A program made the translations under genes and the position numbers. Positions 1-44,752 of a stretch of 44,752 nt of DNA are shown here, in pieces (positions within the stretch are counted from its first letter, which is position 1; each line of letters starts with the position of its first letter). Source of the DNA: an uncultured Eubacterium sp. (lineage in GTDB: Bacteria; Bacillota; Clostridia; Oscillospirales; Acutalibacteraceae); NCBI RefSeq assembly GCF_945980375.1, contig NZ_CAMFQO010000012.1:1-44752 (forward strand), written 5' to 3'. Below the pieces are notes generated by a model. That model did not search any database. It saw only the letters and a list, made by a program, of their open reading frames with translations, and was not told the DNA's origin.

Positions 1-32
1 CGGAAAAAGTGAATTCTTTCGCTAATAGCCAT
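1..32 (-). CDS. XRE-type repressor, N-terminal fragment cut by window edge
   Basis: Only the first ten codons are visible, reading MAISERIHFF from an ATG at 30-32 on the minus strand, with an AGAGGTG ribosome site just upstream. This start resembles the opening of small helix-turn-helix proteins common on Clostridia mobile elements. It has its own TTGACA/TATACT promoter, divergent from the xis-int promoter, which is the layout expected of the element's repressor. The family call rests mainly on context, because the DNA-binding domain lies outside the window. Confidence 0.6.
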   Translation of the reverse strand, partial: MAISERIHFF

Positions 33-62
33 AAAAGCACCTCTTTTCAAGTGTTCACATAT

Positions 63-91
63 AGTATAGCAGAAATGTTTAGTGGTGTCAA
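63..91 (-). promoter_or_regulatory. Minus-strand promoter for the repressor gene
   Basis: On the minus strand TTGACA (plus 86-91) and TATACT (plus 63-68) are separated by exactly 17 bases. The spacer contains ACTAAAC, a half-site shared with the divergent promoter, which suggests autoregulation. Confidence 0.75.
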
Positions 92-191
92 GAGAAATCA
101 AAACAAAAAAGTTTAGTATTTTCTTGCAAGCCACTTGACAAAAGCAAATATGCTTAGTATAATGATATAGAACTAAGCAATTACGCTTAGT
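77..191. promoter_or_regulatory. Repressor operator cluster (YTTAGT half-sites)
   Basis: Half-sites of the form GTTTAGT or GCTTAGT occur near 77, 111, 152 and 185. The last is paired with its inverse as ACTAAGC-N6-GCTTAGT at 172-191. They cover both divergent promoters. Binding by the truncated XRE protein at the left edge is inferred from position. Confidence 0.55.
135..163 (+). promoter_or_regulatory. Plus-strand promoter for xis-int
   Basis: TTGACA at 135-140, a 17-base spacer and TATAAT at 158-163 form a perfect sigma-A consensus. A GCTTAGT half-site overlaps the -10 element, so the repressor would block it directly. Confidence 0.85.
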
Positions 192-345
192 AAAATTGAA
201 TGACCGTCCAAGTGTGATATGATTTTGTCAAGACCTCCGAGTGGCGACGGAGCGAGCGAAACAACGCCGCTGAAACAGCAGGGGTAGGAACGGCACTTGG
301 GTAAAACGGCACCCCATTATACTAACCGAAGAAAGGAGGAAACTT
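170..345 (+). promoter_or_regulatory. Long structured 5' leader of xis
   Basis: About 175 bases separate the predicted start of transcription from the xis ATG. The stretch can pair CCAAGTG (208-214) with CACTTGG (294-300), CTCCG (235-239) with CGGAG (248-252), and GCTG (269-272) with CAGC (276-279). The corresponding leader of island C is only about 50 bases. No known riboswitch is recognised; a regulatory role is inferred. Confidence 0.35.
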
Positions 346-546
346 ATGGGACAACAGTTTATGCGAGTAGAAGAAGTCGCTGAGATTCTCGATGTTTCAA
401 CCTCGTATGCCTACAAAGTCATACGAGAGCTGAACGAGGAACTGAAGCGTAAAGGCTTTATTACCATATCAGGAAGAGTCAACAGAGAGTATTTTAATGA
501 AAGGCTGTACCAAGCCAGAAAGGAGAACAAAAATGCCTGTTTATAA
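346..546 (+). CDS. xis: Excisionase (Xis), small helix-turn-helix protein
   Basis: This 66-residue protein has a MerR/excisionase-type winged helix. The core 'VEEVAEILDVSTSYAYKVI' places a recognition helix near residues 12-28, followed by a short wing with 'GRVNREYF'. It is the expected directionality factor: it bends DNA at the element ends so the integrase favours excision. A strong AAAGGAGG site precedes the ATG. The 3' end overlaps the integrase start by 14 bases, indicating coupled translation. The island C protein at 17929 is a clear homologue with the same gene order. Confidence 0.85.
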   Translation: MGQQFMRVEEVAEILDVSTSYAYKVIRELNEELKRKGFITISGRVNREYFNERLYQARKENKNACL

Positions 547-1621
547 AAATGAAGATAACGGCACTTGGTATGTTTTAACACGATATGTAGATTGGAAAGG
601 CGAGCGCAAACAGAAATGTAAGCGAGGTTTTGAAACCAAACGAGAGGCTCAGGAGTGGGAGCGAGTATTTAAGCAGCAAAGTGCTGCCGATATGGATATG
701 AACTTTTCCGCCTTTGTTGAGCTTTATATAAAGGACATAAAACCTCGCTTAAAAGAAAACACTTGGCTGACCAAAAAGCATATCATTGAAACCAAGATTT
801 TACCCTATTTTGAAAAGAAAAATGTCAGTGAGATCACCACAAAGGATGTAATCGCTTGGCAGAATGAATTGCTCGCTTTTCGTGATGAAAAGAAGAAGCC
901 GTATTCACAGACCTATCTCAAAACCGTCCACAATCAGCTTAGTGCTATATTTAACCACGCTGTAAGGCATTATGACCTTCGTTCCAATCCCGCCGCAAAA
1001 GCCGGTAATATGGGCACAGAGGAACGCAAGGAAATGAAGTTTTGGACGAAAGAAGAGTACAAGAAGTTTGCCGATGAAATGATGGACAAGCCCGTATCCT
1101 ATTACGCGTTTGAAATGCTTTACTGGTGTGGCATTCGTGAGGGCGAGTTACTCGCTCTGACTGCGGGGGACTTCGACTTTGAAAAAGGTACTGTTACGAT
1201 CAGCAAATCCTATCAGCGTTTGCACGGCGAAGATGTCATTACCACACCGAAAACAAGGAAAAGCAACCGCACGATAAAAATGCCGCAGTTTCTCTGTGAG
1301 GAAATGCAGGATTATATCGGTATGCTATACGGATACAAAAAGAAAGATCGTATATTCCCCATTTCAAAGAATTATCTGCACCGAGAAATGGATCGTGGCT
1401 CAAGCGCCGCAGGGGTGAAGCGTATCCGCATTCACGACTTGCGCCATAGCCATATTTCCCTGCTCATAGATATGGGCTTTTCTGCGGTGGCAATTGCCGA
1501 CCGTGTTGGTCACGAAAGCATTGAGATCACTTACCGCTATGCACACCTATTCCCGTCAAAGCAGACGGAAATGGCAAAGAAACTTGAATATGAAAGGATG
1601 GATATTGAAAATGTCCGCTAA
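533..1621 (+). CDS. int: Tyrosine recombinase / integrase (Tn916-like)
   Basis: This 362-residue site-specific recombinase integrates and excises the island. The N-terminus ('GTWYVLTRYVDWKGERKQKCKRGF') fits an AP2-like arm-binding domain, followed by a SAM-like core-binding domain (about 65-160) and a catalytic domain. Catalytic signatures seen are 'CGIREGEL' (Arg), 'HDLRHSH' (His-x-x-Arg) and the C-terminal 'GHESIEITYRYAHL' with the nucleophilic Tyr. I chose the ATG at 533, not an upstream start, because GAAAGGAG sits 7 bases ahead of it. The adjacent guaA-type cores suggest its target is the guaA 3' end. Confidence 0.9.
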   Translation: MPVYKNEDNGTWYVLTRYVDWKGERKQKCKRGFETKREAQEWERVFKQQSAADMDMNFSAFVELYIKDIKPRLKENTWLTKKHIIETKILPYFEKKNVSEITTKDVIAWQNELLAFRDEKKKPYSQTYLKTVHNQLSAIFNHAVRHYDLRSNPAAKAGNMGTEERKEMKFWTKEEYKKFADEMMDKPVSYYAFEMLYWCGIREGELLALTAGDFDFEKGTVTISKSYQRLHGEDVITTPKTRKSNRTIKMPQFLCEEMQDYIGMLYGYKKKDRIFPISKNYLHREMDRGSSAAGVKRIRIHDLRHSHISLLIDMGFSAVAIADRVGHESIEITYRYAHLFPSKQTEMAKKLEYERMDIENVR

Positions 1622-1943
1622 AAATCTTGATCGTCACAACCGTTGGAGGAGCAAAACAATCGCTTTTCGTATGTCGCCACAGGAGGCTGATGTTTTGGAC
1701 AGTAATGTCAGAATATCGGGACTGACAAAGCAGGATTATCTTTGTGCCCGTGCCCTGCAGCAGCAAATAACGGTGGTCGGCAATCCGAGAGTCTATAAGG
1801 CCCTGCGAAACGAGCTTGCCGCCGTCCTCGATGAGCTTAAACGCATCGAAGCCGGCGCAAATGTTCACGATGACTTGCTCGACCGTATTGAGCAGATTAA
1901 CACCACGTTATATGGAATGAAGGAACGAAAGGATGGCATATAA
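1611..1943 (+). CDS. MobC-like plasmid mobilization relaxosome protein
   Basis: This 110-residue basic protein starts at the ATG at 1611, overlapping the integrase stop. The pattern 'RSKTIAFRMSPQEADVLD' followed by 'SGLTKQDYL' is typical of ribbon-helix-helix MobC/relaxosome proteins that bind oriT and assist the relaxase. The C-terminal half is helical. A close homologue sits at the same place after the integrase in island C (19221-19544). A 43-codon ORF overlaps its 3' end, and a strong hairpin begins 8 bases past its stop. Confidence 0.7.
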   Translation: MSAKNLDRHNRWRSKTIAFRMSPQEADVLDSNVRISGLTKQDYLCARALQQQITVVGNPRVYKALRNELAAVLDELKRIEAGANVHDDLLDRIEQINTTLYGMKERKDGI

Positions 1944-2064
1944 AACCGAAAAGACTGTTCCCATTGTATCTGTTGGCGCAGATACGGAACAGTCTTCTCA
2001 AAAATGTATTGCAAATATTATAACCTATGACTCCTCCAATTTCAATAGTTTTGAGAAAAATTGA
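1933..2064 (+). CDS. Small 43-aa ORF of unknown function
   Basis: The ORF starts with MAYKTEKTVPIV and ends EKN. It overlaps the MobC-like stop by 11 bases and is preceded by a GAACGAAAGG stretch that could serve as a ribosome site. No family is recognised. Most of its first half coincides with a perfect hairpin, so the nucleotide structure may matter more than the peptide. It could equally be a remnant of a longer gene. Confidence 0.35.
   Translation: MAYKTEKTVPIVSVGADTEQSSQKCIANIITYDSSNFNSFEKN
1951..1996. repeat. Strong two-part hairpin after the MobC-like gene
   Basis: AAGACTGTTCC pairs with GGAACAGTCTT, and inside it GTATCTG pairs with CAGATAC around the loop TTGGCG. That is 18 perfect base pairs with a single CATT bulge on the 5' side. 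No T-run follows, so it is not a standard terminator. Island C also has a hairpin just after its MobC gene (19562-19597). A relaxosome or mRNA-processing role is possible. Confidence 0.6.
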
Positions 2065-2079
2065 AAGGAGGCAACGCCT

Positions 2080-3054
2080 ATGGCAGAATTAAAAATCATC
2101 AGTATGGATGAAGTGCCCGTCGAAGAAGTGGAATGGCTGTGGTATCCCTATATCCCGTATGGGAAACTGACCATTATTCACGGTGACGGCGGCGAAGGTA
2201 AAACAACGCTGATACTGCGATTAGCGGCGCTTTTGTCAAGTGGAGAAAAACTACCCTGCGACGACACCGAGCGCGATCCTATCAAGGTAATATATCAAAC
2301 CGCAGAGGATGGGCTTGGGGATACCATCAAGCCCCGCCTTCTTGCCGGTAATGCAGACTGCTCACAAATCAAGGTGATCGACGAATCTGAGGCGGCATTG
2401 ACGATGCTTGACGAGAGAGTAGAAAAGGCTATTGCAGAAACGGGTGCAAGGGTAATGATTTTAGATCCAATGCAAGCCTATATCGGCGCAAAGGTAGATA
2501 TGAACCGAGCAAATGAAGTCCGTGCCATTCTCTCTCAGCTTGGCAGGATCGCTGAGAAATACCGTTGTGCGATTATACTTGTTGGACACTTAAACAAGGC
2601 ACAGGGTAACAAATCCAATTACAGAGGTCTTGGCTCCATAGACTTTCAAGCAGCAGCAAGAAGCGTGCTTGTAGTCGGCAGAGTAAAGGACAAGCCGGAG
2701 ATACGAGTGGCGGCACATCAAAAATCTTCCCTCGCACCGGAAGGCAAGCCAATCGCATTTGAACTGAGGGAAACCAACGGCTTCAAGTGGCTCGGTCATT
2801 ATGATATTTCTATCGACGATCTTCTCAGCGGTATCAGTCGTGAGAAGAAATCCGATATGGCTGAAAGCCTTATCGTTGACTGCCTATACGGCGGAAAGTA
2901 CCCGCAACAAACCTTGCTGCAAAAAGCGCAGAGTTTGGGTATCTCCAAACGAGTGCTCGATGAAGCAAAGAAAACTCTGCGTGTGCGATCTGTTAAGGAA
3001 GGCAGTGTGTGGTATTGGCAACTACCCGAAGAAAAAGAGAGTGGCGACCTGTAA
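2080..3054 (+). CDS. RepA-like hexameric AAA ATPase / helicase
   Basis: This 324-residue protein has a RecA-fold ATPase domain with Walker A 'GDGGEGKTT' (about residues 36-44), a Walker B-like 'ARVMILDPMQAY' and the sensor segment 'IILVGHLNKA'. The arrangement matches RepA/DnaB-type replicative helicases of mobilizable elements, which would open DNA for element replication after excision. The C-terminal 70 residues look like a winged-helix tail. The start is set by GAAAGGAGG upstream of the ATG at 2080. A terminator-like hairpin follows directly, so this gene closes the first transcription unit. Confidence 0.75.
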   Translation: MAELKIISMDEVPVEEVEWLWYPYIPYGKLTIIHGDGGEGKTTLILRLAALLSSGEKLPCDDTERDPIKVIYQTAEDGLGDTIKPRLLAGNADCSQIKVIDESEAALTMLDERVEKAIAETGARVMILDPMQAYIGAKVDMNRANEVRAILSQLGRIAEKYRCAIILVGHLNKAQGNKSNYRGLGSIDFQAAARSVLVVGRVKDKPEIRVAAHQKSSLAPEGKPIAFELRETNGFKWLGHYDISIDDLLSGISREKKSDMAESLIVDCLYGGKYPQQTLLQKAQSLGISKRVLDEAKKTLRVRSVKEGSVWYWQLPEEKESGDL

Positions 3055-3060
3055 GGTTGC

Positions 3061-3106
3061 AACATTGCAAAGGTGGGGGCTTTCGCAATCTTGCAATGTT
3101 CTTTTT
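3061..3106 (+). terminator. Hairpin terminator after the RepA-like gene
   Basis: AACATTGCAA (3061-3070) pairs with TTGCAATGTT (3091-3100) and is followed by CTTTTT. The loop is 20 bases, longer than usual, but the T-tract fits Rho-independent termination. Confidence 0.6.
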
Positions 3107-3334
3107 CGGCAGGTATGCCAATACGAAGTTTAGGCGGGGTGCAGAGTGCCCTTTTCAAAGGGCGGTTCTGCTGGGGAGTTGTCCGCAGACAACGGGGCAA
3201 CGCCCCGCAACCCCCCTCGGAGAGCGCAATAGCAGCTTTTGATGGCAGAAGGCTGTCAAAAGTGCTTTTGCGTTACTCTTGACAAGAGTAACAGAACCGA
3301 GAACGGTAAAATTTTGGAGATTGGAGGTAATAAA
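3107..3334. other. Structured non-coding region, candidate oriT
   Basis: The stretch between the ATPase and the relaxase has no convincing gene. It contains several hairpins (CCCTTT/AAAGGG near 3150, GTTGTC-CGCA-GACAAC near 3177, GGGGC-AAC-GCCCC near 3195) and a perfect inverted repeat GTTACTCTTG-A-CAAGAGTAAC at 3272-3292. Island C has an equivalent GTTACTTTTT-CCC-AAAAAGTAAC repeat immediately upstream of its relaxase. MobV relaxases usually nick just upstream of their own gene, so 3272-3292 is the best oriT candidate. Confidence 0.45.
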
Positions 3335-4513
3335 ATGCAAAGAACGATAAGTGCAATGGTCGGTAAAGGCTCTGTCAATCATAACAGCCGCAAGTTCAAA
3401 GCGGAAAATGTTGACGATAACCGAACACATCTCAATATCGACTACTGCAATGAAAATATCAAAAAAGTCTATCATGAATTGTTTGACGAAGCACTTAAAA
3501 GGTACAACAATAAACAGACAAGAGCCGACCGTAAGATAGAAAACTATTATGAAAAAATCCGTAATTCAAAGCAAGAAAAACCGTTTCATGAACTCATTTT
3601 GCAGATAGGCGATAAGGAAAATATGAGTGCTGAAAGCGAAAACGGAGAGCTTGCAAGACAAATTTTAGATGAATATTACAGTGGATTTCAAGAGAGAAAC
3701 CCCAACTTAAAAGTGTTCTCTGCTCATCTTCATATGGACGAAGCAACACCGCATTTGCACATTGATTTTGTACCGTTTACCAGCGGAAGCAAGCGTGGAC
3801 TTGAAACAAGAGTATCTCTAAAACAGGCTCTTGCCGCCCAAGGTTTTAAGGGCGGAACCCGTGGAGATACCGAGTGGAACCAATGGGTAAGCGCAGAAAA
3901 ATCCGCACTTGCATTTGTTATGGAGCGTCACGGGATTGAATGGGAACACAAGGGTACTCACGAAAAACACTTGTCTGTTTTGGATTACAAAAAACAGGAG
4001 CGAGAAAAAGAAATTGCTGTATTGGACAACCAACTTGCCGAGAAAAAAGACGAGTTTCGTGTTATGGCTGACCGCATTGAGAACTTCGATAACGGAGAAA
4101 AATCCTTGCAGAAACTTGATGGAAGCATAATGAATGAGCCTGAATATCAGTTGCCTGAACCGCCTGCAATGATGTCGGCAAGAACTTATAAGGCAAAGTT
4201 TGTTGAACCGCTTATAGCCCGATTTAAGTCTTTAATAAGCACCTTATTTGCACGATATTTCAAGGCGTTGGACAGTTACCACAGATTGAACATCACAAAC
4301 GGAAACCTATATCGTGAAAATGAAAAGCTATCGAAAGTTAATGAAAAATTATCACGAGAGAATGAAAATCTGCGTGCGGAAAACAGGGATTACAAACTTC
4401 TCCGCAAAGTATTTGGTCATAAACAGATTGACAATTTGCTTGATAGTGCAAAGTTGGAAAAACAGTCTAAACAGCGTGAAAAACGCTTTAGAAATTATAA
4501 AGATGAAAGGTAG
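3335..4513 (+). CDS. MobV-family relaxase
   Basis: This 392-residue relaxase nicks oriT and pilots the single strand during mobilization. The N-terminal domain shows the MobV metal-binding signature 'HLHMDEATPHLHIDF' (His131, His133, His140, His142). The C-terminal 200 residues are charged and coiled-coil-like ('LYRENEKLSKVNEKLSREN'). I placed the start at ATG 3335, 7 bases after TTGGAGG; an upstream extension to 3239 is open but lacks a ribosome site. It is homologous to the island C relaxase. Confidence 0.9.
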   Translation: MQRTISAMVGKGSVNHNSRKFKAENVDDNRTHLNIDYCNENIKKVYHELFDEALKRYNNKQTRADRKIENYYEKIRNSKQEKPFHELILQIGDKENMSAESENGELARQILDEYYSGFQERNPNLKVFSAHLHMDEATPHLHIDFVPFTSGSKRGLETRVSLKQALAAQGFKGGTRGDTEWNQWVSAEKSALAFVMERHGIEWEHKGTHEKHLSVLDYKKQEREKEIAVLDNQLAEKKDEFRVMADRIENFDNGEKSLQKLDGSIMNEPEYQLPEPPAMMSARTYKAKFVEPLIARFKSLISTLFARYFKALDSYHRLNITNGNLYRENEKLSKVNEKLSRENENLRAENRDYKLLRKVFGHKQIDNLLDSAKLEKQSKQREKRFRNYKDER

Positions 4514-4522
4514 GAAAACACA

Positions 4523-4900
4523 ATGAAACAGCATTTTACAGACGAAAAAACGGGAATCCGCTACACCTTGCAGGGAGATTATTATCTGCCCGACCTTGCG
4601 TTACCCGCTGAAGAACAACAGCCAATCGGTATATGGGGACAACGACATTTGCGACACATCAAGCAAAACCGAAGGGTGTTATACACCAATCTGCTGACCA
4701 GCGGCAAGTTAAACAGTTACCTTGCTGATATTGACAAACAGGCGGAAGAAATGTTTTCCCGGCTGGTGAAACAGATGGCAGAGCGTGAGGGTGTGACCGA
4801 ACAACTCAAAGTCGATAATCAAATGGCGTGGGTTGGTCGAATGAACAACATCCGCAGCAGAGCCACCGAGGTCGTGAATACAGATTTTATTTACACCTAA
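4523..4900 (+). CDS. TnpV-like transposon-encoded protein
   Basis: This 125-residue protein matches the small TnpV family found on Clostridia mobilizable transposons. Characteristic segments are 'GDYYLPDLALP', 'IGIWGQRHLRHIKQNRRVLY' and 'RMNNIRSRATEVVN'. The biochemical role is not established. It starts 9 bases after the relaxase stop with AAAGGTAGG upstream, so it is the last gene of the mobilization operon. A bidirectional terminator follows and separates it from the convergent cargo operon. Confidence 0.75.
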   Translation: MKQHFTDEKTGIRYTLQGDYYLPDLALPAEEQQPIGIWGQRHLRHIKQNRRVLYTNLLTSGKLNSYLADIDKQAEEMFSRLVKQMAEREGVTEQLKVDNQMAWVGRMNNIRSRATEVVNTDFIYT

Positions 4901-4904
4901 CTGG

Positions 4905-4944
4905 TAAAAAGCGGCAGGGATTTTGCTCTCTGCCGCCGTTTTTT
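4905..4944. terminator. Bidirectional terminator between mob module and cargo operon
   Basis: A 10-bp stem, 4911-4920 with 4927-4936 (one G-T pair), encloses the loop TTTTGC. It has a T-run at 4939-4944 for the plus strand and an A-run at 4906-4910, giving T's on the minus strand. It ends both the tnpV transcript and the radical-SAM operon. Confidence 0.85.
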
Positions 4945-6841
4945 ATTGGTTGTTTTCTGTATCATCACGGGTGATTTTATAGTACGCTAAGACATCGTTA
5001 ATCTCTTTGTCGTCGCATACAAAATCGCCATCCTTAAACTTGTTTAAGGCAATGATTGCTTTTGCTTTTTCTAGTTTATCTGGAGGTAATGCCTTGAATT
5101 TCTCCCACCACTCATTCGTTAAATCGCAATCGTGTTTTGTTACGGTAGTGTATCTATCAGCAAGACGATTACGAAGATCGGCATCGTAGATTCTACGATA
5201 TATGATGAAAGTTTCGGGCATCCATAGAATTTTCATAAACTCATCAATATCACATCCAAATGCTTCTTCAAAGAAATCAACGCCACGTCCAATTTTCCCT
5301 TTTGTAGAATTAAGCACGGCTTGGACTGCACGAATGAATTTTCTGTTCCAATGCTTACCGATGTAGTCACGGTTCATAAAGAACTCTTTATCATTTATCG
5401 GATGATACTTCATCGGAAATGAATATATGCTTGCGCCGAGTTCTTCGCATAAGTCAACATTCATTCTTAGACGATAATATAATTCTTCCGGTTTATCCTC
5501 AAAATTATAAAGAAGATAGTTTGAAAGGTTTTTTATTCCGCTTTTAACGGCTGTACGGATAGACTTTTCATATATGTCCCTAAGACTCCAGTGGTCAAAT
5601 GCTATGCGCAAAGGCTGAATGTTCACTTCTGCCAGTTTTTTCATATTTGCTTCAGTAATTAGACGTGAATCGATGCCTTGATTGAAGTCAACAATACGTT
5701 TTCTTTTTGAAGGTTTATGGGTTTTTTCATACAATGGGCGCACATATTCATCCAAACCTAATATATCTTCTTTGGATGCAGTATAATAGTAAAGGCAATG
5801 AGCTTCTTCCAATTTAAGATACAGTTCTGTTTTTTCTGTATCATCTTTCAGCTTTCCCATTATCTCTTTGTAAATAGAAATGGCTTTACGTATATATGCA
5901 CGATCATTGTAGGAATCCTTGAGATTATTGATTGTCACATCGTATTCATTGGGTGGTGTGTAAGTTGCACCTGTACCAAAGCCACATTCTTTAATTTCAT
6001 CAATGATTTGGTCGTAACACTTAGATGCCAAAACATTATTATCAAGTAAAAGCAAATCTTTTCTTGCGCCGAAACGTTTATCTGTAAATTCAATCCGATT
6101 TTTCAGATTGATATAGTCACAATACTGTGGTTCCAATTTCGGTACAGCACAGAACTTGCACTTGTTGACGCAGCCTCTTGTCATATATGCAAAATAAGCA
6201 TTGTTTGCAGGGTAAACGTAGTCTATCTCTTCAAGGATAGAGTAATCAAGAGGTAGTTCATCAATAATTAGCTTATTGCCAGGATCAATATCCCCCGGAT
6301 GATTCAATAAGCCAACAAAAGGTTCGATCCCTGTAGCGGCATACACCTCGTCTTTTAAGAGGGATGACATAATACCGCCTACCATAACATCTTCGGGTTT
6401 CTTACAAAGCTGCTTTGCGAAGTTAATAGTATCAATTGTAATGTCCCAATAAAATGTAAATAGCGTGGTGATGCCAACCTTATCAAATCTTGGCTTTGTG
6501 AAGTACTCTTTGTCTTTATATTTTTTACGATATTCTTTTACTGCATCTAAGACAATCTCATCTTCAAAGATGGGATCGGCCTCAAGAATTGCATATTTAC
6601 CGAGTTTTATAAATTCAAAAAGCGTAGGATAATAGTTCTTCCAAAATATTTCAGGAAGAATAATAGAAAGATGATTGATAAGATCATCGCAAATTAGCTC
6701 CACCGCTAAGGAACGCATATCGCCTTTATAAAAACGGACATCATCGCCAACCATACGATAATAGGTTGCCAATTTCATTAGTCCCATCGGTGGGTATTTA
6801 TTTTTGTAATTAGGCTCAATGAGCAAGACTTTTCTATTCAT
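4943..6841 (-). CDS. Radical SAM protein with cobalamin-binding-like N-terminus
   Basis: This 632-residue protein starts like B12-binding radical SAM enzymes: 'VLLIEPNYKNKYPPMGLMKLA' carries the Pro-Pro-x-Gly-Leu pattern near residues 17-21. The 4Fe-4S motif CxxxCxxC is 'CVNKCKFC' (Cys224, Cys228, Cys231) and is followed by barrel-like strands ('LLLLDNNVL', 'DFNQGIDSRL', 'YSFPMKYHP'). Such enzymes do methyl transfer or other radical chemistry; the substrate is unknown. It is the last gene of the six-gene operon, 6 bases after the GHKL ATPase stop. A radical SAM protein beside a HerA-NurA pair is unusual and suggests modification of nucleic acid, nucleotide or protein as part of defence. Confidence 0.8.
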   Translation of the reverse strand: MNRKVLLIEPNYKNKYPPMGLMKLATYYRMVGDDVRFYKGDMRSLAVELICDDLINHLSIILPEIFWKNYYPTLFEFIKLGKYAILEADPIFEDEIVLDAVKEYRKKYKDKEYFTKPRFDKVGITTLFTFYWDITIDTINFAKQLCKKPEDVMVGGIMSSLLKDEVYAATGIEPFVGLLNHPGDIDPGNKLIIDELPLDYSILEEIDYVYPANNAYFAYMTRGCVNKCKFCAVPKLEPQYCDYINLKNRIEFTDKRFGARKDLLLLDNNVLASKCYDQIIDEIKECGFGTGATYTPPNEYDVTINNLKDSYNDRAYIRKAISIYKEIMGKLKDDTEKTELYLKLEEAHCLYYYTASKEDILGLDEYVRPLYEKTHKPSKRKRIVDFNQGIDSRLITEANMKKLAEVNIQPLRIAFDHWSLRDIYEKSIRTAVKSGIKNLSNYLLYNFEDKPEELYYRLRMNVDLCEELGASIYSFPMKYHPINDKEFFMNRDYIGKHWNRKFIRAVQAVLNSTKGKIGRGVDFFEEAFGCDIDEFMKILWMPETFIIYRRIYDADLRNRLADRYTTVTKHDCDLTNEWWEKFKALPPDKLEKAKAIIALNKFKDGDFVCDDKEINDVLAYYKITRDDTENNQ

Positions 6842-6847
6842 AGGGTA

Positions 6848-8401
6848 TTATCTCATCTCTTCTTTAATTTTATCGATAATCTGCTCGGCAATATCTTTTG
6901 GAGCAATATCGGTGATAATGGACAAAATTTTACTTACTAATTTGCGTTCACTTCTTGATAGTTTAGACATAGAACTTGTAACAAACGACTTTTTCTTATC
7001 GTCATCATCAACTACCACAGTAGTCGTTTCGGCTTTTTTCTTCAGCTTATCAGCCTCATATTTCTGTCCAATGCTCTTTCTAACTTCCGATAAGGGAGAA
7101 TTGCTGTCGGTGGTATCAAGTTTGTCCAAACGTTTACGGGCATCTTCGGCACTTTTCTTAGCTTTATCAATATCAAACTGAAGTTTTTGGCGTTCTTCCT
7201 CGTTGACAAAGCCTTGTTCTTTTTCCTTCTTTTGATATTCGGCGACCTTGCTAAGATATTCTTCTTGTCGTTTATAGTCATTTTTAACACGATTAGCTTC
7301 ATAATAAAGCTTGTGTAGTACATCGTAGAAATACTCTCTCAACAGATCTTCAAACAAAACGCGGGTCTCGTTTTCGTTAAAATAATCACGCTGAGAGTTC
7401 GGGATAAGATTACGGTTTGCCGCAAACACTTCACCTACAAAATAATAATTGCCACGATTTTCTTTGAAAAGCGGTTGTAAGGTATCGTCGCCTCCGAGTT
7501 GAATATTTGCACTTCTTACACGCAACCCACGCATATGATTTATGCTTGGAATTTGTTTTTCAAAGCGTGACAAACCTACCCACATCCAAGCAATTAAATT
7601 GCCGGAAGCATCTCGAAAATCCTTGAATTCCAAACGGGAAATCTCATCGTAATTCTTCAAGGAAGCACCGCTTTGTTCTTTGAGCTTAGTCGTATATTCT
7701 TTAAAAATTTGCGAACCGTTCACTCTAACGCAATATTCATCGATGGTATAACCGATCGACTTAGCATAGCTATAAATCTGATTGCGAAGAATAAAGGTGT
7801 TTTTGTATGGAACCGGAACAACAAAACTAAGATATTCACGAACCTTTGTGTCATTCAATAAGTCTGTATTCTCTTTGTTAATATTAAACATCTCAACTTC
7901 AAAATAGTGTTCATCTTTTGTTTCGGGTTCGGTTGAATACGTTATGATAGCATCCCAAATTTCATCAAGAGTGTATTTCTTGTTTTCAACAAGCATTGTT
8001 CTCATCTTCTGTGCATCACAAGTCATAATGGACTTTGTACTTTCACCAAGGTAACTCGTTGTAAATTTTAATGTTTTACAATATGCCAACCCACAAAGAC
8101 GACCAATACCACGAAAGCCTTTATTTTTGCCGATTTCCTTATTGCTATTAGCAATGTCTCCAACATCTTCGATGAAATCGTCCGCTTTGACACCGGTAGC
8201 ATTATCTTTAATACTTATGTATCGTTTCTTGCTATCCGTGTATATATCAACATATCCCTCATCAGCAGACAAGATACCCTCTCTTATTGCAAGGTCGATT
8301 TGGTCGCAAGCATTTTGTATATATTCTCTGTAGATAACCTTGGAGTCAGAGTACATACCCGTCGTGAGGTTATCAAGTATGTTTTTACCTACTGTCGCCA
8401 T
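6848..8401 (-). CDS. GHKL (Hsp90/MORC-like) ATPase
   Basis: This 517-residue protein has an N-terminal Bergerat-fold ATPase. The N-box is 'REYIQNACDQID' (Glu26, Asn30), the G1 box 'KDNATGV' (Asp66, Gly70) and the lid/G2 box 'KGFRGIGRLCG' (around 94-104). The middle domain resembles the S5-like transducer of Hsp90/MutL/MORC proteins. Residues about 365-440 form a charged coiled coil, and a short C-terminal helical domain follows. Such ATPases dimerise upon ATP binding and act as clamps or switches. GTAAGGAGAT precedes the ATG, and the gene starts 10 bases after the HerA gene stop. Confidence 0.85.
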   Translation of the reverse strand: MATVGKNILDNLTTGMYSDSKVIYREYIQNACDQIDLAIREGILSADEGYVDIYTDSKKRYISIKDNATGVKADDFIEDVGDIANSNKEIGKNKGFRGIGRLCGLAYCKTLKFTTSYLGESTKSIMTCDAQKMRTMLVENKKYTLDEIWDAIITYSTEPETKDEHYFEVEMFNINKENTDLLNDTKVREYLSFVVPVPYKNTFILRNQIYSYAKSIGYTIDEYCVRVNGSQIFKEYTTKLKEQSGASLKNYDEISRLEFKDFRDASGNLIAWMWVGLSRFEKQIPSINHMRGLRVRSANIQLGGDDTLQPLFKENRGNYYFVGEVFAANRNLIPNSQRDYFNENETRVLFEDLLREYFYDVLHKLYYEANRVKNDYKRQEEYLSKVAEYQKKEKEQGFVNEEERQKLQFDIDKAKKSAEDARKRLDKLDTTDSNSPLSEVRKSIGQKYEADKLKKKAETTTVVVDDDDKKKSFVTSSMSKLSRSERKLVSKILSIITDIAPKDIAEQIIDKIKEEMR

Positions 8402-8411
8402 AACTATCTCC

Positions 8412-10121
8412 TTACTTAAATTGCTTATAAATCGGTTTCGGGAACTTGATATTAAGCAATGAACGGAAAATCGGATTTTGAATAATGTATTCGCCCTGTT
8501 TCAGGCGAGTCATCATAGTCTTATAAACGGATGGAATACTCTTATAATCGCTCTTGGTGACTTCAATTGAGTTTGTACGACCGTAAGCGTGGGTAGAACA
8601 GTTACCTGTAACTCTATCGTGAATAGCGCTTCTGAACTGTTCTGCGGCAAAGAGCACTACACCAAGAGAACGTCCACGTTCTGCAACATCAAGTACTTGA
8701 CGAAGAATAGGAGAGTTCTTAGGTGTTTCCTTAGAAGCATACTTGTTCAACTCGTCAATAAAAATTACAACTCTTGAAGGCGGATTTACGCCTTCTTCGC
8801 CGGCATACTGACCCAACTGTAAATCATAGATTGTACGGATTGCATCGCCGAATACATATGCCTGCTTATCTTCGGAGAGCTTAGCAATATCAATAACATG
8901 CACTTCGTTTTTCTTAATGTATTTGAGGGCATCCCCAATACGGGTTTCACCTTCATCTTCACGAATATCCCTTGCGAAAATCTTATTATCAGTAATGCTC
9001 TTATTAATGATGCGATAGAATTTTCTCCAGCTCGCCACAGGGATTTCTTTGTCTTTTCCAGAAGTTTCGGTAGAACACTTTTCTTTTACTGCTTCAAGGA
9101 ATTCCTGCCAATCACTGACTTGATTAAATTTACCTTGTCCCGACATAATATAGCTGATGATAGATTCCATTGTTTGAGTGGAGTCATCAATATTGGCAAA
9201 CATCAAATCGAGATTCTCTTTGTCATACTTATAAATGTATTTGTACTTTTTTGCTTTCTTCTTTTTGATATTATCCTCAACTTCTTCTGGCGTCATATAT
9301 GTGTTCCAATGACGGGTTTTTGGGATAGAGTAAGGATAATAGTACTGAACATTCTTGAAAGGTTCAGCAGCCAATCCCAACTTTTCGTATTTAGCAAAAG
9401 TATCCTTTCGAGCCTGCTCAGGATTACGCTCATCAGAGAAGTCGTTTAACTGATCAATAGCAAGCAAGTCCTTACCTTTTACATTAAATAGTACAAATGC
9501 AACACTGTCTTCGTCCTCGTTTTGGGGATCCTTCTTCATATAGCTGTCTTGTATAGCCTTCAAAAGAAACATCGCATAAGAAGTCTTGGAAGCAAGACCG
9601 GAGATACCCGAAATGTTCAAATGAGCACCTTCGGGGCCAATAATGAATTTTGAGTTGAGATTTACAGGGAGTGTAACTTTCTCACACCCTTTTGTACCCT
9701 CATACATTTCAAGATAACCACACACAAGCGGATTACGGATATCATTAAGTCCAAGAGCGTAGTTAATTTCTTCGGCAGTTGCCAACATTACTTTTGCGTT
9801 GCTTTGAAGAGGAATATAAATATTTTCGGTATTGCAAACAACCTTGGCGGTAACATAATTCATCCCTACACGCAGGGTGTTTTCTTCAGCGTTAACATCA
9901 CCAAAATCACTTGAAATAAAGTTGGTAAGAAAACTAGCGGCATCGGTGATATGTGCAATATCTTCGATAACGCCATAGGAAAATGAATTATTAACGTGCT
10001 GTACCTTTACGATATCAAACGGATTTAAGATAAGTTTGGGATCCGTCCAAAATGTAAAATTATCAATTGTTGTTGGATTCTTTTCTGTCGCCAACACACG
10101 ACCTATAATCGTATTAGACAT
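8412..10121 (-). CDS. HerA-like DNA-translocating ATPase
   Basis: This 569-residue protein has an N-terminal HAS-type barrel (about 1-100, 'IIGRVLATEKNPT') and an FtsK/HerA ATPase core. The Walker A loop is a variant, 'SGISGLASKTS' (residues 171-181), with Lys179. Walker B is 'VVIFIDELNKYA' (Asp456-Glu457), followed by 'ERGRSLGVVLFAAEQ', where an arginine finger is expected. HerA forms hexamers that pump DNA and works with NurA nucleases; the NurA-like gene lies just upstream, 15 bases away. AGGAGG precedes the ATG. A central helical insertion (about 230-400) may be a partner interface. Confidence 0.85.
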   Translation of the reverse strand: MSNTIIGRVLATEKNPTTIDNFTFWTDPKLILNPFDIVKVQHVNNSFSYGVIEDIAHITDAASFLTNFISSDFGDVNAEENTLRVGMNYVTAKVVCNTENIYIPLQSNAKVMLATAEEINYALGLNDIRNPLVCGYLEMYEGTKGCEKVTLPVNLNSKFIIGPEGAHLNISGISGLASKTSYAMFLLKAIQDSYMKKDPQNEDEDSVAFVLFNVKGKDLLAIDQLNDFSDERNPEQARKDTFAKYEKLGLAAEPFKNVQYYYPYSIPKTRHWNTYMTPEEVEDNIKKKKAKKYKYIYKYDKENLDLMFANIDDSTQTMESIISYIMSGQGKFNQVSDWQEFLEAVKEKCSTETSGKDKEIPVASWRKFYRIINKSITDNKIFARDIREDEGETRIGDALKYIKKNEVHVIDIAKLSEDKQAYVFGDAIRTIYDLQLGQYAGEEGVNPPSRVVIFIDELNKYASKETPKNSPILRQVLDVAERGRSLGVVLFAAEQFRSAIHDRVTGNCSTHAYGRTNSIEVTKSDYKSIPSVYKTMMTRLKQGEYIIQNPIFRSLLNIKFPKPIYKQFK

Positions 10122-10136
10122 TTTTATTTATCCTCC

Positions 10137-11306
10137 TCAAAACAGATGTAAGAACATTTCTGTGCTGATGTATTTGCTTTTTACGTAAGACTCGGTCAAA
10201 AATACGGGATATAAATGATTCGCCCAACGACGATCAGTACCATAGCAAGTAGGGTTGCGTTCGTTGATAATGTTGGCGGAAATCAGATCGATAACATCAC
10301 TATCGATACCGTTTTCTATTTCTTCATCCATCATTATTTTTTCGACTTTAACTACCCCGTCAAACGGTGTTTGTGTTCTGCGTTTATCCCGTAAACGGAT
10401 ATACCAAACGCCAAATTGAACATCACCTAAAAACTCACGATTTTCGTATCTCGCTACGGGAGTTCTGTGGAACACGGGCAAGTCAGCTATATAGTTGGAA
10501 TTCGGTTTGCCCGTATGATCAAGGCAACTTTCGGGATTAAATGACTTTGAAACACCGATCACCCAACTGTAATTATGCTTGATTTTTTGGAGCGTTCTCA
10601 AATCTTCTCGACCGGACTTCATAACCTTATATTCAAGAGAACCATCTTTGAGCAAATAGGCATCTTGCCCCAAACGCTTGTCCTTTACCAATTCAGCAAC
10701 CATTCGTTTTTCGGCTTCAATCATATAGTCTTGTATAACGCCGACCGCCAAATTATCAAGTTTAGTATCGGGATAGCCTGCCTTTGATGTCGAATACGGA
10801 ATGATGGCGGAAAAATGCAATCCCAAACGCTTTAATTCTTCGCTTTCGTTTAACTTTTTGACTTTGGCTGCAAAATAAGCAGCATCATCCCAACCGTCAG
10901 CGTTTGCCTTATCAGGAAGAGCTAAAACCAATTCACGATAGAAGCGTTCCTTTGACATACGCTTATTTTCACGCTTGCAACAGCCAATACCGATTTGTCC
11001 TGCTACAACGGGGAAAACCTGCTTGTTATATGCAATGTCATCCACCTTAAAAACGTGGCGTGAACCATCAAGAAAATATTTAAGTAAGGGCTTTTCGCCC
11101 ACGGATTGCAATTGATCTGCTAAAGGCTTAAGGTCGATTGGCTTCTTGGGAAAACCTGTTTCACCGGAATCTTTCCATTTCATTACTTTGTTAGGATCAT
11201 CGTCATAATCAATGGAAGGTAAGCCAATTGAGTCGTAACTATACTTGTAGGTATGGTAGCTTTTTCCTTTGGTTTCCTTTTCGATAATCTCCATTATTTT
11301 TGGCAT
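10137..11306 (-). CDS. NurA-like nuclease
   Basis: This 389-residue protein shows NurA-domain hallmarks. The first acidic motif is 'YFLDGSRHVF' (Asp80), the second 'YLLKDGSLEY' (Asp221), followed by 'WVIGVSKSF' (Lys254). The C-terminal 'RWANHLYPVFLTESYVKSKY' resembles the closing NurA segment. NurA is a Mn-dependent nuclease that is channelled by HerA to resect DNA. The pairing with the HerA gene immediately downstream supports the call. The start is 3 bases after the AbiEii stop and uses AAGGGAG inside that gene's end, so the two are translationally linked. Homology is remote, so alternatives within the RNase H-like nucleases remain possible. Confidence 0.7.
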   Translation of the reverse strand: MPKIMEIIEKETKGKSYHTYKYSYDSIGLPSIDYDDDPNKVMKWKDSGETGFPKKPIDLKPLADQLQSVGEKPLLKYFLDGSRHVFKVDDIAYNKQVFPVVAGQIGIGCCKRENKRMSKERFYRELVLALPDKANADGWDDAAYFAAKVKKLNESEELKRLGLHFSAIIPYSTSKAGYPDTKLDNLAVGVIQDYMIEAEKRMVAELVKDKRLGQDAYLLKDGSLEYKVMKSGREDLRTLQKIKHNYSWVIGVSKSFNPESCLDHTGKPNSNYIADLPVFHRTPVARYENREFLGDVQFGVWYIRLRDKRRTQTPFDGVVKVEKIMMDEEIENGIDSDVIDLISANIINERNPTCYGTDRRWANHLYPVFLTESYVKSKYISTEMFLHLF

Positions 11307-11309
11307 TGA

Positions 11310-12215
11310 TTACACTCCCTTCTTCCATTGATTTTCAGCAGCGATCCATTTATCTGTATACTCAATTGTATCCACCGACGCCGTGAATGGCTTTATAAGA
11401 AACGCTTTTATTGTTTTTAGAACGATACTGTAATCATCAGTTTTAGTATCAATCTTACGGGTGAAGGCTTTCCACTTTTTCTGCATTGCTCCATCTCTGT
11501 CAAAGTCCATTACCTGCTCAAACTGTTCAACGGTAAAGCTATGTCCACGGTTTTCAAAGGTCTTTTTCAGTGCTTCCGTCAGCGTTGCTCCGTCAAAATC
11601 AAATTTATTGGCAAGATAGTAAATATCGTAATAATCCTTCATTCGGCTTGAAAATTCCATTAGACTGAGAATAGCGTCTATCTTCTCGGCAATGGTTGTT
11701 TCAAGTGAGTATGTATTTACTGTCGGGGCGTCAAAGTCGGAAAGCTGTGTCGGGATTTTTCGTTTTTCCTGTTTCGGTACGATGACATCCCCCACACCGA
11801 AATCAATACTGAACGGTGTTTTGGTGTTTTTAATGCGGGCGACCACCGATGCGCCAATACCCGCATACTTTTTGGCAACAGCAATAGGGACAACATCTTT
11901 AATCTCAAAAGTGATAAAGTCGTGTCCGGTAGGTGTTGCAATAATTTCCTCCAACACAGCTTTTAACTGCTCCGGCGTATTTGGTATTTGGCGGAGCAAA
12001 AAGTCCACATCAACTGTTACTCGGCTGTCAAAGTCGGTAAGGGAATAGATAAACAATCCGCCTTTCAGCACAAGATTTTCTGCATATTTGGATTTTTCCA
12101 AACGGCGCAGAAATTCCTCTTGGCAAAAGAGCTGCAGACAAAGCTGATAACTTCTTCCGCTTTCGGCAGCCTTATTTTTCAGTCGTGCAAGCACAGATGC
12201 AGCAATATCAGCCAT
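11310..12215 (-). CDS. abiEii: AbiEii/AbiGii-type nucleotidyltransferase toxin
   Basis: This 301-residue protein carries the minimal nucleotidyltransferase motifs of AbiEii toxins: 'LVLKGGLFI' (Gly52-Gly53), 'TVDVDFLL' (Asp69, Asp71), 'FSIDFG' (Asp138) and 'ETTIAEKIDAI' plus 'RMKDYYDIY' (Lys178, Asp194, Asp197). Related toxins modify tRNA or use NTPs to stop growth in a type IV toxin-antitoxin and abortive infection system. It overlaps the antitoxin gene by 8 bases, which is standard for this pair. The unusual part is its 3' side: the NurA-like gene begins 3 bases later. Confidence 0.88.
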   Translation of the reverse strand: MADIAASVLARLKNKAAESGRSYQLCLQLFCQEEFLRRLEKSKYAENLVLKGGLFIYSLTDFDSRVTVDVDFLLRQIPNTPEQLKAVLEEIIATPTGHDFITFEIKDVVPIAVAKKYAGIGASVVARIKNTKTPFSIDFGVGDVIVPKQEKRKIPTQLSDFDAPTVNTYSLETTIAEKIDAILSLMEFSSRMKDYYDIYYLANKFDFDGATLTEALKKTFENRGHSFTVEQFEQVMDFDRDGAMQKKWKAFTRKIDTKTDDYSIVLKTIKAFLIKPFTASVDTIEYTDKWIAAENQWKKGV

Positions 12216-12813
12216 TAAGCAGTACCTCCATCAATTCGGTGACCTTTTTGTATACACGAAGTTTTTTTGCGTATGCAGAAAGGTTGTTCAGATTTTTCTT
12301 TGTATCGTTAGCGTAAGCATTAAGCGCTTTATTAAAAATCTCGTTGTCGAGTTTTGAACGGTATTTGAAACAATCGCAGATGGTGCGTTCACGGTCATAT
12401 ACAGGCAGGGTAACGCCATCGAAATCATCTGTAGTTTTTCCCAAATCGTACAGTTCCGCCTGAACATAGTAAGGTTGCAGAGCGAGAACATCCACATTCA
12501 GTTTTGTTCTCGACATAGAACGAGGGATTGCGATTGACCACTTGCGTGGAGCAAAGTCACTGTATCCGTAATGAAAAAGTGCTGATTCAACGCAGACAAT
12601 TCCTTTCGGTACGAGGGTGGCAAGAAGCTGTTCCTCGGAAACCGCACTTTTTTCAGCAAGTTCATAATAACCGTGACGCACACGATTAAGAAAGCCGGCG
12701 TTGCACAGATTTACAACATCGGCCGCTCTGATTCCGGCAGCGACAAAGTCAGCAGATTTTGCAATGCCGCCTTTATTGATAATGACTTCTTTTACTTGCT
12801 CTCGGATGTCCAC
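12208..12813 (-). CDS. abiEi: AbiEi-type antitoxin / autorepressor
   Basis: This 201-residue protein has an N-terminal winged helix ('GGIAKSADFVAAGIRAADVV', 'GFLNRVRHGYYEL') and the C-terminal AbiEi antitoxin domain with 'YDRERTICDCFKYR'. AbiEi proteins neutralise AbiEii without binding it and repress their own promoter. I prefer the GTG at 12813, preceded by AAGGTGAG, over the TTG at 12831. It is the first gene of the six-gene operon, so its autoregulation would also set expression of the downstream nuclease-ATPase genes. Confidence 0.87.
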   Translation of the reverse strand: MDIREQVKEVIINKGGIAKSADFVAAGIRAADVVNLCNAGFLNRVRHGYYELAEKSAVSEEQLLATLVPKGIVCVESALFHYGYSDFAPRKWSIAIPRSMSRTKLNVDVLALQPYYVQAELYDLGKTTDDFDGVTLPVYDRERTICDCFKYRSKLDNEIFNKALNAYANDTKKNLNNLSAYAKKLRVYKKVTELMEVLLNG

Positions 12814-12840
12814 TCTCTCACCTTCTTTCAACTATAAAAT

Positions 12841-12871
12841 TCAAGCACACAAAAATAGTATATGTGCTCGA
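12841..12871. promoter_or_regulatory. Inverted repeat, candidate AbiEi operator
   Basis: TCAAGCACA (12841-12849) and TGTGCTCGA (12863-12871) match as an inverted repeat with one mismatch and a 13-base spacer. It lies between the -10 box and the antitoxin start, where autoregulating AbiEi proteins are known to bind inverted repeats. Confidence 0.6.
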
Positions 12872-12875
12872 ATTT

Positions 12876-12904
12876 ATTATAGCACGAAAAGAAAAAGTTT
12901 GCAA
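12876..12904 (-). promoter_or_regulatory. Promoter of the abiE-nurA-herA-GHKL-rSAM operon
   Basis: On the minus strand TTGCAA (12899-12904) and TATAAT (12876-12881) are 17 bases apart. It is the only good promoter upstream of the six tightly packed genes; the internal gaps (3, 15, 10 and 6 bases) leave no room for others. Confidence 0.75.
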
Positions 12905-13040
12905 TAATAATTACGCACAAAATATTGAAATCTGTACGTAAAATTTTAATTTGCTATTGCAATAAGAAAGATTATACGCTATAATATTAGCATACCACTT
13001 CCATATTATCCACGGTGATATTATTCTTGTTATCAACCTC

Positions 13041-13058
13041 GATAACAAAATGATAACA
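13041..13058 (+). other. Arm-type repeat pair, right end of island A
   Basis: GATAACA occurs at 13041 and 13052, an 11-bp period, with an inverted GTTATC at 13029. The pair sits about 119 bases before the core at 13159. Four cores in this window show the same geometry, so I read these as integrase arm-binding sites. Confidence 0.6.
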
Positions 13059-13158
13059 AGGGCATTTTTGCAAAGGATAATACAGATACATCGTAAAATC
13101 AAAACAGAGAGACTAACGAAAAACAAAATTACATAAACAGAATTGTTTAGTCCTCGTC

Positions 13159-13170
13159 GAGTGGGAATAA
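13159..13170 (+). other. attachment core, guaA-type (site 1)
   Basis: The 12-mer GAGTGGGAATAA encodes Glu-Trp-Glu-stop, the usual end of GuaA and a recognised island attachment core. It forms the junction of islands A and B. Confidence 0.7.
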
Positions 13171-13344
13171 AATGTGCTAAATATTAGTGCGATAGCATAG
13201 TAATTAGTGTTAACAATCAGTTACGCTATCTTTAAAAGACGGTCAACTGCACAGACCGTTTATCAAAAGTGCTAATCTCTAAACTGCTTATCGAGTTAAA
13301 AAGGCAGTGTGTTATTCTTGCACCAAAAAGAACTCTGTTATTTA

Positions 13345-13617
13345 GGCAATGAAGAGCAATCCTAACCGTGGTTCAAATTGGCTGATTTGCCCTTACTCTG
13401 TGTTAAAAATACTCAGAATACAAAAAGTATTCCTGCGTTTTTGTGCCTTGATTAAGAATAAATCAGCACAATTTGAACTCGCAGACCAAAAATGCTTGAA
13501 GTAAAGATGAATTTTGGATTTTGAGATGGAAGCCTTGCTGACGCAAGGCGACAGCGAAAATTTCAAAAGTCGCTTTAATTCTGCATTTTTGGCAGGTTCG
13601 GATTACTCTTTATTGCC
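13345..13617. mobile_element. 273-bp MITE with TA target duplication
   Basis: The ends form terminal inverted repeats of about 23 bp beginning GGCAAT(G/A)AAGAG(C/T)AATCC, flanked by TA on both sides. The homologous segment at 16579-16595 is uninterrupted (TTATATAGCAGGG), giving an empty-site control. There is no ORF. The inside is packed with further inverted repeats (GTTCAAATTG/CAATTTGAAC, CCAAAAATGC/GCATTTTTGG, GCCTTGC/GCAAGGC). The TA duplication suggests mobilization by an IS630/Tc1-mariner-type transposase not present here. Confidence 0.75.
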
Positions 13618-13641
13618 TAGCAGGGCTAAAAGATAAAGCAA

Positions 13642-13670
13642 AGAGCCAAGGATTGACCTTGGCTCTTTTT
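13642..13670 (+). terminator. Rho-independent terminator in copy 1 of the repeat
   Basis: AGAGCCAAGG-ATTGA-CCTTGGCTCT is followed by TTTT. It is the end of the repeated segment, now separated from its upstream part by the MITE. Confidence 0.85.
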
Positions 13671-13940
13671 CATTGTCCAGCAATGGTTGATAACCCCCGG
13701 TTCTACCGGGGGAATAGAAAGCTTTAGTAAAAATAAGAACGGTGAGCTTAATGCAAGCCGAGGGTATTGGCGAAAAAATAACCTCCAAGTATAACAACCT
13801 CACGAAAAAATAACTAAATCAAAGATTTAGATTATTTCGGAGAACGTTGCCTCACTCTGTTTCGCATTTTCACGCTCACAGAGATGAGTAAATAGAAACG
13901 GTTTGGCAGCCGCGTTACTAAAATACAGGAGGTTAAAAGC

Positions 13941-14423
13941 ATGATAAAAAAGAACTCAAACAACGAAATAAAAACATTGTCGCACTCGACATACAGGTGT
14001 CAGTATCACATAGTGTTCGCACCAAAATATCGCAGAAAAGAGATATACGGAAAATTAAGAAAAGATATCGGAGAAATAATCCGTAAATTGTGCGAACAGA
14101 AAGGCGTAGAAATCATAGAGGCAGAAGCCTATAAAGACCATATACACCTTTTGGTATCAATACCACCGTACATAAGTGTAACGCAATTCATGGGATATCT
14201 CAAGGGAAAAAGCACATTGATGATTTTCGACCGACACGCAAATTTAAAGTATAAGTACGGCAACCGACATTTTTGGTGTAGGGGATACTATGTTGATACA
14301 GTCGGTCGAAACAAGAAAGTGATAGAAAAGTACATACAAAATCAACTTGAGGAAGATTTTGCAAATGACCAAATTTCACTTAAAGAGTATGTAGACCCGT
14401 TCACGGGTAACAAGAATAAGTAA
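13941..14423 (+). CDS. tnpA: IS200-family Y1 transposase TnpA
   Basis: This 160-residue HUH transposase has the His-hydrophobic-His motif 'DHIHLLVSIPP' (His67, His69) and the catalytic Tyr131 in 'VIEKYIQNQ'. It excises and inserts a single-stranded circle using the hairpins at the element ends. The length is normal and the frame is intact, so it may be active. CAGGAGG lies 8 bases upstream of the ATG. No tnpB accompanies it. Confidence 0.93.
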   Translation: MIKKNSNNEIKTLSHSTYRCQYHIVFAPKYRRKEIYGKLRKDIGEIIRKLCEQKGVEIIEAEAYKDHIHLLVSIPPYISVTQFMGYLKGKSTLMIFDRHANLKYKYGNRHFWCRGYYVDTVGRNKKVIEKYIQNQLEEDFANDQISLKEYVDPFTGNKNK

Positions 14424-14434
14424 GCAAAAATAAA

Positions 14435-14536
14435 CAGCCCCACGAGAGGGGCTGCTTGAAACAGTAATGCGATGCCAAACTTCAGTGCCGACTTTCAGTC
14501 GGAAAGCCAGTAGGCGGCCCTTATAGGGCCTGTGCA
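14435..14536 (+). other. Hairpin cluster downstream of tnpA
   Basis: Three compact hairpins occur between the tnpA stop and the right-end hairpin: CAGCCCC-ACGAGA-GGGGCTG (14435-14454), CCGAC-TTTCA-GTCGG (14488-14502) and GGCCC-TTATA-GGGCC (14516-14530). None has a T-run. They may be part of an IS-borne small RNA or of the transposase recognition structure. Confidence 0.5.
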
Positions 14537-14563
14537 AACCACCAGTTCAACTGGTGGTTATGA

Positions 14564-15658
14564 TTAAGCGATAATTGTATATTTGATTTTGTATAATCCG
14601 CCTCTGTTTGGTGCTATATAATTGTCATGTTGAAGCCTTCCAAATATAACACCTGGATGAACACCTATTTGTTTTGCAAAATTAACTATGGCAGGATCAG
14701 AAAGATTTCTATTGTTAATGAATGATTGGTACAAGTCCTCTGGTATTAGAGTTTCTTGTGCAAACTTATCTGCTTCTGCTTCAAGTTGTTCATTTGAGTA
14801 TGCTGTATTAATTTCTTGTCCGCTAATGAATATTTGTTTGTGCTTTTGCTGCAGAACATGTTTTATCTCATGGAACAATGAAAACCAAAAGGTATCGGCT
14901 GATTTTCTTCTATCATTCAATGCCAGTATTACCTTATCTTTGTTAATCCACTTTACAGCACCATTTACGCCCGAGTTCTTTAAATATGGTAATAATACAA
15001 AAGTTACTCCACATTCTGAAAAGATTTCTTTTAATCTTGGTAAGAATATTTGTGGAGATTGAAGCGTCATTGATCTTATTTCCGAGAGATAAGATTTGAG
15101 TTTTTTGGCATCAAAATCTGAAACTTGCATATTCCTACCAATATTAATAGCCGTTTGCAACCATGCCCTAGAATTAATGATGTTTTTATCGTTAAATGTT
15201 TGAGTGGCGGTTCTATAGTTTACAAGGAAATCTGGTGTTAAAAGGATATCCAAACTTGAAATTTGAAAAAACTGCCTCAAATTAGTAATCTTGTCTTCGA
15301 TTTTTCTTGCTTCTGAAACCAGACCTAAACTTACAAAATACTTATAGTCTATCATATATGCGATGTTTTTTTGTTGATCTAATTGCTTTGCTTCTTCAAT
15401 TTCAATTAGTTTTTTCTCATATGTTGTTTGAAGATTCAACCACAACTCAACACTGGTTCCAAGCATATTGGATAATTTATGTGCAATATCATTAGACAAA
15501 TTTATTTCACCATTCACTAATTTACTAATGGTCTTAGCGGTAGTTCCAAGTCTAATTGCAAATTCTTCTTGAGTAATTTCAAGTTCTTCAATTGTTTCTT
15601 GAATATAATAACCGGGATGAAAAGCCATTATCTCTTTATATTCAACATTGTTTGTCAT
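14564..15658 (-). CDS. HigA-like antitoxin fused to an ImmA/IrrE metallopeptidase domain
   Basis: This 364-residue protein has an N-terminal XRE helix-turn-helix of HigA type ('ITQEEFAIRLGTTAKTISKLVNG', residues 28-50) and a C-terminal ImmA/IrrE-like zinc peptidase domain with 'FHEIKHVL' (His263, Glu264, His267) and the downstream acidic 'EAEADKFA'. It would repress the operon and neutralise the HigB-like toxin; the peptidase domain may sense damage or clear the antitoxin. It overlaps higB by 17 bases. Its last codons abut the IS200 right end, so the original C-terminus may have been altered by the insertion. Confidence 0.85.
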   Translation of the reverse strand: MTNNVEYKEIMAFHPGYYIQETIEELEITQEEFAIRLGTTAKTISKLVNGEINLSNDIAHKLSNMLGTSVELWLNLQTTYEKKLIEIEEAKQLDQQKNIAYMIDYKYFVSLGLVSEARKIEDKITNLRQFFQISSLDILLTPDFLVNYRTATQTFNDKNIINSRAWLQTAINIGRNMQVSDFDAKKLKSYLSEIRSMTLQSPQIFLPRLKEIFSECGVTFVLLPYLKNSGVNGAVKWINKDKVILALNDRRKSADTFWFSLFHEIKHVLQQKHKQIFISGQEINTAYSNEQLEAEADKFAQETLIPEDLYQSFINNRNLSDPAIVNFAKQIGVHPGVIFGRLQHDNYIAPNRGGLYKIKYTIIA

Positions 15659-15998
15659 AATGATTACTAACCTCCTTGATTAAGATAATTTTTATGTTTT
15701 TTATATTGGGCGTTACATCTCCTTTACTTATAAGATTATTTTTAGAATCTTGTGGGATAATATGAATTCTATATCCAGTTCTGCCTACATATATTGCCCA
15801 CTGGTCTTTGTATTCATTGTCTAAGTCGTGAAAATGGAATGACGGATAGTTTTTTATATCTAAAAGAGAATCTGCATTCTCGATAAAGTTTATTATTGAT
15901 GATAGTTTTTTATATACTTTTGAATCCATTATTTTCAAAGCATATTTTCTATCTTTACACAGATTTTTCACATGTGTACTGTCATAATTAATGGTCAA
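15642..15998 (-). CDS. HigB-like RelE-superfamily toxin
   Basis: This 118-residue protein fits the HigB/RelE fold of ribosome-dependent mRNA interferases, with 'FHFHDLDNEYKDQWAIYVG' and 'GYRIHIIP' as the typical core strands. The start is a TTG at 15998 preceded by GGGAGGAGG; no internal ATG would keep the N-terminal strand. It comes first in the operon, as in higBA. The promoter just upstream is covered by a perfect inverted repeat. Confidence 0.75.
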   Translation of the reverse strand: MTINYDSTHVKNLCKDRKYALKIMDSKVYKKLSSIINFIENADSLLDIKNYPSFHFHDLDNEYKDQWAIYVGRTGYRIHIIPQDSKNNLISKGDVTPNIKNIKIILIKEVSNHYDKQC

Positions 15999-16015
15999 GG
16001 GGAACCTCCTCCCGA

Positions 16016-16040
16016 TAAAATTACCTTTTTGGTAATTTTA
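16016..16040. promoter_or_regulatory. Perfect inverted repeat, likely HigA operator
   Basis: TAAAATTACC and GGTAATTTTA are perfect inverted arms around TTTTT. The repeat abuts the -10 box of the higBA promoter, where an XRE antitoxin would autorepress. Confidence 0.75.
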
Positions 16041-16068
16041 TTTTAACACAATTCGTTAAGAAAGTAAA
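16040..16068 (-). promoter_or_regulatory. higBA promoter
   Basis: On the minus strand TTTACT (16063-16068) and TAAAAT (16040-16045) are 17 bases apart, immediately upstream of the operator and the GGAGGAGG ribosome site. Confidence 0.6.
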
Positions 16069-16260
16069 GAGGTTTTACTAATAATATATTAGGTGTTGTC
16101 AATATAATTGTCAAACAAAATAGGAACATAGGGTAAATAATGTCACAGTGGGTATGCGGAATATAGTACATATTTTAAATGTTGGATTGCATTTTTTCAT
16201 ATTCTTTGTTACAATATATTTGCCAATAGATTGTGAAATATTATGGCTGTTATCAAGGTT
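16069..16260. other. AT-rich gap with no gene
   Basis: Between the higBA promoter and the arm repeats I see no convincing gene. Open frames here lack ribosome sites. Confidence 0.5.
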
Positions 16261-16278
16261 GATAACAAATTGATAACA
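16261..16278 (+). other. Arm-type repeat pair, right end of island B
   Basis: GATAACA at 16261 and 16272 (11-bp period), with an inverted GTTATC just upstream, lies about 119 bases before the core at 16380. Sequence and spacing match the pair at 13041. A separate perfect repeat ATTCTAAAC-N6-GTTTAGAAT is at 16341-16364. Confidence 0.6.
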
Positions 16279-16379
16279 GTACATCGGCAACGATGGATAA
16301 TATGGATACATCAAATAATCAGGTGCAAAAAGAGATAAAAATTCTAAACAAAAAAGTTTAGAATCACACCTTTATTGCA

Positions 16380-16391
16380 GAATGGGAGTAA
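16380..16391 (+). other. attachment core, diverged (site 2)
   Basis: GAATGGGAGTAA differs from site 1 at two of 12 positions but is followed by the same sequence as site 1. It divides island B from island D. Confidence 0.6.
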
Positions 16392-16639
16392 AATGTGCTA
16401 AATATTAGTGCGATAGCATAGTAATTTGTGTAAATAATTCGCCTGTTGTTAGTGCGAGTAATTAGTTACGCTATCTTTAAAAGACGGTCAACTGCACAGA
16501 CCGTTTATCAAAAGTGCTAATCTCTAAACTGCTTATCGAGTTAAAAAGGCAGTGTGTTATTCTTGCACCAAAAAGAACCCTGTTATATAGCAGGGCTAAA
16601 AGCAAAACAAAGAGCCGAGGATTGACCTTGGCTCTTTTG
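16392..16639 (+). repeat. Island left-end repeat, copy 2 (uninterrupted)
   Basis: This copy runs from the core through ACGGTC/GACCGT, CCCTG/CAGGG and the terminator AGAGCCGAGG-ATTGA-CCTTGGCTCT-TTT (16611-16638). The first 60 bases have diverged and gained a short insertion relative to copy 1. It lacks the MITE and is the empty-site reference. Confidence 0.7.
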
Positions 16640-16641
16640 CA

Positions 16642-16670
16642 TTGACAGAGATTTACGAATAAGGTATAAT
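16642..16670 (+). promoter_or_regulatory. Consensus promoter of the small toxin gene
   Basis: TTGACA (16642-16647), 17 bases, TATAAT (16665-16670) is a perfect sigma-A promoter. It gives a leader of about 90 bases containing GGGC-AAT-GCCC hairpins near the ribosome site. Confidence 0.85.
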
Positions 16671-16766
16671 CAAAAACGGACAAAGGAAACTGTCGTAAAA
16701 CGGTAGGCGGTTAGCCCTTATTTATCAGGGGGCAATGCCCTCTAATAATGGTTAGGGGGTGATGCT

Positions 16767-16838
16767 ATGGAATATCTTGCATTTGTTGTAGTTATTCTTT
16801 TCGCAGCCACAGGCTACATATTAAGCATAAAAAAATAA
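16767..16838 (+). CDS. 23-aa hydrophobic peptide, candidate type I toxin
   Basis: The peptide MEYLAFVVVILFAATGYILS ends in IKK: one transmembrane helix with a charged tail, typical of small membrane-acting toxins. AGGGGGTGAT precedes the ATG. It has a perfect promoter, a bidirectional terminator at its stop codon and a strong opposing promoter downstream, the layout of TxpA/RatA- or BsrG-like systems. It is too short for homology-based naming, so function is inferred from architecture. Confidence 0.65.
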   Translation: MEYLAFVVVILFAATGYILSIKK

Positions 16839-16873
16839 CCGCCCTGTCCTCGAAAAACAAGCGGTTATTTTTT
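16830..16873. terminator. Bidirectional terminator of toxin mRNA and antisense RNA
   Basis: AAAAAATAACCGC (16830-16842) pairs perfectly with GCGGTTATTTTTT (16861-16873). The U-tract works on both strands, so sense and antisense RNAs would both end here and overlap by about 44 bases. Confidence 0.85.
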
Positions 16874-16917
16874 AATCACTTACGAGGCTAACCGTCTATC
16901 CGATAAGCCCTTTGTCT
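16830..16917 (-). ncRNA. Candidate antisense antitoxin RNA
   Basis: From the promoter at 16924-16952 a transcript of about 88 bases would run leftward to the bidirectional terminator. It is complementary to the 3' untranslated end and last codons of the toxin mRNA. Start and end are predicted only. Confidence 0.55.
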
Positions 16918-16923
16918 ATAATC

Positions 16924-16952
16924 ATAGTAGCATAATTCTACTATTTTGTCAA
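16924..16952 (-). promoter_or_regulatory. Antisense RNA promoter
   Basis: On the minus strand TTGACA (16947-16952) and TACTAT (16924-16929) are 17 bases apart. No minus-strand gene lies close downstream, which supports an RNA product. Confidence 0.7.
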
Positions 16953-17000
16953 CTTTTTGTTTTTGCATAACAAAAATCATTTAGAACAAATAGAAACTTA

Positions 17001-17018
17001 TGACTATATTTTGACTAT
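17001..17018 (+). other. Arm-type repeat pair, right end of island D
   Basis: TGACTAT at 17001 and 17012 has the 11-bp period and lies 121 bases before the core at 17122. The sequence differs from the other arms but the geometry is the same. Confidence 0.5.
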
Positions 17019-17121
17019 GAAAAATTAAAAAACGAAGTAAAATGAGCAAAAATCATTAAATATATTCACTAAATATGATAAAAAACACTTAAAAATATTG
17101 TAGATAAATGTTATTTATATT

Positions 17122-17135
17122 GAGTGGGAATGATA
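17122..17135 (+). other. attachment core, guaA-type (site 3)
   Basis: GAGTGGGAATGATA is identical over 14 bases to site 4 at 25293. These two cores are the ends of island C, so this is its left attachment site. Confidence 0.75.
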
Positions 17136-17143
17136 CAAAAATA

Positions 17144-17184
17144 CCACAAACCCTTTATTTATCGGGGTTTGTGGTTTTCTTTTT
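17144..17184. terminator. Terminator just inside island C
   Basis: CCACAAACCC (17144-17153) pairs with GGGTTTGTGG (17165-17174) and is followed by TTTTCTTTTT. On the minus strand it also has T's, so it can end the XRE gene and block readthrough from the left. Confidence 0.85.
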
Positions 17185-17191
17185 ACTCTAT

Positions 17192-17210
17192 TGAGTACAT
17201 TTTGAGTACA
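17192..17210 (+). other. Arm-type repeat pair, left end of island C
   Basis: TGAGTACA occurs at 17192 and 17203, the same 8-mer and 11-bp spacing as the right-end pair at 25171/25182. Matching arms at both ends support these as binding sites of the island C integrase. Confidence 0.7.
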
Positions 17211-17224
17211 CTTTTTATAGTTTT

Positions 17225-17752
17225 TTACTTTTTGCCTTCTTTTGAAGTCACTACATTGTGTCTTCTCAGGAAGGCAATATCATTTTGCAGATTTCTTTTT
17301 TCTACCTCATCTATTGTGATTGTTTCTGCTTGGTCAAGGGAATAGTCAATGTAATCTGCAATAGCTTCCTTTAACGGCTCGTCCTTTATTTGTAATTCTG
17401 TATTTGGGTTAATATCAAAGTTATCTATAAATTCCTTGCCGATTTTTAATACTACATCATCGTTGTCTGTGGCTTGAGGAATTAGCAAGCCTGTTTTGAT
17501 AAACAACTTTGATAACGCCAATACATCATATTCACTTTTTATTGCAAAGTAATCGGTTACACTGTCATCCAAGGTCATATAGCTGATATTGAGCGCGTCA
17601 GCTATTTTCTTTATTTGCTCCGGCTTTGGAATCATAGCACCTGTTTCGTATTTTCTGATTGATACAGGGTGTATTCCTGATTTTTCAGCAAGCTCTGCTG
17701 CGGTCATATTTTGGCTTTTTCTGTATGCTTTAATCTTTTCTCCGATAGTCAT
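17225..17752 (-). CDS. XRE-family repressor of island C
   Basis: This 175-residue protein has an N-terminal helix-turn-helix ('NMTAAELAEKSGIHPVSIRKYETG', about residues 15-38) and a C-terminal helical domain of about 100 residues for oligomerisation. It is transcribed away from xis-int and its own promoter region carries GTAGC-type repeats. By position it is the element's lysogeny-like repressor. The ATG at 17752 is the natural start. Confidence 0.82.
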   Translation of the reverse strand: MTIGEKIKAYRKSQNMTAAELAEKSGIHPVSIRKYETGAMIPKPEQIKKIADALNISYMTLDDSVTDYFAIKSEYDVLALSKLFIKTGLLIPQATDNDDVVLKIGKEFIDNFDINPNTELQIKDEPLKEAIADYIDYSLDQAETITIDEVEKRNLQNDIAFLRRHNVVTSKEGKK

Positions 17753-17792
17753 TTTTTCACTTCCTAATTCTTGTAGCCTTGTCGCTATATTT

Positions 17793-17821
17793 ATCTTAAC
17801 ACATAATATTTCATTTGTCTA
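17793..17821 (-). promoter_or_regulatory. Promoter of the island C repressor
   Basis: On the minus strand TAGACA (17816-17821) and TAAGAT (17793-17798) are 17 bases apart. The match is moderate. Confidence 0.5.
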
Positions 17822-17844
17822 TAAAAATATTTTTCAAAAGCGAC

Positions 17845-17873
17845 TTGACATAGAGTAGCGACTGCGCTACAAT
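17845..17873 (+). promoter_or_regulatory. xis-int promoter with overlapping operator (island C)
   Basis: TTGACA (17845-17850) and TACAAT (17868-17873) are 17 bases apart. A perfect inverted repeat GTAGCG-ACTG-CGCTAC (17855-17870) overlaps the -10 box, and TGTAG-N8-CTACA lies just downstream. A near copy, GTAGCG-ATAA-CGCTAT, is at 25213-25228. Confidence 0.8.
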
Positions 17874-17928
17874 AATAATGTAGTCATAAGGCTACATTAA
17901 AATTGAATAAAGAAAGGAGAAAGCATTT

Positions 17929-18132
17929 ATGACAAATGAAGATAAAATTTTTTATAATGCCGAAGACCTAATGAATATGCTGCAAATATCAAAGGGTCAT
18001 TCATATAAAATCATAAAGGCGATGAACGAAAGTCTGCAAGAGCAGGGATATTTAGTTATAGCCGGCAAGGTGCCGATAGCATATTTCAACGAAAAATGGT
18101 ATGGCGGTACAACGCAAAAAGGGGTGATGTAA
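17929..18132 (+). CDS. xis: Excisionase (Xis) of island C
   Basis: This 67-residue protein is homologous to the island A Xis: 'YNAEDLMNMLQISKGHSYKI' gives the helix-turn-helix and 'VIAGKVPIAYFNEKW' the wing. It should promote excision with the integrase encoded next. AAAGGAGAAAG precedes the ATG. Its stop codon is directly followed by the integrase start. Confidence 0.85.
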   Translation: MTNEDKIFYNAEDLMNMLQISKGHSYKIIKAMNESLQEQGYLVIAGKVPIAYFNEKWYGGTTQKGVM

Positions 18133-19221
18133 TTGGAGCCTACAAAGGACCCTAAAACAGGCAAGTGGTTAATTCAATACAGATATACCGATTGGCAGGG
18201 CAACCGTAAAAAGAGCTGTAAGCGAGGCTTTAACACAAAGCGTGAAGCAAATGAATGGGTTGCAGAATTTTTAAGGACTCAAAATTCAAGCCTTAATATG
18301 ACATTTGCTTCATTTTATGATATTTACATTAATGATTTGAAAATGAGAGTTAGGGAAAACACTCTTTTGACAAAGGAATCAATATTTGAATTGAAAATTC
18401 TCCCCTATTTTAAGAATTTCAAGCTTAATGAAATTAAGCCAAAGGATATTATTTCTTGGCAAAACGAAATATTAAATTCAAAGGACAAGTACGGCAAGCC
18501 TTATTCCGAAACATATTTAAGAAAAATTAACAGTCAGCTTTCTGCATTATTTAATCACGCAGTAAGGTATTACGGATTAGAGAAAAATCCGGTTCAAGCA
18601 GTTGATCCCATAGGGCAAAAGAAACCGAAAAACGAAATGCAAATTTGGACTCAAGAGCAGTACGAGGCGTTTTCAAATGCGATAATGGACAAGCCGGAAT
18701 CATATCAGTTTTTTCAACTGCTATGGTACACGGGTATGAGGTTGGGCGAGGCGCTTGCATTAACCAAAGCAGATTTTGACCTTGAAAACAAGACCATTAG
18801 AATAAACAAAAGCTATCAAAGGATTAAGGGCAGAGATGTTATCACCCCACCGAAAACTCCGGCAAGTAATCGCACAATACAAATTTCAAGCTTTTTATGT
18901 GAGCAAATGAAGTTTTATTTAAGCACAATTTACGGCTTGAAGGATAATCAAAGGATATTTACAATTTCAAAATCATCTGTTCATCACGAGCTTGACAGAG
19001 GCTGCAAAATTGCAGATGTTCCGAGAATAAGAGTACACGACATAAGACATTCACATGTGTCCGCACTTATAGATTTAGGATTTACGCCCGTTGCAATCAG
19101 CCGACGAGTCGGTCACGATTCCATTGAAATCACATACAGGACATATGCACACGAGTTCAAGGCAAAAGAGCGTGAAATCGCCGACAGGCTCGAATTAATC
19201 GGTAACAAAGAGGGATTTTAA
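18133..19221 (+). CDS. int: Tyrosine recombinase / integrase of island C
   Basis: This 362-residue protein is the same length as, and clearly related to, the island A integrase. Catalytic signatures are 'TGMRLGEAL' (Arg), 'HDIRHSH' (His-x-x-Arg) and 'GHDSIEITYRTYAH' (His and nucleophilic Tyr). It starts with TTG at 18133, immediately after the Xis stop, with AAGGGGTGATG upstream. The AP2-like N-terminal domain should bind the TGAGTACA arm repeats, and the cores at 17122 and 25293 are its expected crossover sites. Confidence 0.9.
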   Translation: MEPTKDPKTGKWLIQYRYTDWQGNRKKSCKRGFNTKREANEWVAEFLRTQNSSLNMTFASFYDIYINDLKMRVRENTLLTKESIFELKILPYFKNFKLNEIKPKDIISWQNEILNSKDKYGKPYSETYLRKINSQLSALFNHAVRYYGLEKNPVQAVDPIGQKKPKNEMQIWTQEQYEAFSNAIMDKPESYQFFQLLWYTGMRLGEALALTKADFDLENKTIRINKSYQRIKGRDVITPPKTPASNRTIQISSFLCEQMKFYLSTIYGLKDNQRIFTISKSSVHHELDRGCKIADVPRIRVHDIRHSHVSALIDLGFTPVAISRRVGHDSIEITYRTYAHEFKAKEREIADRLELIGNKEGF

Positions 19222-19544
19222 TGTCACACAAAAATTGCGATAGTCATAATCGTTTTAGGAGCAAGACAGTTGGGTTTAGATTGTCGCCTGAGGAAAGCAG
19301 GCATCTGGATGACCTCGTCAGCATAAGCGGAATGAATAAACAGGATTATATTATCAGCAAGCTGTTTGATTATGAAATCGTGGTTGTCGGTAATTCAAGG
19401 GTATATAAAGGTCTTAAGGATAAATTAGAAGAAATATTGACTGAATTAAAAAGAATAAACAACAGGGCGCAAGTATCTGATGAACTGATAAATTTGATTA
19501 AGCAAATATCAGTCATATTATATGAAATGAGGGATAGCGATTAA
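19221..19544 (+). CDS. MobC-like relaxosome protein of island C
   Basis: This 107-residue homologue of the island A protein has 'RSKTVGFRLSPEESRHLDDL' and 'SGMNKQDYI' as the ribbon-helix-helix region. The start overlaps the integrase stop by one base (TAATG). A relaxase accessory role is inferred from family and neighbours. Confidence 0.7.
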   Translation: MSHKNCDSHNRFRSKTVGFRLSPEESRHLDDLVSISGMNKQDYIISKLFDYEIVVVGNSRVYKGLKDKLEEILTELKRINNRAQVSDELINLIKQISVILYEMRDSD

Positions 19545-19561
19545 ACAAGGCAATTTGGTAT

Positions 19562-19597
19562 TCCTGCCGAAATGATTTGACCGAAATATCGGCAGGA
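19562..19597. repeat. Hairpin after the MobC-like gene of island C
   Basis: TCCTGCCGA (19562-19570) pairs perfectly with TCGGCAGGA (19589-19597). No T-run follows. It corresponds in position, not sequence, to the hairpin at 1951-1996. Confidence 0.55.
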
Positions 19598-19631
19598 GAA
19601 TAGATTGTTACAGTAAGTAAATCGCATTAGC

Positions 19632-19697
19632 GCGCCCAGGGCTTTCGCTGCGTAAGCGGCGAAAGCTCACGGGCGTTACTTTTTCCCAAAAAGTAAC
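19632..19697. other. Candidate oriT of island C
   Basis: Nested repeats precede the relaxase: CGCCC/GGGCG enclosing GCTTTCGC/GCGAAAGC, then GTTACTTTTT-CCC-AAAAAGTAAC at 19675-19697. The last repeat mirrors the GTTACTCTTG repeat upstream of the island A relaxase. Confidence 0.45.
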
Positions 19698-19715
19698 AAA
19701 AAGGAGTGATAGTAT

Positions 19716-20936
19716 GTGACAGCAACGATGACATTAAGAAAGGGTAAGGGTTCGCTTAAGCATAATAAAAGGGCTTTCGCAGCCAAGAATGTTGACAGAA
19801 AACGAACCCCATTAAATAAGAATATTATTGACGAAGACATAAAGCAGGTTTATGACAATTTATTTGGACAGGCGTTAGAGGAATATAACGCAAGACAAAC
19901 AAGAGCAAATAGAAAAATAAATAATTACTATGAGCATATCAGCAGGTCTAAACAGGAAAAGCCTTTTTATGAGCTGATTGTCGCAATCGGTGATATAAAT
20001 AATTCCGATGAATTAAATGATAGGTCTGTAAAAATTCTACAGGAGTTTGTTGATGAAATTAAAAGCAAGTATTCAAATAATGTGAAATTTTTCGGGGCAT
20101 ATATTCATATGGATGAAGCCACTCCGCACCTGCATTTAGATTATATTCCATTTTGCACAAATCAAAAACGAGGCTTGAAAACAAGAAACAGCCATAACCT
20201 TGCAATGAAGGAATTAGGATTTACCGATTACAAGGAATGGCATGCGGAATTGTTTGAAATATTAGAGCAGATTGACAAAAGGTACAATGTTTACAGAAAC
20301 AATCTGCATTCGGAGAAACGACACAATATTGACATTAACACTTACAGAGCCGTTGCGCAAAAATTAGACGGTGCAATAGATGATATTCTTGAGGAGAAAA
20401 CAAAAGAAATCAAGCCATCAAATGATTTGTCTAAAGGAGAAAAAACATTAGGCGGTAAGGGTGTAAAATCAGAAGTTTATGATTCTGTTATTGATACGGC
20501 GAATAAATTAGCAAAGGAAAATGCCACACTCACAGTAGAAAAGCAACAGCTTGAAAGACAAATTGATAGGCAATCGGAATACTTAAAGGAAATTGAAAAC
20601 CTTGATTACAGAACAGAAAATGCAAATCTTAAATCAGAGCTTGCAAAATCTGCTCGGATAGAAAGAGAAATGCAAAACGCAGTTTTGGCAAACAATAAGC
20701 TCCAAAGGGAAATAGCATCACTATCTAACGAAAATGATAATCTTCAAACAGAGGTTAAGTGGTATAAGGATTTCCTTTATCAGTTAGGTTTAACGGATTT
20801 GTTTGAAAAATTCAAGCAATGGCGTGACCGTATTTTAGACTCCCTGCACGAGCTGGCAACGAAAGCCATTAAGCAGGATCTCGAGGAATATTACAGCTAT
20901 GATAATGATTACAATGACGATATTAAAATGATATAA
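19716..20936 (+). CDS. MobV-family relaxase of island C
   Basis: This 406-residue relaxase starts with GTG at 19716 after AAAGGAGTGAT; an ATG four codons later is an alternative. The metal-binding motif is 'YIHMDEATPHLHLDYIP'. The C-terminal half is a long charged coiled coil ('LERQIDRQSEYLKEIENL'). Its N-terminal domain is clearly related to the island A relaxase, but the segment after 'FCTNQKRGLKTRNS' is shorter. It nicks oriT for mobilization by a helper element. Confidence 0.88.
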   Translation: MTATMTLRKGKGSLKHNKRAFAAKNVDRKRTPLNKNIIDEDIKQVYDNLFGQALEEYNARQTRANRKINNYYEHISRSKQEKPFYELIVAIGDINNSDELNDRSVKILQEFVDEIKSKYSNNVKFFGAYIHMDEATPHLHLDYIPFCTNQKRGLKTRNSHNLAMKELGFTDYKEWHAELFEILEQIDKRYNVYRNNLHSEKRHNIDINTYRAVAQKLDGAIDDILEEKTKEIKPSNDLSKGEKTLGGKGVKSEVYDSVIDTANKLAKENATLTVEKQQLERQIDRQSEYLKEIENLDYRTENANLKSELAKSARIEREMQNAVLANNKLQREIASLSNENDNLQTEVKWYKDFLYQLGLTDLFEKFKQWRDRILDSLHELATKAIKQDLEEYYSYDNDYNDDIKMI

Positions 20937-20962
20937 AAAGGCAAGAAAAATACAATAATAAA

Positions 20963-21000
20963 TTGACAATATCAATCAATTGTTTTATAATATCAATCAA
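20963..21000 (+). promoter_or_regulatory. Promoter with direct-repeat operator for XRE-methylase operon
   Basis: TTGACA (20963-20968) and TATAAT (20986-20991) are 17 bases apart. The 12-mer AATATCAATCAA occurs at 20968 and 20989, 21 bp apart and flanking the -10 box, on the same DNA face. This is a likely operator for the XRE protein encoded next. Confidence 0.75.
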
Positions 21001-21023
21001 ATAAGAGCTTGCGGAGGATTTAT

Positions 21024-21236
21024 ATGACTACTTCGGAACAAATACGCGTATTATGCGTAAGAACAGGGGTTAGCTTATCTGAGCTTGCACGAAGAATAGA
21101 TCAAACCCCACAAAATTTCAATGCAAAGTTGAAAAGAAATACTGTTACACAAGATGAGCTCAATAAAATTGCAGAAGCGCTTGGTGTTAAATACGAACAA
21201 TACTTTGTGTTATCTAATGGCGAACAAGTTAAGTAA
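21024..21236 (+). CDS. Small XRE regulator upstream of methylase
   Basis: This 70-residue single-domain helix-turn-helix protein has 'VSLSELARRIDQTPQNFNAKL' as DNA-binding region. I chose ATG 21024, 6 bases after GGAGG; a TTG at 21009 would put the ribosome site inside the gene. It is separated from the methylase by 14 bases, so it probably controls methylase expression through the AATATCAATCAA repeats. Confidence 0.78.
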   Translation: MTTSEQIRVLCVRTGVSLSELARRIDQTPQNFNAKLKRNTVTQDELNKIAEALGVKYEQYFVLSNGEQVK

Positions 21237-21250
21237 GAAAGGATTTAGTT

Positions 21251-22525
21251 ATGACTGAACATAAAATAATATTCGGCGATAGTCGTTCGCTAAATCAAAT
21301 TGAAGACAAATCTGTACAATTGATTATAACTTCTCCGCCATATTGGCAGTTAAAAGATTATGGTACTGAAGATCAAATTGGTTTTAATGATAGCTATGAG
21401 GAATATATAAACAATCTTAACCTCGTTTGGAAGGAATGTAATCGTGTATTAGCTGACGGATGCAGACTTTGCATAAATATCGGAGACCAATTTGCTCGTT
21501 CAGTGTATTATGGCAGATATAAAGTGATTCCAATCCGTACTGAAATTATTCGATTTTGTGAATCGTTAGGTATGGATTATATGGGAGCCATTATTTGGCA
21601 AAAAACTACCACAATGAATACTTCCGGCGGTGGTGCAATTATGGGTAGCTTCCCATATCCTCGAAACGGAATATTGAAAATGGACTATGAATTTATCTTA
21701 TTGTTTAAGAAGTTAGGTAAGCCGCCTAAACCGACTCCTGAACAGAAAGCTTCTTCTAAGATGACTAAAGAGGAATGGAATCAGTATTTCTCATCACATT
21801 GGAATTTCAATGGCGTAAAACAATTAGGACATATTGCGATGTTTCCCGAAGAATTACCGAAACGATTAATCAAAATGTTTTCTTTTGTTGGAGAAACCGT
21901 TTTAGATCCTTTTGCCGGTAGCGGTACCACATCATTAGCGGCAAAGCATTTGGGCAGAAATTCCATAGGATATGAAATCAATAAAGAATTTGAACCTGTT
22001 ATTAGAGAAAAACTTTGTGCAGACCAGCTCAATATATATGATGATTCGCAAGTTACCTTTACAGAAGATAGAGATGGCATTAAATATACATTTGAAGATT
22101 TACCATATGTTTTTAACGACCCTCACAAAATGGACAAAAAAATAGATGTTAAACGACTTCAGTTTGGCTCAAAAATTGATAGTCAAGAGTCAAAGCGAGA
22201 AGAGCTTTTCACAGTAAAAAGTGTATTGGGAGCTGATACAATAGAACTTAATACCGGATTGACAGTGAAATTGTTAGGCATAAAACCAATCCCTCAATTT
22301 GAAAATGAAGCGATAAAATTCTTGCAAGAGAAATTCAAGAAAAGAAAAGTTTTCTTAAAATATGATTCTGTTAAACATGATAGTGAAAATAATTTACTCT
22401 GTTATGTATATCTTGACAACAAAACTTTTATTAACAATCATTTGGTGAGAACGGGATTTGTTGATGTTGATACATCTTTCGACTATGTCTGCCAAAATAA
22501 ATTCTTGAATTCGATTCCTAACTAA
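21251..22525 (+). CDS. DNA methyltransferase (beta-class, N4-cytosine type) with nuclease-fold tail
   Basis: This 424-residue protein has motif IV 'TSPPYW' (residues 27-32) before motif I 'LDPFAGSGTT' (218-227), the beta-class order; TSPPYW is usual for N4-cytosine methylases. It protects DNA from the endonuclease encoded convergently. Residues about 305-424 look like a staphylococcal-nuclease-type OB fold ('VLGADTIELNTGLTVKLLGI', 'NHLVRTGFVDVD'), but the usual catalytic Arg and Asp after the second strand are replaced by Lys, so it may be a binding domain. GAAAGGATTTAGTT precedes the ATG. Confidence 0.85.
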   Translation: MTEHKIIFGDSRSLNQIEDKSVQLIITSPPYWQLKDYGTEDQIGFNDSYEEYINNLNLVWKECNRVLADGCRLCINIGDQFARSVYYGRYKVIPIRTEIIRFCESLGMDYMGAIIWQKTTTMNTSGGGAIMGSFPYPRNGILKMDYEFILLFKKLGKPPKPTPEQKASSKMTKEEWNQYFSSHWNFNGVKQLGHIAMFPEELPKRLIKMFSFVGETVLDPFAGSGTTSLAAKHLGRNSIGYEINKEFEPVIREKLCADQLNIYDDSQVTFTEDRDGIKYTFEDLPYVFNDPHKMDKKIDVKRLQFGSKIDSQESKREELFTVKSVLGADTIELNTGLTVKLLGIKPIPQFENEAIKFLQEKFKKRKVFLKYDSVKHDSENNLLCYVYLDNKTFINNHLVRTGFVDVDTSFDYVCQNKFLNSIPN

Positions 22526-22531
22526 AAGAAA

Positions 22532-22554
22532 GGGCGGAGGTTTTGCCTCCGCCC
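22532..22554. terminator. Convergent terminator between methylase and endonuclease
   Basis: GGGCGGAGG-TTTTG-CCTCCGCCC is a perfect 9-bp stem. The minus-strand side is followed by TTTCTTTT, so it ends the endonuclease operon and probably stalls the methylase transcript as well. Confidence 0.85.
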
Positions 22555-22560
22555 ACAATC

Positions 22561-23151
22561 TTATTCTTCTACTTCGACAGTCAATCCAGTCTTTGTCTTG
22601 GTGTAATAAACCATTTTAACGGCAATCGTTTCGGATAGGCGTCCCATGGTTTTGTATGTATCAGGTTTTATCGAATAAGGAACATTACCAACATATCCGT
22701 CAATACCAACAGATTCTTCATCCGGTGTTGCAAGACGATAAGTCGTTCCTTTGCGTTCTGCAAGAGAAGCTAAGATGGCTTTCTGAACATATAACCCATT
22801 AAAAGTCTTAGCAATAACAAGATCTTCAACCCAATGCTCTACCATTTCGCGATCAATGAGTGGAATAGCGTTACGGAGATTCTGCACCTGCACATAGATC
22901 TTGTCTGTTGCCTTTTCAAAGGCATCGGGATATCTTTCTACATACCATTTACGCCAATTCTCAATGGTGATTTCTTCGCCGGATGCCATGAACTCCGGAA
23001 AAAGTTCAGACATCTGACCGACAACAACAGGACGAGTACCCTGCGCATTTTGATTTGCCCAGTTGATCAACTGAGAAGTATATTTCGGAAAACTGAAAGT
23101 ATTACTTTCGTTAAAATTTTCAATAAGTTCGTTTTTTAGTGTGTATTTCAT
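22561..23151 (-). CDS. Type II restriction endonuclease, MjaI-like (CTAG-type?)
   Basis: This 196-residue protein has 'FPKYTSQLINWANQNAQGTR' and 'VVGQMSELFPEF', which I recognise from the MjaI endonuclease family, and a catalytic-looking 'EESVGIDGYVGNVPYSIKPDTYK' region containing Asp and Ser-x-Lys. Members with known specificity cut CTAG, and their partner methylases are N4-cytosine TSPPYW enzymes, consistent with the neighbour. The ATG at 23151 overlaps the previous stop (ATGA), indicating coupling. The specificity is inferred from family only. Confidence 0.68.
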   Translation of the reverse strand: MKYTLKNELIENFNESNTFSFPKYTSQLINWANQNAQGTRPVVVGQMSELFPEFMASGEEITIENWRKWYVERYPDAFEKATDKIYVQVQNLRNAIPLIDREMVEHWVEDLVIAKTFNGLYVQKAILASLAERKGTTYRLATPDEESVGIDGYVGNVPYSIKPDTYKTMGRLSETIAVKMVYYTKTKTGLTVEVEE

Positions 23152-23459
23152 TTCTTCTTTTTCCACTCCTCATAATTTTTGTTGACCAAGTCCTGAGTTT
23201 TTCTTATCCCAGCAACACGTTTGTTGCGATTATCATTAAACTCTTTTATTTCTTCATCAGTTTCGGCAATACAGAAGCCTTTATTGCCACAAGAAATTAC
23301 CGGCAGACCAAATTCTTCCGCAGTTTTCCAAATTTCTTTGCGGCTTACTGCTTGAGTATCTTCCATCGGAAAGCCCATTGCTTTACTTATTTGCTTTGAT
23401 GTAATTGCATTCTCTTTCCCACGATGTTCCAATAAAATATTTTTAATCTTTTCGCTCAT
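23148..23459 (-). CDS. Winged-helix-like protein in the R-M operon
   Basis: This 103-residue protein has a likely winged helix: 'AITSKQISKAMGFPMEDTQA' and 'RKEIWKTAEEFGLPVISCGNKGF', with 'GLPV..GNKGF' as wing. It sits between C protein and endonuclease, overlapping C by 17 bases and the endonuclease by 4. GGAGG lies 6 bases ahead of its ATG. It could tune endonuclease expression or help DNA recognition. No named family is recognised. Confidence 0.6.
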   Translation of the reverse strand: MSEKIKNILLEHRGKENAITSKQISKAMGFPMEDTQAVSRKEIWKTAEEFGLPVISCGNKGFCIAETDEEIKEFNDNRNKRVAGIRKTQDLVNKNYEEWKKKK

Positions 23460-23670
23460 CGTAAACCTCCAAAAAAAGTTTATAAGTTTCGATTTCTAAT
23501 GCATCAGCTATACGCTGAATATTTTCAAGTGAAATGCTTCGACGATAACATTCAATTGCACTGATATATGTTCGGTGAAGCCCACACTTCTCAGCAAATG
23601 CTTCTTGGGATATGCCCAACGCCTGTCGATAACGCTTCACATTTGTTCCAAAAACTTTTACAATATCCAT
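23443..23670 (-). CDS. R-M controller (C) protein, XRE family
   Basis: This 75-residue protein has 'GISQEAFAEKCGLHRTYISAIE', the classic controller-protein helix-turn-helix, followed by 'RRSISLENIQRIADALEI'. C proteins activate their own gene and the endonuclease after a delay, letting methylation come first on entry to a new host. Two C-box-like sites lie just upstream. AGGAGG precedes the ATG. It is the first gene of the C-wHTH-endonuclease operon. Confidence 0.85.
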   Translation of the reverse strand: MDIVKVFGTNVKRYRQALGISQEAFAEKCGLHRTYISAIECYRRSISLENIQRIADALEIETYKLFLEVYDERKD

Positions 23671-23693
23671 AGTTGCAATCCTCCTAATTTTAT

Positions 23694-23735
23694 ATTATAA
23701 TATATTTGAATACTATAAGTCTACACACAATAAGT
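23694..23735 (-). promoter_or_regulatory. C-box tandem and promoter of the controller operon
   Basis: ACTATAAGTC (23712-23721) and ACAATAAGT (23727-23735) are 15 bp apart. On the minus strand the first reads GACTTATAGT, close to the known C-box GACTTATAGTC. A TATAAT (23694-23699) lies downstream, with the C-box over the -35 position, as in self-activating C genes. Confidence 0.7.
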
Positions 23736-23759
23736 ATCTATTAAGGAAATGGTGATATA

Positions 23760-25184
23760 ATGTCAATTGAGTTTGATGTATATACAGGAACATTAATTTA
23801 CAAAGAAATAGAATTCTCTTTCGTTTTTGACAGGGAAGAATTAAGGCTAATACCGCCTAAAGATAAAGATCAAGAGGTACATATGTGGTTTATGAAGTCC
23901 TTAGGTAAAGGCGCATACACCTTTGGCGATCCAGTATATGTTGAGGATGATTATTTGATCGGAAAGTGTAATGAAAACTGTCAAAAAATAATTTTTCTAC
24001 CCAAACACAATAATATTGGTAGCTATAATTCGGTTCTGATTGTACAAATAGAGGCGTACATTATTCAAAAGTACGAAAGAGATTGGATAGACAGATTGGG
24101 ATTTATGGGTCAAGAACTTGACTGTATTTATTCGACAAGTCAAGCCTTAGAATCTCCGGAATGGACAGAAGATGGTGTAGTTTCTGTCAAAACTAAAGAT
24201 TTTGACAATACAACAAGTCACAAACAATGCTTCTCTGTTGATGGTAAAGAGGTATCAGTCTTTTTTGGTATATCAAGGACAAGTTCAGGAAAAGTAGGCA
24301 AACCACCGTTAGAGCTCCATTCTGAAATGTTTTTTGAGTTTGAAAAAACAAACGACTATGCTTTTTTATTAAAGCTGTGGCGCATTGCAAAATGTTTTGT
24401 TCAGTATTTGTGTTACAGGAAAAATGTTAATCTATCATCAGTTGAAGTATCAACTCCATACGGAGAGGGAAAACACGAAAAATTTGCAGTACTTCACATT
24501 GTAAATGAAGATGTTGATAACGAGCCTGAAACTCTTGAAAAGAGAAGATACATAAAACAAGAATATATTAGTGGTGCGGAAGGGAAAATTCTAAATGATA
24601 TTGCAGAAGATAGAATTTACTTGCGCCATATTCCCGAAACATATCGAGCAGGCAAAAGCATAAACGCCGCACGTTTTGTGATGATAACTGCAGCATTTGA
24701 ATGGACTTTCAAGAAAAACTATCCAGATGGAATCACCAAAAAGTCTGCCACTATTAAAGCAGAGAAAATTGCTACTGAAGTATTAAACGGATTAGTCAAT
24801 GATTCGAAAGGAAAATTAAGAGAGATATATAAATTTCTTAGAAAACTTATTGGTTCTAATTCTCTGCAAAACGAGATAGAACAAGCAGGAAAAGACTATG
24901 CGGATATAGTTGATATTTTTGGAAAACATCTTTATTCTATGAACAATGAAAAATTAAAATACAGTGAAATGGGGTTACGCCTATCACAACAACGCAATAA
25001 CTTTGCACACGGAAACTTAGACAAAGATTTTATTGGTTTATCATTGCTTGATTTGATATATCTTGAGTACATAATATATGCAATGCAACTTAAAGAGTAT
25101 GGTGTGAAAACTACATTTATTCAACAAGCGATAAATGATTTGTTTGGTTGTTCTATTGCTCTACAATCCGTGAGTACAATTTGA
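23760..25184 (+). CDS. ApeA-like HEPN-domain protein, putative abortive-infection ribonuclease
   Basis: This 474-residue protein has a beta-rich N-terminal half (about 1-250) and an alpha-helical C-terminal half ending in a HEPN motif, 'RNNFAHG' (Arg412, His417, the Rx4H RNase signature). This two-part plan matches ApeA-type single-gene phage defence proteins. Activation on infection would cut RNA and stop growth; this is inferred, not shown. It is divergent from the C operon, with AAGGAAATGGTGAT before the ATG. The last codons (Val-Ser-Thr-Ile-stop) run through the right arm repeats, so the gene ends inside the attachment region. Confidence 0.68.
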   Translation: MSIEFDVYTGTLIYKEIEFSFVFDREELRLIPPKDKDQEVHMWFMKSLGKGAYTFGDPVYVEDDYLIGKCNENCQKIIFLPKHNNIGSYNSVLIVQIEAYIIQKYERDWIDRLGFMGQELDCIYSTSQALESPEWTEDGVVSVKTKDFDNTTSHKQCFSVDGKEVSVFFGISRTSSGKVGKPPLELHSEMFFEFEKTNDYAFLLKLWRIAKCFVQYLCYRKNVNLSSVEVSTPYGEGKHEKFAVLHIVNEDVDNEPETLEKRRYIKQEYISGAEGKILNDIAEDRIYLRHIPETYRAGKSINAARFVMITAAFEWTFKKNYPDGITKKSATIKAEKIATEVLNGLVNDSKGKLREIYKFLRKLIGSNSLQNEIEQAGKDYADIVDIFGKHLYSMNNEKLKYSEMGLRLSQQRNNFAHGNLDKDFIGLSLLDLIYLEYIIYAMQLKEYGVKTTFIQQAINDLFGCSIALQSVSTI

Positions 25185-25189
25185 GTACA
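25171..25189 (+). other. Arm-type repeat pair, right end of island C
   Basis: TGAGTACA at 25171 and 25182 repeats the left-end pair and lies 122 bases before the core at 25293. It overlaps the 3' end of the HEPN gene. Confidence 0.7.
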
Positions 25190-25212
25190 AAAATTTGAAA
25201 ACGGTGCACAAT

Positions 25213-25228
25213 GTAGCGATAACGCTAT
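25213..25228. promoter_or_regulatory. Operator-like inverted repeat near attR
   Basis: GTAGCG-ATAA-CGCTAT closely resembles GTAGCG-ACTG-CGCTAC in the xis promoter. It may let the repressor or Xis act at the element end. Confidence 0.45.
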
Positions 25229-25292
25229 GTTAAAAACAGCGAAATACCGTTGTTTTGAACCGTAAACAGCGAGGAACAGCGAGCCCACAGCC

Positions 25293-25306
25293 GAGTGGGA
25301 ATGATA
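25293..25306 (+). other. attachment core, guaA-type (site 4, chromosome junction)
   Basis: GAGTGGGAATGATA is identical to site 3. What follows (terminator, tRNAs, lexA) is chromosomal, so this is the right end of the whole stack and probably the original guaA stop-proximal sequence. Confidence 0.75.
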
Positions 25307-25318
25307 AATATCAAACAA

Positions 25319-25345
25319 AGGTGGCAGGGAGCTGTCACCTTTTTG
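25319..25345 (+). terminator. Terminator downstream of the rightmost core (probably guaA's own)
   Basis: AGGTGGCAG-GGAG-CTGTCACCT forms a 9-bp stem with one G-T pair, followed by TTTTTG. It lies 13 bases past the TGA of the core, where the guaA terminator would be before island insertion. Confidence 0.8.
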
Positions 25346-25352
25346 TTATATA

Positions 25353-25388
25353 AATAAAACAGGAGATGCTTAACAATAAGCAACTCCT
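25353..25388 (-). terminator. Terminator of the tRNA pair
   Basis: On the minus strand CAGGAG-TT-GCTTA pairs with TAAGC-AT-CTCCTG around TTGT, followed by TTTTATTT. It ends the tRNA-Met/tRNA-Glu transcript. Confidence 0.8.
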
Positions 25389-25396
25389 GAAATCTT

Positions 25397-25471
25397 TGGT
25401 GACCCGGACGGGAATTGAACCCGTGTTACCGCCGTGAAAGGGCGGTGTCTTAACCTCTTGACCACCGGGCC
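25397..25471 (-). tRNA. tRNA-Glu (anticodon TTC)
   Basis: A complete cloverleaf with acceptor GGCCCGG pairing with CCGGGTC, a T-arm with GGTTCAATTCC and anticodon TTC in CCTTTCACGG. The 3' CCA is encoded. It is the second gene of a two-tRNA transcript. Confidence 0.95.
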
Positions 25472-25475
25472 GAGA

Positions 25476-25552
25476 TGGTGGCTTTAACTGGATTCGAACC
25501 AGTGACACCGCGGGTATGAACCGCGTGCTCTAGCCAACTGAGCTATAAAGCC
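25476..25552 (-). tRNA. tRNA-Met (anticodon CAT)
   Basis: A complete cloverleaf with acceptor GGCTTTA/TAAAGCC, D-arm AGCTCAGTTGGC, anticodon loop TTCATAC and T-arm GGTTCGAATCC. The 3' CCA is encoded. The full acceptor pairing and sequence favour elongator methionine; a lysidine-modified Ile tRNA with CAT is the alternative. Confidence 0.9.
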
Positions 25553-25571
25553 ATTTTAACTTGCAAGCAAG

Positions 25572-25600
25572 AGTATATATTAATTTTATTATTTTGTCAA
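25572..25600 (-). promoter_or_regulatory. tRNA operon promoter
   Basis: On the minus strand TTGACA (25595-25600) and TATACT (25572-25577) are 17 bases apart, about 20 bases upstream of tRNA-Met. Confidence 0.8.
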
Positions 25601-25690
25601 CACTTTTTTCTAACTTTTTTGCCAAAAGAGAGTTTTTGTACCGCTGTGCCACACAGTTTTTGAATTTTTTATTAAATAGCATACATTTGT

Positions 25691-25743
25691 TTGACTTTAC
25701 TATCTTGGGGTGTTAGTATTACTTGTATAGTGTTTATTATACA
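25691..25743 (+). promoter_or_regulatory. lexA promoter with inverted repeat
   Basis: TTGACT (25691-25696) and TAGTAT (25714-25719) are 17 bases apart. Directly downstream, TGTATA-N8-TATACA (25724-25743) is a perfect inverted repeat at the expected start site. It is not the usual GAAC-N4-GTTC SOS box. Confidence 0.6.
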
Positions 25744-25777
25744 TAAAAATATCTATATTATAATATTAGGAGGGCTT

Positions 25778-26368
25778 ATGAAGAAGCTTGGCGCCAAGCA
25801 ACAGCAATGCCTTGATTTTATAAAGCAGTGCCTTGACGAACGCGGTATCGCACCCACTGTCAGAGAGATAGAAACGGCAATGGGTTATCATTCGCCGTCG
25901 TCTGCGCAATATGTCCTTAATGCTCTTGAGGATGCAGGTTATATTGAGCGTGACCCGTTGATGAAGCGAACAATAAGAATCAAGGGCTATGATACAAAGG
26001 CATATCATGTTCCTCTTGTCGGAACTGTTACGGCAGGTCAGCCTATACTTGCGGTTGAAAGCATTGAGGATTACATTCCCGTTCCCGTAAAAAACAAAGG
26101 GCAAAATATGTTTGCGCTTAAGGTACGCGGCGATTCCATGATTAATGCGGGGATATTAAACGGTGACACCGTAATTGTTGAGCAAACTCCTGTTGCATCA
26201 AACGGTCAAATTGTCGTTGCACTTATCGGCGACGAAGCAACCGTAAAAACATTTTATAAGGAAGACGGACACTTTAGGCTTCAGCCCGAAAACGATGCAT
26301 ACAGCCCCATTATTGTTGATGAGGTTGCAATTTTGGGCAAGGTTAATATGGTTATCAGAACCTACTGA
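25778..26368 (+). CDS. lexA: LexA SOS repressor
   Basis: This 196-residue repressor of the SOS response has an N-terminal winged helix ('GIAPTVREIETAMGYHSPSSAQ') and a C-terminal autoprotease. The cleavage site is Ala86-Gly87 in 'TVTAGQP', the nucleophile is Ser120 in 'RGDSMINAG' and the general base is Lys157 in 'DEATVKTFY'. TAGGAGGG sits 4 bases before the ATG at 25778; an in-frame extension upstream covers the promoter and is not real. No canonical SOS box is seen. Confidence 0.95.
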   Translation: MKKLGAKQQQCLDFIKQCLDERGIAPTVREIETAMGYHSPSSAQYVLNALEDAGYIERDPLMKRTIRIKGYDTKAYHVPLVGTVTAGQPILAVESIEDYIPVPVKNKGQNMFALKVRGDSMINAGILNGDTVIVEQTPVASNGQIVVALIGDEATVKTFYKEDGHFRLQPENDAYSPIIVDEVAILGKVNMVIRTY

Positions 26369-26392
26369 TTTTAAGTTTGAGAGGTTAGATTT

Positions 26393-27208
26393 ATGAGCGA
26401 ATGTACACACGATTGTTCAAGCTGTTCAAGCAACTGCGGTGAGAGAAAGGAAAAACAGAGCTTTCTTAAGCCGATGAACAAAAATTCAAATATCAAAAAG
26501 GTTATCGGCATTGTATCCGGCAAGGGCGGAGTAGGTAAAAGCCTCGTCAGCTGCCTGCTTGCCTCAAGATGCCAAAGAGCAGGATTAAAGGTTGGTATAC
26601 TTGACGCCGATATTACAGGTCCGTCAGTGCCGAAATCCTTTGGCATTACAAGCCGTGCAATGCAGGACGAAACAGGGCTTTTACCAACCGTAACCAAAAC
26701 CGGCGTAAAAATGATGTCCATTAATCTTTTGCTTGAGGATGTCAATTCCCCTGTTGTGTGGAGAGGACCGGTTATCTCAGGCGTAATTGAGCAATTTTGG
26801 ACCGATGTAAATTGGGGCGAGCTTGATTATCTGTTTGTAGATATGCCTCCGGGAACAGGTGATGTTGCACTTACGGTTTTCCAAAGCCTTCCGGTTGACG
26901 GCATAGTAATTGTTTCCACCCCGCAGGATTTGGTAAAGATGATAGTAAACAAGGCCTTCAATATGGCAAGGCTGATGAATGTGCCTGTGCTTGGCTTGGT
27001 AGAAAATATGAGTTACTACGAATGTCCCGATTGCAAAAAGAAGCTCAATATTTTCGGCGAAAGTCAAATTGATGCAACCGCAGCGGAGCTTGGCGTTCCC
27101 GTTCTTGCAAAGCTTCCGATTAATCCGGATGTCGCAAGGCTTGTTGATGAGGGCAGGGTTGAAGATATTGATTGCCCCGAGCTTGATGAATTTGTATCTG
27201 TATTATAA
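26393..27208 (+). CDS. Mrp/ApbC-type Fe-S cluster carrier ATPase
   Basis: This 271-residue P-loop protein has the deviant Walker A 'GKGGVGKS' (about residues 44-51), 'DADITGPSVP', and 'VDMPPGTGD' as Walker B/switch. It carries an N-terminal Cys cluster ('CTHDCSSCSSNC') and a C-terminal Cys pair ('YECPDCKKK') that would bind a bridging 4Fe-4S cluster in the dimer. The N-terminal cluster resembles the NBP35 branch. It delivers clusters to apoproteins in the cytoplasm. It lies 24 bases after lexA. Confidence 0.9.
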   Translation: MSECTHDCSSCSSNCGERKEKQSFLKPMNKNSNIKKVIGIVSGKGGVGKSLVSCLLASRCQRAGLKVGILDADITGPSVPKSFGITSRAMQDETGLLPTVTKTGVKMMSINLLLEDVNSPVVWRGPVISGVIEQFWTDVNWGELDYLFVDMPPGTGDVALTVFQSLPVDGIVIVSTPQDLVKMIVNKAFNMARLMNVPVLGLVENMSYYECPDCKKKLNIFGESQIDATAAELGVPVLAKLPINPDVARLVDEGRVEDIDCPELDEFVSVL

Positions 27209-27243
27209 TTTAAGGAGAGCAGCAGATTGCTGTAAATACTTGT

Positions 27244-27744
27244 ATGGCTAAGAGAGAGAATTATATTTCGTGGGATGAATATTTTATGGGTATTGCCTTG
27301 CTTTCGGCTAAAAGAAGCAAGGACCCAAGCACTCAGGTTGGTGCATGTATAGTAAGCGATGACAACAAGATTATGTCGGTTGGATACAACGGCTTTCCCC
27401 GTGGATGCAGCGATGATGAATATCCTTGGGAGCGTAGCGGAGAAAGCTCAAACGACACCAAGTATCCGTTTGTTTGCCACGCAGAGCTGAATGCAATCTT
27501 AAATTCCGGCGGGCACAATCTTGCAGGCTCAAGAATTTATGTTGCACTTTTCCCTTGTAATGAATGTGCAAAGGCTATCATTCAATGCGGAATCAAGGAG
27601 GTTGTGTATATGTCTGATAAGTATGCAGACACACAGGGCACAATCGCAAGCAAAAGGATGCTGTCGTCTGCCGGTGTAAAGCTCACAAAGTTTGAGCCTA
27701 CACACAAAAGAATTGAAATATCCTTTGACGAAAGTGACGTTTAA
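27244..27744 (+). CDS. Deoxycytidylate (dCMP) deaminase
   Basis: This 166-residue zinc enzyme converts dCMP to dUMP for thymidylate synthesis. The metal and proton-shuttle motifs are 'CHAELNAIL' (His-Ala-Glu) and 'PCNECAKAI' (Pro-Cys-x-x-Cys). '[20 protein letters not shown]' is the typical substrate-binding start. No good ribosome site is seen before ATG 27244. Similar proteins are called ComEB in competence operons, but no com genes are here. Confidence 0.9.
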
Positions 27745-27746
27745 GT

Positions 27747-28337
27747 ATGCAGGTTGATATTTACGATTTTGACAAAACAATAGTGCCGTTTGACAGCGGA
27801 ACGTTGTTTTTTGTGTACTGTATGGTGCATTATCCCTGGTGTATGATTATTCTGCCGGTAGTTGCCGTTGCAGGCTTGCTTATGGGGTTAGGAATAATCA
27901 GGTTTACCCAATTCAAGCGCATTTGCTATATGTTTGTACCGCTTATTCCAAGAGAAAAGGCAGTAAAAAAGTTTTGGGATAAGTACATAGACAGGGTGCA
28001 TCCTTGGTTTAAGGATAGGCAAAGATACAGTATTGTTATCAGTGCAAGCCCCGATTTTTTGCTTTGGGATATTGCCGAGCGTCTTGGATTTGATGAGCTT
28101 ATTGCAACTCGGTATAACCTTAAAACAGGCATAATTATCGGCGAAAACTGTCGCGGCGAGGAAAAGCTTAAAAGACTTTTTGAGCTCCATAAGCCCGAGG
28201 ATTTGGAGGTTGTGGATGTTTATTCCGACTCCTACAAGCACGACAGGTTTATTTTTTCTCTGGCAACCAATCAATGCTATCACATAGAAAAAGGAAAAAG
28301 AGTTGCGTTTAATTTTAATGATGTATATTCAAAATAA
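27747..28337 (+). CDS. HAD-superfamily (subfamily IB) phosphatase, membrane-associated
   Basis: This 196-residue protein has the HAD motif I 'YDFDKTIVP' (Asp6, Asp8), motif II 'VISASPDFL' and motif III 'VDVYSDSYKHDRFI'. It resembles phosphoserine phosphatase-like IB enzymes, but residues about 24-52 are a hydrophobic segment that probably anchors the cap to the membrane. The substrate is unknown. It begins 2 bases after the deaminase stop. Confidence 0.8.
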   Translation: MQVDIYDFDKTIVPFDSGTLFFVYCMVHYPWCMIILPVVAVAGLLMGLGIIRFTQFKRICYMFVPLIPREKAVKKFWDKYIDRVHPWFKDRQRYSIVISASPDFLLWDIAERLGFDELIATRYNLKTGIIIGENCRGEEKLKRLFELHKPEDLEVVDVYSDSYKHDRFIFSLATNQCYHIEKGKRVAFNFNDVYSK

Positions 28338-28352
28338 AAGTAGGTTTTGTAA

Positions 28353-29633
28353 ATGAGAAAAATTGCTAATATATTGTTGGTTGTAATGCTGGCAGGCTGT
28401 TCGGTGTTTGCATCGTACTTTGTTGCACAAAGTAGCGTAAAATCAGACAGATCGACGGTGGCGCTCGCAACGGTTACTAAGGCTCCCGTAACGGAAAAGA
28501 ACAGCGACCGAGTTCTTCTTGTTGAGGACAAAAAGGCCGATTATCATTTTTATAAGCAGGGCAAGAATGTTGTTCTTGTGCATAAGGGCAATGATTATAT
28601 TTTTGAAAATTGGAGCTCATATATTGATGTTGAAAAGCCTGAGCTGTATATGCGTCAGCTTGACGGAGATAAACCCCTTGAGATTGTCATCAAGGCGGTT
28701 GAATGTGTAAATGAGGACGGAAGCTATTCCTACTGCGTTTACGTTATCAACGAAATTCAAAGAGAGGACGGCACAATTAAGTATGCCGTTAATGCTTTTA
28801 CAAGAGGTTCCACAAAGCAGGTTGTTGACGAAAAGGTAAAGATTGAAATCAGCCAGTCGCCTTTGTGTAAAAAAATGGGATATGTTGCATTTTGCTACGT
28901 TAATGAAGCTGTTGATTACGACCGTGACACAGGTATTCCTAAAAGCTACTATAATGCCTTCCATATTTTTCAGGATGAAAACGGCAATTATCCTACACTT
29001 GACGGATGGGAAAGAGGAGTTGCAGAATACACCGTTGAGGAAGACGGAATATTTGTAACATTCCCAATAACAATAAAATATAAGGACACAAATCTTGTAC
29101 AGCAGGCAGGGTATGTAAAATGCATGGTTGCAGTTGATGAATATTCCAAAACGTATATTGCACCAAGAACAATGTCCTTTAGACCAAATTTAGAATATGG
29201 TGCCTACAATAACAAATACGACGACACTCCGTGGCAGTCCGTTTGGAAAAATTCAAATAAGACAACCGGCGGTGACAGTGTGATTGATTTTGTTCAGGCA
29301 CAGCTTGAAGTATCGTCCGAGCTTGAAACAACTGATTTTTCCAAAAGCAAGAACGATTTGAACAAGCTTGCCGGTATTGTTGTAACTCAGGATGAGGTTA
29401 TGCTGTACGCAAAGGAGGGCTATACCTTCAGCAAGGATTTGGTTAACAGCAAGGAATTTTCCGTCCCGTTGGAATGTCATGTTGATGGCGGCAATTCGTA
29501 CAATTACGATGTTTCCTACGAGGCTTCGATTTCCAAAAGCAAAAAGGGCACGGAGATTTTGAACATCAAGCTTGATCAGCCTTATCGCAGGGGCGACATC
29601 AACAAAATCAATATTAATTTTGGGGTTAAGTGA
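28353..29633 (+). CDS. Putative lipoprotein of unknown function
   Basis: This 426-residue secreted protein has a lipoprotein signal peptide: 'MRKIANILLVVMLAGC' with the lipobox Leu-Ala-Gly-Cys at residues 13-16. The mature part is rich in Tyr, Asp and beta strands ('YTVEEDGIFVTFPITIKYKD') and ends with a strand-rich segment. No catalytic motif or family is recognised. It begins 15 bases after the HAD gene stop, likely in the same operon. Confidence 0.75.
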   Translation: MRKIANILLVVMLAGCSVFASYFVAQSSVKSDRSTVALATVTKAPVTEKNSDRVLLVEDKKADYHFYKQGKNVVLVHKGNDYIFENWSSYIDVEKPELYMRQLDGDKPLEIVIKAVECVNEDGSYSYCVYVINEIQREDGTIKYAVNAFTRGSTKQVVDEKVKIEISQSPLCKKMGYVAFCYVNEAVDYDRDTGIPKSYYNAFHIFQDENGNYPTLDGWERGVAEYTVEEDGIFVTFPITIKYKDTNLVQQAGYVKCMVAVDEYSKTYIAPRTMSFRPNLEYGAYNNKYDDTPWQSVWKNSNKTTGGDSVIDFVQAQLEVSSELETTDFSKSKNDLNKLAGIVVTQDEVMLYAKEGYTFSKDLVNSKEFSVPLECHVDGGNSYNYDVSYEASISKSKKGTEILNIKLDQPYRRGDINKININFGVK

Positions 29634-29639
29634 TGATTT

Positions 29640-30500
29640 ATGAATGACAGCAATATTGTTATAACTGCGGATTCAACCTGTGATTTACCACAGGATTTAA
29701 TTGATAAATATGATATAAAAATTATTCCGTTATCTATTCTTTTGGGCGAAAAGGTGTATCATGACGGTGTTGACATCAAGCCGTCTGACATTTATGATTT
29801 CGTAGAAAAAACGGGAGAGCTGCCGAAAACCGCAGCCGTTACTCCGTCCGAATATCACGAGGTGTTTAAGTGTTTTGCAGATGATGGCAAAAAGATTGTG
29901 CATATCGGGTTTTCCTCTGCGCTTTCGTCATCATATCAAAATGCCTGTGTTGCCGCCGAGGAGTTTGAGTGCGTATATTGTGTCGACTCAAAAAATCTTT
30001 GCACCGCTATGGGACTTCTTGTGCTTAAGGCTTGCGATTATCGCGAAAAGGGCATGGATGCAAAAAGGATTGTCGATAAGGTTAATCGGCTTGTTCCAAA
30101 GGTCAGCACAACGTTTGTGCTTGACGGACTTGAATATCTGCACAAGGGAGGCAGATGCTCCTCTGTTGCAAAATTCGGTGCAAATGTGCTTGGCATAAAG
30201 CCGTCAATTGCTGTTGACACACAAACAGGCAGGCTCGATATGGCAAAGAAATATCGTGGTAAAACAGAGCTTGTGTATAAGCAATATATTACCGACAGAA
30301 TTAATGAAATAAAACGGATTCAGCCTGACCGGGTTGTTATTGCCAACAGCGGAGGCGTACCTGTGGATACTATTGCTTTTGCAAAGGGTATGCTCGAGGG
30401 CAGAGATAAGTTTGAACAGGTTATATTAGCAGATGCAGGATGTACAATTTCGTCGCATTGCGGACCGAAAACCCTTGCAATCTTCTATATCAAAAAGTGA
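29640..30500 (+). CDS. DegV-family fatty-acid-binding protein (FakB-like)
   Basis: This 286-residue protein starts with 'IVITADSTCDLPQDLIDKYD', the diagnostic DegV opening, and has 'TPSEYHEVF', 'SSALSSSYQNA' and 'HKGGRCSSVAKFGA', which line the lipid pocket. DegV/FakB proteins present fatty acids to the kinase FakA for phosphorylation. fakA is not in this window. The ribosome site before ATG 29640 is weak. It follows the lipoprotein gene by 6 bases. Confidence 0.92.
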   Translation: MNDSNIVITADSTCDLPQDLIDKYDIKIIPLSILLGEKVYHDGVDIKPSDIYDFVEKTGELPKTAAVTPSEYHEVFKCFADDGKKIVHIGFSSALSSSYQNACVAAEEFECVYCVDSKNLCTAMGLLVLKACDYREKGMDAKRIVDKVNRLVPKVSTTFVLDGLEYLHKGGRCSSVAKFGANVLGIKPSIAVDTQTGRLDMAKKYRGKTELVYKQYITDRINEIKRIQPDRVVIANSGGVPVDTIAFAKGMLEGRDKFEQVILADAGCTISSHCGPKTLAIFYIKK

Positions 30501-30504
30501 AGCC

Positions 30505-31452
30505 ATGGCTCTAAAGGAAGAAGTATTAAAGTATTTGTCTGACAATTCAAGTGAATATATCAGCGGTGAGGAGCTTGCACACTCGCTCGGCAAAAGTCGA
30601 ACGGCGGTGTGGAAGGCAATTAAATCGCTTCAGGCAGACGGCTATCGGATTGATGCCGTTACAAACCGCGGATATATGCTTGACGCAGACAATGACATTT
30701 TGAACGCACAGGAAATAAAAAAATCCCTGTCATTTGACTGCAGGGTTGAATACTATAAAACCTTGGATTCAACAAATAATGTCGCAAAGCGAATTATTGC
30801 CGAGGGCGAGGATGATGTTTTGCTTGTTGTCGGCGAGGAGCAGACGGCAGGCAGAGGCAGACAGGGAAAGTCGTTTTATTCCCCCGTGGGCACGGGAATT
30901 TATATGTCACTTGTTGTTCATCCCATGATTGAACTGCAAAATGCCGTTACTGCCACTACGGCGGCGGCTGTGGCAGTGTGCCGTGCTATCGAGAGCCTGA
31001 CCGATAAAAAGCCGATGATTAAATGGGTTAACGATGTTTATCTTGACGGTAAAAAGATTTGCGGTATTCTTACCGAGGCTGTTACCGATTTTGAAACTCA
31101 AACCGTATCGTCTATTATAATAGGTATAGGCATTAATCTTACCACAAAGTATTTTCCACGCGATGTGCAAAATGCTTCGTGCCTTGACGCAGATGTAAAA
31201 AGGGCAGAGCTTATCGTCGCAGTTGCCAATGAGCTAAACCGTATTGTTAATTCGGGCTACGGCGAATTTATGGAATACTATCGTGCGCACAGCCTTGTTG
31301 TCGGCGAGGATATTGTTTTCATCAAGAACGGGGTGTCAACTTCGGCAAGGGCAGTGGGCATTGACGATTTTGGCGGACTTGAGGTAGAGCTTGCCGACGG
31401 CACTCACTACACCCTGCGCTCCGGCGAAATCACTGTCAGAAAAATAAATTAA
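30505..31452 (+). CDS. birA: BirA: biotin-protein ligase and biotin operon repressor
   Basis: This 315-residue protein has an N-terminal winged helix ('YISGEELAHSLGKSRTAVWKAI') and a ligase core with the biotinyl-AMP loop 'GRGRQGKSFYSP', the catalytic-site 'KWVNDVYLDGKKICGIL' and a C-terminal SH3-like domain. It biotinylates carboxylase/decarboxylase carriers and may repress biotin genes. I chose ATG 30505, 4 bases after the DegV stop. The nearby OadG and OadB subunits belong to biotin-dependent decarboxylases, a fitting neighbour. Confidence 0.93.
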   Translation: MALKEEVLKYLSDNSSEYISGEELAHSLGKSRTAVWKAIKSLQADGYRIDAVTNRGYMLDADNDILNAQEIKKSLSFDCRVEYYKTLDSTNNVAKRIIAEGEDDVLLVVGEEQTAGRGRQGKSFYSPVGTGIYMSLVVHPMIELQNAVTATTAAAVAVCRAIESLTDKKPMIKWVNDVYLDGKKICGILTEAVTDFETQTVSSIIIGIGINLTTKYFPRDVQNASCLDADVKRAELIVAVANELNRIVNSGYGEFMEYYRAHSLVVGEDIVFIKNGVSTSARAVGIDDFGGLEVELADGTHYTLRSGEITVRKIN

Positions 31453-31474
31453 ACGAACCTATTTAGGCAAAATA

Positions 31475-31510
31475 AAAAAACGCATCCGATTTGGGAAGAA
31501 TGCGTTTTTT
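31475..31510. terminator. Bidirectional terminator after birA
   Basis: AAAAAACGCAT (31475-31485) pairs with ATGCGTTTTTT (31500-31510). It works in both directions, ending birA on the plus strand and the small membrane gene on the minus strand. Confidence 0.88.
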
Positions 31511-31533
31511 ATTATTTATCAAGATAAGTATTG

Positions 31534-31668
31534 TCAACGCAATACTGCGAAACCTAAATCAATCGCTCCCGAAAGAATACGTGAGGTTTTGTGCATACCG
31601 AGTGTTTCGGTAAACCAAAGGATAATAAGCGCAACGAGAATTGCAATAATAAGTGCTTCCTTGCTCAT
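31534..31668 (-). CDS. 44-aa single-span membrane protein
   Basis: A small protein beginning MSKEALIIAILVALIIL with one transmembrane helix and a basic tail. GGAGGTGG lies 3 bases before the ATG at 31668, and a good promoter is just upstream, so it is likely expressed. No family is recognised. It is divergent from oadG and could modulate the membrane complex, but this is speculation. Confidence 0.6.
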   Translation of the reverse strand: MSKEALIIAILVALIILWFTETLGMHKTSRILSGAIDLGFAVLR

Positions 31669-31696
31669 AATCCACCTCCATAGGATCGATAATATT

Positions 31697-31725
31697 ATTA
31701 TAAACACTTTTGCCCGTAAAATCAA
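31697..31725 (-). promoter_or_regulatory. Promoter of the 44-aa membrane protein
   Basis: On the minus strand TTGATT (31720-31725) and TATAAT (31697-31702) are 17 bases apart. Confidence 0.7.
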
Positions 31726-31757
31726 TACCAAATTTAATTTTTTCTGTAAAATAATTG

Positions 31758-31786
31758 TTGAAAAATGGTTGGTTATGCTATATAAT
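31758..31786 (+). promoter_or_regulatory. oadG-oadB promoter
   Basis: TTGAAA (31758-31763) and TATAAT (31781-31786) are 17 bases apart, about 30 bases upstream of oadG. Confidence 0.75.
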
Positions 31787-31822
31787 GATTTAAGATAAAT
31801 TATAATAGAGGAGTATTGCTGT

Positions 31823-32263
31823 ATGGATATATTTACTATGGCAACTAACGTTGTTCCCGACAGATCTCTTGCCTTTACTCTCACCGTAGTTATCGGCGGT
31901 ATCGGCATTGTTCTCGGGGCACTTATGGTGCTCATCCTCGTATTCTTTGCGTTTGGCAAAATTATGTCTGTGTCACAGGCAAGAGCAAAGAAAAAGGAAG
32001 CAAAAAAAATACAAAGCGAAATGCAGGCTAATTTGTCAAAGGTGTCTGCGGCGGCACCTACACCTACACCTGCAAGTGCACCGGCACCTGTTGTTGAGGA
32101 CGGAATTCCTCAAGAGGTTGTTGCGGCAATCAGTGCGGCGGTTTACGCAATGGACGGCGGTGCAGGAGTTGTTCGTTCAATCACCAAAAAAACAGGTAGT
32201 CCTATCACAACCCGTAATCCTTGGGCACAGGCGGCTGTGGCGGACAATACAAGACCGTTCTAA
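31823..32263 (+). CDS. oadG: Sodium-pump decarboxylase gamma subunit (OadG-like)
   Basis: This 146-residue protein has one N-terminal transmembrane helix ('VVIGGIGIVLGALMVLILVFF'-like, about residues 21-45), a charged stretch, an Ala/Pro-rich linker (about 73-92) and a C-terminal tail with 'NPWAQAAVADNTRPF'. This is the layout of gamma subunits that assemble the carboxyltransferase/biotin part with the beta subunit. GAGGAG precedes the ATG. It is directly followed by oadB. Confidence 0.82.
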   Translation: MDIFTMATNVVPDRSLAFTLTVVIGGIGIVLGALMVLILVFFAFGKIMSVSQARAKKKEAKKIQSEMQANLSKVSAAAPTPTPASAPAPVVEDGIPQEVVAAISAAVYAMDGGAGVVRSITKKTGSPITTRNPWAQAAVADNTRPF

Positions 32264-32281
32264 AGGAGGATTATTTGTTTT

Positions 32282-33502
32282 ATGGAAATATTAATGGGTG
32301 TATGGGAAGTTATTAAAAGCATCCTTGCCAACAGTGGCTATGCTTACTTCTTTACCGCAGACGGCGGATACAAAAACCTGATTATGCTTATTGTTGCCTT
32401 CTTCTTTTTGTGGTTAGGCATCAAAAAGGGCTTTGAGCCATTGCTTATGATTCCTATTGCGTTCGGTATGCTTCTTGCAAACCTGCCCGGTGCAAACCTT
32501 GCGGTGCAGTACCACGACATACAGGGCTTTATTGATCTTATGGCGGGCAGAGCAGTAGACGAGGTAACGGGCGCAACGCTGACTCCGGGATTAATGGATT
32601 TTCTTTACTTCGGAGTTAAGGCGGGCATTTATCCACCGCTTATCTTCCTCGGCATCGGCTCAATGACCGATTTCACATCACTTATCGCAAACCCCATATC
32701 TTTTGTTCTCGGTGCTGCGGCACAGCTTGGCATTTTTGCGGCATATATTATCGCTATCGTTTTGGGCTTCGCTCCAAACGAGGCAGGCTCAATTGCTATC
32801 ATCGGCGGCGCCGACGGACCGACAGCTATTTTCGTAACATCAAAGCTTGCCCCCGCAATGCTTGGTACAATTGCCGTTGCGGCATATAGCTATATGGCTC
32901 TTGTTCCGGTAATTCAGCCTCCTATTATGAAGGCTCTTACAACAAAGAAGGAACGTAGCGTTGTTATGGGCAACCTCCGTCCCGTATCAAAGACAGAGAA
33001 AATTTTGTTCCCTATTATGGTAACGGTTATCGTTTCTCTTCTTCTTCCGGACGCAGGCGTACTTGTCGGTATGCTTATGCTTGGTAATTTGCTTAAGGAA
33101 AGCGGACAGACCGAGCGTATCGCAAAGGCTGCTCAAAATGAGCTTATGAATATTGTTACAATTCTTCTTGGCCTGTCGGTTGGTGCAACAACATCTGCCC
33201 AATCCTTCCTCAACTTTAACACCTTGAAGATTGTACTTCTCGGCTTGATTGCATTTGCTTGCGGTACAGCAGGCGGTGTACTTTTCGGTAAGCTTTTGTA
33301 TGTTTTGACAAAGGGCAAAATCAATCCGCTTATCGGCTCGGCAGGTGTATCGGCTGTTCCTATGGCAGCTCGTGTGTCACAAAAGGTCGGTCAGCAGGAG
33401 AACCCGTCAAACTTCCTGCTTATGCACGCAATGGGACCAAACGTTTCAGGCGTTATCGGCAGTGCAGTAGCAGCAGGTGTACTTCTTACACTTTTAGGCT
33501 AA
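32282..33502 (+). CDS. oadB: Sodium-translocating decarboxylase beta subunit (OadB-like)
   Basis: This 406-residue polytopic membrane protein couples decarboxylation of carboxybiotin to Na+ export. Conserved features are 'FYFGVKAGIYPPLIFLGIGSM'-like (about 104-124), the ion-binding 'IGGADGPTAIFV' and 'GLSVGATTSA', and 'GPNVSGVIGSAVAAGV' at the end. The substrate (oxaloacetate, methylmalonyl-CoA or glutaconyl-CoA) cannot be told without the alpha subunit, which is absent here. AAAGGAGG lies 12 bases before the ATG. Confidence 0.92.
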   Translation: MEILMGVWEVIKSILANSGYAYFFTADGGYKNLIMLIVAFFFLWLGIKKGFEPLLMIPIAFGMLLANLPGANLAVQYHDIQGFIDLMAGRAVDEVTGATLTPGLMDFLYFGVKAGIYPPLIFLGIGSMTDFTSLIANPISFVLGAAAQLGIFAAYIIAIVLGFAPNEAGSIAIIGGADGPTAIFVTSKLAPAMLGTIAVAAYSYMALVPVIQPPIMKALTTKKERSVVMGNLRPVSKTEKILFPIMVTVIVSLLLPDAGVLVGMLMLGNLLKESGQTERIAKAAQNELMNIVTILLGLSVGATTSAQSFLNFNTLKIVLLGLIAFACGTAGGVLFGKLLYVLTKGKINPLIGSAGVSAVPMAARVSQKVGQQENPSNFLLMHAMGPNVSGVIGSAVAAGVLLTLLG

Positions 33503-33515
33503 AATTACAAGGATT

Positions 33516-33545
33516 AAAGGGACGACACATTCGTCCCTTTTGTTG
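33516..33545 (+). terminator. Terminator after oadB
   Basis: AAAGGGACGA-CACAT-TCGTCCCTTT is a perfect 10-bp stem followed by TG TT; it ends the oad operon before pcrA. Confidence 0.85.
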
Positions 33546-33562
33546 ACTATACGGAGATTTAT

Positions 33563-35845
33563 ATGAGTAACAAAGACGCAGTAAAACCAAATGCACAACA
33601 GCAGCAGGTTATTGATACTGTTGACGGTGCCGTGCTTGTTGTGGCAGGCGCCGGCACAGGCAAAACAGCAACTGTTGTAAAAAGAATAGAGCATATTATC
33701 AGGGACGGCTATGCTCGTCCTTGGCAGGTGCTTGCCATTACCTTTACCAACAAGGCGGCAGGCGAGCTTAAGGAAAGGCTTGAAAATACCATTGGCACTG
33801 AGGCTAACGATATTTGGGCACAAACATTTCACAGTATGTGCAGTCGTATGCTTCGTCGCTTTGGCGACAGGCTCGGTTATACACAGCACTTTACCATTTA
33901 TGACACAGATGACCAAAAGCGTGTTATGAAGCGAGTGCAAAAGTCGCTTGGCATTGATGACAAATTTTTGAACCATCGCTCGATTTTGGCGGAAATCAGT
34001 CACGCCAAGGACAGCCTTATTGATCCAAGAGAATATAAGCATACAAATCAAAACGACTTTAGAAAATCAAAGATTGCAGAGTGCTATCGCGAGTATCAGC
34101 AGGAGCTTTTGCGTAGCGATGCAATGGATTTTGACGATATGATTTTCAACACCGTTCGCTTGCTAAAGGAAAACCCCGATGTGCTCCAAACATATCAGCA
34201 TCAGTTTAAGTACATTATTGTAGACGAGTATCAGGATACCTCATATGCACAGTATGTGCTTACATATTTGCTTGCGGGCGAGTGGCACAACATTTGTGTT
34301 GTAGGTGATGACGACCAAAGCATTTACCGTTTTCGCGGTGCTACAATAGAAAATATTATGCGCTTTAAGGAACGGTATGAAAGCGAGGGCGTAAAGGTTA
34401 TTCAGCTTGAGCTTGCAGAAAATTATCGCTCTATGCAAAACATTCTTGACGCTGCAAATTCCGTTATTGCCAACAATACAACAAGGCTTGCGGACAAAAG
34501 GCTGTATTCCTATGCAGGCAAGGACGGCGACAAGGTTGTCCTTTACACAGCCGACAGCGAGCTTGACGAGGCACAGTTCATCATTGACCAAATTAATGAG
34601 AATGTTAAAAACGGCAGAAGCTATAAGGACCATGCTGTTTTGTACAGGATGAACGCACAAAGCCGAAATATAGAAATTATGATGGCAAAGTCGGGTATTT
34701 CGTATAGAATTATAGGTGGCAACCGTTTCTTTGACCGCAAGGAAATTAAGGATATTGTGTCCTATTTTGCACTTATCAATAACCCTGCCGATAATGTAAG
34801 GCTTCAGCGTATTATCAATACGCCAAAGCGCGGCATAGGCGACACCATGGTTAATTATATTTTAGAAATTGCCGCAGCCAATAAAATGACTGCCTTTGAG
34901 GTGTGTCAGCAGGCAGACGAGTTTGCAAAAACACAAAGGAGCGCCGGTAAGCTAAAGGCGTTTTGCGATATGATTAACGGCTTTCGTCAGAGCCTTGAGG
35001 ACGGTATGAGTGTTAACGATTTGCTTCAGGAAATCCTTGAGCAAACCGAATACTTTGCTTATCTTGACGAGGATGATCCAACCAAGGCCGAGGACAGAAA
35101 GGCAAATGTTCAGGAGCTTTCATCTATGTTCGTTAAGTATCAGGAGGAGGACGAGGACTTCACCCTGCAGACCTTCCTTGAGGATGTTGCCCTTGTATCC
35201 GACATTGATTCCTACAACGAGGATGAGGACAGCGTTGTACTTATGACCTTACATTCCGCAAAGGGTCTTGAATTCCCTGTTGTGTTCATTCCGGGTATGG
35301 AGGAAGGAATTTTTCCGGGCAGCCAAAGTATGTACAGTGATGAGGATTTGGAGGAGGAGCGTCGTCTTGCATATGTTGGCATAACCCGCGCACGTGAGAG
35401 GCTTTACCTTGTCTCTGCCCGTCAGCGTATGCTTTACGGTACAACAAGCCGTAACAAGCTTTCACGCTTCGTTGCGGAAATTCCGTCAAACGTTACCGAG
35501 GATAAAACAGTCAGAGTCGGGGCAGGCTATGGCTCGTCGGATGGCAGCTACCTTAATCATTTCGGCTCACCGGCAAAGCCGTATACATACAGCCGTTCAA
35601 CTCCTATTGGGGATGCAAGGCGAAGCTCAACCGCGGCACATTCCTTTGGACAGGTTGGGGCTGACAAACCGCAGCCAACAACCGAAAGCTACGCAGTGGG
35701 CGACACCGTTCGTCATGCATCGTTTGGCACGGGCGTCATTCTTTCCGCAAAGCCAATGGCAAACGACACACTTTTGGAAATTGCCTTTGACAAGGTCGGC
35801 ACCAAAAAGCTTATGGCAAATTACGCCAAGCTGAAAAAGATGTAA
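33563..35845 (+). CDS. pcrA: PcrA/UvrD-type superfamily 1 DNA helicase
   Basis: This 760-residue 3'-5' helicase acts in excision repair and replication-conflict removal. Motifs seen: Q-motif 'NAQQQQVI', Walker A 'AGAGTGKTATV', Ia 'ITFTNKAAGEL', II 'IIVDEYQDTS', III 'VVGDDDQSIYRFRGA', IV 'LAENYRS', V 'LMTLHSAKGLEF' and VI 'YVGITRARERLY'. The C-terminal tail ends in a Tudor-like segment ('GDTVRHASFGTGVIL'), which in PcrA binds RNA polymerase. Length and motif order are normal. Confidence 0.96.
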   Translation: MSNKDAVKPNAQQQQVIDTVDGAVLVVAGAGTGKTATVVKRIEHIIRDGYARPWQVLAITFTNKAAGELKERLENTIGTEANDIWAQTFHSMCSRMLRRFGDRLGYTQHFTIYDTDDQKRVMKRVQKSLGIDDKFLNHRSILAEISHAKDSLIDPREYKHTNQNDFRKSKIAECYREYQQELLRSDAMDFDDMIFNTVRLLKENPDVLQTYQHQFKYIIVDEYQDTSYAQYVLTYLLAGEWHNICVVGDDDQSIYRFRGATIENIMRFKERYESEGVKVIQLELAENYRSMQNILDAANSVIANNTTRLADKRLYSYAGKDGDKVVLYTADSELDEAQFIIDQINENVKNGRSYKDHAVLYRMNAQSRNIEIMMAKSGISYRIIGGNRFFDRKEIKDIVSYFALINNPADNVRLQRIINTPKRGIGDTMVNYILEIAAANKMTAFEVCQQADEFAKTQRSAGKLKAFCDMINGFRQSLEDGMSVNDLLQEILEQTEYFAYLDEDDPTKAEDRKANVQELSSMFVKYQEEDEDFTLQTFLEDVALVSDIDSYNEDEDSVVLMTLHSAKGLEFPVVFIPGMEEGIFPGSQSMYSDEDLEEERRLAYVGITRARERLYLVSARQRMLYGTTSRNKLSRFVAEIPSNVTEDKTVRVGAGYGSSDGSYLNHFGSPAKPYTYSRSTPIGDARRSSTAAHSFGQVGADKPQPTTESYAVGDTVRHASFGTGVILSAKPMANDTLLEIAFDKVGTKKLMANYAKLKKM

Positions 35846-36147
35846 CCCTTGTCCGCTTTATATAATGTATATAATTTATATATTATAATAACACGGCACA
35901 GAACGGAAATAAAATTCGCACAAAAGTTTGTTAATTCATTGTCAATCAAATATTTTGCGAAATTCTACATATGGAAACAAAAACGTTAATTTTCGCAAAA
36001 ACACACAATATATTCTGATTACCAAAATTTTACAGTGCAAAAAAGTTACAAAATCAAATTTAATTGTGACAAGTTTGTCACCCTGCCCAAAATATCAATT
36101 TAGTTCACTAAAGTGTTAAAATATAGAACCACAATATATGGACACAA

Positions 36148-36184
36148 AAAAGGTTACAGCAATATTACGGCTGTAACCTTTTGT
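36148..36184 (+). terminator. Terminator hairpin in the pcrA-G5 gap
   Basis: AAAAGGTTACAG (36148-36159) pairs with CTGTAACCTTTT (36171-36182). It is about 300 bases past pcrA, so it may end a long 3' tail or a separate small transcript. Confidence 0.75.
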
Positions 36185-36216
36185 TAATTTTACACAAAAG
36201 CAAAAGCATTTCAAAC

Positions 36217-36244
36217 TTGACTCGTTGTTAAAAACTGCTATAAT
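36217..36244 (+). promoter_or_regulatory. Promoter of the DUF348-G5-3D gene
   Basis: TTGACT (36217-36222) and TATAAT (36239-36244) are 16 bases apart, leaving a leader of about 75 bases before the AAAGGAG ribosome site. Confidence 0.75.
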
Positions 36245-36324
36245 AAGCACCGTTCGTGACAAAATGATATTAGGCGAATAACAAATTTGCCAAATTCACC
36301 TGTTAATATTAAAGGAGATTTAAG

Positions 36325-37587
36325 ATGACTAACCAATCATTTGCAGGCAAGCTTTCCATTAAAAAGCTGTCGGCAATAGTAATTGCAGTTGTTCTTCTTG
36401 TAACAATTTTCACAGGCTCTGCATATGCACAGACCTCTGATGATTACAGCGTCAGCATTGTTGACTCAACAAGAACCATTGCAGTAACTACATCTGAGAC
36501 GGAACCTATCGAGATTCTCAAGCAGGCAGGCATTTCACTTTCTGCCGGTGACAAGCTGGACATTACCGATTTTAAGGAATCCGAGGGTGGCAGCATTGTA
36601 GTAAACAGAATTAAAACCCTTTATGTAGAATTTGAGGGTGCTATTACAGCATATCAGGTTTATTCCTGTACAGTCGGCGAGGCTCTTGAGGAAATCGGCA
36701 TCACCGTTAAGGATGACGACAAAATCAATTACAGCCTCAACACACAGATTATTGACGGTATGGTGCTTACCGTTAAGGCAGCAGAATATGTAACACTTTC
36801 TGCCGACGGCACAAGCACAAAATATGCTCTTACAAACGGCACGGTTGCCGACCTTTTGGCAAATGCCGGTGTAGTGCTCGGCAAGGATGATTATACCGAG
36901 CCGTCGCTTGACACAAGGCTCACAAAGGACCTTGCAGTTAAGGTTAAGCGAGTAGAGTATAAAACCGAGGAAAAGACAAAGACTATCGCCTTTAAGACAA
37001 AGGAAACCAAGGACAGCACACTTGCCCAGGGCAAAACAAAGGTTGTTACAAAGGGCGAAAAGGGCGAGGCTAAGGTAACCTATGAGGTTAAGTATGTTAA
37101 CGGCAAGAGAAAGGAAGAAAAAGAAATTTCGCGTGTCGTTATAAAAGAAGCAACAGACAGGGAAGTTATCGTCGGCACCAAAAAGACAAAGAAGTCCGAA
37201 AATAAGAGCGACGACAATAATTCTTCATCAAACGTTAAGCCAAACGGTGTAAAGTCAAAGAACGGCTACAAGGTAGGCCAAAAAATAGACGGCAGATACA
37301 GTCATTATTGCGCCTGTGCAACCTGTAACGGTAATTCAAGAGGAATTACATCATCAGGTAAGAAAATCAAAAACGGTATGGAAAATCCGTATTATGTTGC
37401 ATGTAACTGGTTGCCTCTCGGTACGGTTATTAATGTTGACGGTCAAAACTATACAGTAGTTGACCGTGGAGGCAGCGGCCTTTCACGCAAGGGTAGAATT
37501 GATATTTTCACCCCGGGCGGCCATAAGGAGTGTTACAGACTCGGCGTAGGTAACTGTAAGATAGAAATTGTACGCCTCGGCTGGTAA
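36325..37587 (+). CDS. Secreted DUF348-G5-3D cell-wall protein (YabE-like)
   Basis: This 420-residue protein has a signal peptide ('IVIAVVLLVTIFTGSAYA', cleavage near residue 36), three DUF348 ubiquitin-like repeats (about 45-205; 'SVSIVDSTRTIAVTTSETEP' begins the first), a G5 domain (about 210-285), a Ser/Asn/Lys linker and a C-terminal 3D domain (about 325-420; 'LPLGTVINVDGQNYTVVDRG', 'GRIDIF'). 3D domains are the catalytic fold of peptidoglycan transglycosylases such as YabE/Sps. It probably remodels cell wall during growth or spore revival. AAAGGAG precedes the ATG. Confidence 0.88.
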   Translation: MTNQSFAGKLSIKKLSAIVIAVVLLVTIFTGSAYAQTSDDYSVSIVDSTRTIAVTTSETEPIEILKQAGISLSAGDKLDITDFKESEGGSIVVNRIKTLYVEFEGAITAYQVYSCTVGEALEEIGITVKDDDKINYSLNTQIIDGMVLTVKAAEYVTLSADGTSTKYALTNGTVADLLANAGVVLGKDDYTEPSLDTRLTKDLAVKVKRVEYKTEEKTKTIAFKTKETKDSTLAQGKTKVVTKGEKGEAKVTYEVKYVNGKRKEEKEISRVVIKEATDREVIVGTKKTKKSENKSDDNNSSSNVKPNGVKSKNGYKVGQKIDGRYSHYCACATCNGNSRGITSSGKKIKNGMENPYYVACNWLPLGTVINVDGQNYTVVDRGGSGLSRKGRIDIFTPGGHKECYRLGVGNCKIEIVRLGW

Positions 37588-37605
37588 ATGCGATAAATTT
37601 TTGAT

Positions 37606-37638
37606 AGCCTTGAGCTTTTTGGTTCAAGGCTGTTTTTT
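37606..37638 (+). terminator. Terminator after the G5-3D gene
   Basis: AGCCTTGA (37606-37613) pairs with TCAAGGCT (37624-37631), followed by GTTTTTTG. Confidence 0.82.
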
Positions 37639-37678
37639 GTTGAAAATAATTAGGAAGCTTTTTAAGGGGATACTTATT

Positions 37679-38203
37679 ATGGATAAAAGAATTGTAAGAA
37701 CAAGACGTGCTATCTTGCTTTCCGTTTTGGAGCAAACAAAGGACAGGGACGTTAAGGATGTGCGTGTTGTTAAGGTGTGTAAGGATGCCGGCATCAACAA
37801 AAGCACGTTTTACCTGCACTACAAGGGCATAGAGGATTGTGTAAATTCTATTTTGGAAAATCTTATTCTTTCGGTTGCTGAATTTGCATCAACAATAAAC
37901 TGTGCACAGGTGTATAATAATCCGAGCGTTGTTGTAAATGATATACTTAACAGGGCTGCTGCCGACCGTGAATTTGTAGTGCGTTACAAATCAAGCAGAC
38001 TTGCTGTTTCGTTAACAGACAGGCTTCAGGAAACAGCCATTAACACAATTTGTACAAACAACAACATTCAATCGGGCACTGTGGAATGGGCAAGAGTATC
38101 TCTTATCGTATATGCCGTAACAGGCGTAATGTTCAGCATGGATGCGGTTGAAAACAGAGATGTTTTGTTTTCTGCACTGTCGGATATAATCAGGCGAGCG
38201 TGA
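37679..38203 (+). CDS. TetR-family transcriptional regulator
   Basis: This 174-residue protein has a TetR N-terminal helix-turn-helix ('VVKVCKDAGINKSTFYLHYKG', about residues 25-45) and a ligand/dimer domain. I chose ATG 37679, preceded by TTAAGGGGA, rather than upstream starts that run through the terminator. It overlaps the CorA-like gene by 4 bases, so it may control that transporter. The ligand is unknown. Confidence 0.8.
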   Translation: MDKRIVRTRRAILLSVLEQTKDRDVKDVRVVKVCKDAGINKSTFYLHYKGIEDCVNSILENLILSVAEFASTINCAQVYNNPSVVVNDILNRAAADREFVVRYKSSRLAVSLTDRLQETAINTICTNNNIQSGTVEWARVSLIVYAVTGVMFSMDAVENRDVLFSALSDIIRRA

Positions 38204-39066
38204 TTATTATTTTTTATGCATTTCGTGACGAGGTAGAAAGTATCGGTATACAGGAGGCAAGGTCCTGCGATTTCGTTATCGGCTACATAAGTGTAGCAGA
38301 GCTTAACGATGTGGCAGGACTTTTTGATTTGCCAAAAACTGTGCCGTCTACGGTCGGTGTGGGCATCAGCAATGCCTGTGCTGTTTTTAGGCTTGAGGAA
38401 TGTACAATGTATATTAAAAAAAGAGCATTTATTATTGCTCCCGATAACCCAAAGCAAAGCCTCCCCTTTTTGCAAGGAATGCTGTCGCGGCTTGGGGGTG
38501 CAGGTGAGCCGTCAAGCGTTAGAGCGTGCTGTCTTTATCTTGATGAAATGCTGATTAGCGAGCAAGCCTCACTTGCAAAAATACGACAGGAGCTTGCAAG
38601 ACTTGAGGAGCAAATTCTTGACGGTAACCACAGCCGCAACATCAACAGAGTTTTGTATTGCAAAAAGCAAATCTGCCTTGAAAAAAGCAATTATTTCGGC
38701 ACACTGCTTGACGCAGTAGATGAGCTTAAGGAGGGGCTTGAAATTGACGGCGACGACATCAAATGTCTTGACGTTTTGTACAATAAGCTTGGGCATCAAA
38801 GGGATAGTGTGCGTATGGTGATAGAAAGCATTGTTCAGCTACGCGATGCATATCAGGCTGCTATTGATTTAAGGCTAAACAACAATATGAAGGTGTTTAC
38901 TATTGTTACGGTTATCTTTGCACCGCTGTCTTTTATCACCGGATGGTTTGGTATGAATTTTAGGCATATGCCGCTTTTGTCTTCACCGTACGGAACAGCT
39001 GTTACCTGTGGTGTTTGTGTAATTATTGCCGTTGCAATGGTTGTGTGGTTTAAGCGTCGCGGGTGA
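38200..39066 (+). CDS. CorA-like divalent cation transporter
   Basis: This 288-residue protein has a large cytoplasmic N-terminal domain with long helices and two C-terminal transmembrane segments. The first ends with the signature Gly-Met-Asn in 'FITGWFGMNF', the selectivity motif of CorA Mg2+/Co2+ channels; the second is near residues 262-283. The protein starts with a GTG that overlaps the TetR stop (GTGA). The N-terminus is shorter and divergent relative to classic CorA. Confidence 0.82.
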   Translation: MIIIFYAFRDEVESIGIQEARSCDFVIGYISVAELNDVAGLFDLPKTVPSTVGVGISNACAVFRLEECTMYIKKRAFIIAPDNPKQSLPFLQGMLSRLGGAGEPSSVRACCLYLDEMLISEQASLAKIRQELARLEEQILDGNHSRNINRVLYCKKQICLEKSNYFGTLLDAVDELKEGLEIDGDDIKCLDVLYNKLGHQRDSVRMVIESIVQLRDAYQAAIDLRLNNNMKVFTIVTVIFAPLSFITGWFGMNFRHMPLLSSPYGTAVTCGVCVIIAVAMVVWFKRRG

Positions 39067-39107
39067 ATAATGTTGAGCTCTTTGGCATAAAATTCTATGG
39101 TGATTTT

Positions 39108-39359
39108 ATGAGCAAAAACGAACATTCCCAAACAGTAATCGGCTATTGCACCTGCCCTCACGTGCATCTTATCGGCTCGTCACAATGTGTAGTAGACGGC
39201 TTAAAGGGCATCTGCGAGTATAAAAGGGAAAGAGTAAAAATCAACCTCGGCAAATACTGCCTGCTTGTTGTGGGAAACGGACTTTGTATAAATGAACTGT
39301 CCCCCGACGGTGCAGTTATTGAGGGTGATATTTTGTCTGTGGAGTATTGCGGTGCTTAA
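39108..39359 (+). CDS. yqfC: YqfC-like (YabP/YqfC family) sporulation protein
   Basis: This 83-residue protein has 'HVHLIGSSQCVVDGLKGICE' and 'VKINLGKYCLLVVGNGL', the alternating strand pattern of YabP/YqfC proteins. In Bacillus the pair YqfC/YqfD works in spore formation. I prefer ATG 39108 with GGTGATTTT upstream, which gives the family length; a GTG at 39063 overlapping the CorA stop would add 15 residues. It overlaps yqfD. Confidence 0.72.
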   Translation: MSKNEHSQTVIGYCTCPHVHLIGSSQCVVDGLKGICEYKRERVKINLGKYCLLVVGNGLCINELSPDGAVIEGDILSVEYCGA

Positions 39360-40548
39360 CCGGTTTGTACGGTGGCTGTTTGGATATGTTGAATTTGCCT
39401 TTTCGGGTGGCTTTGCCGACGATTTTTTGAATGATTGCTGTAAAAATAATATTTCGATTTTTAAGGTTGAGTGTGATGATTGCTTAAGCGCAGTGTGTTA
39501 TCCTGCCGATTATCTGAGGCTTTGCCGTATTGCAAAAAGACACGGCGGCAGGCTTGAGCTTAAAAGAAAAATCGGCTTGCCGTTTGGCTTGCATAAGCTT
39601 ATTATGCGTCCGGGGATTGCAGTTGGCTCGGTTGTGTTTATTGCTTTGTTTTCCTTTTTGTCGGGCTTTGTGTGGAATATCGAGATTGTGAATAACGGCA
39701 ATATTGAGCAAAGCAGGATAGTATCGTTTTTGGATAATCAGGGCTTTAGGGTAGGCACGTATTGGAAAAGTACGGATAAAAGCAAAATTGAGGATTTGAT
39801 GCTTGCGTCCTTTGATGAAATTGCCTGGGTGCACATAAATCGCTTTGGTACTACGGCAAGGGTAGAGATTCAGCAGGCAACGCCAAAGCCGAATATTGAG
39901 GGCAGGGCAATTACAAATCTAAAGGCAACCAAGGACGGTGTTATTGTTTCGGCAACGGTGCACGACGGCTGGCAGCAATGCTTTGTAGGCGACAGCGTGA
40001 CAAAGGGCACTGTGCTTGTGTCGGGAGTGCTTGCACCCGAGGAGAAAAAAGAAAATCTTTATGCCCATGGGAGCGGCTCGTTTATTGCGCGTGTGGAGGA
40101 GGATTTTTCGTTAACAGTCAGCCGCGAGCAGTATAAAAAGGAATATTTGGGCGATAAGCAGTACAAGGCCATATCATTTTTCGGACTGTATATCCCTTTG
40201 TATTTCGGCAGAATTCCCACTGAAAACGCAGAGCTTGTAAGGAATTCACAGTACTTAAAAATCAACGGCAATCCTGTTCCTGTCGGTATAATAGAAACAA
40301 ATGCAAGGCAGTACCGTATTCTTTCGTCAAGCCTTAACGACAGTGAGCTTTTGTCGCTTGCAAATCGTCTTGTAAAGCAAAAGCTTATCGCAACCTACGG
40401 CAAGGATAACATAGCTTCAAAAAGCATTAGTATTGTAATTCATCCCTCGTCTGCCGAGGCAAAGGGAACCGTTGAGGCTCTTGAGGAAATAGGTGAGGAG
40501 GTACCGCTTATATCACAAAAACAAAAAAGCATTAATTTACTTGAATAA
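39352..40548 (+). CDS. yqfD: YqfD-like sporulation protein
   Basis: This 398-residue protein fits YqfD (stage IV sporulation family): an N-terminal domain, a transmembrane helix near residues 85-108 ('AVGSVVFIALFSFLSGFVW') and a large extracytoplasmic region with 'VHINRFGTTARVEIQQATPKP'. I chose GTG 39352, with GGAG 7 bases upstream, overlapping the yqfC stop by 8 bases. The gene pair is diagnostic of an endospore-forming lineage. Confidence 0.87.
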   Translation: MLNRFVRWLFGYVEFAFSGGFADDFLNDCCKNNISIFKVECDDCLSAVCYPADYLRLCRIAKRHGGRLELKRKIGLPFGLHKLIMRPGIAVGSVVFIALFSFLSGFVWNIEIVNNGNIEQSRIVSFLDNQGFRVGTYWKSTDKSKIEDLMLASFDEIAWVHINRFGTTARVEIQQATPKPNIEGRAITNLKATKDGVIVSATVHDGWQQCFVGDSVTKGTVLVSGVLAPEEKKENLYAHGSGSFIARVEEDFSLTVSREQYKKEYLGDKQYKAISFFGLYIPLYFGRIPTENAELVRNSQYLKINGNPVPVGIIETNARQYRILSSSLNDSELLSLANRLVKQKLIATYGKDNIASKSISIVIHPSSAEAKGTVEALEEIGEEVPLISQKQKSINLLE

Positions 40549-40569
40549 ATTAATGCGATGTGATAAAAT
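40529..40569 (+). promoter_or_regulatory. uxuA promoter overlapping a perfect inverted repeat
   Basis: GCATTAATTTA-CTTGAA-TAAATTAATGC (40529-40556) is a perfect 11-bp inverted repeat at the yqfD stop. TTGAAT (40541-40546) and TAAAAT (40564-40569) are 17 bases apart, so the repeat covers the -35 region and looks like a regulator site for the hexuronate genes. It could also act as a terminator on the minus strand. Confidence 0.5.
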
Positions 40570-40599
40570 TATATGTAATAAAACAAGGGAGGATTGCTT

Positions 40600-41664
40600 A
40601 TGCAAATGACATTTCGTTGGTTTGGCAAGGAAAAGGACACTGTTTCTCTTGAACAAATCAAGCAAATACCAAATGTTGTCGGCGTTGTTCCTGCACTTCA
40701 CGATCTTCCTGCCGGTGAGGCTTGGACTATGGACAGGGTTCAGGCTATGTATGATGAAATCACCGCAGCAGGCTTGACTATGGAATGTATCGAAAGCGTT
40801 AATGTTCACGAGGACATTAAAATCGGTCTGCCGACAAGGGATAAGTATATTGAAAACTACAAGGAGTCTATCCGTAATCTTGCAAAGGTCGGTGTAAAGG
40901 TTATCTGCTACAACTTTATGCCTGTGTTCGACTGGACAAGGACAGACCTGTATATGCCTCTTGGTGACGGCTCAACCTGCCTTTGCTATGACGGTAAGCA
41001 GGTAGAGGGCAAATCTCCTGAGGATATGTTTAAGGAGATTGACGATAATTCAAACGGCTATGCTATGCCGGGCTGGGAAACCGAGCGTATGGGTGAAATT
41101 AAGGAGCTGTTTGAAAAATATAAGGATGTTACAGCTGACGATTTGTGGGCAAACCTTAAGTATTTTCTTGAGGCAATTATGCCTACCTGCGAGGAATGTG
41201 ACGTCAAAATGGCCATTCATCCCGATGATCCGCCTTGGGGCATTTTCGGCTTGCCGAGAATTATCACCGATAAGCAGGCAGTTGAAAAGCTGCTTAATAT
41301 GGTGCCGTCAAAGTATAACGGCTTGACGCTTTGCACAGGCTCATTCGGCGCAAGTCCTAATAATGATATGGTAGAAATAATCAAGACAGCAGGCGACAGA
41401 ATCTATTTTGCTCACCTTCGCAATGTGCAGATTAACAACCAATGGTTTAACGAAACTGCACACGAAAGCAATTCAGGCTCGCTTGATATGTACGAGATTG
41501 TTAAGGCATTGCAGGAGGTTGGCTTTGACGGATATATCCGTCCCGACCATGGCAGAATGATTTGGGGCGAGGTTGCCCGTCCCGGCTACGGACTTTATGA
41601 CAGAGCGCTTGGAGCCTGTTATTTGAACGGCTTGTGGGAAGCTGTAGAGAAAAGCAGAAAATAA
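40600..41664 (+). CDS. uxuA: Mannonate dehydratase
   Basis: This 354-residue enzyme converts D-mannonate to 2-keto-3-deoxygluconate in hexuronate catabolism. It begins 'MQMTFRWFG', the classic UxuA start, and has 'FMPVFDWTRTDLYMPL', 'MAIHPDDPPWGIFGLPRI' and 'GYIRPDHGRMIWGE' with metal-binding His/Asp/Cys residues. GGGAGG lies 8 bases before the ATG at 40600. It is followed 15 bases later by a mannonate oxidoreductase. Confidence 0.95.
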   Translation: MQMTFRWFGKEKDTVSLEQIKQIPNVVGVVPALHDLPAGEAWTMDRVQAMYDEITAAGLTMECIESVNVHEDIKIGLPTRDKYIENYKESIRNLAKVGVKVICYNFMPVFDWTRTDLYMPLGDGSTCLCYDGKQVEGKSPEDMFKEIDDNSNGYAMPGWETERMGEIKELFEKYKDVTADDLWANLKYFLEAIMPTCEECDVKMAIHPDDPPWGIFGLPRIITDKQAVEKLLNMVPSKYNGLTLCTGSFGASPNNDMVEIIKTAGDRIYFAHLRNVQINNQWFNETAHESNSGSLDMYEIVKALQEVGFDGYIRPDHGRMIWGEVARPGYGLYDRALGACYLNGLWEAVEKSRK

Positions 41665-41679
41665 AAAGAGGATAAAGCT

Positions 41680-42528
41680 ATGACACATGAAAACTTAAAG
41701 GGCAGAGTTGCAGTTGTTACCGGTGGCGGCGGAGTTCTTTGCGGACAGTTTGCAAAGACCTTGGCAAAGCAGGGCTGCAAGGTTGCAATACTTGATTTGA
41801 ACGAGGCTGCTGCACAGCAGTATGCAGATGAAATTAATGCAAACGGCGGTGAGGCAATCGCTGTCGGATGTAATGTTCTTGACCAAGAGTCTATGCAAAA
41901 CGCAAGGGGCATTATTAACGAAAAGCTCGGCACCTGCGATATTTTGCTTAACGGTGCAGGCGGCAACAATCCAAAGGGAACAACCACAAAGGATACCCTT
42001 GAAAAGATTGACCTTGTTCAAAAGGATGAAAGCATCAAAACATTTTTTGACCTTGACGCAGACGGAATTTCATTTGTGTTCAACCTTAATTTCTTGGGCA
42101 CCCTTATTCCAACACAGGTTTTTGCAAAGGATATGGTGGAAAAGGATAATGCGTGTATAATTATGATTACGTCAATGAACGCATTTCGTCCTCTCACCCG
42201 TATTCCTGCTTATTCGGCGGCAAAGGCAGCCGTGAAGAATTTTACGGAATGGATGGCTGTTCATTTTGCCCCGATGGGTATCAGAGTAAACGCCATTGCT
42301 CCCGGCTTCTTTTCAACAAAGCAAAATGCAGCATTGCTCTGGAATCCCGATGGCTCACCGACAGAGAGAACGGGCAAAATTCTTGCCGCAACTCCTATGG
42401 ATCGCTTTGGTAAGCCGGAGGAGCTTGACGGAACACTTCTGTTCCTTTGCGACGAGGCTTATTCAGGCTTTATCACCGGTGTAAACATTCCGGTTGACGG
42501 AGGCTTTAACGCATATTCGGGAGTATAA
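41680..42528 (+). CDS. SDR-family mannonate oxidoreductase (fructuronate reductase)
   Basis: This 282-residue short-chain dehydrogenase has the cofactor loop 'TGGGGVLCG' (about residues 15-23), 'NGAGGNN', the catalytic 'YSAAKAA' (Tyr-x-x-x-Lys) and the end 'GVNIPVDGGFNAYSGV'. Such SDR enzymes replace the classical UxuB in Firmicutes and reduce D-fructuronate to D-mannonate. Being in one operon with uxuA strongly supports this role. Confidence 0.88.
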   Translation: MTHENLKGRVAVVTGGGGVLCGQFAKTLAKQGCKVAILDLNEAAAQQYADEINANGGEAIAVGCNVLDQESMQNARGIINEKLGTCDILLNGAGGNNPKGTTTKDTLEKIDLVQKDESIKTFFDLDADGISFVFNLNFLGTLIPTQVFAKDMVEKDNACIIMITSMNAFRPLTRIPAYSAAKAAVKNFTEWMAVHFAPMGIRVNAIAPGFFSTKQNAALLWNPDGSPTERTGKILAATPMDRFGKPEELDGTLLFLCDEAYSGFITGVNIPVDGGFNAYSGV

Positions 42529-42550
42529 TTTAATATTATCAAACGCAAAA

Positions 42551-42588
42551 CCCCGCTTGAACATTTAATTCAAGCGGGGTGCTTTTAT
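42551..42588. terminator. Convergent terminator between the hexuronate operon and larE
   Basis: CCCCGCTTGAA (42551-42561) pairs with TTCAAGCGGGG (42569-42579), followed by TGCTTTTAT. On the minus strand TTTTG follows, so it serves both directions. Confidence 0.85.
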
Positions 42589-42591
42589 ATT

Positions 42592-43392
42592 TTATATCGT
42601 TTTGTTCATACTTCCCTGTTTGTATCCTGCAAGGCTCATTGTAACAAAGCTGAAGCCGTAGCCGAGCAGGGCATTGGTAATTTTGTCTGCGTTATCAAGC
42701 AGCATTTGTCTTTGATGCGGCGCAACCTCAATATCGGCGGAATTACTGTGCAGACGAACACGTACCTGCTCAAAGCCCATATCAAGCAAAAATTGCTCTG
42801 CGTTGCCTATTTTTTCAAGCTTTTCATCTGTGATTGTGTCACCGTATTCAAGCCTTGTTGCAAGGCAGGCAAAGGATTGCTTGCTGTATGTCGGTAGGCT
42901 GTGCCGTGCAGAAAGCTCGCGTATTTCTGCTTTTGTAAGCCCTGCCTCCTGCAAAGGACTGCTGACTCCAAGCTCCTTTATCGCCTGCATACCCGGACGG
43001 TAGTCATCCAAATCGTCAAGGTTTGAACCCTCGGCAATCCACCTGCATCCGTTTGCTTTTGCAATATAGCAAATCCCCTTGAACAACGCCTTTTTACAAA
43101 GATAGCACCTGTTAGGCGGATTTTGTGCAAAGCCCGGTATGTCAAGCTGATTAATGTCAAACATAATTTGCTTAACTCCCAATTGATTGCACAGCTCCTG
43201 TGCCTCGCTTTTTTCTCTTTCGGGGAATGCAAGTGAGCAGGCGGTGATTGCAACAACATTTTCGCATCCGAGCGTGTCTACACATTCCTTCAGCAAAAGT
43301 GTGCTGTCAACACCACCTGAAAAAGCAACAGCCACCTTGCCGTTGCCTTTTATGCTTTTTGTCAGTTTTTGTTCTTTTTCATATAGCTTCAT
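42592..43392 (-). CDS. larE: LarE-like ATP-dependent sulfur transferase (PP-loop)
   Basis: This 266-residue protein has the PP-loop 'VAFSGGVDSTLLL' (about residues 23-35) and Cys residues in 'NRCYLCKKALF' that fit the sacrificial-sulfur or Fe-S-type LarE family. LarE thiolates the nickel-pincer cofactor precursor of lactate racemase. No larA, larB or larC is nearby, so another sulfur target is possible. I chose ATG 43392, 1 base after the upstream gene's stop, over a start 12 codons earlier. Confidence 0.85.
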   Translation of the reverse strand: MKLYEKEQKLTKSIKGNGKVAVAFSGGVDSTLLLKECVDTLGCENVVAITACSLAFPEREKSEAQELCNQLGVKQIMFDINQLDIPGFAQNPPNRCYLCKKALFKGICYIAKANGCRWIAEGSNLDDLDDYRPGMQAIKELGVSSPLQEAGLTKAEIRELSARHSLPTYSKQSFACLATRLEYGDTITDEKLEKIGNAEQFLLDMGFEQVRVRLHSNSADIEVAPHQRQMLLDNADKITNALLGYGFSFVTMSLAGYKQGSMNKTI

Positions 43393-43393
43393 A

Positions 43394-44074
43394 TTATTTA
43401 TTCTTCTTTTTTCTGTTACGCAGTACAATCATAAAGGTCATACCGACAAGTCCGCCGACGGCATTCATCATCATATCGGTCATTGTGTCCACAAGTCCAA
43501 GATAGCCGTATTCGCCGTTGTATTTTGTTATGTCTATCATTTGTGTTTCGGGGCCGTACTTTGCAAGCTGAAGATTTGTGCCGTGCAATGTGTCCATAAG
43601 AAATTCGTAAAATTCCCATCCCACGGCAATTGACAGAGCAAACATTATGCTGAATATTGCGGCAAGCGTTGCGGCACACTGTCCCTTTTTTCGTTGAATT
43701 ATTACGGCAAAGTCATATGCAAATACGGCGCATACAAAGCCGCTTAATATGTGCATAAAGTTGTCAAACCAGCTGATTTTATCAAACAATCCAAAATATG
43801 AGCCAAACACAATGCCGATAAATATTATAAGGTTCAGCATTGTTTGGCTGAGTGGCGGCACCTCAATAATAAAGCTTGTGTGCCCAAAAATTTGGAACAT
43901 ATCCCAAAGATGTGCAAAGATAAAGCAAAAAACGCTTTCAAATCCCATTACCACATCTCCGTTGATAAAGCTGTACGCCGCACATATAAGCATTGATATT
44001 CTAACGATAATCCAAAATATCAGCTGTGCCTTAGGTATTTCGTTTATAGGGTCTTTTCTTAATTTGTATTTCAT
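43394..44074 (-). CDS. Polytopic membrane protein, DUF2238/YjdF-like
   Basis: This 226-residue protein has about six hydrophobic helices and the signature 'ISWFDNFMHILSGFVCAVFA' and 'GWEFYEFLMD' followed by 'DTMTDMMMNAVGGLVG', characteristic of the DUF2238 membrane family. The function is unknown. A ribosome site AAAGGAT precedes the ATG. It sits between the split-barrel gene and larE, which it almost touches. Confidence 0.75.
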   Translation of the reverse strand: MKYKLRKDPINEIPKAQLIFWIIVRISMLICAAYSFINGDVVMGFESVFCFIFAHLWDMFQIFGHTSFIIEVPPLSQTMLNLIIFIGIVFGSYFGLFDKISWFDNFMHILSGFVCAVFAYDFAVIIQRKKGQCAATLAAIFSIMFALSIAVGWEFYEFLMDTLHGTNLQLAKYGPETQMIDITKYNGEYGYLGLVDTMTDMMMNAVGGLVGMTFMIVLRNRKKKNK

Positions 44075-44106
44075 AATGATTGATCCTTTTATGTATATTT
44101 ATTATA

Positions 44107-44598
44107 TTAACCACGAAGCCTGTAAAATTCAAGACCTTCCTTGCCTGTGATGTGTTGAGGAGTGATTTCAACCATTGCCGTTTCGTTGATAAAGCGATTG
44201 GCCTCCTGCGTTATATCACCTTCGCTCATATTGGCACATATGTTTTTGGTCATCTGTACGCAAAGAGCGAAAATCTCGTTCTTGTCTTCTATAATTCTTG
44301 CTTTGCCGAAAACGATTACGGATTTGTATTTGTTAGTGAATTTTTCTTCGATAATCTCGTCGGATTCTATAATGGAAAGAGAAACCCTTTCATTTGATTT
44401 TATAGCGTCGATTTTATGGCCGACCTTTGCACAGTGAAAATATATTTTTCCGTCAATATATGCATAGCTTATCGGTAGAGAATAGGGATAACCGTCATCA
44501 CCTGCCAAAGCAAGTGTGCAGGTGCAGTGGCTCTTAATTATTTCCTCAGCCTCGCTTGATGTAAGCTGCTGCTTTTTTCTTCTCATTTCTCTAAACAT
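44107..44598 (-). CDS. Pyridoxamine 5'-phosphate oxidase-like flavin split-barrel protein (NimA-type)
   Basis: This 163-residue protein has 'CTCTLALAGDDGYPYSLPIS' and 'KIYFHCAKVGHKIDAIKSNE', the FMN-binding split-barrel pattern of NimA-like proteins, including the conserved His in the 'FHCAKVGHK' region. Members reduce nitroimidazoles or bind flavin or F420; the substrate is not predictable. It is the first gene of a three-gene minus-strand operon. Confidence 0.85.
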   Translation of the reverse strand: MFREMRRKKQQLTSSEAEEIIKSHCTCTLALAGDDGYPYSLPISYAYIDGKIYFHCAKVGHKIDAIKSNERVSLSIIESDEIIEEKFTNKYKSVIVFGKARIIEDKNEIFALCVQMTKNICANMSEGDITQEANRFINETAMVEITPQHITGKEGLEFYRLRG

Positions 44599-44635
44599 TT
44601 TTGTGCCGCCCTTTTAATATATCATAATGTAAATT

Positions 44636-44664
44636 ATTATATAATATTACTATGCATTGTTCAA
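44636..44664 (-). promoter_or_regulatory. Promoter of the split-barrel/membrane protein/larE operon
   Basis: On the minus strand TTGAAC (44659-44664) and TATAAT (44636-44641) are 17 bases apart. The remaining 88 bases to the window end show nothing clear. Confidence 0.7.
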
Positions 44665-44752
44665 CAGATTTTTGTCATTTTAGACTGTCGATAAAGTGGG
44701 CTGAAACACGCCATATAAATTAAACAAACCGATTTGAGCCTCTCTTGTGTAA

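Follow-up and report, generated by a model that had tools for sequence, protein, structure and literature searches.

Four adjacent genes in the window, the whole stretch of 44,752 nucleotides from an uncultured Eubacterium sp. that was analysed, form one unit encoding a NurA-like nuclease, a HerA-like DNA translocase, a GHKL ATPase and a radical SAM protein. Together with a portable two-gene core inside it, the unit makes a clearly delimited and widespread candidate defence family without a name in PADLOC, and this holds even if the idea of DNA marking presented here is wrong. With a probability of roughly 0.5, it is a self-contained, horizontally moving, restriction-modification-like defence, in which NurA and HerA would degrade DNA and the radical SAM protein and GHKL ATPase (together SAM-GHKL) would supply the self mark. 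The latter two genes are a separate two-gene core that swaps partners.

The open reading frames proposed in an earlier note on this DNA are all present on the minus strand, with the gaps of 15, 10 and 6 bases given there. The order NurA-HerA-GHKL-SAM on one strand is kept exactly in 65 of 83 related loci, which upholds the co-inheritance that had been proposed. The active-site residues named earlier were all found, and the full-length relatives of each family keep them, far beyond chance expectation in all four alignments (short, low-scoring and broken copies are excluded from these counts). Pfam is nearly blind to the unit: NurA has no match, HerA and the radical SAM protein stay below threshold and only the GHKL ATPase scores above its cut-off. 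As the earlier note had failed to recognise a named system, so PADLOC contains no system matching the unit, and its subunit-level matches come from HerA only. The outcomes which that note had listed as refuting its proposal (separate inheritance, profiles of a housekeeping pathway, a named defence system) were not observed. No description of the four-gene combination was found in the titles, abstract starts and passages of open-licence PubMed Central papers, which is not proof of absence. A fixed fifth gene was sought in the flanks, but each of the 25 commonest of 153 Pfam families is present in at most 3 of the 145 genes searched there; these were drawn from 55 of 70 loci (183 candidate genes, 168 non-redundant). 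Three loci (L235, L236 and L238) apparently repeat the contigs of L014, L048 and L074, whose lengths they match.

Features of the four-gene unit and its immediate surroundings in the window
Feature	Position	Strand	Remarks
10-pair stem-loop	4911-4936	undefined	between convergent TnpV and radical SAM genes
Radical SAM protein gene	4943-6841	minus	632 aa; C224-x3-C228-x2-C231
GHKL (Bergerat-fold, Hsp90-type) ATPase gene	6848-8401	minus	517 aa; E26, N30, D66, G70, G95, G98
HerA-like hexameric DNA translocase gene	8412-10121	minus	569 aa; P-loop K179-T180-S181, Walker B D456-E457
NurA-like nuclease gene	10137-11306	minus	389 aa; D80, E199, D221, K254, H364 conserved
AbiEii nucleotidyltransferase toxin	11310-12215	minus	301 aa; Pfam AbiEii 4.5e-48, PADLOC AbiEii 2.5e-92
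AbiEi antitoxin	12208-12831	minus	207 aa; PADLOC AbiEi 7e-63; Pfam AbiEi_4 3.6e-4, below cut-off
Promoter-like site (extended -10)	12876-12904	minus	upstream of AbiEi; 10/12 consensus matches

The AbiEii gene lies 3 bases upstream of nurA, and both AbiE genes share the strand of the unit. Most likely, the operon is longer than four genes and includes this pair (11310-12831). The AbiE-nurA order is repeated in L015, L020 (with AbiEii split), L025 and L237. The promoter-like site possibly starts a six-gene transcript; it is weak, because the regional count of such sites (32) is not above that of shuffled sequences (26.0 ± 4.9). The stem-loop at the other end was called as a plus-strand terminator, of which 7 were found compared with 6.0 ± 2.4 in shuffles. 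On direct reading, the minus strand also carries a run of five T straight after the stem, and the element is possibly the operon terminator. The gene content of the window bears out the mobile island beside toxin-antitoxin genes that had been suggested. Integrases, HigBA-like and IS200-like genes in the window were recognised by eye from the sequence. An attachment-site repeat that would connect the island with the tRNA pair at 25397-25552 was rejected, as no word of 16 or more bases is shared elsewhere in the window. Relatives of the unit are likewise found in mobile islands, in prophage-type contigs and alongside AbiE.

The five NurA residues listed in the table are conserved in 67 of 67 aligned full-length relatives. 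Searches of Pfam, PADLOC, NCBIfam and PHROG gave no match to this protein at E ≤ 1. Against PDB sequences, the NurA profile finds Deinococcus radiodurans NurA (7f6d_H, E = 0.0032). Its AlphaFold2 model (pLDDT 86.3) has only two Foldseek matches at E ≤ 0.001, D. radiodurans NurA (7f6d_G, 6e-12, with a TM score of only 0.52/0.59) and Sulfolobus NurA (2ygk, 2.1e-8, TM 0.38/0.45). The P-loop and Walker B residues of HerA are invariant in 69 of 69 such relatives. The P-loop NISGISGLASKTSY departs from the textbook Walker A motif and is nearly identical to that of Deinococcus HerA, NISGISGVATKTSY; the two proteins match with E-values of 5.3e-39 (phmmer) and 3.7e-126 (profile). In PADLOC, HerA matches mad8 (5e-10) and two HerA models (7e-4 and 0.01). 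These comparisons assign both NurA and HerA to the Deinococcus type. The DNA-degrading engine envisaged in the earlier note gains support from fold, homology and conserved catalytic residues, and a nuclease-motor role of the pair is well supported by homology. For NurA-HerA homologues, a 6:2 complex with ATP-driven nuclease activity is known from the literature.

The six ATP-site residues of the GHKL protein are conserved in 75 of 75 aligned full-length relatives. Pfam assigns HATPase_c_3 (4.3e-10, above cut-off), and the Bergerat-fold ATP site places the protein among the GHKL ATPases. A full-length HtpG/Hsp90 architecture was rejected: the profile aligns to HtpG in the PDB (4.9e-13) over about residues 8-132 only, and the NCBIfam HtpG match (3.4e-9) scores 35.7 bits, far short of the cut-off at 371.

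In the radical SAM protein the three cluster cysteines are present in 84 of 84 aligned full-length relatives. It matches the PHROG radical SAM family (2e-37) and, below threshold, Pfam Radical_SAM (0.056). At E ≤ 0.001, Foldseek matches its AlphaFold2 model (pLDDT 92.7) to 11 structures, every one a radical SAM enzyme; MgmA (7e-8) and TsrM (3e-7) rank first, before MiaB and AprD4. These matches were also inspected for the cobalamin-binding N-terminal domain of B12-dependent radical SAM methylases; the B12-binding AerR appears at an E-value of 0.07 only. Both the CxxxCxxC motif and the barrel fold thus place it in the superfamily. Methylthiotransferases (MiaB/RimO) carry three extra N-terminal cysteines. 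Identity with these enzymes was rejected, as no column before C224 contains Cys in more than 60 of the 84 sequences. None of its nearest solved structures is an enzyme that acts on DNA; their substrates are proteins, small molecules and tRNA.

The radical SAM and GHKL genes travel together. Among 398 genomes of the phylum sample, SAM occurs in 7 and GHKL in 6, all of which are among those 7. Among plasmid records, the same 12 contain both genes and one further record has a partial GHKL match. The two genes adjoin each other on one strand in 78 of 80 genome contigs, in 15 of 21 viral contigs (counting one locus per contig, as several were sampled twice), in all 5 plasmid loci and in 12 of 13 genome stretches. 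An adjacent GHKL gene is absent in 9 of 119 examined SAM loci, of which L086 is cut by the contig end and L036 has a cyclase-like gene in between. A search of viral sequences with a single SAM protein found no relative. Of 427 viral SAM relatives found, 80 were kept; 59 of these 80 were then set aside as other radical SAM proteins because of low scores (at most 220 bits) and no adjacent GHKL match (one has a distant 27-bit match).

The partners of the core are NurA-HerA, PbeA-PbeC (3e-243 and 6e-226 in L225), the DISARM proteins DrmA-DrmB (2.8e-161 and 1e-52) and DndB/DpdB-like genes (DpdB 2.4e-16 and 2.1e-7) with ParB-like and SNF2 genes. According to the SAM tree, the core changed frameworks several times (the rows of the trees, 44 for SAM and 39 for HerA, were picked by hand). 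Since SAM-GHKL is used with at least three other helicase or nuclease frameworks, self-marking is favoured over signalling. The earlier note had assigned a sensor or clamp function to the GHKL protein and, separately, the marking of self or a signal to the radical SAM enzyme; the marker is retained, but the two proteins belong to one portable core. In L078, L083 and L089 the GHKL-SAM pair lies beside housekeeping genes without nuclease or helicase, an arrangement that a strict restriction-modification reading does not need. The plasmid genes of the core bear annotations such as 'radical SAM protein' and 'ATP-binding protein'.

The place of the core in the unit is taken by a DNA methyltransferase in related loci. 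Among 19 HerA-bearing genomes, the slot in the NurA-HerA locus is filled by SAM-GHKL in 11 cases and by a type IIG-like DNA methyltransferase in the other 8; no locus has both and none has neither. The HerA tree shows this exchange as one swap, so that 11 versus 8 does not amount to 19 independent cases, and repeated independent swaps on NurA-HerA were rejected. The profile used to find HerA also drew mostly on SAM-GHKL loci. A screen with seven methyltransferase seeds found no match in 92 loci with HerA, SAM and GHKL, some places being counted twice. One genome (G322) holds both types on separate contigs, HerA with methyltransferase on C9 and SAM with Pbe on C6.

The frameworks that SAM-GHKL joins elsewhere also accompany DNA-modifying enzymes. 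CxC/Pbe systems carry cytosine methylases or accompany phosphorothioation genes (PMC10853773). The dpdA-C genes are described as the synthesis operon and DpdB as a DndB-domain protein (PMC11888242). Two of six Pbe loci adjoin putative phosphorothioation genes, and in another (L248) no modification gene was recognised. In L249 and L250, the Dnd- and Ssp-like genes were assigned by eye from the sequence; a PAPS-reductase domain in L250 is the sole database match among them, and neither the DndC-like protein of L249 nor the 1251-aa protein of L250 has a PDB match.

In the proposed mechanism, the HerA ring would pump double-stranded DNA into the NurA dimer, which would degrade it, as shown for homologues. 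The radical SAM enzyme and the GHKL ATPase would jointly form the modification side. ATP-driven closure of a GHKL clamp may hold or load the pair on DNA, where the radical SAM enzyme would mark host DNA chemically, for example by methylation at carbon. The mark would keep NurA-HerA off host DNA, and incoming DNA without it would be degraded. The marking of DNA by SAM-GHKL is inferred from gene context only. The same core would serve the Pbe, DISARM DrmAB and DndB/DpdB-ParB-SNF2 frameworks, and the AbiE pair that heads the likely operon may act against cells in which the system is lost or fails.

Partner swaps would also be explained if the core sensed infection and its effectors were interchangeable. 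GHKL proteins act as conformational switches, and the GHKL ATPase could change shape on binding a phage product, as Hsp90 or MutL do, while the radical SAM enzyme would make a small molecule or modify a partner protein and thereby turn the neighbouring nuclease on. A weakly cyclase-like gene with an extra GHKL gene in L011, L021, L025 and L036 (Guanylate_cyc 9e-4, below cut-off; PycC 0.0097) and plasmid PIN-domain genes that accompany further GHKL genes are consistent with such signalling; a cyclase-like gene of L116 was identified by eye. However, the frameworks joined by the core otherwise carry DNA-modifying enzymes. Furthermore, a methyltransferase is the alternative partner in NurA-HerA loci, and a sensor is therefore an unlikely replacement in this slot. 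Infection sensing is regarded as rather unlikely. In an improbable reading, mobile elements would carry the unit for DNA repair by end resection, with SAM-GHKL assisting as a repair factor or chaperone; the methyltransferases of sister HerA loci also argue against it. Archaeal HerA-NurA resects DNA ends, and in 5 of 6 plasmid records an SbcD-like gene comes after the more distant HerA relative, with one of the six truncated by the end of its record, but HerA is patchy, with occurrences in 2 of 150 family genomes and 12 of 398 in the phylum sample. Moreover, deletion of nurA-herA in D. radiodurans raised resistance to UV and mitomycin C about 10-fold (PMC9960219).

The gene contexts would be identical if SAM-GHKL read or removed a phage DNA modification, for example by oxidative or radical demodification, and NurA-HerA attacked modified invader DNA in the manner of type IV systems. 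Spore photoproduct lyase, a radical SAM enzyme, acts directly on DNA (PMC8307549). The alternative partners in NurA-HerA loci are, however, methyltransferases and thus writers, as are the putative phosphorothioation genes beside two of the six Pbe loci; this reading is very improbable. Slightly less probable still is a radical SAM enzyme that modifies RNA or protein, with the unit acting via translation or a protein target. The Foldseek matches to MgmA, MiaB and, more weakly, RimO fit such an activity, but the N-terminal cysteines of methylthiotransferases are not conserved and the partner modules are mostly DNA machines.

If the restriction-modification-like reading is correct, self and foreign DNA would be discriminated in a new way, by a mark made through radical SAM chemistry. 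SAM-GHKL stands in the position that, in related systems, belongs to an enzyme for marking the cell's own DNA. Tentatively, at somewhat less than even odds, the core can be regarded as a previously undescribed portable DNA-modification module that joined, several times in evolution, a minimum of four restriction frameworks (NurA-HerA, Pbe/CxC, DISARM DrmAB and DndB/DpdB-ParB-SNF2); in the same joint reading, its mark would be a further epigenetic label of self, in addition to methylation, phosphorothioation and 7-deazaguanine. This would explain how known restriction frameworks work without the usual modification enzyme. Such a mark would be easy to miss because of these gene labels and the score of the window's radical SAM protein below the Pfam cut-off. 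Carriers of relatives include Novosphingobium aromaticivorans with plasmid pNL1, Acetobacterium dehalogenans DSM 11527 and Frisingicoccus caecimuris DSM 28559; a modified nucleoside would be predicted in the DNA of these culturable carriers. The reading also offers a candidate role for bacterial NurA-HerA, whose biological role in D. radiodurans was left open by the study authors (PMC9960219).

Among known systems, classical restriction-modification was rejected, as Pfam and PADLOC showed no DNA methyltransferase in the unit. The antiphage pairs HerA-DUF4297 and HerA-Sir2 also combine a HerA ring with a partner enzyme, but belong to other HerA subfamilies (weak PDB profile matches); the partner in the window is NurA, and membership was rejected since the unit has neither DUF4297 nor Sir2. 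DISARM usually includes methyltransferases. One viral contig (L098/L124) has DrmA, DrmB, SAM and two GHKL genes, and the seven seeds found no methyltransferase on it; the window unit lacks DrmA and DrmB and is not DISARM. SAM-GHKL relatives also lie inside Pbe loci (CxC ABC-ATPase and DndE) of G470 and G167, and the Pbe locus of G322 has SAM alone, but PbeA, PbeC/DndD and DndE gave no match in the unit, and membership in Pbe/Dnd was rejected. MADS (mad1-mad8) shares the mad8 match of HerA, and sister-locus methyltransferases match mad2 (7e-13 and 1e-8). Membership was rejected, since the four proteins match no other mad profile at E ≤ 1 and mad1 to mad7 are absent from the unit and AbiE. The NurA-HerA pair of D. 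radiodurans (PDB 7f6d) resembles that of the window in several respects: HerA is homologous along most of the protein and has the same P-loop, NurA shares the fold and the conserved acidic and lysine residues, and the two genes are adjacent. It was studied as a stand-alone end-resection pair, whereas the window pair shares an operon with GHKL and radical SAM genes. The loci L095, L216-L222 and L227 share the NurA-HerA pair and have a HerA of the sister clade, with type IIG-like and N6/N4 DNA methyltransferases in place of the GHKL and radical SAM proteins of the window.

Four minus-strand reading frames, encoding a NurA-like nuclease, a HerA-like translocase, a GHKL ATPase (Hsp90-type) and a radical SAM protein (SAM), were confirmed at 4943-11306 with intergenic gaps of 15, 10 and 6 bases. 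The earlier note had proposed a four-gene defence system. This interpretation is supported in part and sharpened: judged by sequence, the unit is filed as a restriction-like nuclease system with a previously unrecognised core module, the SAM-GHKL pair.

Among the four proteins only the GHKL ATPase exceeded the Pfam cut-off (HATPase_c_3, 4.3e-10), and its similarity to HtpG is confined to the ATP-binding part. For HerA, PADLOC gave mad8 (5e-10) plus two HerA models with weak scores; it assigned nothing to the NurA, GHKL and radical SAM proteins. HerA matches Deinococcus radiodurans HerA (phmmer 5.3e-39; profile 3.7e-126) and belongs with it, unusual P-loop included. NurA has no match in the family libraries searched, Pfam included. 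A profile of it, run against PDB sequences, picked up D. radiodurans NurA at E 0.0032. When modelled with AlphaFold2 (pLDDT 86.3), the protein matched the NurA structures of D. radiodurans (6e-12, TM 0.52/0.59) and Sulfolobus (2.1e-8, TM 0.38/0.45) and no further structure at E ≤ 0.001. The radical SAM profile matched no PDB sequence; all 11 structural matches of its model (pLDDT 92.7) at E ≤ 0.001 are radical SAM enzymes, including MgmA, TsrM, MiaB, AprD4 and an MtaB model. The reactions of these neighbours are methyl or methylthio transfer, or hydroxyl removal. The residues named previously (NurA Asp80, Asp221 and Lys254, HerA Walker A/B, the GHKL Bergerat site and CxxxCxxC) proved invariant in all aligned sequences (NurA 67/67, HerA 69/69, GHKL 75/75, radical SAM 84/84).

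The four genes are co-inherited. A genome collection (84,980 species) scanned with the radical SAM alignment yielded 229 relatives. The set of 83 loci consists of the best 80 of these, two viral contigs and L010, a record of the phage collection. NurA-HerA-GHKL-SAM is found in this order and on the same strand in 65 of the 83; 11 lie too close to a contig end for the whole unit and three have a split gene (L037, L038, L084). The four genuine departures are L036, which lacks NurA-HerA, and L078, L083 and L089, which hold GHKL-SAM alone. Over the 65 loci the distance matrices of the four proteins correlate with one another at r 0.82-0.91, shared ancestry included; permutations (1000 per pair) reached at most 0.27. 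According to record titles and tree labels, the hosts are Bacillota, Bacteroidota, Planctomycetota, Lentisphaerota, Deferribacterota and Melainabacteria; since many are metagenome bins, individual labels may be wrong. The divergent viral contig L131 also carries a complete unit. The HerA family is rare (2/150 genomes of the same family, 12/398 of the phylum sample and 8/321 of the class sample, own genome counted in each).

Flanking genes are diverse, each Pfam family occurring in at most 3 of 145 genes. Resolvases, AAA_21, AAA_15, HTH and helicase domains are commonest; AbiEii occurs in 2, and DNA-methyltransferase families are absent among the 25 flanking-gene families listed. The order AbiEi-AbiEii-NurA-HerA-GHKL-SAM is present in L015, L020 (AbiEii split) and L025 and recurs in L237, whose HerA sits in another tree branch. 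Given a promoter-like site ahead of AbiEi and a stem-loop after the radical SAM stop, AbiEi to radical SAM may form one six-gene transcript. The surroundings look like the mobile island described before, with a relaxase, TnpV and an integrase near the unit. A second integrase and mobilisation-type gene give the appearance of two mobile elements side by side; a DNA methyltransferase lies on the second, 11 kb from the unit. The 201-aa gene convergent with it has no match among PDB sequences.

Features of the window and of related loci (L numbers)
Feature	Position	Basis
Integrase	window 497-1621	by eye
Mob_Pre-type relaxase	window 3239-4513	Pfam
TnpV	window 4523-4900	Pfam
10-pair stem-loop	just beyond radical SAM stop	T run on both strands; scan count not above shuffles
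AbiEii	upstream of unit, 3 bases away	Pfam 4.5e-48
AbiEi	upstream of unit, with AbiEii	PADLOC 7e-63
Promoter-like site	before AbiEi	sequence scan; such sites no commoner than in shuffles
IS200-like transposase; HigBA-like toxin-antitoxin pair with ImmA-type peptidase domain	window 13941-15998	by eye
Second integrase and mobilisation-type gene	window 18133-20936	by eye
DNA methyltransferase	window 21251-22525	PDB 2zie, 9.8e-56
201-aa gene, possibly its restriction enzyme	window 22561-23166	by eye
Weakly nucleotide-cyclase-like gene, then extra GHKL gene, directly downstream of radical SAM gene	L011, L021, L025, about 11900-14170	
Weakly nucleotide-cyclase-like gene, then extra GHKL gene, again directly downstream of radical SAM gene	L036 11895-14167	
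PIN_8-domain gene and second GHKL gene	L193 15303-18786; L194 6979-10487; L195 7215-10659; L192 4809-8131	Pfam 2.6e-19 (L193)
NurA-HerA and convergent short radical SAM gene	L003 6927-10753	
Type IIG-like methyltransferase, NurA, HerA	L095 5349-12997	
Different radical SAM gene	L216 1927-3537	Radical_SAM 1.1e-15; B12-binding 1.6e-6, below cut-off
Different radical SAM gene	L217 14005-15525	24-bit match only

SAM and GHKL form a portable pair. The phylum sample has SAM in 7/398 genomes and GHKL in 6/398, all six among the seven, and the identical 12 plasmid records contain both (one further record matches GHKL in part). The two genes are adjacent on the same strand in 78/80 genome contigs, 15/21 viral contigs, 5/5 plasmid loci and 12/13 genome stretches, three of the 13 being contigs also among the 80. 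Besides NurA-HerA (context A), the partners include an SNF2 helicase together with ParB-like genes (context B; 11 records, viral or plasmid), the helicase set lying on either strand. A DndB/DpdB-like gene lies immediately upstream of SAM in five of these and in two further plasmids. One viral contig (context C) has DrmA (2.8e-161), DrmB (1e-52), UvrD, a NERD-helicase and two GHKL genes, and adjoins an ABC-three-component system. Genome G470 has PbeA (3e-243) and PbeC (6e-226) (context P), with homologues in G167 and in G322, where SAM is present and GHKL absent. Context D pairs GHKL with a weakly cyclase-like gene; it occurs in L036 and, by eye, L116, and is added to type A in L011, L021 and L025. 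On rhizobial and sphingomonad plasmids, a PIN_8-domain gene and a second GHKL gene recurrently adjoin the DndB-like/SAM/GHKL set. Mapped onto the SAM tree (44 chosen rows), the contexts require 10 changes (minimum possible 7; shuffled mean 21.4), and one clade (support 100/99) contains NurA-HerA, Pbe, SNF2/ParB and DISARM contexts.

Beside NurA-HerA, SAM-GHKL alternates with methyltransferases. Of the 12 phylum-sample genomes with HerA, 4 carry SAM-GHKL; in the other 8, NurA-HerA comes with a gene of 1083-1111 aa, fragmented in G444. Scanning identified two of the eight genes as type IIG-like methyltransferases by PADLOC (E=0) and Pfam (N6_Mtase), and Pfam gives the same result for the homologue in viral locus L095; the remainder were so called by homology. 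A second DNA methyltransferase accompanies 6/8 (409-431 aa; 311 aa in the partial G444). Seven more HerA genomes of the class sample all have SAM-GHKL. The combined count is 11 SAM-GHKL versus 8 methyltransferase genomes, with no locus having both or neither; the methyltransferase screen was narrow (seven seeds). G322 holds both types on separate contigs. Each type forms one clade on the HerA tree (39 chosen rows), which makes the alternation a single exchange.

PbeC occurs in 6/329 genomes, three of them with SAM; in one it adjoins Dnd-type genes (by eye), in another its neighbours resemble PAPS reductase (4e-6) and, by eye, cysteine desulfurase, and in one no modification gene was recognised. 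Excerpts of PMC10853773 describe CxC/Pbe systems as carrying cytosine methylases or having phosphorothioation genes nearby. According to excerpts of PMC11888242, dpdA-C is the dpd synthesis operon; DpdB contains a DndB domain, and DpdE is a helicase of the SNF2 type. Since the alternative partners in the NurA-HerA, CxC/Pbe and dpd settings are modification genes, we infer that SAM-GHKL fills the modification slot. The core would then mark host DNA, NurA-HerA would destroy DNA without the mark, and AbiE would guard the operon in the window genome. In homologues, as excerpts of PMC9960219 and PMC12977600 state, HerA moves DNA into a NurA dimer, where it is degraded; nuclease activity is lost when the motif-I aspartate or a conserved lysine is mutated. 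For DNA as the substrate of a radical SAM enzyme, spore photoproduct lyase is a precedent (PMC8307549, in excerpt).

A sensor role of the core would explain the partner swaps nearly as well; loci with the core but no nuclease, and others with SAM but no GHKL, count against marking, as do a first sampling biased toward SAM and a HerA profile biased toward SAM-GHKL loci. Marking is favoured over sensing because of what the alternative partners are. A bolder, plausible reading of marking is that SAM-GHKL would represent new DNA-modification chemistry.

Several related loci are arranged differently. L095, L216-L222 and L227 hold an apparent restriction-modification unit of a type IIG-like methyltransferase, NurA and HerA, often with a second methyltransferase. 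PADLOC names no component of such units other than the methyltransferase genes; in L218 the gene for NurA had no PADLOC match. A different radical SAM protein lies near two of these loci (L216, L217), with a DUF3800 gene between. The temperate phage Marinitoga camini virus 1 (L003) has no GHKL match with its NurA-HerA and radical SAM genes. In plasmids L004-L008 (from actinobacteria, cyanobacteria and a chloroflexotan), an SbcD-like gene comes after the distant HerA relative, with SbcC in 4/5, which gives an archaeal-type Mre11-Rad50-HerA layout.
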